A DNA stretch of 43,728 nt from Pseudomonadota bacterium (GTDB lineage Bacteria; Pseudomonadota; Gammaproteobacteria; Steroidobacterales; Steroidobacteraceae), in assembly GCA_947453065.1 (NCBI GenBank), contig CANGFJ010000003.1:1-43728 (forward strand), written 5' to 3'. How positions within the stretch are numbered: the first letter of the stretch is position 1; the number at the start of each line of letters is the position of its first letter. The notes under the pieces are model-generated. The model saw only the letters and a list, made by a program, of their open reading frames with translations, was not told where the DNA came from and did no database searches. The translations under genes were made by a program, and so were the position numbers. Positions 1 through 43,728 of this stretch are shown here, in pieces.

Positions 1-29
1 TGACCGAATTCGGGGGTCGGAACAAAAGA

Positions 30-785
30 ATGAAACAGTTCACGCGTGTCGCAGCACTTACCACGACATTCCTGCTGGTCGCTTGCGCGCCGTCCAAGCC
101 GCCTGTCGATCCTGTGCGCGAGGCGGCCACCCAGCAGTGGGCGGCACTGGCCAAGCTCCCCGACTGGCGGGGCGTCTGGGAAGTGGACTGGCGCAACACG
201 CGCGGCATGCCGCCACGTCCGGCCATGAAGTTCACGCCCGCCTGGCAGGCGAAGGCCGACGCATTCAAGAAGAACCAGGCCAAAGGCGAGAACCTGCAGG
301 GCGAGGTGGCCAACTGTGTGCCGCCCGGCATGCCGGGCATCCTGACGCAGCCCTACCCCATCGAGTTCTTGTACCAGCCGGGCAAGGTCGTGATGCTGAC
401 CGAGGCCTACATGCAGGCCCGCCAGCTGTGGACCGATGGCCGCAAACACCCTGAGGATCCAGACCTGACGTTCAACGGGCATTCGGTGGCCCACTGGGAG
501 GGCGACACGCTCGTGATCGACACCGTTGGCCTCACTGCGCAAAACCGCATCGGACCTGGCATTGGCCATAGCGAAAAGTTGCACATCGTCGAACGCATCA
601 AGCGGGCCGACAAGGACTGGCTGGAGATCGAAACGACGCTGACCGACCCCGAGGTCCTGGCAGAGCCGTACACGAGCACGACGTCCTACCGGCACCTGGA
701 TGACGAGCTGCGCGAATACATCTGCGCCGAGAACAATCACGACAGCGCGGACGCCAAAGGCCGTCCGGGCATCACCCTGGAGTGA
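30..785 (+). CDS. Hypothetical lipoprotein
   Basis: ORF with N-terminal signal peptide and lipobox-like LLVAC|A; stop overlaps the next ORF start (GTGA), suggesting coupling. Confidence 0.8.
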   Translation: MKQFTRVAALTTTFLLVACAPSKPPVDPVREAATQQWAALAKLPDWRGVWEVDWRNTRGMPPRPAMKFTPAWQAKADAFKKNQAKGENLQGEVANCVPPGMPGILTQPYPIEFLYQPGKVVMLTEAYMQARQLWTDGRKHPEDPDLTFNGHSVAHWEGDTLVIDTVGLTAQNRIGPGIGHSEKLHIVERIKRADKDWLEIETTLTDPEVLAEPYTSTTSYRHLDDELREYICAENNHDSADAKGRPGITLE

Positions 786-1171
786 CTTCAACCATGCAAC
801 GCAAGATTCTGGCCGCTGTGGCGGCGCTGACTGTCAGCGGGGCCGCCGTGGCGCATCATTCCACCGCGATGTTCGACTTCCAGAAGACCATCGAGCTCAC
901 CGGCACGGTGAAGGACTTCCAGTGGACGAACCCGCACACCTGGACCAACGTCACCCTGGAAGGCAGCAAGGCCACAGGGGTCTATGGCCTGGAGGGCATG
1001 AGCCCGAACTACCTCTCGCGCAACGGCTGGACCAAGCGCACGCTGAAGCCGGGCGACAAGATCACCTTTGAAGTCCATCCGCTGAAAGATGGGCGCAAGG
1101 GCGGCTTCATGGTGAGCGCAAAGCTCGCCGACGGGACGGTGCTCTACAACCTGCCGCGGCGCCCGCAATAG
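782..1171 (+). CDS. DUF6152-like small secreted protein
   Basis: Signal peptide followed by AHHSTAMFD...ELTGTVKDFQWTNPHTW, typical of the DUF6152 family; start is GTG 782 or ATG 794. Confidence 0.75.
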   Translation: MTSTMQRKILAAVAALTVSGAAVAHHSTAMFDFQKTIELTGTVKDFQWTNPHTWTNVTLEGSKATGVYGLEGMSPNYLSRNGWTKRTLKPGDKITFEVHPLKDGRKGGFMVSAKLADGTVLYNLPRRPQ

Positions 1172-1197
1172 CCTCAGACGACCTGTTTCGCGGTTTT

Positions 1198-1238
1198 GGG
1201 ATCCCGAATTGACTTTACGGGATCCCGTGGGCCAAGAT
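1198..1238 (+). promoter_or_regulatory. Putative promoter/operator of the GntR-ligM unit
   Basis: TTGACT (1209-1214), 18-bp spacer, CAAGAT (1233-1238); two GGGATCCC palindromes at 1198-1205 and 1219-1226, 21 bp apart, flank the -35 element. Confidence 0.55.
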
Positions 1239-1247
1239 CGCCGCCCC

Positions 1248-1952
1248 ATGAGTACCCACCTCATCCAGGCCATCGTGCGCATCCGCGAAATGATCCTTCG
1301 CGGCGAGCTGGCACCCGGTCAGCGCGTAGCCGAGGCCCCGCTGGCGGAACTGCTCGGCATGTCGCGAACCCCCGTCCGCCAGGCGCTTCCCATGCTGGCC
1401 CAGGAGGGCCTGCTGGCCGAGCACGGCACGCGCGGTTTCGTGGTGCGCGCCTTTACGGTGGATGACGTCCTGGATGCCATTGACGTCCGCGCTGCCCTGG
1501 AAGGCCTGGCCGCCCGCCGGGTCGCCGAGCGCGGCGCCTCCAAGGCCCTGCTGCGCGCGCTGCGCGATTGCCTGGAGGATGGCGACGCCATCCTGGACAA
1601 GCGCCACGTCGAAGAGAGCGACGAAGCCCGCTACGCGGACATGAACCAGCGCTTTCATGCGCTCATCCTGAACGAAGCCGCCAGCCCGATCCTGGCCGAG
1701 GCCGTCGAGCGCAACAACCGCGTGCCGTTCGCCGGTCCGCAGGCGCTGGCCTTTGACGGCGGCCAGCTGGACCGCATGTACGACCAGCTGCGCTATGCGC
1801 ACCACCAGCATCACAGTCTTGTTGAGGCTTTCGAACGCGGCCAGGGTGCGCGGGCGGAGAGCCTGATGCGCGAACACGCGCATGTTGTCGAAGAGAGCAT
1901 CAATCTGGCCGCACTTCCGGTGGCACCCATTTTTACCAAGGAGAAAGCATGA
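1248..1952 (+). CDS. GntR family transcriptional regulator, FCD domain (VanR-like candidate)
   Basis: N-terminal wHTH (IREMILRGELAPGQRVAEAPLAELLGMSRTPVRQAL) plus FCD-type helical C-terminal domain; ATG 1248 preferred over the TTG at 1209. Stop overlaps the next start (ATGA). Confidence 0.88.
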   Translation: MSTHLIQAIVRIREMILRGELAPGQRVAEAPLAELLGMSRTPVRQALPMLAQEGLLAEHGTRGFVVRAFTVDDVLDAIDVRAALEGLAARRVAERGASKALLRALRDCLEDGDAILDKRHVEESDEARYADMNQRFHALILNEAASPILAEAVERNNRVPFAGPQALAFDGGQLDRMYDQLRYAHHQHHSLVEAFERGQGARAESLMREHAHVVEESINLAALPVAPIFTKEKA

Positions 1953-3376
1953 GCTTCAAGAACCTCGAAGAACGCATGAAGGCCGCCGGCGGCGCCGTCA
2001 GCATGCTCCGCGACTCGCAGTCGGGCCCGAACCCCTACCCGGTCAAGCTGCCTGAGTACACGAACTGGCGCGACGAGCAGTGGGCCTGGCAGAACACGGC
2101 CGTGCTGTTCAATCAGTCGTACCACATGACCGACCTGTACGTGTCGGGTCCGGACGCCTTCGAGCTCCTCGAGTCGCTGGGCATCAACAGCTTCAAGGGC
2201 TTCACCCCGGGCAAGGCCAAGCAGTATGTGCCGACCACCTGGGACGGCTACGTCATCGGCGACGTCATCCTGTGCTACCTCGCCCCTGAATACTTCAACC
2301 TGATCGGCCGTCCGCCGGTCGCCAACTGGGTGCAGTACCACGGCGAAACGGGCACGAAGAAGGACGGCTCGAAGTGGAACGTGACCTTCGAGCGTGACGA
2401 GCGCTCGGCCTCGCGCCCGAACCCGACCGCCCGCAAGACCTATCGCTACCAGGTCCAGGGCCCGAACGCGATGAAGGTCATGACGGCCGTGCTGGGCGCG
2501 ACGCCGCCGGACCTGAAGTTCTTCAACATGTGCGAAGTCACGATCGCCGGCAAGCAGGTCACGGCGCTGCGCCACGGCATGGCTGGCCAGCCTGGCTTTG
2601 AGCTGTTCGGACCTTCGGAAGACGGCCAGGTCATCCTCGACGCGATCGTCGCGGCGGGCAAGGACTTCGGCCTGCGCCTGGTCGGCGCGCGCGCCTACTC
2701 GTCGAACACGCTGGAATCCGGCTGGATTCCGGGCCAGATGGCCGCCGTGTACTCGGGCGACGAGCGCATGCAGAAGTACCGCGAGTGGCTGCCGGCGAAC
2801 GGCTTCGAGGGCAACGCGTCGCTGGGCGGCTCGTACGTCTCGAACAACATCGATGACCACTACACCACGCCGCACGATCTGGGCTACGGCTTCATGATCA
2901 AGTTCGACCACGACTTCATCGGCCGCGAAGCGCTCGAGAAGATCGCGAACAACCAGCACCGCATCAAGGTCACGCTGGAGCTGAACGACGAGGACGTGGT
3001 CAAGGCCATCGCCTCGCAGTACGGCAAGGAAGGCGAGCGCGCCAAGTACTTCGACTTCCCGTCGGCTGTGTACTCGATGTACCCGCAGGACGCCGTGCTG
3101 TCGAAGGACGGCAGCAAGCAGGTCGGCGTGTCGACCTGGGTCGGCTACTCCTCGAACGAGCGCAAGGAACTGACGCTGGCTTACCTTGAGCCTGCGTCGG
3201 CCGTGCCGGGCACGGAAGTCGTGTTCGTGTGGGGCGAGTCGCCGAACTCGAAGAAGCCGACCGTGGAGCCGCACAAGCAGGTGCAGATCCGCGCCATCGT
3301 CTGCCCGGTGCCGTACGTGGCGTCGGTCCGCAGCGTTTACGCGGAAGGCAGCTGGCGCGAGAAGGGCAAGGCCTAA
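1949..3376 (+). CDS. ligM: Aminomethyltransferase-fold (GcvT-like) aromatic O-demethylase, LigM/DesA-like
   Basis: 475-aa GcvT-fold protein; length and overall character resemble tetrahydrofolate-dependent vanillate/3-O-methylgallate/syringate O-demethylases. Substrate not determinable from sequence alone. Confidence 0.7.
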   Translation: MSFKNLEERMKAAGGAVSMLRDSQSGPNPYPVKLPEYTNWRDEQWAWQNTAVLFNQSYHMTDLYVSGPDAFELLESLGINSFKGFTPGKAKQYVPTTWDGYVIGDVILCYLAPEYFNLIGRPPVANWVQYHGETGTKKDGSKWNVTFERDERSASRPNPTARKTYRYQVQGPNAMKVMTAVLGATPPDLKFFNMCEVTIAGKQVTALRHGMAGQPGFELFGPSEDGQVILDAIVAAGKDFGLRLVGARAYSSNTLESGWIPGQMAAVYSGDERMQKYREWLPANGFEGNASLGGSYVSNNIDDHYTTPHDLGYGFMIKFDHDFIGREALEKIANNQHRIKVTLELNDEDVVKAIASQYGKEGERAKYFDFPSAVYSMYPQDAVLSKDGSKQVGVSTWVGYSSNERKELTLAYLEPASAVPGTEVVFVWGESPNSKKPTVEPHKQVQIRAIVCPVPYVASVRSVYAEGSWREKGKA

Positions 3377-3391
3377 CAGCCTGACCGCCCG

Positions 3392-4585
3392 CTAGAGATC
3401 CAGGCGCCCCTGCTCGGGGCGCCTGTTTTCCAGGTCCAGCGCATCAATCAGCGCTGGAATCTGGTCCCGCACTGCAGAGAATCCTTTCGTGGCGTGCGGC
3501 CACACCCGGGCGTCATACGTCCGGCGCAGCGGCATCAGCCGCAGCTTGCGCATCGCGAGCCAGTTACCCGCATCCGACAGGGCCTCTTCCACCGGTCCCA
3601 CCGGCGCGCAGGCCGTCACCACGACACTCGCCCCCAGGCGCTCGGCCCATGCTGCCATGGCATCGCCATCCAGCGCAGGCAGCCGTTCGGCAGGCTGGCC
3701 AAACCATTCACTGGCACGCGCCATCGCATCAGCCAGCGCACCTTCCCCGAACGCCTCCCCCTGCGCGGATACAGGCAGCCCGACGGCATCCCTGGAGACA
3801 CGAGCGCCGGCAATACCCCGCACTTGGTGGCGGTCCAGGCCGAGACTTTCCGGATGCAGGTCCTCTTCGGTCAGCAGCAGGACAACAGGTCCAGCCGGCG
3901 GCTGGTTGCCGAGCCTGGGCAAGGCACGCTGCGGATGCGCCAGACGTTCCTGCAGGGGTGCCGCGTGTTCCTGCAGGCCCTGCGGCGCAAACCGCCCGCC
4001 CGTGCAGGCCTCGATGTTGGCGGCGCGGGCCAGATAGTGTTTGCCGACGGTGTGCAGCCCGGCGACCCAGCGCCAGGACAGGGTGTTGGAGGCCGGATCG
4101 GCATCCAGGAAATGCCGGTAGAGGAACTCTGCACCCAGCGGCCAGGGCAGGCGCAGCGTGAAGATCCAGATCGAGGCAAACCACATGCGCGCGTGATTAT
4201 GCAGATAACCAGTGACCTGCACTTCTGCCACCCACGCATCGAAACAATCGATGCCGGTGCGTCCTGCGGTGGCTGCCGCATAGTCCGTGGCCAGCGACTG
4301 GTCATGGGTCAGCTGTTGCTGTAGCGACAGCACGGTCCTGCGGTACTCACGCCACAGAGAAGGCCGCGCTTCCAGGTACCCTTTGAAGTAACCGCGCCAG
4401 AAGACTTCCTGGACGAACTTCTCTGCCGCCTGCGGCGTGTGTTGCGCCAGGACACTGCGCAGCAGTTCCTCTTCGGTGACCAGGCGGCGGCGCAGCCAGG
4501 GTGAGAGCTGCGAGACGTTGTCGTGATGCCCAATGCCGCGGTCTTCATTGCGCGTGGCCGCATAGGACTTGCCCGCACGCGGCAC
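3392..4585 (-). CDS. Photolyase/cryptochrome FAD-binding-domain protein with N-terminal FAD domain
   Basis: NVSQLSPWLRRRLVTEEELL...FVQEVFWRGYFKGYLE...GYLHNHARMWFASIWIF...FLDADPASNTLSWRWVAGLHTVGKHYLARAANI matches the photolyase FAD-domain signature. Frame stays open upstream to about 4663, so the true start may be upstream of GTG 4585. Confidence 0.8.
   Translation of the reverse strand: MPRAGKSYAATRNEDRGIGHHDNVSQLSPWLRRRLVTEEELLRSVLAQHTPQAAEKFVQEVFWRGYFKGYLEARPSLWREYRRTVLSLQQQLTHDQSLATDYAAATAGRTGIDCFDAWVAEVQVTGYLHNHARMWFASIWIFTLRLPWPLGAEFLYRHFLDADPASNTLSWRWVAGLHTVGKHYLARAANIEACTGGRFAPQGLQEHAAPLQERLAHPQRALPRLGNQPPAGPVVLLLTEEDLHPESLGLDRHQVRGIAGARVSRDAVGLPVSAQGEAFGEGALADAMARASEWFGQPAERLPALDGDAMAAWAERLGASVVVTACAPVGPVEEALSDAGNWLAMRKLRLMPLRRTYDARVWPHATKGFSAVRDQIPALIDALDLENRRPEQGRLDL
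3401..3429 (+). terminator. Rho-independent terminator downstream of ligM-like gene
   Basis: CAGGCGCCCC-TGCTC-GGGGCGCCTG followed by TTTT: perfect 10-bp stem, 5-nt loop. Lies inside the 3' end of the convergent photolyase-like CDS. Confidence 0.8.
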
Positions 4586-4646
4586 GAAGGCAGCGATGCG
4601 CCGCAGCCCCTCTGCGCGGGTCGGCGCGAAGGGGCTTAACGGTTCG

Positions 4647-5459
4647 TCAGACGTAGCGACGCCTCAGCAACTCGGCAGCCGACACGTCGAGCAGGTCGGC
4701 ACGACGCACTTCCTCGAAGCGGGCCAGCAGGTCTTCCGGACGCAGGCGGCGTTTTTCGGCACCACTGAAGTCCTGGATGATCTTGCCGCGATGGAGCATG
4801 ACCAAGCGGTCGCCATAGGTCACGGCCTGCTGCATCGAATGCGTCACCATCATGGTCGTGAGCCGGTCGCGGGCCACGATGCGGTCGGTGATGCGGATGA
4901 CCTGCTCGGCGCTGCGCGGATCCAGCGCTGCGGTGTGCTCATCGAGCAGGAGCATGCGCGGCTTGAGCCAGGTGGCCATGAGCAGGGTCAGGGCCTGTCG
5001 CTGGCCACCGGAGAGACTGCCGATGGCGTTGTCGAGACGGCTTTCCAGGCCCATGCCCAGGGTCTTCACGGTGTCGAGCATCTGCTGGCGCAGTCCGCCG
5101 CCCAGTGCCGGCGTCAGGCCACGCACTTTGCCCCGGCGCGATGCCAGCGCCAGGTTCTCGGCAATGGACAGGTGCGGTGCCGTGCCGCTGAACGGATTCT
5201 GGAAGACGCGGCCCACCAGCGAGGCGCGCTGGTGTTCGGGCCAGCGCGTCACGTCGTGGCCATCGATATCGATACGGCCTTCGTCCACGTAGAAGCCACC
5301 GGCCACGGCGTTGAGCAGGGTCGACTTGCCGGAGCCGTTGCTGCCAATGACGACGACAAACGAGCCTTCTTCAATCTTGAGGTTGATGCCCTGCAGCGAG
5401 CGGACTTCGTTGGCCGTGCCGGCGTTGAAAGTCTTGCGGATGTTCTGGACGTCAAGCAT
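4647..5459 (-). CDS. ABC transporter ATP-binding protein (COG1101-like, partner of TrpX-type systems)
   Basis: Walker A GSNGSGKST, signature LSGGQRQAL, Walker B MLLLDEHTAALDP; follows the permease with an 8-bp overlap. Confidence 0.9.
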   Translation of the reverse strand: MLDVQNIRKTFNAGTANEVRSLQGINLKIEEGSFVVVIGSNGSGKSTLLNAVAGGFYVDEGRIDIDGHDVTRWPEHQRASLVGRVFQNPFSGTAPHLSIAENLALASRRGKVRGLTPALGGGLRQQMLDTVKTLGMGLESRLDNAIGSLSGGQRQALTLLMATWLKPRMLLLDEHTAALDPRSAEQVIRITDRIVARDRLTTMMVTHSMQQAVTYGDRLVMLHRGKIIQDFSGAEKRRLRPEDLLARFEEVRRADLLDVSAAELLRRRYV

Positions 5460-6390
5460 GACGGGCCTCCGTGGGGGTGCGCAGACGGAGCTTCTTGATC
5501 AGGCCCGGTGACACGAGCGCCAGGAACACAAAGCCGGCAGTGATCAGCTTGAGGTCATTCGGGTCCAGGCCCCAGCGCAGGGCCACCGCCACGAGCAGGC
5601 GGAACAGCACCGAGCCAAAGATGGCGCCAGCCAGTAGGTGGCCCAGCTTGCCCGTGCCAATCAAGGCCTCGCCAATGATGACGCTGGCCAGGCCCCAGAC
5701 GAGCATGCCGATGCCCATCTGCACGTCGGCAAAGCCCTGGTACTGCGCCAGCAGTGCACCGGCGAGCGCGACCAGTCCATTGGACAGCGCGAGGCCGGCG
5801 GTGATCATGTTGCCGTCGCTGGCGCCGAGCGCACGGATCATCTGCGGGTTATCACCCGTGGCGCGCATCGCGGTGCCCAGGTGCGTGCGGAAGAACGCGA
5901 GCAAGGCGACCGCCACGGCCACCACGAACAGCAGCGTAACCGTGAGCACGGCGAGGTCGTTGACCGGCACCGGTCGACCGAGGAAGCGCACCGTCTCGCC
6001 CAGGCCAGTGGCTGCGCCCAGTTCACCCGCCCAGGTGACGAAGGTAGCCACCGACATCATTGGAATGTTGCTGCGCCCCATGATGTGCAGGTTGATGGAG
6101 TACAGCGCGGTCATCACGAGGATGCCGGACAGCAGCCCGTTGATCTTGAACCGCGTGTGCAGGATGCCGGTCACCGCACCGGCCGCCGCACCGGCCAGCA
6201 CCGCGATGGCCGTGGCGACCGCCGGGTTGTAGCCGTGCACGATCAGCGCCGCGGACACCGCAGCACCCAGCGTGACCGTGCCTTCGGCTGTCATGTCGGG
6301 GAAGGTGAAGATGCGGAAGCTGATCAGCACGCCGAGCGCAAGCAGCGACAGGATGATGCCGATCGTCAGGGCACTGAGCACCAGGCTCAT
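5452..6390 (-). CDS. ABC transporter permease (BPD_transp_2 / COG4120-like)
   Basis: Multi-TM protein starting MSLVLSALTIGIILSLLALGVLISFRIFTFPDMTAEGTVTLGAAVSA; ATG 6390 gives an ATGA overlap with the upstream gene. Confidence 0.87.
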   Translation of the reverse strand: MSLVLSALTIGIILSLLALGVLISFRIFTFPDMTAEGTVTLGAAVSAALIVHGYNPAVATAIAVLAGAAAGAVTGILHTRFKINGLLSGILVMTALYSINLHIMGRSNIPMMSVATFVTWAGELGAATGLGETVRFLGRPVPVNDLAVLTVTLLFVVAVAVALLAFFRTHLGTAMRATGDNPQMIRALGASDGNMITAGLALSNGLVALAGALLAQYQGFADVQMGIGMLVWGLASVIIGEALIGTGKLGHLLAGAIFGSVLFRLLVAVALRWGLDPNDLKLITAGFVFLALVSPGLIKKLRLRTPTEARHA

Positions 6391-7664
6391 GGCTGTTCTC
6401 CGGTAATGGCGACCAGCGGGGCGATCCACATCGCGCCACGGGTGAACCGACTTTCGATGCGTTCGCCCGGTTCGCGGTCATCGGCCAGCAGGTGCAGGAC
6501 CGACTCGGGCGTATCGCGTTCAAACAGCGGCAGCACCGCCTGCGACACCTGCAGCAGGCCGCGCTGCAAGGGGCGGAAGCGGAACGCAGCGGCGTGCACA
6601 TGCCCCAACTGCCCATCCTCGGCACCGAGGGGACGCAGGTAGGGGACCAGTGGTGCAGCCACATCCTGCGGCTGGGCCACGACGCCACAGGCCACCACCG
6701 ACATGCGGGCATGGGCCGGCTCTGTCGTGAAGGAGAGCCAGGTGCGAACGTCCGGGAAGGCGAGCGGATCGTCGCCGGCGGTCTTGGTGGCCGGTGAACG
6801 GCGCAGGCTCGCGCCGATCATGCCGGCGGATTCCGCGGCAATGACCACACACGCCGCGGGCGTTGCCGCCAGCTCGAGTGACAGGTCGATGAGCTCAGAG
6901 AGCGTGACGTGATCGCCCTCGGCATTGGGCTCGAAACGCACCAGCTGACTATAGGCGCCCGTGCAGCGCAGGCCGTAGAGCGCCTGCATGTCGGGCACGT
7001 AGTTGCCCTGGCTGAGCAGGGTGTCGCAGCTGTTGGAGCCATCGGCGGGCAGGCAGGCGGCGGCCCCTTCCACGGCGAGAAACTCGCCGAACCGACCCTG
7101 GCACTCGGCGAAGTCCGCACCAAATGCACCCAGCCCCAGGGTGACGCTGTGCGCGTCAATCGCGAGCTTGTGCGCATCGCTTGCGGCATACACGCGGTCA
7201 CTGGAATCCAGTGGCGCGCCAAAGCTGTGGCAGTTCATGCCTGAACCGGGCAGCGCGTAAACCTCATACCGTGCGGTACCGCGCTGCAGTTCGCGGGGGA
7301 GGACCGGCGGCGGCGCCGTGGTCGGCGTTGCGGCAGAAGGCGCCGCGGCGGCCACGGGCGCGGTGGCGGTCATCAGCAGCGTGGCGATGCCGGCCATCTC
7401 CAGCACCGTCAGCACATTGCCGGTGGGGCCCGCAATGACGAAGCTACCTTTGACCGTCTTGAATTTCTTGTAGGCACTGACCAGCACCCGGATGCCCAGG
7501 GAACTGACGTAGTCGATGCCTTCCATGCGCAGGCAGACGCGGTCGCTGCCCACGCGCATCAGGTCATCGAGCGCACGCGACAGGTGATCGGCCCAGTAGC
7601 CGTCAAGACGGCCCACCGCAATGAGTTCGGTGACGTCGCCAGATTGTTGGGTCGTGATTTCCAC
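6387..7664 (-). CDS. STAS domain fused through an Ala/Pro/Thr-rich linker to a C-terminal domain of unknown function
   Basis: N-terminal STAS (VTELIAVGRLDGYWADHLSRAL...MEGIDYVSSLGIRVLVSAYKKFK) with phosphorylatable Ser motif; linker AAAAPSAATPTTAPPPVLP; about 270-aa C-terminal region not recognised. Confidence 0.8.
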   Translation of the reverse strand: MEITTQQSGDVTELIAVGRLDGYWADHLSRALDDLMRVGSDRVCLRMEGIDYVSSLGIRVLVSAYKKFKTVKGSFVIAGPTGNVLTVLEMAGIATLLMTATAPVAAAAPSAATPTTAPPPVLPRELQRGTARYEVYALPGSGMNCHSFGAPLDSSDRVYAASDAHKLAIDAHSVTLGLGAFGADFAECQGRFGEFLAVEGAAACLPADGSNSCDTLLSQGNYVPDMQALYGLRCTGAYSQLVRFEPNAEGDHVTLSELIDLSLELAATPAACVVIAAESAGMIGASLRRSPATKTAGDDPLAFPDVRTWLSFTTEPAHARMSVVACGVVAQPQDVAAPLVPYLRPLGAEDGQLGHVHAAAFRFRPLQRGLLQVSQAVLPLFERDTPESVLHLLADDREPGERIESRFTRGAMWIAPLVAITGEQP

Positions 7665-7679
7665 TGACTGCTCCCGCGA

Positions 7680-8735
7680 TCAAGGCGACTGGGGTTGAAC
7701 GTGCTCGCCGTCTTTGTCGATGAGCAGATTGGCCTTGGCGGCAACCTCTGCCGGCACCCGCCATTTGCCGCCGAGATACTCGAGGGTCTTCAGGTTCAGT
7801 GCGAATTTGGCCGGTGCACGATTGACCACTTCGACGGTGCGCAGGTCGCGTCCACCCAGGACTTCGGCGGCGAGCTCGCCGACTTCCGTGCCAACGGCGA
7901 CGTAGTCCGCACCCAGGTCAAACAGGGCACCGGACTTCACATTGGGCGGGATCACGGTGAACACCGGGATGCCGCCGCGCTTGCCGGCGGCCACGACCGC
8001 ATCAACGGCGACCAGCACCACCACGTCGCCCGTGATGAACAAGGCGTCTGCACCGCGGGCGACCAGCGAACTGGCCGCTTCACCCACATCCTGCGACGCC
8101 TCGGCATTGGCCTCGAGCAGTTCCAGGCCCAGCTCGGCGCAGGCTTTGCGGGCGGCCACGGTATAGGCCTTGGAGTTGGTTTCGGCCGTGTGCCACACGA
8201 GCCCGACCTTCTTCATGCGCGGATTGAATTCCAGCGCCTGCTTCATGGCCTTGTCGACCGGCGCGAACACGCCATAGCCGGCCAGGTGCGCCGGGTGGTC
8301 GAGGGGATCTTTGTTGATGCCGACGCCGGCGCCGGCAGGGTCGGCAACCAACCCGAACAGGTGCTTGATCTTGCCCTGGCGGTTGGCGTTGGCGACCGTC
8401 TGCATGGAGACGGTGCTGGCCGTGATGACCATGTCGTAGCTGCCGTCGGTGGCCTGACGGGCGATGTTGTTGGCCGTGGCCAGGTCGCCCTGTGCATTGA
8501 AGCGTTTGACGGTGATGGTCTGGCCATCGATGTAGCCATGCTTGGCCAGACCCTGGACAAACCCTTCGACGCCTTCATCCAGCGCACTTTGGGAAGCCTG
8601 CTGGATGATGGCAATGTTCGGCAGGCGTTTGGCGACCGCATCCGTCTTGCCGGTGCCGTCGGCGTTGATCAGCACGCCGACCACGACGGCAATTAAAACG
8701 ATGGCGATCAGAAAGGGGCGGATAAATTTTTTCAT
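7680..8735 (-). CDS. ABC transporter substrate-binding protein (TrpX-type, ABC_sub_bind)
   Basis: N-terminal signal/anchor; PNIAIIQQASQSALDEGVEGFVQGLAKHGYIDGQTITVKRFNAQGD is typical of COG2984; start overlaps upstream stop (ATGA). Confidence 0.88.
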   Translation of the reverse strand: MKKFIRPFLIAIVLIAVVVGVLINADGTGKTDAVAKRLPNIAIIQQASQSALDEGVEGFVQGLAKHGYIDGQTITVKRFNAQGDLATANNIARQATDGSYDMVITASTVSMQTVANANRQGKIKHLFGLVADPAGAGVGINKDPLDHPAHLAGYGVFAPVDKAMKQALEFNPRMKKVGLVWHTAETNSKAYTVAARKACAELGLELLEANAEASQDVGEAASSLVARGADALFITGDVVVLVAVDAVVAAGKRGGIPVFTVIPPNVKSGALFDLGADYVAVGTEVGELAAEVLGGRDLRTVEVVNRAPAKFALNLKTLEYLGGKWRVPAEVAAKANLLIDKDGEHVQPQSP

Positions 8736-9148
8736 TTCAGGCTCTTCGTCATACGCAGCTGGTTAAGGGTGCCGGTGTGCTGATAGGTCACTTCATCCAT
8801 CAGCTCGCGCACGAGGAAGACGCCGAGGCCTCCGACAGGCCGCTCTTCGATGGGCGCATTCAGGTCAGGGGAAGGCAGGGAGAGCGGATCGAAAGCCGGG
8901 CCGTCATCTTCGATGACCAGCGCGGCCTGTCCGTCATCCCAGGAGAGTCGCAGCGTCACGCGTGGGACGGGCTGCCCCGGGTGCGTGCCGTGCATGACGA
9001 CGTTCATGAACACTTCTTCGAGCGCCAGCTCGAACGGGAACGCCCCTGCCGGCGGCAGCTGCGCGTCGTTCCAGAACTGCTGCAGGAACTCCGTGAGCGA
9101 CTGCAGCTGGGCTGCATCGCTCACCACGCACAGGCTGCGTTCGATCAC
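8732..9148 (-). CDS. RsbW-like anti-sigma regulatory kinase (HATPase_c)
   Basis: N-box ELALEEVFMNVVMHG, G1 VIEDDGPAFDP, G2 VGGLGVFLVRELMDEV; GTG 9148 start overlaps the STAS stop (GTGA). Confidence 0.87.
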   Translation of the reverse strand: MIERSLCVVSDAAQLQSLTEFLQQFWNDAQLPPAGAFPFELALEEVFMNVVMHGTHPGQPVPRVTLRLSWDDGQAALVIEDDGPAFDPLSLPSPDLNAPIEERPVGGLGVFLVRELMDEVTYQHTGTLNQLRMTKSLK

Positions 9149-9492
9149 GCAGCAGGCGTGCCGAGGTGGGTCAGCGCAGCAGCGGTGTCGGCATGGATCT
9201 CGAGGATGCGGGTGAAACCGCTGACATCGAACACTTCGCGCACCGAGGCCTGCAGACCGCAAGCGATGAAGGGAATGTTGGCGGCCTTGGCGGCGCGGGC
9301 AGCCACCAGGAAAACGCGCAAACCGGCGCTCGACACGTATTCAAGCTGGGCGCAGTCGACGACCAGCGCGGCAGGCTTCTGCGCGATGACCTCTTCGAGC
9401 TGCTGCTGCAAGCCGGCGGCGGCGCCGAAATCAAGACGTCCCTGGGGACGGGCCACGGTCGCCGCGGTGGCGGTTTCGAAAGTCACGTTCAC
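9145..9492 (-). CDS. STAS domain anti-sigma factor antagonist
   Basis: VARPQGRLDFGAAAGLQQQLEE...LVVDCAQLEYVSSAGLRVFLVAARAAKA, classic STAS with conserved Ser. Confidence 0.9.
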   Translation of the reverse strand: MNVTFETATAATVARPQGRLDFGAAAGLQQQLEEVIAQKPAALVVDCAQLEYVSSAGLRVFLVAARAAKAANIPFIACGLQASVREVFDVSGFTRILEIHADTAAALTHLGTPAA

Positions 9493-9519
9493 GTTAGGAT
9501 CCTCCGGGAATCTGGGGTA

Positions 9520-10170
9520 TCAGCAAATGGGGGCGAGGAAGGAGCGGGCAATCTGTTCCTGCTCATCACGCAGGGCTATTTCGACGCCCTTGGCGATGAG
9601 GTCGATGCCACCAATCTGCTCGATGCGGTCATCGAGCCGGGCGATTTCGGCCGTCGTGAGGAAGCCTTCCAGCACCCCGCCGACGCGCGCGAGGCCAAGC
9701 AGGACCGTGTCATGCGGCGTGGGCAGGTCATTGCCCAGCAGGGTCGAGAGGATGCGCAGCTTGGCTTCCTTCTGCTCGGCGCCATCGATGAGCGGATAGC
9801 GGCGTGATTTGAGCACCCACAGGAAACGCGATTCCTGCTGCGCGAGGATGCCGCGCTGGGCGAGCGAACCCAGCGCCAGGCGCACGATCTCACCGGACAA
9901 CGGGGCCAGCTGGCGCACCCACTGGGACACGGGCTTTTCGGGACCGGCGGCCACCAGGGCCAGCACGCGGTCGATGGCCGCATTGCCCACGGGTTCCTGC
10001 GACAGTACGTGGACGGCGTCCAGGTCGGCGTCGATGCGGCCGGCGTTGTTCAGTTCGACCAGGCAGGCCCCGATGGCGCTCATGCGAAAGCCGCTGCCGC
10101 CCGCCGTAAAGGCCACGGAGCCATCGTCAGCGATCGTCAGCAAGACGAGTTCTTCGATCAGGTTGACCAT
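9520..10170 (-). CDS. GPP34 (Golgi phosphoprotein 3-like) family protein
   Basis: NLIEELVLLTIADDGSV...ACLVELNNAGRIDAD...LSQEPVGNAAIDRVLALVAAGPEKPVSQWVRQLA...LWVLKSRRYPLIDGAEQKEAKLRILSTLLGNDLPTPHDTVLLGLARVGGVLEGFL fits the GPP34 pattern. Confidence 0.75.
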   Translation of the reverse strand: MVNLIEELVLLTIADDGSVAFTAGGSGFRMSAIGACLVELNNAGRIDADLDAVHVLSQEPVGNAAIDRVLALVAAGPEKPVSQWVRQLAPLSGEIVRLALGSLAQRGILAQQESRFLWVLKSRRYPLIDGAEQKEAKLRILSTLLGNDLPTPHDTVLLGLARVGGVLEGFLTTAEIARLDDRIEQIGGIDLIAKGVEIALRDEQEQIARSFLAPIC

Positions 10171-10267
10171 GTGTCTCTCACTGCAGCGGGGCGCGCCATC
10201 GCAGGCGCTGGGAAGCGCATGATGCTATCCAATTGCACCGACCTGCACGCGACCCGTTGTCTGGACA

Positions 10268-11860
10268 TTAGTCCAGATTGGACGTAACGGGGGACAGTCG
10301 GCGCAGCATCCAGAGAATACGTTCGAACAGCAGCGTTGCCGAGAGCACCGACTCGCGACCGCCAATGCTGCTGCCACCGCCCAGCAGTTCCTGGCGAACC
10401 CGGTCCATCAGGGCACTGCGCTCGGCAGTCAGCTCATGCAGCAGCGCGAGGTCGTCCTCGGTGGCGTTTCGGGCGACATCGGCGGCCACCATCAGGATGG
10501 CGTGCAGGCCCTCGACCATGTGGGCGGCAAAGGGCGGGCGTTGCGCCTCCGGAACCTGGGCAAGCTGGTTCGTGAAGTCCTGCAGGGCGGACTGCAGCGT
10601 CTGCAGGGCCAGGACTCGGCTGCGGGCCTCAAACACCTGCTGGATTTCAGTCATCTCCGGGTTGGCGCGCACCATTGAGCCCAGAAAGTCCTCGATATCC
10701 TTGGCCACCGAGGCGCTGGCCGCACTGCGCTGGGCCAGCGGCAGGGCGTTGGGTGCCCGTTCTTCGACAGGTCGCAGGTCATCGAGGAAGTCGGGCAGAA
10801 AGCCGACCAGGCGGGCGTGTTCCAGCTGGGCCAGCGACAGGGCGGTTGCCGGGTCCTCGACGGCCTCATCAAACAGATAGGCCGGCTTCATCAGCAGTTG
10901 CGCCGTAGAGGGGGGCGACAGGCGGGCCGTCAGGGACAGGAGGGGCTTGTCCAGGACAGCCGCCATCGTGGCCACGACCAGCTGGAACAGGAGATAGGCC
11001 ACGCCACTCTGCGTCATGGGCGAATCGGCCACGTGACGCAGGCCGGCCAGCACCAGCGGCACCCCGGTCGATTGCTCAATCAGGAACAGGGGCACCAGCA
11101 CGGCGGCAGCCAGCACGCGAAGCAGGGCCTGGCACAGCGCCAGCTGGCGTGAAGTGCCTTCCATGCCGGAGGCCAGCAGCAGGGTGGCAAAGCCAGATCC
11201 GACGCTGGCACCGTAGATCATCATGATCGTGTGGTCGAACGTCAGCAGCCCTTCGTTGACGAGCGGCAGGGCAAGGACCGTGACGATCGACGAGGACTGC
11301 ACGGCAACGGCGATGATGAACCCAGCCAGGAAGCCGACCGCCGAGTTGGAGCCGGAAAACTCGACAAATTCGCGGATCCACGGGTTGCTGCGCAGGTCCG
11401 CAACACTGTCCTTGAGCAAGGAGAGGCCAAACAGCAGCAGGCCAAGGCCCAGCACCGCCAGTACCGCATGGCGCGAGCGTTCCGCCTGGTCAAGGCCTGC
11501 AAAGAACGCGCAGCCGGTAGCAGCCAGCAAGTACAGCACCAGAGTGCGCAGATCCACCGCCGCCAGCAGTACCAGCACGGACGTGCCCACATTGGCCGCA
11601 GCCAGCATGGCCAGCGCAGCGGCCAACCCGAGACTGCCGGCGCTCACGAGGCCGGTGGCAATGAACGTCGAGGCACTGGTCGACTGGGTCAGTGCGCCAG
11701 ACAGGAAACCGGCCAGCGGCGGGACCAGCGGGCGATCGAAGGTGCGAGCCAGCAGGCTACGGATGCGGCCGCTGGCCAGCTGCTGCAGGTGCGAGCCCAC
11801 CAAGCGCATGCCGACAAAGAACAGGCCGAGCCCTGCGGCTGCGGCAGAAGCCGTGTTCAT
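10268..11860 (-). CDS. Na/Pi cotransporter family protein with C-terminal PhoU-like helical region
   Basis: Duplicated QSTSAS and QSSS motifs typical of PNaS family; long helical C-terminus; ATGA overlap with upstream gene. Confidence 0.87.
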   Translation of the reverse strand: MNTASAAAAGLGLFFVGMRLVGSHLQQLASGRIRSLLARTFDRPLVPPLAGFLSGALTQSTSASTFIATGLVSAGSLGLAAALAMLAAANVGTSVLVLLAAVDLRTLVLYLLAATGCAFFAGLDQAERSRHAVLAVLGLGLLLFGLSLLKDSVADLRSNPWIREFVEFSGSNSAVGFLAGFIIAVAVQSSSIVTVLALPLVNEGLLTFDHTIMMIYGASVGSGFATLLLASGMEGTSRQLALCQALLRVLAAAVLVPLFLIEQSTGVPLVLAGLRHVADSPMTQSGVAYLLFQLVVATMAAVLDKPLLSLTARLSPPSTAQLLMKPAYLFDEAVEDPATALSLAQLEHARLVGFLPDFLDDLRPVEERAPNALPLAQRSAASASVAKDIEDFLGSMVRANPEMTEIQQVFEARSRVLALQTLQSALQDFTNQLAQVPEAQRPPFAAHMVEGLHAILMVAADVARNATEDDLALLHELTAERSALMDRVRQELLGGGSSIGGRESVLSATLLFERILWMLRRLSPVTSNLD

Positions 11861-12555
11861 GCGCGGGCAGACCTGTCATTCAGTACCCGCCACAGCAGGG
11901 TGCCAATCAGCAGCAGGGCCACACCCATGGCGATCCACAGCAAATGGGACAGGGTCTTGAAGCGTTCGTCGTTGGCCACCATGGCACGGTCGTTCACCTG
12001 AAAGGATTCACTGGCCAGCAGCAACACGGCCTCATCGACGTCGGCATTGAGCTGGCGGTCAATGCCCCGCACCGCGCGGTCGATGGCAAACGGATCCCAG
12101 GCCTGGCGCGCGCCGTTGGCGAGTGCTGCACGGTACTTGTCCTGCAGCTCCAGGTGCTCTGCGGAGAGTTGCGTGATGCGCGGTGGAATATCCTTGATTC
12201 CCAGCTGTGCGGAACGCCGGCTGACGGAATTCAGCAGCGTCTGGACCGTAACGCCTTCGCGCTCGAACGCGCCCAGGTGTCTGGCAAGGTCGCCGGCATC
12301 GGATCCACGCAACAGGATGTTCTTCCACTCCTGCACCTGGGTCTTGAAATGGGACTGTGCCGACCGGCCCTCATCGACTGTCTGGATCAGTTCGGTGAGC
12401 TCGCCCGTGTTGCGGGCATGGGTACGGTTCAGCGACCAGACAGCAAACAACGCGAGCAAACCCACTGTCAGCAGGGTGAGCAGGAGCAGGCTGGCCAACT
12501 GCAGGAGCGAACGGCGCAGGCGCGCGCGATCGGCGGCCGAAGTGGGTGAGGACAT
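11857..12555 (-). CDS. Membrane-anchored helical-bundle sensor-like protein (MCP periplasmic domain-like), no cytoplasmic output domain
   Basis: N-terminal TM (LLQLASLLLLTLLTVGLLALFAVW), about 150-aa helical region, C-terminal TM (LLWIAMGVALLLIGTLLW), then a short tail. Start ATG 12555. Confidence 0.6.
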   Translation of the reverse strand: MSSPTSAADRARLRRSLLQLASLLLLTLLTVGLLALFAVWSLNRTHARNTGELTELIQTVDEGRSAQSHFKTQVQEWKNILLRGSDAGDLARHLGAFEREGVTVQTLLNSVSRRSAQLGIKDIPPRITQLSAEHLELQDKYRAALANGARQAWDPFAIDRAVRGIDRQLNADVDEAVLLLASESFQVNDRAMVANDERFKTLSHLLWIAMGVALLLIGTLLWRVLNDRSARA

Positions 12556-12839
12556 CTTGGTCGGCTTACTCGGAAAACGACCATCATAAACACGAATGGC
12601 ATGACATACGCGTGACAGGCGAGGCCGTGGCGCCGATGAACCGCGTGGCGCCATTACCACCATGAGGGGCCCGGCCTTCTATTGACAGGCCTGCCGCTGT
12701 GGTTGCAAAGCCCGTCCAAAAGCCAGCCATTTGGCGCTTTTTCCAGATCATTTCCTGTGGTGCACTGACCCACGCCAGCCGCCCACAAACAACGATTCCA
12801 GGGCGGCGGCACGGCCTATCGTCATCAAGGGGAGTAGTC

Positions 12840-13148
12840 ATGAACGTACACAAGATTGCAGGTCTGCTGGCGCTGCTCATCGCCGTCGTCGGTGCATTCG
12901 TTGCCATCCCGTCCGCGGGCCTTGCACTGCTGGTGCTGGGTGTGGTGGTCGGTTATGGCGTTGCCGGTGAACACCATGTCCGCATCATCGTCAGCGCATT
13001 GGCCGCCACGGCCTTTTCCAGCACGTTAGGCCTCGTGCCGGTGGTCGGCGAGTACCTCAATGCCATTGTCGGGGGCCTGGCCACGTTCTCGGCGGGTGCG
13101 GCGCTGCTGATCATCGGCCGCAACATGGTGGCGCGCTTCAAGCCCTGA
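12840..13148 (+). CDS. Small hydrophobic membrane protein
   Basis: 102-aa ORF from ATG 12840 with several TM segments; followed by a strong palindrome. Confidence 0.7.
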   Translation: MNVHKIAGLLALLIAVVGAFVAIPSAGLALLVLGVVVGYGVAGEHHVRIIVSALAATAFSSTLGLVPVVGEYLNAIVGGLATFSAGAALLIIGRNMVARFKP

Positions 13149-13164
13149 CAAGCCGAACTGACAG

Positions 13165-13188
13165 GAGGGCCGCCCCGGGGCGGCCCTC
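13165..13188. terminator. Strong palindrome, probable terminator
   Basis: GAGGGCCGCCCC|GGGGCGGCCCTC, 24-bp perfect palindrome just after the stop; only TT follows, so the T-tract is weak. Confidence 0.5.
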
Positions 13189-13245
13189 TTGCGATCGGGC
13201 CGCATCTTGCGATACTCGCCCGCCGCAAATCACCCACTCGGGCCC

Positions 13246-14133
13246 ATGAGCAAGAACGACGACATCGAAAGCCTTTCCCTGCTTGGCCTCGGGCTGACCG
13301 GATTGGGCTTGCTGGGCTCCGTGTTTATCGTGCTGACGACCAATTCGCTGGTCGTGGTGGCAGACCTGTGCAACTCGACCCTGGAGTTTGCGGCTGACCT
13401 GCTCGCTTATGTCACCTTCAGGCTGCTGCGCAGCAACCGTTTTGCCCTGCTGGAGTATGGCCTGGGCAAGTTCGAGAACGTCGCCAGCCTGTTCATCGGA
13501 CTCCTGATGATCCTGAGCGTGCTGCTGCTGGCGGTCATTGCCCTGGACCGCATGGCCGACCCGGTGGAACTGGCAGGCACCGGCACCTGGCTGGGACTGG
13601 TTTTTTCGGGGGTTTTCGGCCTACTCAATGCGCGGCTATGGCGACAAAGCGGTGTGCAGCTGAAAAAGAACCCCTCGCCCATTGTCGATACGCAACACCG
13701 ACTTTTTGCCACCAAGACGATCATGGACCTGGTGGTCTTCATCACATTCAGCCTGTCGCTGACGCTGCACTTTGGCTGGGTACATTACGTCGACACGGTG
13801 GCCTCGCTGGTGATCGGCGGATTCATGATCGCAGCGGCGTGGCGGATGATCCGGCACTCGCTCCGCGACCTGGTCGACCACACCGTCAACGAGTCCTTGC
13901 AGATGACGATCAACCAGCACCTCGTCCGGCACTTCGACGCCTATTCGATGCTCGACAAAGTTCGGTCACGGTGCTCCGGCGGAGACATCTTCGTCGAGAT
14001 CTTTCTCGCCTTCGATTCACGGCTGCGGATCGGCGAGATCCAGCCTGTGATTGATGCGCTGCGCGACGGCCTGGAGCGGGAAATCCGCAACGCCCGCGTG
14101 ACCGTCATCTCCCGGGCTCTGGTCGCGGACTGA
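13246..14133 (+). CDS. Cation diffusion facilitator (CDF) family transporter
   Basis: MSKNDDIESLSLLGLGLTGLG...NSLVVVADLCNSTLEFAADLLAY...YGLGKFENVASLFIG, CDF topology and cytoplasmic C-terminal domain. Confidence 0.85.
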   Translation: MSKNDDIESLSLLGLGLTGLGLLGSVFIVLTTNSLVVVADLCNSTLEFAADLLAYVTFRLLRSNRFALLEYGLGKFENVASLFIGLLMILSVLLLAVIALDRMADPVELAGTGTWLGLVFSGVFGLLNARLWRQSGVQLKKNPSPIVDTQHRLFATKTIMDLVVFITFSLSLTLHFGWVHYVDTVASLVIGGFMIAAAWRMIRHSLRDLVDHTVNESLQMTINQHLVRHFDAYSMLDKVRSRCSGGDIFVEIFLAFDSRLRIGEIQPVIDALRDGLEREIRNARVTVISRALVAD

Positions 14134-14208
14134 CTGCCAGGCGGGCGCCGCTCGCTGCAGCACGGGCAAGCAACCATTTTGGTTTAGTTTGCGCAAGAAA
14201 CAGGCATC

Positions 14209-14238
14209 GCGCCCGAGCCATGGGGCCGGGCGCCCTTT
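14209..14238 (+). terminator. Hairpin plus T-run between CDF gene and TonB receptor
   Basis: GCGCCCG (14209-14215) / CGGGCGC (14227-14233), then CCTTTT. Confidence 0.35.
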
Positions 14239-14284
14239 TAGACTTACCGGCATCAACGACGGATTCAATGCCCGGGGGGCACTC

Positions 14285-16789
14285 ATGAAACGTATCTCGG
14301 TATCCGCAATGCTGCTCGCGGCCGGACTTGTGTCGATTCCGGCGGGCGCTGCCGAAAAGGGCGTGCTGGAGGAAATCGTCGTGACGTCCACCAAGCGCCA
14401 GCAGACGCTGCAGGATGTGCCGGTGGCGGTGACCGTCACCACGGCAGACACCCTCGCCAAGGCGCAGATCAGCGACATTCTGGATCTGCAGTCGATCGTG
14501 CCCTCGCTGCGGGTGTCGCAGCTGCAGACCTCGACCCAGACCAACTTCCTGATCCGCGGCTTCGGCAATGGCGCCAACAACCCGGGTATCGAGTCGTCGG
14601 TGGGCGTGTTCATCGATGGCGTATACCGGTCACGCTCTGCGTCGCAGATTGGCGATCTGGTCGATGTGGAACGCGTCGAAGTGCTGCGTGGCCCGCAGAG
14701 CACGCTGTTCGGGCAGAACGCCTCCGCAGGCGTCATCAGTGTCGTGACGCGCAAGCCGTCGTTCACCCCGGGTGGCTCGGTCGAGCTGGGCCTGGGCGAT
14801 TACAACGCGCGCAGCCTCAAGGCCCATTTCTCGGGGCCCCTCAGTGACCGCGTTGCCTTCAGCGTGTCGGGCAGTGGCAGTACGCGCGACGGCTATTTCA
14901 CCAACCTGGCCAACGGCCATGGCATCAACGACCGCAACCGGCTCGATTTTCGTGGCCAGTTGCTCTTCCAGGCCAATGAAGACTTCTCGCTGCGCCTGAT
15001 CGGCGACACCAGCCGCATCGACGAAGCGTGCTGCGGTGTGGTCAACATTCTCAACGGCCCCACCGGCGCTTTAATCGGCGCCGTCGGCGGGAAGCTCTAT
15101 GCGGGTGATGCCTTCGACCGCAAGGCCTATCTCAACGGCGACCCGACCAACGTCGTGAGCAACAGCGGCTTGTCGCTGCATGCTGACTGGCATCGCGGCG
15201 CACTGACCTTCAACTCAATCACCGCACTGCGAAGCCAGAGCGCGAAGTTCAACTACGACTCGGACTTCACCAGCGCCGACCTGGTGCCCGTGAACCGCAA
15301 CGACCAGGCCCTGCACACATTCACGCAGGAGCTGCGCGTGAGCTTCGACAACGGCGGACCGGTCACGGGCCTGCTGGGCGGCTACCTGTTCCGCGAGAGC
15401 GTGAAGTACGACAACACACTGGCCTATGGCGCAGGCATGCGGGGTTACGCGACCGGCCTGGTCGCTGCGGCAACCGGCAGTGCGTCGGTGCTGAACGGCC
15501 TGGAGGCTTCACTGGGCCTGCCTGCTGGCACGTTCTTCAAGGCCGGCACGGGCGGCACGATCAACGCCAACCAGGATAACGACTCTTACACGCTGTTCGG
15601 CCAGGCGGACTGGAAAGTCATCGACAAGCTCACGCTGACTGCGGGCATGGCCTATACGAAGAACAACAAGGATGTGCAGCTGCTCCAGAGCAACACCGAT
15701 GTGTTCTCGGGGCTGAACCTGGTTCAGGTCGGCTTTGGTGGCGTGTTCCAGTCGCTGACGGGCCTGGCACCGACGCCGGCAAACATCGGGCTGTCGGCCG
15801 GTACGCTGGCGGCGGCACGCGCTGCGGATGCCATCAGCGTGCATGCCTGCTCGGCCACCTATCCGCCGCCGGCCTGCAACACGGCGCTGGGCCTGTACCC
15901 CCTGCAGTTCCTCGCGCCGGTCGTGCCGTTTGACGACGGGCACTCCAGCGATGGCAAGGCCACCTACACGCTGCGTCTGGCCTACGACCTGGCGGACAAG
16001 CTGAAGGTTTACGGTGGTGTGTCCACAGGCTTCAAGGCCACGTCGTGGAACCTCTCGCGCGACAGCAAGCCGTTTGCCCCGGCCACGGCAGACCGTTCGC
16101 CGCTCGGCGGCTATGTAAACCCGTACTACGGCCGCTATGGCACGCGTTACGCCGGCCCCGAAGAGTCCACCGTCTATGAGCTGGGCCTCAAGGGACAATG
16201 GACGCAGGGCTCACTGAACCTCGCCGTGTTCGACCAGGCCATCAAGGGGTTCCAGTCCAACATCTTCTCCGGCACGGGCTTCAACCTCGCCAATGCCGGC
16301 AAGGTATCGGTCAAGGGCGTGGAGCTCGAGACGCTCTACACGCCGAACCGCAACTGGGAGTTCTCGTTCGCCGGAACGTTCCTCGACCCGAATTACGACA
16401 GCTTCGTGGGTGCCGAGGGCCCCAACGGACCGGTGGACCTCTCGGGCACGTCACCAGCCGGGGTTCACGCGACGAGCCTGTCGACCGCAGCCACCTACAA
16501 GTGGGAAATCGGCGCCTACGACGGCTTCGTGCGCGCCGATTACCAGTACCAGAGCAAGGTACAGGTGGTGGAGAACGTGCCGGAAGCGCAGGCCTCGCGC
16601 GAGGTCAACACACTCAATGCCAGCGTGGGTGTGTCACGCAATGGCTGGGACGCCATGTTGTGGGGTCGCAACCTGAACGACGACGGCTACCTGGTGAGTG
16701 CCTTCCCGTCGGTGGCACAGTCGGGCAGCCTGTCGGCTTACCCGAACAGCCCGCGCATGTGGGGCGTGACGCTGCGCAAGACGTTCTGA
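14285..16789 (+). CDS. TonB-dependent receptor
   Basis: Signal peptide, TonB-box-like EEIVVTSTKRQQTLQDVPVAVTV, plug domain (GVFIDGVYRSRSASQIGDLVDVERVEVLRGPQSTLFGQNASAGVI), C-terminal aromatic WGVTLRKTF. Confidence 0.93.
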   Translation: MKRISVSAMLLAAGLVSIPAGAAEKGVLEEIVVTSTKRQQTLQDVPVAVTVTTADTLAKAQISDILDLQSIVPSLRVSQLQTSTQTNFLIRGFGNGANNPGIESSVGVFIDGVYRSRSASQIGDLVDVERVEVLRGPQSTLFGQNASAGVISVVTRKPSFTPGGSVELGLGDYNARSLKAHFSGPLSDRVAFSVSGSGSTRDGYFTNLANGHGINDRNRLDFRGQLLFQANEDFSLRLIGDTSRIDEACCGVVNILNGPTGALIGAVGGKLYAGDAFDRKAYLNGDPTNVVSNSGLSLHADWHRGALTFNSITALRSQSAKFNYDSDFTSADLVPVNRNDQALHTFTQELRVSFDNGGPVTGLLGGYLFRESVKYDNTLAYGAGMRGYATGLVAAATGSASVLNGLEASLGLPAGTFFKAGTGGTINANQDNDSYTLFGQADWKVIDKLTLTAGMAYTKNNKDVQLLQSNTDVFSGLNLVQVGFGGVFQSLTGLAPTPANIGLSAGTLAAARAADAISVHACSATYPPPACNTALGLYPLQFLAPVVPFDDGHSSDGKATYTLRLAYDLADKLKVYGGVSTGFKATSWNLSRDSKPFAPATADRSPLGGYVNPYYGRYGTRYAGPEESTVYELGLKGQWTQGSLNLAVFDQAIKGFQSNIFSGTGFNLANAGKVSVKGVELETLYTPNRNWEFSFAGTFLDPNYDSFVGAEGPNGPVDLSGTSPAGVHATSLSTAATYKWEIGAYDGFVRADYQYQSKVQVVENVPEAQASREVNTLNASVGVSRNGWDAMLWGRNLNDDGYLVSAFPSVAQSGSLSAYPNSPRMWGVTLRKTF

Positions 16790-16823
16790 GCCACTGCTCG
16801 CCTGGCCGGCGCACGCGCGCGGG

Positions 16824-18305
16824 TCAGGCGATCTGGATGTCCGGGCGCCCTGCTTCGACGATGCAGGACTTGAGCACGTAGCGCCCGCTCTGCGGATCAC
16901 GCGCATCATCCAGCGCGACCAGGTCCACCTGCAGCCGATCAGGCCGCAGCGCCAGCCTCAGATAGCCACGCTTTTCACCGGCGCAATAGCGCAGGTTGGC
17001 GTTGTCGCGTTGCCATTCATCCATCAAGCGCTGCGGTCGCGCGCCCGAGGAGATGCTTGTGGCCACGAATTCAGCAGCCACCATGGTGGACTCGGGTCGC
17101 TCTGGCGTGACAGTGACCTGGCCCACGATAAACGCATGCACATCGCCCGTCAGCACCACGGGGTTGGTCACGCGCGACTGCTGCAGCGTGTCGATCAGTC
17201 GCTGACGTGCCGCCGGATAGGCGTTCCAGTTGTCGCTGCCATAGCGCAGTTCGCCATCGCGGCGCTCGAGCAGGTGCGAGACCACCGTACCCTGCGCGAG
17301 GAAGGTCCAGCGGCTGCGCGTGGCCTGCAGTCGCTGCGTGAGCCAGCGTTCCTGCGCGGCGCCGAGCATGGTGTCTGGATGGTGGGAGCGGAACTGCCGC
17401 TGGTCGAGCAGACAAAGCGAAGCCAGGTCACCACACAAGGCCTGCGTAGCGATCGACATGCGGTGGCCGCGAGGTGCGCATTCTGGCGGCAGCGGCATGT
17501 GCTCGAAATACGCACGATACGCAGCGGTACGGCGCGCCAGGAAAACAGCGGGGTCTTCGTGATCAGGGGACGTCAGGCCTGCATAGTCGTTGGCCACTTC
17601 GTGATCGTCCCAGGTAGCCATCCACGGGCTGGCGGCATGGGCGGCCTGTAACGAGGTGTCGGTCTTGTAGAGCGCGTAGCGCGCACGATATTCGTCGAGC
17701 GTGTGGATCTCGGCGGAGTTGTGCTGGCGGAGGGCGTTGGGGTTGATGCCGTATTCGTAGATGTAGTCGCCCAGATGCAGGACCAGGTCGGGTGCGTCGG
17801 CGGCGATATGGCGATAGGCCGCGTAGTGGCCCTGCTCATAGTTCTGGCAGCAGGCCACGGCAAGATTCAGTGCCGCGACCTGGGCACCCTGCGCGGGCAG
17901 GGTGCGCGTGCGCGCCGCAGGGCTGCGGTGGCCGGCAGCCGTGAACCGGTACCAGTAGTCACACTGCGGCTGCAGGCCCTGCACCCTCACATGGACGCTG
18001 TGTGCCCAGGTGGGATCGGCACTCGTCGTCCCGTGGGCGACGGTGTGCGTCATGGCCGCATCGGTGGCGACTTCCCAGTGCACGGCATAACGAGACGGCG
18101 GCATGCCGCCCTGCGGGGCCAGCGGCTGGGGCGCAAGGCGCGTCCACAAGACCACCGAATCGGCGGTTGGATAGCCGGAGGCCACGCCGAGCCGGAAGGG
18201 GTCATCCGGCAAGGCCGGTGGTGCACCCCACGCCCGGCCTGGCAACGGCAGGCCCACGCTGCCCAACGCGGCGATGGCCTGCAGGACTTGCCGCCGATCG
18301 GTCAC
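16824..18305 (-). CDS. Alkaline phosphatase D (PhoD-like) family protein
   Basis: FRLGVASGYPTADSVVLWTRLAP...LVLHLGDYIYEYG...MATWDDHEVANDY...VVLTGDVHAF, PhoD metallophosphatase motifs. Confidence 0.93.
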   Translation of the reverse strand: MTDRRQVLQAIAALGSVGLPLPGRAWGAPPALPDDPFRLGVASGYPTADSVVLWTRLAPQPLAPQGGMPPSRYAVHWEVATDAAMTHTVAHGTTSADPTWAHSVHVRVQGLQPQCDYWYRFTAAGHRSPAARTRTLPAQGAQVAALNLAVACCQNYEQGHYAAYRHIAADAPDLVLHLGDYIYEYGINPNALRQHNSAEIHTLDEYRARYALYKTDTSLQAAHAASPWMATWDDHEVANDYAGLTSPDHEDPAVFLARRTAAYRAYFEHMPLPPECAPRGHRMSIATQALCGDLASLCLLDQRQFRSHHPDTMLGAAQERWLTQRLQATRSRWTFLAQGTVVSHLLERRDGELRYGSDNWNAYPAARQRLIDTLQQSRVTNPVVLTGDVHAFIVGQVTVTPERPESTMVAAEFVATSISSGARPQRLMDEWQRDNANLRYCAGEKRGYLRLALRPDRLQVDLVALDDARDPQSGRYVLKSCIVEAGRPDIQIA

Positions 18306-19309
18306 ACCAGCCCCTTGGCCGTCAGTTCGTCCTTCAGATAGCTGTAGTAGATCGGCGCGGCGACCAAGCCTGGCAGCCCGAAGATCGACTCCATCACCAG
18401 CATGGCCAGCAGCAGCTCCCAGGTACGGGCCCGGATTTCGGTGCCGATGATCCGCGCATTGACCAGGTATTCAAGCTTGTGGATCGTGACCAGGAAGATC
18501 AGGGACCCGACCGCAGCACCCAGCGAAGCACTGAGGCTGACCACCACGATGACGGTATTGGTAAGGAGGTTGCCCACCAGCGGCAACAGGCCCACGAAGA
18601 ACGTCACGGCGATCACTGTCTTCACAAAAGGCAGGTGCACACCACAGAGCGGCAGCACCACGACGAGGTAGATCGCCGTGAGCGTGGTGTTGAGGGCCGA
18701 GATGCGGACCTGCGCAAACGCGAAGCGGCGGAAGCTGTTGCTGAGAATCGCTGCGCGGGCCTTCAACGCCTGGACCAGCGGCGGGGCGCCTCCGGTTTCA
18801 GTCAGCGGCGTGAACGCCATGAGGCTGCCAATGAGGATGCCGACCACGACATGAATCAGGCCACGGCCGAGGTTTGCGCCGGTGGCCTTGAGTTCGCCTG
18901 CATGGTTACGCAGCCAGCCAGACGTGGCGTTCTGCAGCTCTTCTGCCGTCGACGGCACATAAGCCTGCACCCACTCAGGCAGGCGGGTGCGTGCGGTTTC
19001 GATGAGGTCGGCCATCTTCTGCAGCAGCGCGACCAGGCTATCGGGGCCGCGTGCGGTCAGCGCGGCCACGCCGATGCCAGCGCCAGTGGCCAGCAACGCG
19101 ATCACGGCGATCATCAGCAGCAGCACGATGAGCTTGCGCACGCGCAGCGAAGTGCCGGTGATCTGCAGGCCGTGGGCAGCACCGTGGATGAGCTCATGCG
19201 CCAGCAGGCCAGCCAGCAGGGCAGCCAGCAAATGCAGTTCCAGCACGGTCAGCAGTGCGGTGCCGGCCAGGCACCAGGCGGCCAGTTCGCAACGGGCGTT
19301 TGTGTTCAT
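18302..19309 (-). CDS. AI-2E family transporter (YdiK/PerM-like)
   Basis: Multi-TM protein with ...HVVVGILIGSLMAF... and VVSLSASLGAAVGSLIFLVTIHKLEYLVNARIIGTEI...LPGLVAAPIYYSYLKDEL; ATG 19309; overlaps the PhoD start. Confidence 0.85.
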   Translation of the reverse strand: MNTNARCELAAWCLAGTALLTVLELHLLAALLAGLLAHELIHGAAHGLQITGTSLRVRKLIVLLLMIAVIALLATGAGIGVAALTARGPDSLVALLQKMADLIETARTRLPEWVQAYVPSTAEELQNATSGWLRNHAGELKATGANLGRGLIHVVVGILIGSLMAFTPLTETGGAPPLVQALKARAAILSNSFRRFAFAQVRISALNTTLTAIYLVVVLPLCGVHLPFVKTVIAVTFFVGLLPLVGNLLTNTVIVVVSLSASLGAAVGSLIFLVTIHKLEYLVNARIIGTEIRARTWELLLAMLVMESIFGLPGLVAAPIYYSYLKDELTAKGLV

Positions 19310-19337
19310 GGCTCGTTTATAGACGAGCAAGGCGTCT

Positions 19338-20210
19338 TTGGGTACGGCATATACTCGCGCCGTGCGCTCAAGGCCCCTCCTGCTCCCGATAGCCGCCATT
19401 CTTGTGGCGATGTGCTCGATCCAGTTCGGGGCCTCGCTGGCCAAGTCCCTGTTTCCCGTGCTGGGGCCAATCGGCGCCACGACCCTGCGACTGTGGCTGG
19501 CGGCCCTGATACTGGGCGTGCTGTACCGGCCCTGGCGCGGTCGGCCATTGGCCGGCAGCTGGCCTGCGCTACTGGGCTACGGCGCGGTGCTGGGCCTGAT
19601 GAACCTCTTTTACTACCTGGCGCTTGAGCGCATCCCGATGGGCATCGTGGTGGCCATCGAGTTTCTCGGACCGCTGGCGGTGGCGATCCGGGCCTCGCAT
19701 CGCCGGCTCGATTTTGTGTGGATCGTCTTGGCGATAGCCGGTCTGTTGCTGCTGCTGCCGCTGACCACGGACTCACCGACGCTGGACCCGCTGGGTATTG
19801 GCTATGCCTTGCTCGCCGGTGTGGGCTGGGCGCTGTACATCGTGTTCGGCACCCGGGCGGGCACCGATCATGGTGGCCGCACCGTGGCGATCGGCATGGT
19901 GGTCGGTGCCGCCGTGGCCTTGCCCATTGGCACCGTCGTGGCGGGCAGCGCGCTGCTGACGCTGTCGGCGCTGCCTGTTGCACTGCTGGTTGCCGTGCTG
20001 TCCAGCGCCCTGCCCTACACGCTGGAGATGTATGCGATGACGCGCATGCCCACCCGCACCTTCGGCATCTTCATGAGCGTGGAGCCGGCCCTGGCGGCGC
20101 TGGTGGGCTTGGCGATGCTGGGTGAGCAGCTGGCGCCGCTGCAATGGCTGGCGATTGGCTGTGTCATGCTGGCTTCCTTTGGCAGCGCGCTGACCTCGGC
20201 GCGCGTCTAA
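19338..20210 (+). CDS. EamA/DMT superfamily exporter, RhtA-like
   Basis: Ten-TM pattern; LALERIPMGIVVAIEFLGPLAVAI and SSALPYTLEMYAMTRMPTRTFGIFMSVEPALAALVGLAMLGEQLAPLQWLAI are RhtA-like. Confidence 0.88.
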   Translation: MGTAYTRAVRSRPLLLPIAAILVAMCSIQFGASLAKSLFPVLGPIGATTLRLWLAALILGVLYRPWRGRPLAGSWPALLGYGAVLGLMNLFYYLALERIPMGIVVAIEFLGPLAVAIRASHRRLDFVWIVLAIAGLLLLLPLTTDSPTLDPLGIGYALLAGVGWALYIVFGTRAGTDHGGRTVAIGMVVGAAVALPIGTVVAGSALLTLSALPVALLVAVLSSALPYTLEMYAMTRMPTRTFGIFMSVEPALAALVGLAMLGEQLAPLQWLAIGCVMLASFGSALTSARV

Positions 20211-20224
20211 CGGGAGTCATCGCC

Positions 20225-20404
20225 ATGCGTATCGTCGTCAGGATCATCGCCGTCATGCTCGTGACACTCGGCGTCATCTGGATGCTGCAGGGCGTAGGCG
20301 TCCTGCCGGGCAGCTTCATGACCGGCCAGCTGCAGTGGGCCGCCTATGGCGCACTGAGTATCGTGGTGGGCGTGGCCTTGCTGGTGTGGAACCGCCGCAA
20401 CTGA
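20225..20404 (+). CDS. Small two-TM membrane protein
   Basis: 59-aa ORF MRIVVRIIAVMLVTLGVIWMLQGVGVLPGSFMTGQLQWAAYGALSIVVGVALLVWNRRN with TM segments, 15 bp after the exporter. Confidence 0.75.
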   Translation: MRIVVRIIAVMLVTLGVIWMLQGVGVLPGSFMTGQLQWAAYGALSIVVGVALLVWNRRN

Positions 20405-20497
20405 TCGATCGGCATCCGTAGTTCCCCGCTTGGCGCACGCGAGTTCGTGCGCACACCATGGCGATCTGACCGCACCGCGGTCGCCAGCGGACAGGGC

Positions 20498-21877
20498 GTG
20501 AAGACACAACGAGGGCTGCTGCTGGTTCTGCTCCTGTGCTGCGCGGGTGCACAGCCTGCCGAGACGCCACCTGGCGCGTCGGCCCTGCCCGTTGCGCTGC
20601 CGCGGCGGGCGCTGCGCTGGATCAACCCGGACGAGACGGGTGGACTGGCGGCCCATGGCACCTACACCAACGCGCTGGGAGTACTGGGCGTGGTCAACGC
20701 CAGCGGCGCCGCGGATGCGACAGGGCATCCGTTCTTCGCGTCACTGGGCAGCAATGGCCGTGCCTGCGTCAGCTGCCACCAGCCGCAGGACGGCATGAGC
20801 CTGTCGCTGGACAGCATCCACCGGCAGTGGCAGGTGACGCAGGGCCAGGATCCCATCTTTGCGGCGGTGGATGGTGCCGACTGTCCGCACCTGCCGCAGG
20901 AACAGGCCGCCTCGCACTCGCTGTTGCTCAACCGGGGCTTGTTCCGCGTCTTCCTGCCCTGGCCACCGCGCGACGCCAAGGGCCAGGCCATCGCACCCGA
21001 ATTCACACTGGAAGTGCTGCGCGATCCCACCGGCTGCAACACCCATGCGCAGTTCGGGCTGGCCGCGCCAGACCCGAAAGTCTCGGTGTATCGGCGACCT
21101 CGTCCCGCTGCCAACCTGAAGTACGCGATACGGCAGCCCTTCAACCTCATGGCCGATGCGCGGGCCGCCAGCCTGTCGGCGCAGGCCGCCGATGCCGCGG
21201 CCACGCACCTGGAACGGCGCGAGCCGCTGACGGCTGCGCAATTGGCGGCCATCGTCGACTTCGAGCGCCAGGTCTATGTCGCGCAGGTCATCGACCGCAA
21301 GGCCGGCAGGCTCGTTGAACCGGGCGCACCGGCAGCACTGGGGCCTGCCGCGCTGGTCGACGGGGCGGCCGGTCTTGCGGCGGATAGCCGCCACCCGGTG
21401 TTCGGCGGTCCGGACGACTGGGCGACAACACCCGACACCCCGGCGCGGGCTGCCATCGTGCGCGGACAGCAGCTGTTTGCCGCGCGGCGCTTCCGCCATG
21501 CAGGCGCGAGCGAATCCTGCGCCAGCTGCCATGACATGCGCCTGACCGGGCTCAACACCCGCACGGGCTGGATCAATGCCGGTACCACGACCCAGGATGC
21601 CATCGCGGAACTGCCGCTGTTCCGGTTGACCTGCAAGGCATCGAGACGCGTGGTGCTGACGCAGGACCCGGGCCGCGCACTGATTTCCGGGCAATGCCGG
21701 GACATCGGCGCGATCGTCCTGCAGCCGCTGCGCGGCCTGGCATCACGGCCGCCTTATTTCGCCAGCGGCTCGGCTGCGACGCTGCGCGAGGTCATCGACC
21801 TGCATGCGGCGCGTTACAACGGCCACTACAGCGAACAGGAGAAGGCGGATCTGGCCAGTTTTCTTGGGGTGCTGTAG
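20498..21877 (+). CDS. Diheme c-type cytochrome (CCP/MauG-like candidate)
   Basis: Signal peptide LLLVLLLCCAGAQPAE; two CxxCH motifs (ACVSCHQ, SCASCHD). Likely GTG start 20498. Confidence 0.8.
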   Translation: MKTQRGLLLVLLLCCAGAQPAETPPGASALPVALPRRALRWINPDETGGLAAHGTYTNALGVLGVVNASGAADATGHPFFASLGSNGRACVSCHQPQDGMSLSLDSIHRQWQVTQGQDPIFAAVDGADCPHLPQEQAASHSLLLNRGLFRVFLPWPPRDAKGQAIAPEFTLEVLRDPTGCNTHAQFGLAAPDPKVSVYRRPRPAANLKYAIRQPFNLMADARAASLSAQAADAAATHLERREPLTAAQLAAIVDFERQVYVAQVIDRKAGRLVEPGAPAALGPAALVDGAAGLAADSRHPVFGGPDDWATTPDTPARAAIVRGQQLFAARRFRHAGASESCASCHDMRLTGLNTRTGWINAGTTTQDAIAELPLFRLTCKASRRVVLTQDPGRALISGQCRDIGAIVLQPLRGLASRPPYFASGSAATLREVIDLHAARYNGHYSEQEKADLASFLGVL

Positions 21878-21887
21878 CGTCTGGCGG

Positions 21888-22469
21888 ATGAGCCGACTGA
21901 TCCTGCCCACACTACTACTGGCCTTTGCCTGGAGCCTGCCTGCCATGGCCATTGAAGAGCCTTCCTATCGCGTGGTCGAAGCGGAAGGCAACTTCCAACT
22001 GCGCGAATACCCCAGTTATCTGCTGGCCGAAACGCGCGTGGCCGCGGACTTCGAGGACGCGGGCAGCATCGCGTTTGGCCGGCTCTTCCGCTACATCAGC
22101 GGCGGCAACCAGGGGAAACAGAAGGTCGCGATGACAGCCCCCGTGCGGCAGGAAGCCGGCGAGGCGGGCAGCCAACGCGTGGCCTTCGTGGTGCCGGCCG
22201 AGTTCAGCCGTGCCACGGTACCCGTGCCGGGTGATCCGCAGATCAGCATCCGCGAGCAGCCTGCCCAGCGGGTGGCCGCCCTGCGCTATTCGGGTCGCTG
22301 GACCGAGGCCAACTACCGCGACCGGGAACGCTCGCTGCGCGACTGGATGTCACGGCGTGGGCTCAAGGCCGCAGGTCCCGCTGTGTACGCGCGCTACAAC
22401 GCGCCCTTCGTGCCCTGGCCGTTGCGACGGAACGAAGTGATGGTGCCGGTAGAGGCCCCTGCGCCGTGA
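21888..22469 (+). CDS. SOUL heme-binding family protein
   Basis: IEEPSYRVVEAEGNFQLREYPSYLLAETRV...GSIAFGRLFRYISGGNQGKQKVAMTAPVRQE, SOUL signature. Confidence 0.92.
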   Translation: MSRLILPTLLLAFAWSLPAMAIEEPSYRVVEAEGNFQLREYPSYLLAETRVAADFEDAGSIAFGRLFRYISGGNQGKQKVAMTAPVRQEAGEAGSQRVAFVVPAEFSRATVPVPGDPQISIREQPAQRVAALRYSGRWTEANYRDRERSLRDWMSRRGLKAAGPAVYARYNAPFVPWPLRRNEVMVPVEAPAP

Positions 22470-23788
22470 ACGACACGCTGGCAGACAGTTACGGCGGCGT
22501 ACTCGTGAGCGGCGGCGGCAAGGTGCTGCTGCGCGAGCCGACCGGCCATTACGGCGACTATGCGTGGACCTACGCCAAGGGCCGCCCGGATGCGGGCGAG
22601 TCCGCGCGCGAGACGGCGCTGCGCGAAGTGCGCGAGGAAACCGGCTACACCGCCCGCATCCTGGCACCCCTCACCGGCCGCTTCGGGGGCACGACCTCCA
22701 CCACGGCGTTTTACCTGATGGACGCGCGGCATCCGCCGGCCGCGTTCTGCAAGGAGACCGCCAGCCTGCGCTGGGCCAGCTTCAAGGAAGCGCGCGAACT
22801 GATCGCGCAGACCACGACGAAGACGGGACGAGAGCGGGACCTGGCCGTGCTGGATGCCGCAGAGCGCGTACTGCAGGACATCCCCTTCCCCCGGCATCCG
22901 AACGTGCAGCCGGAGGACTACTGGCTGCCGCTGCAGGACATGCCGTCGCGACAGGCCGTGTTGGCGTGGACGCGCAGCTTCAGCGCCGCAGAGCTGGACA
23001 ACCTGCGACGCGGCTTCTTCCCGACGGTGCAGGAGCAGAAGTGGTTCATCCATGTCACGGGTCATCGCCTGCGGCTGCACCGCAGCTGGACCGGCGTGCT
23101 CATCTACGACATCGGCCTGGCCGAGCGGGAGGACGGTGGCGCAGGCGTGACAGACGTCATCGTCAACCGGGAGCCGGAACAATACGGCCAGACCGATGAC
23201 GCCGCCGACGTGGCACTGCTGGAGGAGCTCATCGAGCACCACCTGCTGCAACGGCCAGACACCGCGCCGGTGGATGGCTTTGTCGCCGCCATCGACCTGG
23301 CCAGCCAGCCCAACTACCTGGGATCCACCGCTGTGGTCAGCGCGCTGCTGGGCCAGGTGCTGGAGGCACGGGTCAATGTCGCGCGGGGCGCGGCGGACCA
23401 GGCCACCTGGCAAACAGTCCTCGACGATGTGGCCTTCGCATTCTGCGAAGACCCCGAGTTCACACGCATGCCGGGCTGGCACAGCGTGGCGCAGCTCGGG
23501 CAGACGCTGATCCGCTGCCTGGGGCTAAACGCGGACGAGTGTGCCGGCCAGGACCTGACCTTCATCGTGCGCACGGGGCTGGCAGCGCTGGGCGTGCAGA
23601 TCGGCGCGCTGCTCGATGGCTTCTCGGCAGACCCTGCCGCGCACTGGAGCCCGCACGCACTCGAGCAGCTCAATGCGCTGCACTCCTTTGCAGCCAGCGT
23701 ATTCCTGGGTACCCACACGCTGGGCTTTGCGGACCGGACCTTGAACGATTTCACCTGGCAGGCCGTCGCGGCCCAGACGGAGCAGTGA
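22466..23788 (+). CDS. NUDIX hydrolase fused to a C-terminal domain of unknown function
   Basis: NUDIX box GRPDAGESARETALREVREETGY; about 300-aa C-terminal extension containing KWFIHVTGHRLRLHRSWTGVLIYDIGLAE. Confidence 0.85.
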   Translation: MNDTLADSYGGVLVSGGGKVLLREPTGHYGDYAWTYAKGRPDAGESARETALREVREETGYTARILAPLTGRFGGTTSTTAFYLMDARHPPAAFCKETASLRWASFKEARELIAQTTTKTGRERDLAVLDAAERVLQDIPFPRHPNVQPEDYWLPLQDMPSRQAVLAWTRSFSAAELDNLRRGFFPTVQEQKWFIHVTGHRLRLHRSWTGVLIYDIGLAEREDGGAGVTDVIVNREPEQYGQTDDAADVALLEELIEHHLLQRPDTAPVDGFVAAIDLASQPNYLGSTAVVSALLGQVLEARVNVARGAADQATWQTVLDDVAFAFCEDPEFTRMPGWHSVAQLGQTLIRCLGLNADECAGQDLTFIVRTGLAALGVQIGALLDGFSADPAAHWSPHALEQLNALHSFAASVFLGTHTLGFADRTLNDFTWQAVAAQTEQ

Positions 23789-25305
23789 TGGACAATAAGA
23801 ACATTCGTGCTGCCGCAGCGATGCTGGTGCTGGCGGGCCTGCCCGGCTTTGCACAGGCCGCAGGGGCTGTTGCACACAACGCCTGTACGGCGCTCACCGC
23901 GCTGAAGATCCCCGGCAGCACGATGGTCATCAGCAAGGCGTCGGCCGGGCCCACGGCCTGCAACGTCGAAGGCGTCATCGACGCGCGCACCGGCCGTGAC
24001 GGCAAGGCCTATGGGCTGCGCTTCGCGATGGCCCTGCCCGACAACTGGAACGGACGCTTCCTGTTCCAGGGCGGTGGCGGACTCAACGGCTCGCTGAATC
24101 CGCCGCTGGGGGCGCAGGCCGCCGGCGACACCAGCGCCGTCGCGCGCGGCTTTGCCGTGGTCAGCACCGACAGCGGGCACCAGGGTGCCGGGTTCGATGG
24201 CAGCTTCCTCGCCGACCAGGAGGCCGCCCTGAATTTCCTGTACCAGTCGGTCGGCAAGGTCACGGTGGTGGCCAAGCAGGTCGTGGCGGCGCACTACCGA
24301 CGGCAGGCCGATCACTCGTACTTTGTCGGCTGTTCGACCGGCGGGCGCGAGGCGATGATCGCCACGCAGCGCTATCCGGACCTGTTCGATGGCGTCGTGG
24401 CGGGTGCACCGGCCATGCGCACCAACTACTCCAACCTCGCCACGCGCTGGATCACGACCTCCCTGAACACCGCAGCGCCCAAGGATGCCCAGGGCAAGTC
24501 CCAGACGCGCCTGGCGCTGTCGACCTCCGACCGCAAGCTCTTCATGGATGCGGTGCTGAAGTCCTGCGATGCGCTGGACGGCGCGAAGGACGGCATGATC
24601 TTCAACACGCGCGCCTGCGCGTTCGACCCGATGACGCTGGCCTGCCCGGGCGCCAAGACCGACAGCTGCCTGAGCCCGGCACAGGCCACTGCGATCAAAC
24701 AGGGGTTTGCGGGCCCGAAGAGTTCGCGTGGCCGGCAGGTCTACCCGGGCTTTCTCTATGACACCGGCATCACGGCCGAGGGGGCCGGCATCCCCGGGCT
24801 GCTCGTGACGGGCTTCTCACCCGAAGGCGACAACCCGACGGGCACGACCATGGACATCGATGCGGCGGCGGCCGAAGCGCATGACGGACGTTCGATGGCG
24901 GGCGACACGAACGCCTGGACCAACCTGAGCGGATTCACCGCCCACGGCGGCAAGCTGATTTTCTACCACGGCAACAGCGACCCCTGGTTCTCGGCGCTGG
25001 AGACCGTGCGCTACTACGAGCAGATGGCGCGGGACAACGGTCCGGCTGCGGTGCAGGACTGGAGCCGGCTGTTCCTGGTGCCAGGCATGGGCCACTGCCG
25101 CGGTGGCGAGGCGGCACTGGACCAGTTCGACATGGTCGATGCGATCGTCAACTGGGTCGAGAAGCAGCAGGCCCCCGCAGCAGTCGTCGCCACAGGCACC
25201 GCCCTGCCGGGCCGCAGCCGGCCGCTGTGCCCTTACCCCCAGCACCCGCACTACACGGGCAACGGCGACATCGAGCAGGCCGCCAACTTCCGCTGCACGG
25301 AGTAG
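23788..25305 (+). CDS. Tannase/feruloyl esterase family alpha/beta hydrolase
   Basis: YFVGCSTGGREAMIATQRYPDLFDGVVAGAPA nucleophile elbow, HGNSDPWFSALETVRYYEQMA, LFLVPGMGHCRGG; start overlaps the NUDIX stop (TGATG). Confidence 0.92.
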   Translation: MDNKNIRAAAAMLVLAGLPGFAQAAGAVAHNACTALTALKIPGSTMVISKASAGPTACNVEGVIDARTGRDGKAYGLRFAMALPDNWNGRFLFQGGGGLNGSLNPPLGAQAAGDTSAVARGFAVVSTDSGHQGAGFDGSFLADQEAALNFLYQSVGKVTVVAKQVVAAHYRRQADHSYFVGCSTGGREAMIATQRYPDLFDGVVAGAPAMRTNYSNLATRWITTSLNTAAPKDAQGKSQTRLALSTSDRKLFMDAVLKSCDALDGAKDGMIFNTRACAFDPMTLACPGAKTDSCLSPAQATAIKQGFAGPKSSRGRQVYPGFLYDTGITAEGAGIPGLLVTGFSPEGDNPTGTTMDIDAAAAEAHDGRSMAGDTNAWTNLSGFTAHGGKLIFYHGNSDPWFSALETVRYYEQMARDNGPAAVQDWSRLFLVPGMGHCRGGEAALDQFDMVDAIVNWVEKQQAPAAVVATGTALPGRSRPLCPYPQHPHYTGNGDIEQAANFRCTE

Positions 25306-25428
25306 TTGCCGAGCCTCGTTTTGTAAGTTCCTCCGTGTTTCCCACGATAGCGGGGGCAGCACGCAGCGCGTCTAGTACCGATTTCCCGGACATCCGTCGT
25401 CTTCACGGGAATCGGGGTACGTCGCGTC

Positions 25429-27825
25429 ATGGTCTTGCATCGAAATCTGATTCTGGGTGCTGTGGTGTTCGGCAGTCTGGCCCTGCCTGCCCTTGCGGCA
25501 GGGCCTCCCGCCGGGGCCGGCCACGGCACGGTCGGCGAGCAGTCCTGGGCGATGCTCGAAGAGTTCTGCAGCGACTGCCACAACACCGTCGACTGGGCTG
25601 GCAGCGTGGCCTACGACACGATGACGCCCCAGAGCATCCCCCAGGAATCCAAGGTCTGGGAAGCCACCATCCGCAAGATGCAGGGACGGCTGATGCCGCC
25701 TCCCGGCAAGCCGCAACCCTCCCAGGCGCGCATCGATCAGGCCGTCCACTGGCTGGAAACGACGCTCGACACGGCTGCGACCCAGACGCCCCATGCCGGC
25801 TTCGTCGGCGTTCAGCGGCTGAACCGCAGCGAATATGCCAACACTGTGCGCGAACTGCTGGGCGTGGAGATCAACGCCAAGGACCTGTTGCCGCCCGAAA
25901 GCCGCGTCGACGGCTTTGAGGACGTGGCGGCCGCCCTGAGCGTGTCGCCCTATTTCGTGGACCAGTACCTCAGCGCCGCACGCACCGTAGCGCGCCTGGC
26001 CCTGGGCGATCGCCAGCCCAAGGTCACCAACGCGTTCTACCCGTCGCCCGGTGGCGACCAGGACAGCTACGCCGCCGGCATGCCGCTGGGCAGCCGCGGC
26101 GGCATGCGCTTCCGTCACCACTTTCCGGCCGACGGCGATTACCGCTTCAACGTGCTCGACCTGGACGTGGGGCTGTACCCCTGGGCCGCGGAAACGCGGC
26201 ACACGCTGGTGCTGCTGCTGGATGGCCGCGAGATCTTCCGGCAGAACGTGGGCGGTCCGGCGGATCTGGCGCTGGTGGACCGTGAAGGCGCCGATGGCCG
26301 CCGCAAGGTCATGGACCGCTTCCAGAACATCCCGGCCCGCGTCACGGCTGGCACGCACGAGGTCATCGTCACCTTCATCGACCGGGCACACGCGGAGTCC
26401 GATGAAGTCACGGGCGGCGGCGGCGGATTCGGGGGCCCCGGCAGTGGCTTCGGTCGACTGCGCGTGCCGCGCCTGCTCGATGGCATCCAGGTGATCGGGC
26501 CTGCCGGCAACGTCACGCTCGCACGCATGGCCAGCCGGCAGAAGATCTTCGTCTGCGAGCCGCAGGTCGCCCCCGAAGAGAAGGCCTGTGCGGAGCGCAT
26601 TGCCACGAACCTGGCCAGCTGCGCCTACCGCCGGCCTGCGACGGCCGCCGATGTCGCGCTGCTCCTGCCCTTCTACGAAGCCGGCCGCAAGAACGGCGGC
26701 AGCTTCGATGACGGCGTGAAACAGATCGTCACCGCCGTGCTCTCGAGCCCCGACTTCCTGTACCGCGCGGTGCTGCCACCCCAGGGGAACGCAGCGGCCA
26801 AACCGTTGAGCGATCTGGAACTGGCCACGCGCTTGTCGTTCTTCCTGTGGAGCCAGAGTCCTGACGAAGAACTGCTGCGTGTGGCCACCGCCGGTGAACT
26901 GCAGAAGCCCGCCATGCTGGAGGCGCAGGTGCGTCGCCTGCTGGGCGATCCGCGCGCTGTCGCGCTGATCAAGGGCTTTGCGCTGCGCTGGCTCAATCTG
27001 GATGAACTCGACCAGATCGAGCCTGACCCGAAGCTCTTCCCGCAGTTCACGCCAGCACTGCGGCAGGATTTCTCGGAAGAGGTACAGCGCTTCGTGCAGA
27101 GCACGTTGCTGGGCAACCAGAGCGTGCTGCGACTGCTGTCGTCGGACGAGACTTATCTGAACGAGCGCCTGGCACGTCACTACGGCATCAACACGGTCTT
27201 CGGGCCGCAGTTCCGTCGGGTGCAGCTGACCGACAAACATCGCTACGGGCTGCTGGGCAAGGGCGCAGTGCTGCTGCGCACGTCCTATGGCGACCGCACG
27301 TCGCCGATCCTGCGCGGCGCCTGGGTGCTCGACAAGCTCATGGGCACGCCACCTGCCCCGCCGCCGCCGGGCGTGAACACCGACATCTCCACGCCAGAAG
27401 GACAAAAGCCCAAGACGCTGCGGGCGCGGCTGGAAGTGCATCGCAAGACCCAATCCTGCAACCAGTGCCATGGCGTGATCGATCCGATCGGCCTCTCGCT
27501 CGACAGCTTCGATGCGATTGGCCGCTGGCGCGATTTCGATACGGTAGCGCAGGAGCCCATCGACCCGGCCACGATCCTGGCCACGGGCACGCCAATCACT
27601 GGCGTTGACGGACTGCGCGAGGAACTGCTGCGCCGCCCCGAGATGTTTGTGCTGTCGCTGACCCGCAAGCTGATGATCTATGCAACCGGGCGCGAGCTCG
27701 ACCCGCAGGACATCCCGCAACTGCGCGCGGTCATCCGCGATGCGCAGCCGCAAGACTACCGGTTCTCTGCACTGGTGCTGGGCATCGTCAACAGCAACGC
27801 ATTTCGCCTTCAGGCCCAGAGGTAA
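25429..27825 (+). CDS. DUF1592/DUF1588/DUF1585 domain c-type cytochrome-like protein
   Basis: CSDCHNT and CNQCHGVIDPIGLSLDSFDAIGRWR; FVGVQRLNRSEYANTVRELLGV; LATRLSFFLWSQSPDEELL; LTRKLMIYATGREL, the multi-DUF organisation of this family. Confidence 0.92.
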   Translation: MVLHRNLILGAVVFGSLALPALAAGPPAGAGHGTVGEQSWAMLEEFCSDCHNTVDWAGSVAYDTMTPQSIPQESKVWEATIRKMQGRLMPPPGKPQPSQARIDQAVHWLETTLDTAATQTPHAGFVGVQRLNRSEYANTVRELLGVEINAKDLLPPESRVDGFEDVAAALSVSPYFVDQYLSAARTVARLALGDRQPKVTNAFYPSPGGDQDSYAAGMPLGSRGGMRFRHHFPADGDYRFNVLDLDVGLYPWAAETRHTLVLLLDGREIFRQNVGGPADLALVDREGADGRRKVMDRFQNIPARVTAGTHEVIVTFIDRAHAESDEVTGGGGGFGGPGSGFGRLRVPRLLDGIQVIGPAGNVTLARMASRQKIFVCEPQVAPEEKACAERIATNLASCAYRRPATAADVALLLPFYEAGRKNGGSFDDGVKQIVTAVLSSPDFLYRAVLPPQGNAAAKPLSDLELATRLSFFLWSQSPDEELLRVATAGELQKPAMLEAQVRRLLGDPRAVALIKGFALRWLNLDELDQIEPDPKLFPQFTPALRQDFSEEVQRFVQSTLLGNQSVLRLLSSDETYLNERLARHYGINTVFGPQFRRVQLTDKHRYGLLGKGAVLLRTSYGDRTSPILRGAWVLDKLMGTPPAPPPPGVNTDISTPEGQKPKTLRARLEVHRKTQSCNQCHGVIDPIGLSLDSFDAIGRWRDFDTVAQEPIDPATILATGTPITGVDGLREELLRRPEMFVLSLTRKLMIYATGRELDPQDIPQLRAVIRDAQPQDYRFSALVLGIVNSNAFRLQAQR

Positions 27826-27830
27826 CCCGG

Positions 27831-29180
27831 ATGTTCCTGACCAAAAAACACCTCTCGCGCCGCACGGTGCTGCAAGGCGTCGGCGTTGCGGTGGCCTTGC
27901 CGCTGCTGGACGCCATGATTCCAGCCGCCACCGCACTGGCCAAGACTGCGGCAGCGCCGAAGCTGCGCGCGGGCTTCTTCTACATTCCGCATGGCGCCGT
28001 GATGGGCAACACCTCGCACGGGCCGGCCATGGATCACTGGACGCCCAGCGGCGCGGGCGATGCGTTTGCGCTCAGCCCGATCTTGTCGCCGCTGGAAAAG
28101 TACAAGCGCTATGTGACCTCCTTCAGCAATCTGGAGAACGAGGTCAGCAAGAATTCTGTGCACACGCTGAACCCGGCCACCTGGCTCAGCTGCACGGCGC
28201 CCAAGACCGACTCCGCGGGTGCCGACATGGCGCCCACGCTGGACCAGCTGATTGCGGCCCGCATCGGACAGGACACGCCGCTGCCGTCGCTGGAGCTGGC
28301 GTCCGAGACGACGCTGCAGGTGGCCAGCTGCGGTGGCAGCACCAGCCGCTGCTACTACAGCAGCACGCTGTCGTTCCGCAATGCGCACTCGCCCCTGCCG
28401 ATGGAATACAACCCGCGCAAGGTGTTTACGCAGCTCTTTGGTGAAGGTGACACGGCTGAAGAGCGTGCCGCCCTGATGCAGCAGACGGCCAGCATCCTCG
28501 ACCTGATTAAAGAGCGCACGGCACAGCTGAAGCGGGAGCTGGGCGCGGCCGACCGGGTCACGCTCGACAACCACCTGGAGAGCGTGCGTGAGATCGAGCG
28601 ACGCGTCGAGAAATCGCAGGCAAAAGACGTAGGCACGCTGACGCTGCCCAAGGCGCCGCCCGGCGAACTGGATAACTTCGATGCGCAGGTGAAGCTGCAG
28701 TTCGATCTGTTGGCGCTGGCCTACCAGACCGACCTCACGCGCGTGGCCACCTACATGATGGTGTCCGAAGGCACCAATCGCACCTACAACCACATCGGCG
28801 TGCCCGATGCCTTCCACCCCTTGTCGCACCACGCCAATGACGTGGAGCGCCTGGAGAAGCTGGTGAAGATCCAGCGTTACCACGTGGAGCGTTTCGCGGA
28901 CTTTGTCGCCAAGCTGGCCGCCACGCCCGATGGAGACGGCTCGCTGCTGGATCACTCGGTGTTCCTGTACGGCTCGAACATGAGCAACAGCGACCGCCAC
29001 AGCAATTACCCCCTTCCCAACATTCTGGTTGGTGGCGGCAACGGCACGCTGAAAGGCGGGCAGCACATCGCGCTGCCGGCGCACACGCCGCTGGCGAACC
29101 TGCACCTGACGATCCTGAACAAGGTCGGCATTGCGCAGGAACGCTTCGCCGACAGCACCGGCCTCATCCGGGAGGCGTGA
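27831..29180 (+). CDS. DUF1552 domain protein, putative Tat-exported
   Basis: N-terminal SRRTVLQGVGVAVALPLLDAM (Tat-like); AGFFYIPHGAVMGN; MVSEGTNRTYNHIGVPDAFHPLSHH; adjacent to the DUF1592 gene as is usual for this pair. Confidence 0.9.
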   Translation: MFLTKKHLSRRTVLQGVGVAVALPLLDAMIPAATALAKTAAAPKLRAGFFYIPHGAVMGNTSHGPAMDHWTPSGAGDAFALSPILSPLEKYKRYVTSFSNLENEVSKNSVHTLNPATWLSCTAPKTDSAGADMAPTLDQLIAARIGQDTPLPSLELASETTLQVASCGGSTSRCYYSSTLSFRNAHSPLPMEYNPRKVFTQLFGEGDTAEERAALMQQTASILDLIKERTAQLKRELGAADRVTLDNHLESVREIERRVEKSQAKDVGTLTLPKAPPGELDNFDAQVKLQFDLLALAYQTDLTRVATYMMVSEGTNRTYNHIGVPDAFHPLSHHANDVERLEKLVKIQRYHVERFADFVAKLAATPDGDGSLLDHSVFLYGSNMSNSDRHSNYPLPNILVGGGNGTLKGGQHIALPAHTPLANLHLTILNKVGIAQERFADSTGLIREA

Positions 29181-30121
29181 TGACCATTTTTAACGATCGA
29201 CGTCGCGTCCTGCAGGGCAGCCTGGCCGCTGTGGCCAGCCTGTCGCTGGCGCCCGCTGTGTTTGCGAAGGCCACGACGGCTACTCAACGTCCGCTGACAA
29301 CGCGACTGACCGACCGGCTGGCGGTCATCGGTGGCGTGGGGGCCAACGTGGTGGTGCTGACCGGCGCGGATGGGCTGCTGCTGGTGGACAGTGGCGCAGC
29401 CGAACACGCGGCAGCCCTACGCGGGCAGTTGCAGCAACTGGCCGGCACGCTGCCTGTACGCACGCTCATCAACACGCACTGGCATGCGCAACAGACGGGC
29501 AGCAACGAGGCCTTTGGCAAAGCCGGCGCCCAGGTCATTGCGCAGGCCAAGACCGCGCAGCGTCTCTCCACCGATCAATACCAGCCGGCGCAGGACCGCT
29601 ATGTGAAGGCCTTGCCAAAGCCGGCGCAGCCCGGCAGGCGATTCCACCTGCAGGACAGGCTGGACGTTGCCGGCGAAACGCTTGAACTGGGCTACCTGCT
29701 CGAAGCCCATACCGATGGCGACTGCTTCGTGCACTTCCGCAGCGCCAATGTCATCGCCGTGGGCGATGCCGCCTCGCCGGAGCGGGACCCGATCCTGGAC
29801 TGGTATGGCGGCGGCTGGCTCGGCGGGCGCATTGATGGCCTTTCTCAGCTGATTGCACGGGGGAACGAGGCCACGCGCTATGTGCCGGCGCAGGGACCCG
29901 TTGTCGGCCGCACTGAACTGCAGGCCGAACAGGCGTTGCTGGAGACGGTCTTTGCACGCATGACCGAGTTCGTGCGCAAGGGCTACAGCGCGCAGGACAT
30001 CCTGGCGGCGGGCGTTCTGAACGGACTGCCGCGCACGCTGAACGATCCACAGACCTTCGTCGAATCGGTGTTCAAGGGCTTCTGGGCCCATCACAACACG
30101 CTCTCTCCGGATGTCGTATGA
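29177..30121 (+). CDS. MBL-fold protein with degenerate metal-binding motif, putative Tat-exported
   Basis: RRRVLQGSLAAVASLSLAPAVFA leader; NTHWHAQQTGSNEAF in place of NTHWHxDHTGGN; EAHTDGDCFVHFRSANVIAVGDAAS. Confidence 0.85.
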   Translation: MMTIFNDRRRVLQGSLAAVASLSLAPAVFAKATTATQRPLTTRLTDRLAVIGGVGANVVVLTGADGLLLVDSGAAEHAAALRGQLQQLAGTLPVRTLINTHWHAQQTGSNEAFGKAGAQVIAQAKTAQRLSTDQYQPAQDRYVKALPKPAQPGRRFHLQDRLDVAGETLELGYLLEAHTDGDCFVHFRSANVIAVGDAASPERDPILDWYGGGWLGGRIDGLSQLIARGNEATRYVPAQGPVVGRTELQAEQALLETVFARMTEFVRKGYSAQDILAAGVLNGLPRTLNDPQTFVESVFKGFWAHHNTLSPDVV

Positions 30122-31656
30122 CGGGACTTTCCATGAAACGCTGCGTGCTCGGAATGTTGGGTTGGCTGCTGCTCTCTGCTACCGCGATGGCAGCGGATGA
30201 ACGCTCACTGCTGGAGGTCACCCAGGCCGGTGACCATGACGCGGCCCTGCGCCGGATCGCCGGCGGCGCCGACGTGAACGCCGCGCAACCCGACGGCACC
30301 ACGGCCTTGCATTGGGCGGCTTACAACGACGATGACGTGCTCGCGCAGGCGCTGCTGGCCAAGGGCGCCAGCGCGCAGGTACGCAACCAGTTCGGCGTCA
30401 CGCCACTGACCGAAGCCGTGAAGGTTGCCGATGTCGTGCTGGTACGTCGCCTCATCAAGGCCGGCGCCCGCGCCGACGCGGCCAACGACGATGGCGAAAC
30501 CGCGCTGATGCTCGCCGCTCGCACGGGTGTGGTGGAAGTGGCAAAGGAACTGCTGCAGCACGGCGCCAAGGTCAACGCGCAGGAACAGTGGCGTGGCCAG
30601 ACGGCGCTGATGCGCGCTGCCGCCGAAGCGCGGGCCGACATGACGGCCTATCTCATCAGCCGCGGTGCCGATGTCGAGGCGCGGGCCTTCGTGAACGACT
30701 GGGCGACGCAGTTCACCAACGAGCCGCGTGCCCAGTACCGGCCCACCGCCGGGTTGACGCCGCTGCTCTTTGCCAGCCGCGCAGGCTGCGAGCCCTGCGT
30801 GCTGGCCTTGCTCAAGGGCCATGCCGACATCAACCGTCCGACGCCCGATGGCGTCACGCCGCTCATGGTGGCGCTGGACAACTTCCACTTCGACCTGGCG
30901 CGGGTGCTGCTGGCACACGGGGCCAACGCCACGCTGGCGGACTGGTGGGGTCGCACGGCGCTGTATGTCGCCACGGACATGAACTCCTATGGCGGACCGG
31001 GGCGCACAGCAGACGAGAAGGCCACGGCGCTGGACCTGATGCAGCAACTGCTGGCCAGCGGCGTGGACCCGAACCCGCAGCTGACCCTGCACCGTCCCGG
31101 GCGCGGCGCCAACAGTGGCCGCTTTACCGATGACCTGCTCACCGTCGGCGCCACGCCGCTGCTGCGGGCGGCGATTTCCTGCGACACCGATGCCATGCGC
31201 GTGCTGCTGTCGCACGGCGCCCAGGTCGACCTGCCCAACGCCATGGGCGTCACGCCGTTGATGGCGGCAGCCGGCATGGGCATTTCGATCCGCGACCCGC
31301 GCGGCAATCTCAGTGGCGACGTGCAGGGCAAGGCTGTGGCGGCAGTGGAAGTGCTGCTCAAGGGCGGCGCCGATATCAACGCCCGCGTGACCGACACCAG
31401 CGGCCACACGGCGCGCATTGCCCGTCCCAGCACCCTGACCAACCGGCAGGGCCAGACCGCCCTGTTTGGCGCGATCAACTGGGGCTGGCCGAAGGTCGTG
31501 CAGTACCTGCTGGAACACGGTGCCCGCGTGGACATCACCGATGCGGCCGGCAAGACGCCGCTGGATGCCATCGCCGGTGCGGCCGGTGGCCGCGACCACA
31601 AGAACGTGGATGAGGTGGCGAGCCTCATCCGCGCCGCGAGCAAGGCCGGCGCCTGA
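30118..31656 (+). CDS. Ankyrin repeat protein, exported
   Basis: Signal peptide GMLGWLLLSATAMA; many ankyrin repeats (DGTTALHWAAYNDDDVLAQALLAKGA etc.); start overlaps the MBL stop. Confidence 0.93.
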   Translation: MTGLSMKRCVLGMLGWLLLSATAMAADERSLLEVTQAGDHDAALRRIAGGADVNAAQPDGTTALHWAAYNDDDVLAQALLAKGASAQVRNQFGVTPLTEAVKVADVVLVRRLIKAGARADAANDDGETALMLAARTGVVEVAKELLQHGAKVNAQEQWRGQTALMRAAAEARADMTAYLISRGADVEARAFVNDWATQFTNEPRAQYRPTAGLTPLLFASRAGCEPCVLALLKGHADINRPTPDGVTPLMVALDNFHFDLARVLLAHGANATLADWWGRTALYVATDMNSYGGPGRTADEKATALDLMQQLLASGVDPNPQLTLHRPGRGANSGRFTDDLLTVGATPLLRAAISCDTDAMRVLLSHGAQVDLPNAMGVTPLMAAAGMGISIRDPRGNLSGDVQGKAVAAVEVLLKGGADINARVTDTSGHTARIARPSTLTNRQGQTALFGAINWGWPKVVQYLLEHGARVDITDAAGKTPLDAIAGAAGGRDHKNVDEVASLIRAASKAGA

Positions 31657-31676
31657 GGCCGGGCCGGCCGGGAGGG

Positions 31677-31778
31677 CTAACGCTCGGCTTTCTTGTCGCG
31701 CTTGGCAGCCTTCTTTTCAGCCGGCGTCTTGGCGGCTTTCTTCTTGGTCTCTTTCTTCTTGTCCAGGCCCTTGCCCAT
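31677..31778 (-). CDS. 33-aa lysine-rich small protein
   Basis: Read directly from the minus strand: ATG...TAG = MGKGLDKKKETKKKAAKTPAEKKAAKRDKKAER. Absent from the supplied ORF track (below length cutoff). Confidence 0.6.
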   Translation of the reverse strand: MGKGLDKKKETKKKAAKTPAEKKAAKRDKKAER

Positions 31779-31834
31779 GGTCGCTGCTCCTGTTGTGCTG
31801 TGCGGCTTCCAGTATAGGCACGCAGGCCAAAACG

Positions 31835-32614
31835 ATGACATCTAAACCCGTGCTGACGACAGACGAACCACCGGCCTACCGCGTCGAACGACCCGAGGGC
31901 GCATCGCCCCTGCTGCTGGTGTGCGATCACGCCAGCCGTCGACTGCCGCAGTCGCTGGGCACGCTGGGCCTGGGCGACGCCGAGCTCGCCGCGCACATTG
32001 CCTGGGACATTGGGGCGGAAGCGGTTGCGCAGCGCTTATCAGAACGGCTGGATGCCACGCTGCTGCTGCAGAACTATTCGCGGCTGGTCATCGACTGCAA
32101 CCGGCCTCCCACGGCAGCCGATTCGGTGCCCCAGGTCAGCGGTGGTATTGCCATCCCCGGCAACCAGGGCCTGGATGCCTCAGACCTCAGCCGCCGTCGC
32201 ACCGCCATTTTCGACCCGTACCAGGCACGCCTGCGCAACCTGCTGAACCTGCGCGCCGCCGCGCGCCAGCAAACCGTGCTGGTGGCGGTCCACAGTTTCA
32301 CGCCGAACTACCTGGGCTTCGAGCGGCCCTGGCACACGGGCCTGATGTATCACCGCGACACGCGCCTGGCGCAGGCGCTGCTGACCCTGCTGCGCGCTGA
32401 CCCAGGCCTGTGCGTGGGCGACAACGAACCCTATGCGATGGGTGACCTGACCGACTACACCTTGCCCGTGCACGGGGAGTCACGACGAATTCCCCATGTG
32501 GGTATCGAAATCCGTCAGGATCTGGTGAGCGACGTCGCGGGCCAGCACGCGTGGGCCGAACGGCTCGCGCTGCTGCTGCCCCAGGCCGTGGAGGCCCTTT
32601 ACGCACGAGGCTGA
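31835..32614 (+). CDS. N-formylglutamate amidohydrolase family protein
   Basis: LLVCDHASRRLPQSLGTLGL...HIAWDIGAEAVAQRLSERLDATLLLQNYSRLVIDCNRP, FGase signature; ATG 31835. Confidence 0.92.
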   Translation: MTSKPVLTTDEPPAYRVERPEGASPLLLVCDHASRRLPQSLGTLGLGDAELAAHIAWDIGAEAVAQRLSERLDATLLLQNYSRLVIDCNRPPTAADSVPQVSGGIAIPGNQGLDASDLSRRRTAIFDPYQARLRNLLNLRAAARQQTVLVAVHSFTPNYLGFERPWHTGLMYHRDTRLAQALLTLLRADPGLCVGDNEPYAMGDLTDYTLPVHGESRRIPHVGIEIRQDLVSDVAGQHAWAERLALLLPQAVEALYARG

Positions 32615-32618
32615 CGCC

Positions 32619-33425
32619 ATGCTGATCCGCGCCGGCTACGAGATGGTCTACGACTTTCCCCAGGTCACGCCGCTGATCCTGATGGTGAACATCCACTACA
32701 GCCGCGCTGCCGACCTGGTGCAGCCGGAGCAGCTGGTGACCGAACCGGTGGTGGATACCCGTGCCTACCGCGATGGCTTCGGCAATTGGTGCACGCGGCT
32801 TGTTGCACCACCGGGCCGTTTGCGGGTTGCCGCCAGCGCCCTGGTGCGTGACAGCGGACTGCCCGAACCCATTGCGCCCTTCGCGCTACAGCATGCCGTG
32901 CAAGACCTGCCCGACGACACGCTGGTCTTCCTGCTGCCCAGTCGCTATTGCGAATCCGACCAACTCAGCGATGTCGCGTGGACGCTCTTCAAGCACACGC
33001 CGCTGGGCTGGGCGCGTGTGCAGGCGGTCTGCGATTTCGTGCACGGCCATCTGGTCTTCGGGTACGAGCACAGCAGCCCGTTCAACACCGCGGTGCGCGC
33101 GTTCCATGAACGCAAAGGCGTGTGTCGGGACTTCGCGCACCTGGCCATTGCTTTCTGCCGTGCGCTGAACATCCCGGCGCGCTACTGCACCAGCTACCTC
33201 GGCGACATCGGCGTGCCCGCCGTGGATGCACCGATGGATTTTGCGGCGTCGTTCGAGGCCTACCTGGGTGGCGCGTGGCACAGTTTCGATCCGCGCAACA
33301 ACACGCGCCGCGCGGGGCGCCTGCTCATTGCACGCGGACGCGATGCGGCCGACGTGGCGATCAGCACCGCGTTTGGCGTGAACACGCTGGTGAGCTTTAA
33401 AGTGTGGACAGAGCAGGTGGGATAA
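32619..33425 (+). CDS. Transglutaminase-like protein
   Basis: GVCRDFAHLAIAFCRALNIPARYCTSYL...DFAASFEAYLGGAWHSFDPRNN: Cys/His/Asp triad motifs of bacterial transglutaminase-like proteins. Confidence 0.92.
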   Translation: MLIRAGYEMVYDFPQVTPLILMVNIHYSRAADLVQPEQLVTEPVVDTRAYRDGFGNWCTRLVAPPGRLRVAASALVRDSGLPEPIAPFALQHAVQDLPDDTLVFLLPSRYCESDQLSDVAWTLFKHTPLGWARVQAVCDFVHGHLVFGYEHSSPFNTAVRAFHERKGVCRDFAHLAIAFCRALNIPARYCTSYLGDIGVPAVDAPMDFAASFEAYLGGAWHSFDPRNNTRRAGRLLIARGRDAADVAISTAFGVNTLVSFKVWTEQVG

Positions 33426-33437
33426 AGCGCCTGCCGC

Positions 33438-35192
33438 TTAGCCTTCGACAAGGCCTCCACTGCGCCGCACGCGCCGCCGCACCGTCTCGCCCAACACCCC
33501 GACATCCGGCGCCAGCAAGGTAAAGCGCTGCTTGGCGCGCGTCAGTCCGGTGTACAGCAACTCGCGCGTGAGTACGGGTGCGCCCTTGGCGGGCAGCGCC
33601 AGCAGCAGGTCGGGCCACTCGGAGCCTTGCGACTTGTGCACGGTCATCGCAAAGACGGTCTCCACCTCATCGAGGCGCGAGGGCAGCACCCAGCGCAGCC
33701 GGCCTTCGGCATCGCGGAAGGCGACACGCTTGCCGCCGTCGCGGGGCAGGCAGAGGCCGATGTCACCGTTCATGAGCTTCAGCGCGTAATCGTTGCGGGT
33801 CACCATGACGGGGCGGCCGACGTACCAGCTTTCGCGGGCGTCAAAGCCAAAGGCCTTTTCGACCTGGGCGTTCAGGGCCCGCACGCCCTCGGGCCCTTCG
33901 CGCAGCGCGCAGAGGACCTGGAATTGGCCAAAGTCTTCGAGGAGTGCGAGTGCGGTGGCGTCGTCGCAATCGTGGCCCGAAGCGCGCAGGGCCTCACAGC
34001 GCGCACGCCACGCTGCCCAGCCCTGGCGGACGACCTTGGGCCACTGCGCACGCAGGTCGCCGGCGAGGCGGCGCACCGGGTCGGCGGTGCCGGGGGACCA
34101 GGCGGGCAAGGCCTTGAAGTCGTGGGCGACAGCCTCCGCGTCACCGGCGTTGACGCGTGCGGCCCAGTGGCCGATTGCGCTGTCGGCGCCAAAGCGCTGG
34201 CTGTGGGTCAGCGTCACGGTCTGGTCGGCCAGCGACGCACGGGCACAGAGCTGTGCAAGCACGGCACCGGCCTCCACGGAGGCGAGCTGGTCCTTGTCGC
34301 CGAGCAGGATCAGCCGGGCGCCCGGGGGCACGGCCGTCAGCAGGCTGGCCATCATCCCGAGGTCGATCATGGAGGCTTCGTCCACCACGACGGCGTCGGC
34401 GATGAGGGGCGCCAACGGGCGGTCGGCGTCATCGCCCCGCAGGCCCAGCAGTTTGTGGAGGGTGGTCGCCTCGGTGGGTACGCCCTCGGCGTAGCCGGCC
34501 GGCAGCTGGGCCAGTTGCTTGCCGATGGACTCGACGAGGCGGCTGGCGGCCTTGCCGGTGGGCGCGGCCAGGCGGGCAACGAAAGGCTGGCCGCGGTCGC
34601 GGGCGGCAGCGGCCAGCAGGGCGAGCAAGCGGACGACCGTGGTCGTTTTGCCCGTGCCCGGCCCCCCGGTCACGAGCGTGAAGCGCTGGCGGGCGGCCAC
34701 CTCGCAGGCTTTCTTTTGCAGCGTGACGCCCGTGCCGGTCATGCCCTGGAACAGCGCATCGAGCCGTTCGCCCAGCCGGGCGGGCGGGTCGAGCGGTAGC
34801 GTCTGCCGCTCGGCCAGGCGGGCGAGGATGGTCTGCTCTGCCTGCCAGGCGCGACGCAAATAGAGCCGGCCGGCACCCGCCGCGCCGGCCAGGACCAGCG
34901 GGCTGGTCGGGCCGCCCTGGCACCAGGGCAGGCTGGCTGCGGCGCTGACCAGGTCTGCCGGCAGCAGGCTGAGCGCATCGGTTTTCCAGCCGAGCAGCTC
35001 TGCCGGCGACGCGGCCAGGGCGGCCAGATCGAGGCAGGCATGACCCCGTCCGTACTGGTGGCTGGCCAGCGCCGCCAGCCACAGGTGGCGGGGGTCGGCG
35101 CTGGGTTGGCGGACCGCCAGGAAGCGGGCGAAGGCCTGGTCGAGGGCGGTCAGCGGGTCACCGGGAATCGCGGGCAGGGTCACTGGGGTCAT
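33438..35192 (-). CDS. recD: Exodeoxyribonuclease V subunit alpha
   Basis: Walker A VTGGPGTGKTTTV, VVDEASMIDLGMM, LLGDKDQLASVEAG, MTVHKSQGSEWP; directly downstream of recB with ATGA overlap. Confidence 0.95.
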   Translation of the reverse strand: MTPVTLPAIPGDPLTALDQAFARFLAVRQPSADPRHLWLAALASHQYGRGHACLDLAALAASPAELLGWKTDALSLLPADLVSAAASLPWCQGGPTSPLVLAGAAGAGRLYLRRAWQAEQTILARLAERQTLPLDPPARLGERLDALFQGMTGTGVTLQKKACEVAARQRFTLVTGGPGTGKTTTVVRLLALLAAAARDRGQPFVARLAAPTGKAASRLVESIGKQLAQLPAGYAEGVPTEATTLHKLLGLRGDDADRPLAPLIADAVVVDEASMIDLGMMASLLTAVPPGARLILLGDKDQLASVEAGAVLAQLCARASLADQTVTLTHSQRFGADSAIGHWAARVNAGDAEAVAHDFKALPAWSPGTADPVRRLAGDLRAQWPKVVRQGWAAWRARCEALRASGHDCDDATALALLEDFGQFQVLCALREGPEGVRALNAQVEKAFGFDARESWYVGRPVMVTRNDYALKLMNGDIGLCLPRDGGKRVAFRDAEGRLRWVLPSRLDEVETVFAMTVHKSQGSEWPDLLLALPAKGAPVLTRELLYTGLTRAKQRFTLLAPDVGVLGETVRRRVRRSGGLVEG

Positions 35193-38100
35193 GGTGCTGC
35201 CTTCCCGCGGAACTCGTGGTCCAGCGCCTCGATCAGGGCGCGGGGCGGGCAATCCCGGTAGATTCCGTTCGACGGCGTACCAATGCCACGTGCAAACACA
35301 TAGATTGCGCCACCAACGTGACAATCGTAGTCGTAGCCGGGCAGGCGGCTGCGGAGCAGTCGGTGCAGCGCCAGCAGGTACAGGGTGTATTGCAGCTCGT
35401 AACGGGAGGCGAGCACCGCCTCGGCAAGGCGCGGCGGGCTGTAGTCGGCGAGCTTGTTCGACTTGTAGTCGAGCACGTAATAGCGCCCGCCGGACTCGAA
35501 GACCAGGTCCAGGAAGCCGGTGAGCTGGCCGTGCAGGTCGTCGGTGGCGAGGGACTCGCGATGCGCGCCGGGCTGGACGTGGGTCTGCAGCAGCCGGTCC
35601 ACGGCGCCGACGGACACGCCGTTTGTCGGGAGGACAAACCCCATCTCGGGCCAGGCGCCGGCGAGCGCCGCGAGGGCGGGCACCGGGTCGGCACCCGGCA
35701 CGGGCGAGGCGCCGAGCGGGCAACCGGCGAGCGCCCGGACCCAGTCGCTGAGGCGGATGGCGTCTGCGGCCTGAAGCCCGAGCAGGCCGGCACGTCGGGC
35801 GACAACGGCTGTCCAGGCGGCCTCGTCGGCAGGGTCTACCTCGCCGGTGGCGACGATCGGCCAGCCCGCCTCAAGCTGCCATTCGAGCAGGCCGTGGAGC
35901 AGCTCGCCAAAGCGGGCACCGCCGCCCAGGTCCTGGTAGTGGCCGACGTGGTCGAGCGGGGACGGCGGGGTTGCGAGCGCGTCCGTGTCGTCGGCATCGT
36001 CGTCACGGGCGTCGACCTGCGACTTGGCGAAGCGGTCGTCGGCCTCGGAGCCGGGTGCCGGCACCGCGCTGGCGCTCGGGTGGGCGAGCCCGCGAGTCAG
36101 CGCGGTGAAGCTGCTGCTGCGCCAACGGCTGACATGCCGGCGACGGGGTTCAGCGACCTGGTGGACGGTGACCGCCACGGCATCGGGCTCGAACCGGGCA
36201 AGGTCCGCGGTCGGCAGCGCGGCGACGGCGATGTGTTGGCAGCTCGCCCAGTCGGCCAGCCGCGTCGACAGGTCGGCAACGTCCTGGCGGCCAAGAAGTT
36301 GGGACAGGGCCGCCTTCGGCCAGGGCACGCCCTTCTTGCTGGGGAAGTCGCCGTTGCGGGTGGCGGCGCCCACGAACAACGCCCGCTCGGCGCGGGTGAA
36401 GGCGACATAGAGCAGGCGCACGTCCTCGGCCAGACGCTGCACGTCATTTTCATCCACATCGCCCTTCTTGGCGGCGCGGAACTCCTGAGCGAAGGGCACG
36501 AACACAACCGGGTACTGCAGGCCCTTGGACTTGTGCATCGTGATGACCTTCACGAGGCTGGCATCGGTCTCCAGCCGCAACTGGGCCGCCCCTTCGTCCT
36601 CGGGCCGATCGCGTATCTGCTCGGCCAGGTAGCGCACGACCGCCGCCTCGCCCTGCAAGTGGAGGCTGGCCTTCTGCAGCAGGTCGCCCAGGTGCAGCAG
36701 GTTGGTGAGCCGGCGCTCGCCCAGATCGGTATCGACCAGCAGCCGTGCCGGAATGCGCTGGTCGTGCAGGACCGCGTAGAGCATCGCGAGCAAACCCTGC
36801 TTCTGCCAGACCTGCTGCCAGCCTGCAAAACGCTCGGCTTCCTGCTCAAACCGAATGTCGTCGGCAAAGAGGCGGTCGAGGTCTTCAACGCGGTGTTTGA
36901 AACAGCGCGTCGCGATCGCCGCGCGCAGGGCCGTCATGGAACGCGGCTCGGCCACGGCGCGCAGGAGGTACCAGAGGTCCATCGCCTCGTCGGTGGCATA
37001 GACGCTGTCGCGGTCAGAGAGATAGACGCTGCGCACGCCGCGGAGGGCCAGCGCCTGGCGGATCTGCTGCGCGTCCTTGCCAGTGCGCACGAGCACGGCC
37101 ACCTCTGCAGGGGCCATGATTTTCGCGTTAAGCATCGTGACGATTTGTGTGGCGAAACCCGCGGCCAGCTCGGCGCGGGCTTTCAGCGCAGGCTGGGCAC
37201 CCGCCTGGCCGGTATGCCACACCGTCATGGCCGGTAGCGGCGTGCCCTGCGCATCCCACAAGGGCTCGACGGCCTTGCAGGCCACGACTTCAGAGTATCC
37301 GATGTCGCCAAGCAGATGCTGCGCGCGCCCGAAGATGAAGTTGACCGCATCGACCAGGCCCTGGGTAGAGCGGTAATTGCCGTTCAGCGTGTGGAGGCCG
37401 GCCGCGTCCTCGCGTGCGCCGAGATAGGTGTCGAGGTTGGCGCCGCGGAAGCGGTAAATCGCCTGCTTGGGGTCACCGATCATCACCAGCGATGCGGGCG
37501 TGGGGTGTGGGTCGCGGTAGATGCGCGCGAGCGCGCCGTACTGCCACGGATCGGTGTCCTGGAACTCGTCGACCAGCGCCACCGGATAGAGCTGGCGGAG
37601 ACGCGCTGCCAGTACGGTGCCGCGCTTGGCGTCATGCAGGGCCGCGTACAGGCGCTGCAGCAGGTCGTTGAAGTCGAACTGCGCGAGCCGGGCCTTGCGT
37701 TCAGCCAGCGCGCGGCGCAACTCAACCGCGGCGTGGGCCAGCAGTGGCTCGATGCCCGGGGCTTCGCCGCACTCGACGACCTGCTGCAAGACCACGAACG
37801 CGGGATGCTCGGGCACCGTGCACTTTTTCTTGGTGCGCGCCCGGAGTGTCTCCTGGGCGTAGCGACCGATGCCCTTCGCATCCAGGGTCGCACCCTGGCT
37901 CCAGTCATGCATCACCTGCAGGTCGGCGTCGTACTTCTCGCGCTTGTACGAACTGGCGTTGAGGTCTTTGCCGACGGCAACGCCCAGCACCTCGTCGATG
38001 CCTGTGCGGTCCGCACGCCAGGCCTCACGCGCCTTGCGCTGCGCCGCTTCAAAACGCTGCGACCAGTCGCGTACACGCGCGAGCCAGACATCGGGCGCCT

Positions 38101-38761
38101 CCGGGCTATCGACCAGCGTGGCATCGGGCTTGCGGTCCAGGCGTGCCAAGGAGGCCTTGAGTTCCTTGAGCAGCTTGTCGGGCGTTGCGGGCCACTGGGG
38201 CGCGGCGGCAACGGCCTCGGCATCCGCCGCGTAGAACCAGCGCCGCCAGTAGTCGCGCGCCACCGCCTGCAGCAGGCCCTGCGGATCCTCGACCCGCTCC
38301 TGCTCAAAGAGGCTCACGCTGTCGAAGGCATGCTGACGCAGCATGCGACTGCACCAGCCGTGAATCGTGTGGATCGCTGCCTCGTCCATCCACTGTGCGG
38401 CGGCCTCGAGGCGACGGGCATCGGCCAACCAGCCTTCCGGAGAACGCGCGTCGCGCAAGGCAATGAGCATCGGATCGTGCGTCTTGCCTGGCAGCGCCTG
38501 CCGTTCGCGGAACACCGCGGCCGCCTCGCCAATGCGCAACCGGATGCGATCGCGCAGCTCCTGGGTGGCGGCCTCGGTGAAGGTCATGACGAGGATGTCT
38601 GGCGGATTCAGCGGCCGCCCACCCGGACCTGCACCGAGCAACAGGCGCAGGTACAGCATCGCGAGCGTCCAGGTCTTGCCCGTGCCAGCGCTGGCTTCAA
38701 TGACCTGCAGGCCATCGAACTCAAAATGCAGGATGTCCATGGGTTGCGCAGCGACGTTCAT
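35189..38761 (-). CDS. recB: Exodeoxyribonuclease V subunit beta
   Basis: UvrD-like motifs VIEASAGTGKTWTLAMLYLRLLLG, ALVDEFQDTDPWQYG, VITMHKSKGLQYPVVFVPF; C-terminal nuclease YVLDYKSNKL. Confidence 0.96.
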   Translation of the reverse strand: MNVAAQPMDILHFEFDGLQVIEASAGTGKTWTLAMLYLRLLLGAGPGGRPLNPPDILVMTFTEAATQELRDRIRLRIGEAAAVFRERQALPGKTHDPMLIALRDARSPEGWLADARRLEAAAQWMDEAAIHTIHGWCSRMLRQHAFDSVSLFEQERVEDPQGLLQAVARDYWRRWFYAADAEAVAAAPQWPATPDKLLKELKASLARLDRKPDATLVDSPEAPDVWLARVRDWSQRFEAAQRKAREAWRADRTGIDEVLGVAVGKDLNASSYKREKYDADLQVMHDWSQGATLDAKGIGRYAQETLRARTKKKCTVPEHPAFVVLQQVVECGEAPGIEPLLAHAAVELRRALAERKARLAQFDFNDLLQRLYAALHDAKRGTVLAARLRQLYPVALVDEFQDTDPWQYGALARIYRDPHPTPASLVMIGDPKQAIYRFRGANLDTYLGAREDAAGLHTLNGNYRSTQGLVDAVNFIFGRAQHLLGDIGYSEVVACKAVEPLWDAQGTPLPAMTVWHTGQAGAQPALKARAELAAGFATQIVTMLNAKIMAPAEVAVLVRTGKDAQQIRQALALRGVRSVYLSDRDSVYATDEAMDLWYLLRAVAEPRSMTALRAAIATRCFKHRVEDLDRLFADDIRFEQEAERFAGWQQVWQKQGLLAMLYAVLHDQRIPARLLVDTDLGERRLTNLLHLGDLLQKASLHLQGEAAVVRYLAEQIRDRPEDEGAAQLRLETDASLVKVITMHKSKGLQYPVVFVPFAQEFRAAKKGDVDENDVQRLAEDVRLLYVAFTRAERALFVGAATRNGDFPSKKGVPWPKAALSQLLGRQDVADLSTRLADWASCQHIAVAALPTADLARFEPDAVAVTVHQVAEPRRRHVSRWRSSSFTALTRGLAHPSASAVPAPGSEADDRFAKSQVDARDDDADDTDALATPPSPLDHVGHYQDLGGGARFGELLHGLLEWQLEAGWPIVATGEVDPADEAAWTAVVARRAGLLGLQAADAIRLSDWVRALAGCPLGASPVPGADPVPALAALAGAWPEMGFVLPTNGVSVGAVDRLLQTHVQPGAHRESLATDDLHGQLTGFLDLVFESGGRYYVLDYKSNKLADYSPPRLAEAVLASRYELQYTLYLLALHRLLRSRLPGYDYDCHVGGAIYVFARGIGTPSNGIYRDCPPRALIEALDHEFRGKAAP

Positions 38762-41700
38762 TCTTCGTCCCCCGCATCCGGGCCGGCACCGTCGCGCGTC
38801 ACGCTCGACACAAGGCTGGCGTACAAGGGCGCTGCCCAGCGCGCGACGCCGTCTTCAATGTCGGCATAGCCCTCAAAGCTGCGCTGCAAATAGGTCGACC
38901 AGGCCCGCTCGCCATCGTAATAGCCATCGCCATCGAAACAGTCTTCGAGGCGCTCGGGTTCGTCTTTCTTGCTGGTGGGCGCCAGCAGTTCACATGCAGT
39001 CCGCGGGGCGACAGGCAGCGGTGCCTGCCACCCTGCGCGGAACGCTTCGACCCAGCTGTGCAGCTGCGCCAGCGCTGCCTCGCGACCGATGGGCGCAATA
39101 TGCAGGACGGTATCGGGTCCGCAGAGTTCGGTGCGCAGGTCGTGGCCTGCCGCTTCGAGGCAAACCTGGGTGACCCAGGCGGCCACGAACTTGTCGAAGC
39201 GCGGTTGCTGCTTGCGGAGCAGCGCACCAGGCCGCAGGACCAGCTGCAGCCACTGGCCACCCTGGCTGCGCAGGCCTGTCACGGCACCGTAGACGCGCTG
39301 GTCACCAACGGACAGGTCGAAGGACAACGGGTCCTGGCGCAGGGGCCAGGTGTCGAGCCACGACTGCGCATGCCCGATCACGGCCTGCGCGTCGCGCGCC
39401 AGATCCGCGAGCACACGGCCGCCACTGGCGCCCAGCGGCAAGCGACCCGACAACTGCAAGCGCTCGCGGGCCGTCTGCTCATCGACCGCAATCCAGTCAC
39501 GAATGAAGTCCGACTTCGCCTGGTGTTCTTCGAGCGCGTCGAGCTCGAAGGGCTCGTCTTCCTCCAACGCGTCATCGGGCTCATCGAGCCGCACGTTCAG
39601 GCGACCGCGCCAGTAGGTTTCGACGGGTTGCTTCACAAAGCGCTGCAGCGCTTCGAGCGTGATGGACGCTGGCAGGGCCAGAGAGGCAGACCCCACACCG
39701 GCAACGCGGTTGGGGAGCTCGCTCTCCGCCATCGGTTTCCAGTCGCTGTCGTAGGTGCGGAACGCAGGGTGCGCGCCCGGCGCAGACTCGAAGTATTGCC
39801 GCGAGAAAGGCTGCAGGGGTTGCAGCCGGGGCTCGCCGATGTCGGTGAACCGGCGGGCGAGTTCATCGCGCAGCTGCCCGATGACCACCGACGGCGCCAG
39901 TTCCGCGTTGTCCGTGACGCGGTGACCCATCCAGCTGACATAGAGCCTGTCGCGCGCGCAGAGCAGGGCTTCGAGAAACAGGTATCGGTCGTCGTCGCGG
40001 CGCGAACGGTCGCCCGGGCGCCAGCTCTGCGTCATCAGATCGAAGTCGCGCGGCGTGGCGCGACGCGGGTAGGCGCCATCGTTCATGCCAAGCAGGCAGA
40101 CGACGCGGAACGGAATCGATCGCATGGGCATCAGCGTCGCAAACTGCACGCCACCGCCGAAGAAGCGCTGCTGCAGGCCGGTGCTTTCGACGGCGGCGAG
40201 CCAGTGTTCACGCACGACGAGCAAGGGCACCGCCTCGTCGAGCGCTGCCGTGTCGCACAGCGTCTGCCAGTGCAGGAGCTGCTCGCGCAAACGCTGCAGC
40301 AGACGCGCTGCCGGGTCGTCGCCCGTGGCATCAAAGAATCGGTCGAGCAGCGCCGTAAGGCGAGTGGCCCATTCGGCCGGACGTTGTGCACCGTGCAGCT
40401 CGGCGACCGTGACGCGCATGGCGTCGATCCAGGCCGCGAGGCCGCCTACGCGCAGCGCGGCCAGGCCCGTCATGCCGGCAGTGGGCAGCACGTCTTGCCA
40501 CGGCGCTTCGCCGGGCACGGCATAGCCCAGGAGCAGGCGTTCAAGGCCGGCAGCCCAGGTGTTCTGCGCCAAGGTGGGCAGTGATTCGGGCACGCCGTGC
40601 TCTGCACGGTGGGGGCCATCCAGGCCCCAGCGCACGATCGCCTTGTCGAGTGCATCGCGCAGCGATTCAATGTCGGACTCGGACAGATCGAAGCGCTTGC
40701 GCACCGCCGCCACTTCGAACAGCGAGAGCCAGTCTGTCATCGCAACCCGCGAGTCCGGCAGGTGCAGCAGGCGTTCAAGTGCCTGGACCAACGGCTGTTC
40801 CCGCGGCGAGGTGTCGGCAACGCTATAGGGCAGGTGCCGCGCCTGCTGCGGGTTGAAGCGCCCGAACACGGCCTGGATGTGTGACACGAACTCCGTCATG
40901 TCCGGGACCATTACCATGATGTCCGACGGCTTTAGCGACGCATCGGCATCCAGCAACGCGAGCAGCTGGTCGTGCAGCACCTCGACTTCGCGCTGCGCCG
41001 AGTGCGCCTGCACGAAGACGATCGAATCATCGCTCGCTACAGCTTCTGGCAGCACCGGCAGAGGCTCCAGGTTCAGGATGGCCGACTGCAGGCGCGCAAG
41101 GCGGGTGGCCGGTTGGCCGTTTTTCTCGAGCACGTCCAGCGGATCGGTGAACCAGTCTATGCGCGGCAACTGGTGGGGCTGGTCGGCGGTCTGGTCGAAG
41201 CTGTCGAGCAGGTGCAGGTAATCGCGACCTTGCTTGCCCAGCGACGCCAGCAGCGGCGGCGCTTCGGATTGCGCGTCGAGGTTGGCGCGCGCGCCGTGGC
41301 GTTGCCGCGCCAGCCGCTTGAGCAGTTCGCGCCCCTCGACGATATCGCCCCAGTGGTACTGACAGGGGTTCTGTACGGCCACAATGACCTGGCACACACG
41401 ACCGAGTTGCGCGAGCGCCTCGACCGACTGCATCGGCAGCGCCGAGATGCCAAACACGATAAGCCGCGGCGGCAGACCGACAGGTCGCAATCCCTCGTGC
41501 GCCGTGATCGCCTCGACGAAGGCGCGATGGACGGCGGCACGCGACGTGTTGGCGTTGCGGGGGCCGACATCGGCACGCAATGCCCGCCACAGTGCGGGTT
41601 GCCAGCGGTGTTCCCGCGGCGCGCTGCTGTCGTCGCCGCTTTCCCAGGCCTGCAGCCAGTCGGCACGGTACTGCTGGTACCCGTCGAAGACATCGGCCAC

Positions 41701-42141
41701 CTGCTGCGCCAGTTGCCAGGCGCGGCGGCCATCGTCGTCGCCGAGCAGGTAATGCGCCAAGGGTGCATAGGACAGCGGATCGGCGGCCACACAGGCGGGC
41801 AACAGGCGCAGCAAACGCCAGGTGAGCGCGCCCTTGTCGAAGACCAGTTGCGCAGGCACGGCATCGCGTCCCAGCACGGCGCGATAGGCGCGCCACAGGA
41901 AGGTGGACGGCAGGTCGATGTTCGTCGCGGCGCAGATGCCGAAGGCTGCATCATCGGCCAGCGCCTGCTGCAGCCAGTGCTTCATGCCGTTGCTCTGCAC
42001 CAGGAACTGCTCGGCCACCAACGGCGGCAACGGCGCGCGCTGGATCACGCCGATGACCAGGTTGCGCAGGTCTTCGAGACGATTGCCGTGGACGACCAGA
42101 AAACCGGTCGGCGGCGCGTGGGAGGCAGTGGTCGGTGGCAT
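38758..42141 (-). CDS. recC: Exodeoxyribonuclease V subunit gamma
   Basis: FLVVHGNRLEDL start, QSNGMKHWLQQALA, LFGISALP-like region, CLLGMNDGAYPR; upstream of recB with ATGA overlap. Confidence 0.95.
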   Translation of the reverse strand: MPPTTASHAPPTGFLVVHGNRLEDLRNLVIGVIQRAPLPPLVAEQFLVQSNGMKHWLQQALADDAAFGICAATNIDLPSTFLWRAYRAVLGRDAVPAQLVFDKGALTWRLLRLLPACVAADPLSYAPLAHYLLGDDDGRRAWQLAQQVADVFDGYQQYRADWLQAWESGDDSSAPREHRWQPALWRALRADVGPRNANTSRAAVHRAFVEAITAHEGLRPVGLPPRLIVFGISALPMQSVEALAQLGRVCQVIVAVQNPCQYHWGDIVEGRELLKRLARQRHGARANLDAQSEAPPLLASLGKQGRDYLHLLDSFDQTADQPHQLPRIDWFTDPLDVLEKNGQPATRLARLQSAILNLEPLPVLPEAVASDDSIVFVQAHSAQREVEVLHDQLLALLDADASLKPSDIMVMVPDMTEFVSHIQAVFGRFNPQQARHLPYSVADTSPREQPLVQALERLLHLPDSRVAMTDWLSLFEVAAVRKRFDLSESDIESLRDALDKAIVRWGLDGPHRAEHGVPESLPTLAQNTWAAGLERLLLGYAVPGEAPWQDVLPTAGMTGLAALRVGGLAAWIDAMRVTVAELHGAQRPAEWATRLTALLDRFFDATGDDPAARLLQRLREQLLHWQTLCDTAALDEAVPLLVVREHWLAAVESTGLQQRFFGGGVQFATLMPMRSIPFRVVCLLGMNDGAYPRRATPRDFDLMTQSWRPGDRSRRDDDRYLFLEALLCARDRLYVSWMGHRVTDNAELAPSVVIGQLRDELARRFTDIGEPRLQPLQPFSRQYFESAPGAHPAFRTYDSDWKPMAESELPNRVAGVGSASLALPASITLEALQRFVKQPVETYWRGRLNVRLDEPDDALEEDEPFELDALEEHQAKSDFIRDWIAVDEQTARERLQLSGRLPLGASGGRVLADLARDAQAVIGHAQSWLDTWPLRQDPLSFDLSVGDQRVYGAVTGLRSQGGQWLQLVLRPGALLRKQQPRFDKFVAAWVTQVCLEAAGHDLRTELCGPDTVLHIAPIGREAALAQLHSWVEAFRAGWQAPLPVAPRTACELLAPTSKKDEPERLEDCFDGDGYYDGERAWSTYLQRSFEGYADIEDGVARWAAPLYASLVSSVTRDGAGPDAGDEE

Positions 42142-42195
42142 GTGCGAAGGATTCTCTCCCCGGGCAGGCTCAGCAGGTGAGCCTCGTGGTCCGGG

Positions 42196-42948
42196 TTATT
42201 CCTCGCCGAAATCCCGGTCCGGGTGATCGGTCGCGCCCTGCTTCCAGTAACCGCGCGTGGTCAGCTGGGCGGCCGGGAACTGCCGTTCCTGCAGGAAATG
42301 GCGACGGATGCGCCGCATTGCCCCGGACTCGCAGGCCACATACACCCGCGCATCGGTCGGCAGCGCAGCGCCCCGGACGGCAACCTCGAGCAAGGCCCCA
42401 GGTAGCGGGTCGAACGCACCACGCACCAGCCAATGGAAGCTCGCACCGGGGTGCGCCACATCCAGCGCCGCGGCCTGCGACAGCTCGCTGAGCTCCACGA
42501 ACACCTGCACCGGCAGCGCGGGCGGCAGGTCCGCGAGGATCGTGGCCATGGCCGGGATGGCGGTCTCATCGGCGGCCAGCAGGAAGGCACCCGCCGCAGC
42601 GTCGATGGCGTAGGCGCGGCCGGGACCTGCAATCTGGAGTGTCTGCCCCGGCGCAGCCTGTTCCGCCCAGGTAGACGCCGGCCCCTCGCCATGCAGCACC
42701 AGGTCGACATCCAGCTCGCGCGTCTGCGAGTCGAAGCGGCGCGGCGTGTAGGTGCGCAACACCGGCGCGGTGTCTGCATGGAAGACCAGCTTGATGTGGG
42801 CCGCCGGGCCGGACCACTCGAAGGCCGCCAGCGCCTCACCCGTGAACGTGACGCGGCGCATGCGGGGGGTGAGCGCAACCACGCGTGACACCGTGACGGC
42901 GTAGCGCGGCTTTTTGGACTTGGGGGCTGGGGCGTCGGGAGTGGTCAT
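42196..42948 (-). CDS. Siderophore-interacting protein (FAD-binding, SIP family)
   Basis: RVTFTGEALAAFEWSGPAAHIKLVF...RTYTPRRFD...LAADETAIPAMATILADLP...YWKQGATDHP; ATG 42948. Confidence 0.93.
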   Translation of the reverse strand: MTTPDAPAPKSKKPRYAVTVSRVVALTPRMRRVTFTGEALAAFEWSGPAAHIKLVFHADTAPVLRTYTPRRFDSQTRELDVDLVLHGEGPASTWAEQAAPGQTLQIAGPGRAYAIDAAAGAFLLAADETAIPAMATILADLPPALPVQVFVELSELSQAAALDVAHPGASFHWLVRGAFDPLPGALLEVAVRGAALPTDARVYVACESGAMRRIRRHFLQERQFPAAQLTTRGYWKQGATDHPDRDFGEE

Positions 42949-43027
42949 GGGGGGATTGTCCTTGAAGTAGCGCAGGACAGCACGCCATCCGGCAAGGCAA
43001 ACTCCTTTTTTTGCCGCCGGACATCCC

Positions 43028-43567
43028 ATGAAATCACTGCTTGTCAGCGTCGCCCTGATCCTGGGCGTGCAGTCCCTCGCCCAGGCCCAGGTTGCCCCGG
43101 TGGCCGCGCCTCATTCAGAGCAACTGAAAATGCTCGAGAGTGCCGATCCGGCCCTGGCCCGCAACAAGCACCACGTCTATGACTTCTGGCGCATCGTCTA
43201 CGAAGGCGGTCATGTCGAGCAAGCGGCGCAGTACATGGCGCCGGAGTACATCCAGCACAACCCCAACCTGCCCTCAGGTCGCCAGACTTTTGTGGACTTC
43301 TTCAAGACTGCGCGGCCACCGAAGCCCGTCGCGGACCACATGAAGATGCCGGTGTTCTCGATTGTGGCTGAGCGCAACATCGTCACGATTTTCTCGGCGC
43401 GCAAGGTGCGCGACCGCGCCAAGGCCGACCATGTCTACACCATCACCTGGTTCGACATGTTCCGCCTGGATGACAAGGGCCTGATCGCCGAACACTGGGA
43501 CCCATCGGAGATGTGGGTCGATGGCAAGCCGCCGGGGGCGGAGTTCTTTGTCGAGTGGGACAAGTAA
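43028..43567 (+). CDS. SnoaL/NTF2-like secreted protein
   Basis: Signal peptide VSVALILGVQSLAQAQ; YIQHNPNLPSGRQTFVDFF...IVTIFSARKV...DMFRLDDKGLIAEHWD. Confidence 0.88.
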   Translation: MKSLLVSVALILGVQSLAQAQVAPVAAPHSEQLKMLESADPALARNKHHVYDFWRIVYEGGHVEQAAQYMAPEYIQHNPNLPSGRQTFVDFFKTARPPKPVADHMKMPVFSIVAERNIVTIFSARKVRDRAKADHVYTITWFDMFRLDDKGLIAEHWDPSEMWVDGKPPGAEFFVEWDK

Positions 43568-43572
43568 CGGCG

Positions 43573-43728
43573 TTATTTCCCGATGCAGAAGCTTCCGAAG
43601 ATTTCTCCCAACAGATCTTCGTTCGTAAACTCACCCGTTATTTCATTCAGCGCCTGCTGAGCCAGGCGCAGTTCCTCCGCCACCAGCTCGCCCTGACGGC
43701 GTGCCAACAGGGTCACGGCCTGGTCGAA
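43573..43728 (-). CDS. mnmE: tRNA modification GTPase MnmE, C-terminal fragment (runs off window)
   Basis: Reverse-strand translation [51 protein letters not shown] matches the conserved MnmE C-terminus. Not in the ORF track because it is partial. Confidence 0.93.

Follow-up and report, generated by a model that had tools for sequence, protein, structure and literature searches.

Introduction

Do adjoining genes for an ABC importer, an RsbW-type kinase, two STAS proteins, a GPP34 protein and a Na/Pi cotransporter-like protein form one system, and on what does its switch act? The question is raised by the window analysed here, a stretch of 43,728 nucleotides that spans the whole of contig C3 in a draft genome (code G000; 2.75 Mb, 260 contigs). 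An initial annotation, made from the sequence alone, had described ten of its genes as a single candidate signalling-transport system, in which an importer is wired into a phospho-switch. Here, we show that the cluster consists of nine genes in two separable modules, not of ten in one, and that its strongest signal is a STAS fusion protein, not the GPP34 protein.

Results

Genes of the cluster

Ten open reading frames, all on the minus strand, were found at the places noted, and the gene order and all five overlapping junctions of the initial annotation proved exact. The sensor and Na/Pi genes overlap by an ATGA (11857-11860), the STAS and HATPase genes by a GTGA (9145-9148), the HATPase gene and the gene for the substrate-binding protein (SBP) by an ATGA (8732-8735), the STAS fusion and permease genes by another ATGA (6387-6390), and the permease and ATPase genes by the 8 bp ATGCTTGA (5452-5459). 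Gaps of 97 bp, 27 bp and 15 bp separate the Na/Pi gene from GPP34, GPP34 from the STAS gene and the SBP gene from the STAS fusion, respectively. Nine of the ten family assignments were borne out by Pfam/NCBIfam (FAD_binding_7, ABC_tran, BPD_transp_2, STAS, ABC_sub_bind, HATPase_c_2, STAS, GPP34 and Na_Pi_cotrans), the exception being the first gene, the supposed sensor, which has no convincing family in either collection. An Rfam search of the window gave no match. The features, with the module to which each gene belongs, are as follows:

11857..12555, minus strand: module 2, short membrane protein that lacks an output domain (the sensor of the initial annotation); no Pfam family; kept in L035, L036, L037 and L171
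10268..11860, minus strand: module 2, Na/Pi cotransporter-like protein; PF02690 twice, above the NF037997 cut-off
9520..10170, minus strand: module 2, GPP34, a GOLPH3/Vps74 homologue; Pfam and profile match
9145..9492, minus strand: module 2, stand-alone STAS protein with the phosphosite motif YVSSAG; Pfam/NCBIfam and alignment
8732..9148, minus strand: module 2, RsbW-type kinase (HATPase_c_2) with N, G1 and G2 boxes retained; Pfam and alignment
7680..8735, minus strand: module 1, membrane-anchored TrpX-family SBP (COG2984 type); N-terminal hydrophobic stretch 1-30
6387..7664, minus strand: module 1, STAS fusion, a STAS domain plus an acetolactate-decarboxylase/PTD012-like domain; Pfam and AlphaFold fold match
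7365..7664, minus strand: STAS domain of the fusion, with Ser54-Ser55 at codons 7500-7505; Ser pair invariant in 20/20 homologues
6402..7295, minus strand: C-terminal domain of the STAS fusion; no Pfam family
5452..6390, minus strand: module 1, ABC permease (PF02653, COG4120 type)
4647..5459, minus strand: module 1, ABC ATPase (COG1101 type)
4650..4685, minus strand: C-terminal tail of the ATPase including L265 and Y269; in 19/19 STAS-associated and 0/7 STAS-less ATPases

The tenth, photolyase-like gene was rejected as a member and is a bystander, as it lies behind a 61-bp gap after the ATPase gene and no homologue was found at related loci.

Conservation and split into two modules

A search of 198 genomes of the order for the full-length STAS fusion gave matches in three, namely the window's genome, G011 and G175; the two other genomes searched from the window's genus lacked it. 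Both G011 and G175 have the nine-gene set in identical order, with 45-80% protein identity and no photolyase gene; the Na/Pi protein is 59-61% identical in relatives. A scan at one genome per species yielded seven loci (L034-L040), and all nine genes in the window's order recur in three of them, namely L035, L036 (the G011 contig) and L037 (the G175 contig). The co-occurrence in other genomes that the initial annotation had proposed to look for is thus present. As the order is identical in these loci at such divergence, with flanks different from those of the window, it is not due to chance. The three loci have common flanks and are therefore not independent of one another.

Other loci contain parts of this arrangement. 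L040 reads GPP34-STAS-HATPase-SBP-fusion-permease-ATPase; L039 has the same order, its contig starting inside GPP34; and L038 (labelled Bryobacterales) is rearranged to HATPase, double SBP, fusion, permease, ATPase, STAS, GPP34 and STAS. The HATPase and free STAS genes are hence linked with the importer genes in the window, L035-L037, L039 and L040 and, rearranged, in L038. The locus closest by sequence, L034, with fusion, permease and ATPase proteins 70-86% identical, comprises only SBP-fusion-permease-ATPase, and the order sensor-NaPi-GPP34-STAS-HATPase is found at a separate locus (L171) of the same genome, G962. STAS and GPP34 also adjoin in G983, apart from the importer genes (L175). The SBP, STAS fusion, permease and ATPase genes form module 1, and the sensor, Na/Pi, GPP34, STAS and HATPase genes form module 2. 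The co-occurrence of importer and partner switch postulated by the initial annotation is therefore sound and conserved, but the single ten-gene unit is not.

Module 1 also occurs in a second group of loci, which probably belong to the Acidobacteriota, the phylum that includes the Bryobacterales of the L038 label. Since matches to other STAS domains overwhelmed a full-length search of this phylum, the fusion's C-terminal domain alone served as the query, and it revealed the fusion in 11 of 297 genomes, the genome of L038 included. At 12 further second-group loci, the fusion always adjoins the permease gene (12/12) and in nearly all cases the SBP and ATPase genes; no SBP was recognised at L112, L111 ends ahead of the ATPase gene, and L116 and L117 represent a divergent form in which a single open reading frame encodes both permease and SBP. 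Module 1 is intact in this group within flanks that differ from those of the window, and neither a kinase nor a free STAS gene lies beside it at L034 and nearly all second-group loci. While all 20 aligned fusions adjoin ABC genes, the eight other TrpX-type permease loci examined in 196 gammaproteobacterial genomes all lack the fusion. As it recurs with ABC genes both with and without module 2, the STAS fusion can be regarded as a constant subunit of some TrpX-type ABC transporters, probably in two phyla. The sole result of a plasmid search was a STAS gene that belongs to a T6SS cluster of Aureimonas and is unrelated.

The STAS fusion protein

The first 100 residues of the fusion match SpoIIAA, RsbV and MlaB in sequence or fold, and the phosphosite SS-x-G is present in all 20 fusions. 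Residues S54, S55, E194, D214, H355 and H357 are invariant in this set, the two histidines forming an HxH motif, and H391 is missing from a single, truncated copy. For the C-terminal domain, two AlphaFold models, made from different query sequences with the same eight homologues and of moderate confidence (pLDDT 71 and 79), match acetolactate decarboxylase and PTD012 (E 2e-5 and 3e-7). The top 15 PDB matches of the second model all have the acetolactate decarboxylase/PTD012/PPC fold, and the next unrelated fold follows at E 6e-2, two orders of magnitude weaker. Acetolactate decarboxylases carry a GLG-T-F and then a GE motif as well as HxH, of which HxH and the Glu of GE are kept in the fusion. 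The next conserved histidine follows HxH after 34 residues in the fusion versus 11 in the aligned decarboxylases, so that their three-His spacing is not reproduced. The comparison of this domain with acetolactate decarboxylase by hhalign was not significant (E 0.06), and a profile search of the PDB with it was empty. As judged from the models, the domain has an acetolactate decarboxylase fold; as the profile comparison is not significant and the third histidine differs, we claim no enzyme activity for it. A role as the missing PP2C phosphatase was rejected, as the domain has no Pfam match and its structure match is acetolactate decarboxylase.

The importer and the tail of its ATPase

The adjoining SBP, BPD_transp_2 permease and ABC ATPase genes supply the component set of TrpX-type importers (COG2984/4120/1101). 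The SBP has relatives in the solved chains 6hni, 3lkv and 3lft, and scores 144 bits against the tryptophan SBP equivalog NF041285, below the cut-off of 390. The transporter is predicted to be an amino-acid-type importer.

The ATPase tail, with invariant L265 and Y269 in all 19 STAS-associated ATPases, lengthens the protein by only about 6 residues relative to the STAS-less form and is absent from all seven STAS-less TrpX-type ATPases, three of which are very divergent. In the ATPase tree, the gammaproteobacterial STAS-associated proteins group with those of L038 and L107 at a fork with support below the threshold, and the STAS-less sequences, on long branches, are nested within the STAS-associated ones; a single origin of the STAS-associated ATPases is thus neither shown nor excluded. 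The tail could also be a lineage trait.

Module 2

The small membrane protein encoded by the first gene was compared with the ligand-binding region of the MCP of the same genome, and no match was found that would make it a copy of that region. GPP34 has a significant profile match to GOLPH3/Vps74 (E 5e-12). The initial annotation had pointed to phosphoinositide binding by the eukaryotic proteins. W81 and R90, named as the PI4P residues of GOLPH3 (PMC13408441), have no counterpart in the GPP34 alignment, and GPP34 was rejected as a PI4P binder. Elsewhere, GPP34 heads long open reading frames resembling membrane proteins, and with the help of this observation we infer a role as a membrane adaptor.

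The HATPase keeps the N, G1 and G2 boxes of RsbW/SpoIIAB-type kinases, and SS-x-G is found in seven of seven free STAS proteins. A single strong RsbW-type kinase match was obtained in each of G000, G011, G175 and G962; in the window's genome it is the HATPase of the cluster.

A candidate phosphatase in a chemosensory cluster

No PP2C/SpoIIE phosphatase gene is present in the window's cluster. In G962, module 2 (L171) converges on a CheA, MCP, CheR, CheB, CheX and receiver-SpoIIE phosphatase cluster 262 bp away, which ends in the phosphatase gene. Orthologous chemosensory clusters lie on other contigs in the window's genome, G011 and G175, with phosphatases 69-76% identical; among the cassette-bearing genomes compared, the cluster adjoins module 2 in G962 only. 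Strong SpoIIE-type matches number one each in G962 and G175, two in G000 (one of them in a 150-residue frame) and several in G011, and G961 has a receiver-SpoIIE gene with a Na/Pi gene directly after it. The receiver-SpoIIE protein encoded on another contig of the window's genome is a candidate for the phosphatase of the switch.

Discussion

We propose, with a probability of roughly 50%, that a membrane-level partner switch of two modules, driven by chemosensory signals, controls how active an amino-acid-type importer is by way of an MlaB-like STAS subunit. To this end, the STAS fusion, as the fourth subunit of module 1, would dock on the ATPase as MlaB does on MlaF, aided by the ATPase tail, and would set the assembly or the ATPase activity of the importer. 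Its acetolactate-decarboxylase-like domain would probably report substrate status by binding a metal or a ligand inside the cell. Module 2 would provide the RsbW-type kinase and the free STAS protein, along with GPP34, the Na/Pi-type transporter and the small membrane protein. The kinase is predicted to phosphorylate Ser55 (or Ser54) of the fusion and the matching serine of the free STAS protein, which would compete for the kinase, and the receiver-SpoIIE phosphatase of the chemosensory cluster would reverse the phosphorylation. In this way, the importer, and probably also the Na/Pi transporter, could be opened or closed by extracellular signals, and GPP34 would tether the switch to the membrane. 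We also entertain, more tentatively, the complete chain in which a chemosensory array controls a nutrient importer and a Na/Pi transporter post-translationally, from CheA-type signalling through the receiver-SpoIIE protein and the RsbW-type kinase to phosphorylation of the STAS subunit, with GPP34 as the anchor. If true, this would be an ABC importer gated by serine phosphorylation of a dedicated STAS subunit.

As module 1 mostly occurs without a neighbouring kinase, the main alternative is a regulatory STAS subunit that is not phosphorylated. The fusion would then be an MlaB-like stabilising, ligand-sensing feedback subunit, and module 2 a switch in its own right, placed in the same operon in some lineages because both serve one nutrient response. 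The two modules lie apart in G962, and phosphorylation of MlaB itself is without experimental evidence (PMC7367683), both of which suit this explanation. It fits less well with the invariant SS-x-G of all 20 fusions and with the clustering of HATPase and free STAS genes with module 1 at six loci besides the window, rearranged L038 among them. We regard it as possible, at clearly less than even odds. At L034 and nearly all second-group loci, the STAS subunit may indeed work without phosphorylation, as no kinase or free STAS gene accompanies module 1 there.

A transcriptional switch, with the HATPase as anti-sigma factor, the free STAS protein as its antagonist and the surrounding genes as a regulon or uptake reporters, seems unlikely to us. 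The importer would then be an expression target. The HATPase and STAS proteins do resemble RsbW and SpoIIAA/RsbV, and a sigma factor is what such pairs classically control. However, no sigma factor gene was seen beside module 2 at the loci read, and the transporter operon includes the STAS fusion also at loci with no kinase nearby; a sigma-like gene, judged by eye, lies near module 1 in L108.

That unrelated genes were kept together by chance or common descent is very improbable and is already refuted for module 1, since, despite the common flanks of L035-L037, flanks differ among the window, L035-L037, L039-L040, L038 and the second-group loci, linkage persists through the rearrangement in L038, and module 1 stays intact in the second group.

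With the STAS fusion, a second, unrelated class of ABC transporters with a STAS subunit emerges, probably in two phyla, and with a kinase, a competing STAS protein and a candidate phosphatase within reach. Whether STAS proteins regulate ABC transporters by phosphorylation thus becomes a directly testable question, and bacterial GPP34 gains a signalling context.

In agreement with the initial annotation, which knew of no such system, we found no paper with the same composition in the open-access literature. The three transporter components are those of TrpX-type importers such as S. suis TrpX (PMC9382623), with the difference that the eight other gammaproteobacterial loci of this type have no STAS fusion. 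SiaABC and HsbR-HsbA of Pseudomonas (PMC7647112, PMC6482189) combine a PP2C/SpoIIE phosphatase, a kinase and a STAS protein outside a sigma-B type stress operon, as the kinase, the STAS proteins and the candidate phosphatase would do here; the known outputs of the Pseudomonas systems, a diguanylate cyclase or else RpoS and biofilm, do not include an importer, and they have neither GPP34 nor a STAS-ABC subunit. IcfG-Slr1856-Slr1861 of Synechocystis is reported to be a partner switch tied to nutrient (inorganic carbon) status, but one that acts through the sigma factor SigC (PMC12329169). Unlike GOLPH3/Vps74, the bacterial GPP34 does without the PI4P residues.

A further parallel is MlaFEDB (PMC7367683), in which a STAS subunit is likewise encoded with an ABC transporter, the STAS phosphosite position is conserved and the ATPase has an extra C-terminal tail carrying Leu and Tyr. 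In MlaF, the extension comprises about 25 residues, and its terminal helix is bound where MlaF and MlaB meet; binding of the two proteins is weakened by a phosphomimetic at Thr52 of MlaB, the STAS site. The authors of that study found no further STAS-ABC pair in the PDB as it then stood (PMC7367683). The tail is short here and the STAS-less controls are few, so that the parallel with MlaF is suggestive only. The cluster contains no MlaE-type permease with an MCE protein; in place of MlaE/MCE, it encodes a BPD_transp_2 importer with a TrpX-type SBP, its STAS domain is fused to a 300-residue acetolactate-decarboxylase-like domain, and a kinase, a free STAS protein and GPP34 are encoded in the same operon.

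Additional STAS and GPP34 proteins

STAS domains were also found in the following proteins:

L083 (contig C191 of the window's own genome), 2413-4674: STAS-TCAD9 protein of about 750 residues
L037 (contig with all nine genes in the window's order), 17016-19325: STAS-TCAD9 protein of about 750 residues
L183 (genome G011), 168-1370: fusion of a STAS domain with an APH-type phosphotransferase domain

The two STAS-TCAD9 proteins share 50% identity, and in L037 the gene lies on the downstream side of the nine-gene cluster, at a distance of about 4 kb. It is possible that the STAS-TCAD9 protein is an additional STAS target for the RsbW-type kinase of module 2. The L037 record, CALQLF020000038, is titled Candidatus Planktophila lacus (Actinomycetota) and its contig matches genome G175, which is classified in the window's own family; the record is probably a misnamed bin.

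GPP34 forms the N-terminus of several long ORFs:

L055 (G011), 7601-9514
L056 (G011), 7435-9327
L058 (G386), 8171-10213

On visual inspection of the sequence ends, their C-terminal parts look MFS-type transporter-like in two and cytochrome P450-like in one.

At L038, a rearranged locus, a single ORF (8006-9991) encodes a tandem pair of TrpX-type substrate-binding domains, as is also seen at L106-L111. Past GPP34-STAS, L038 has a long ORF (14508-18542) that resembles a CheB-CheR hybrid by eye, which hints, as one more pointer, at a chemosensory link.

Other features of the window

36328-36406, plus strand: tRNA-Arg (gcg), the sole tRNA
3392-4585, minus strand: photolyase-like protein

The only Pfam match of the photolyase-like protein, an FAD-binding domain (residues 57-190), comes first and is followed by about 200 residues without a Pfam match, a domain order that appears to differ from that of ordinary photolyases.
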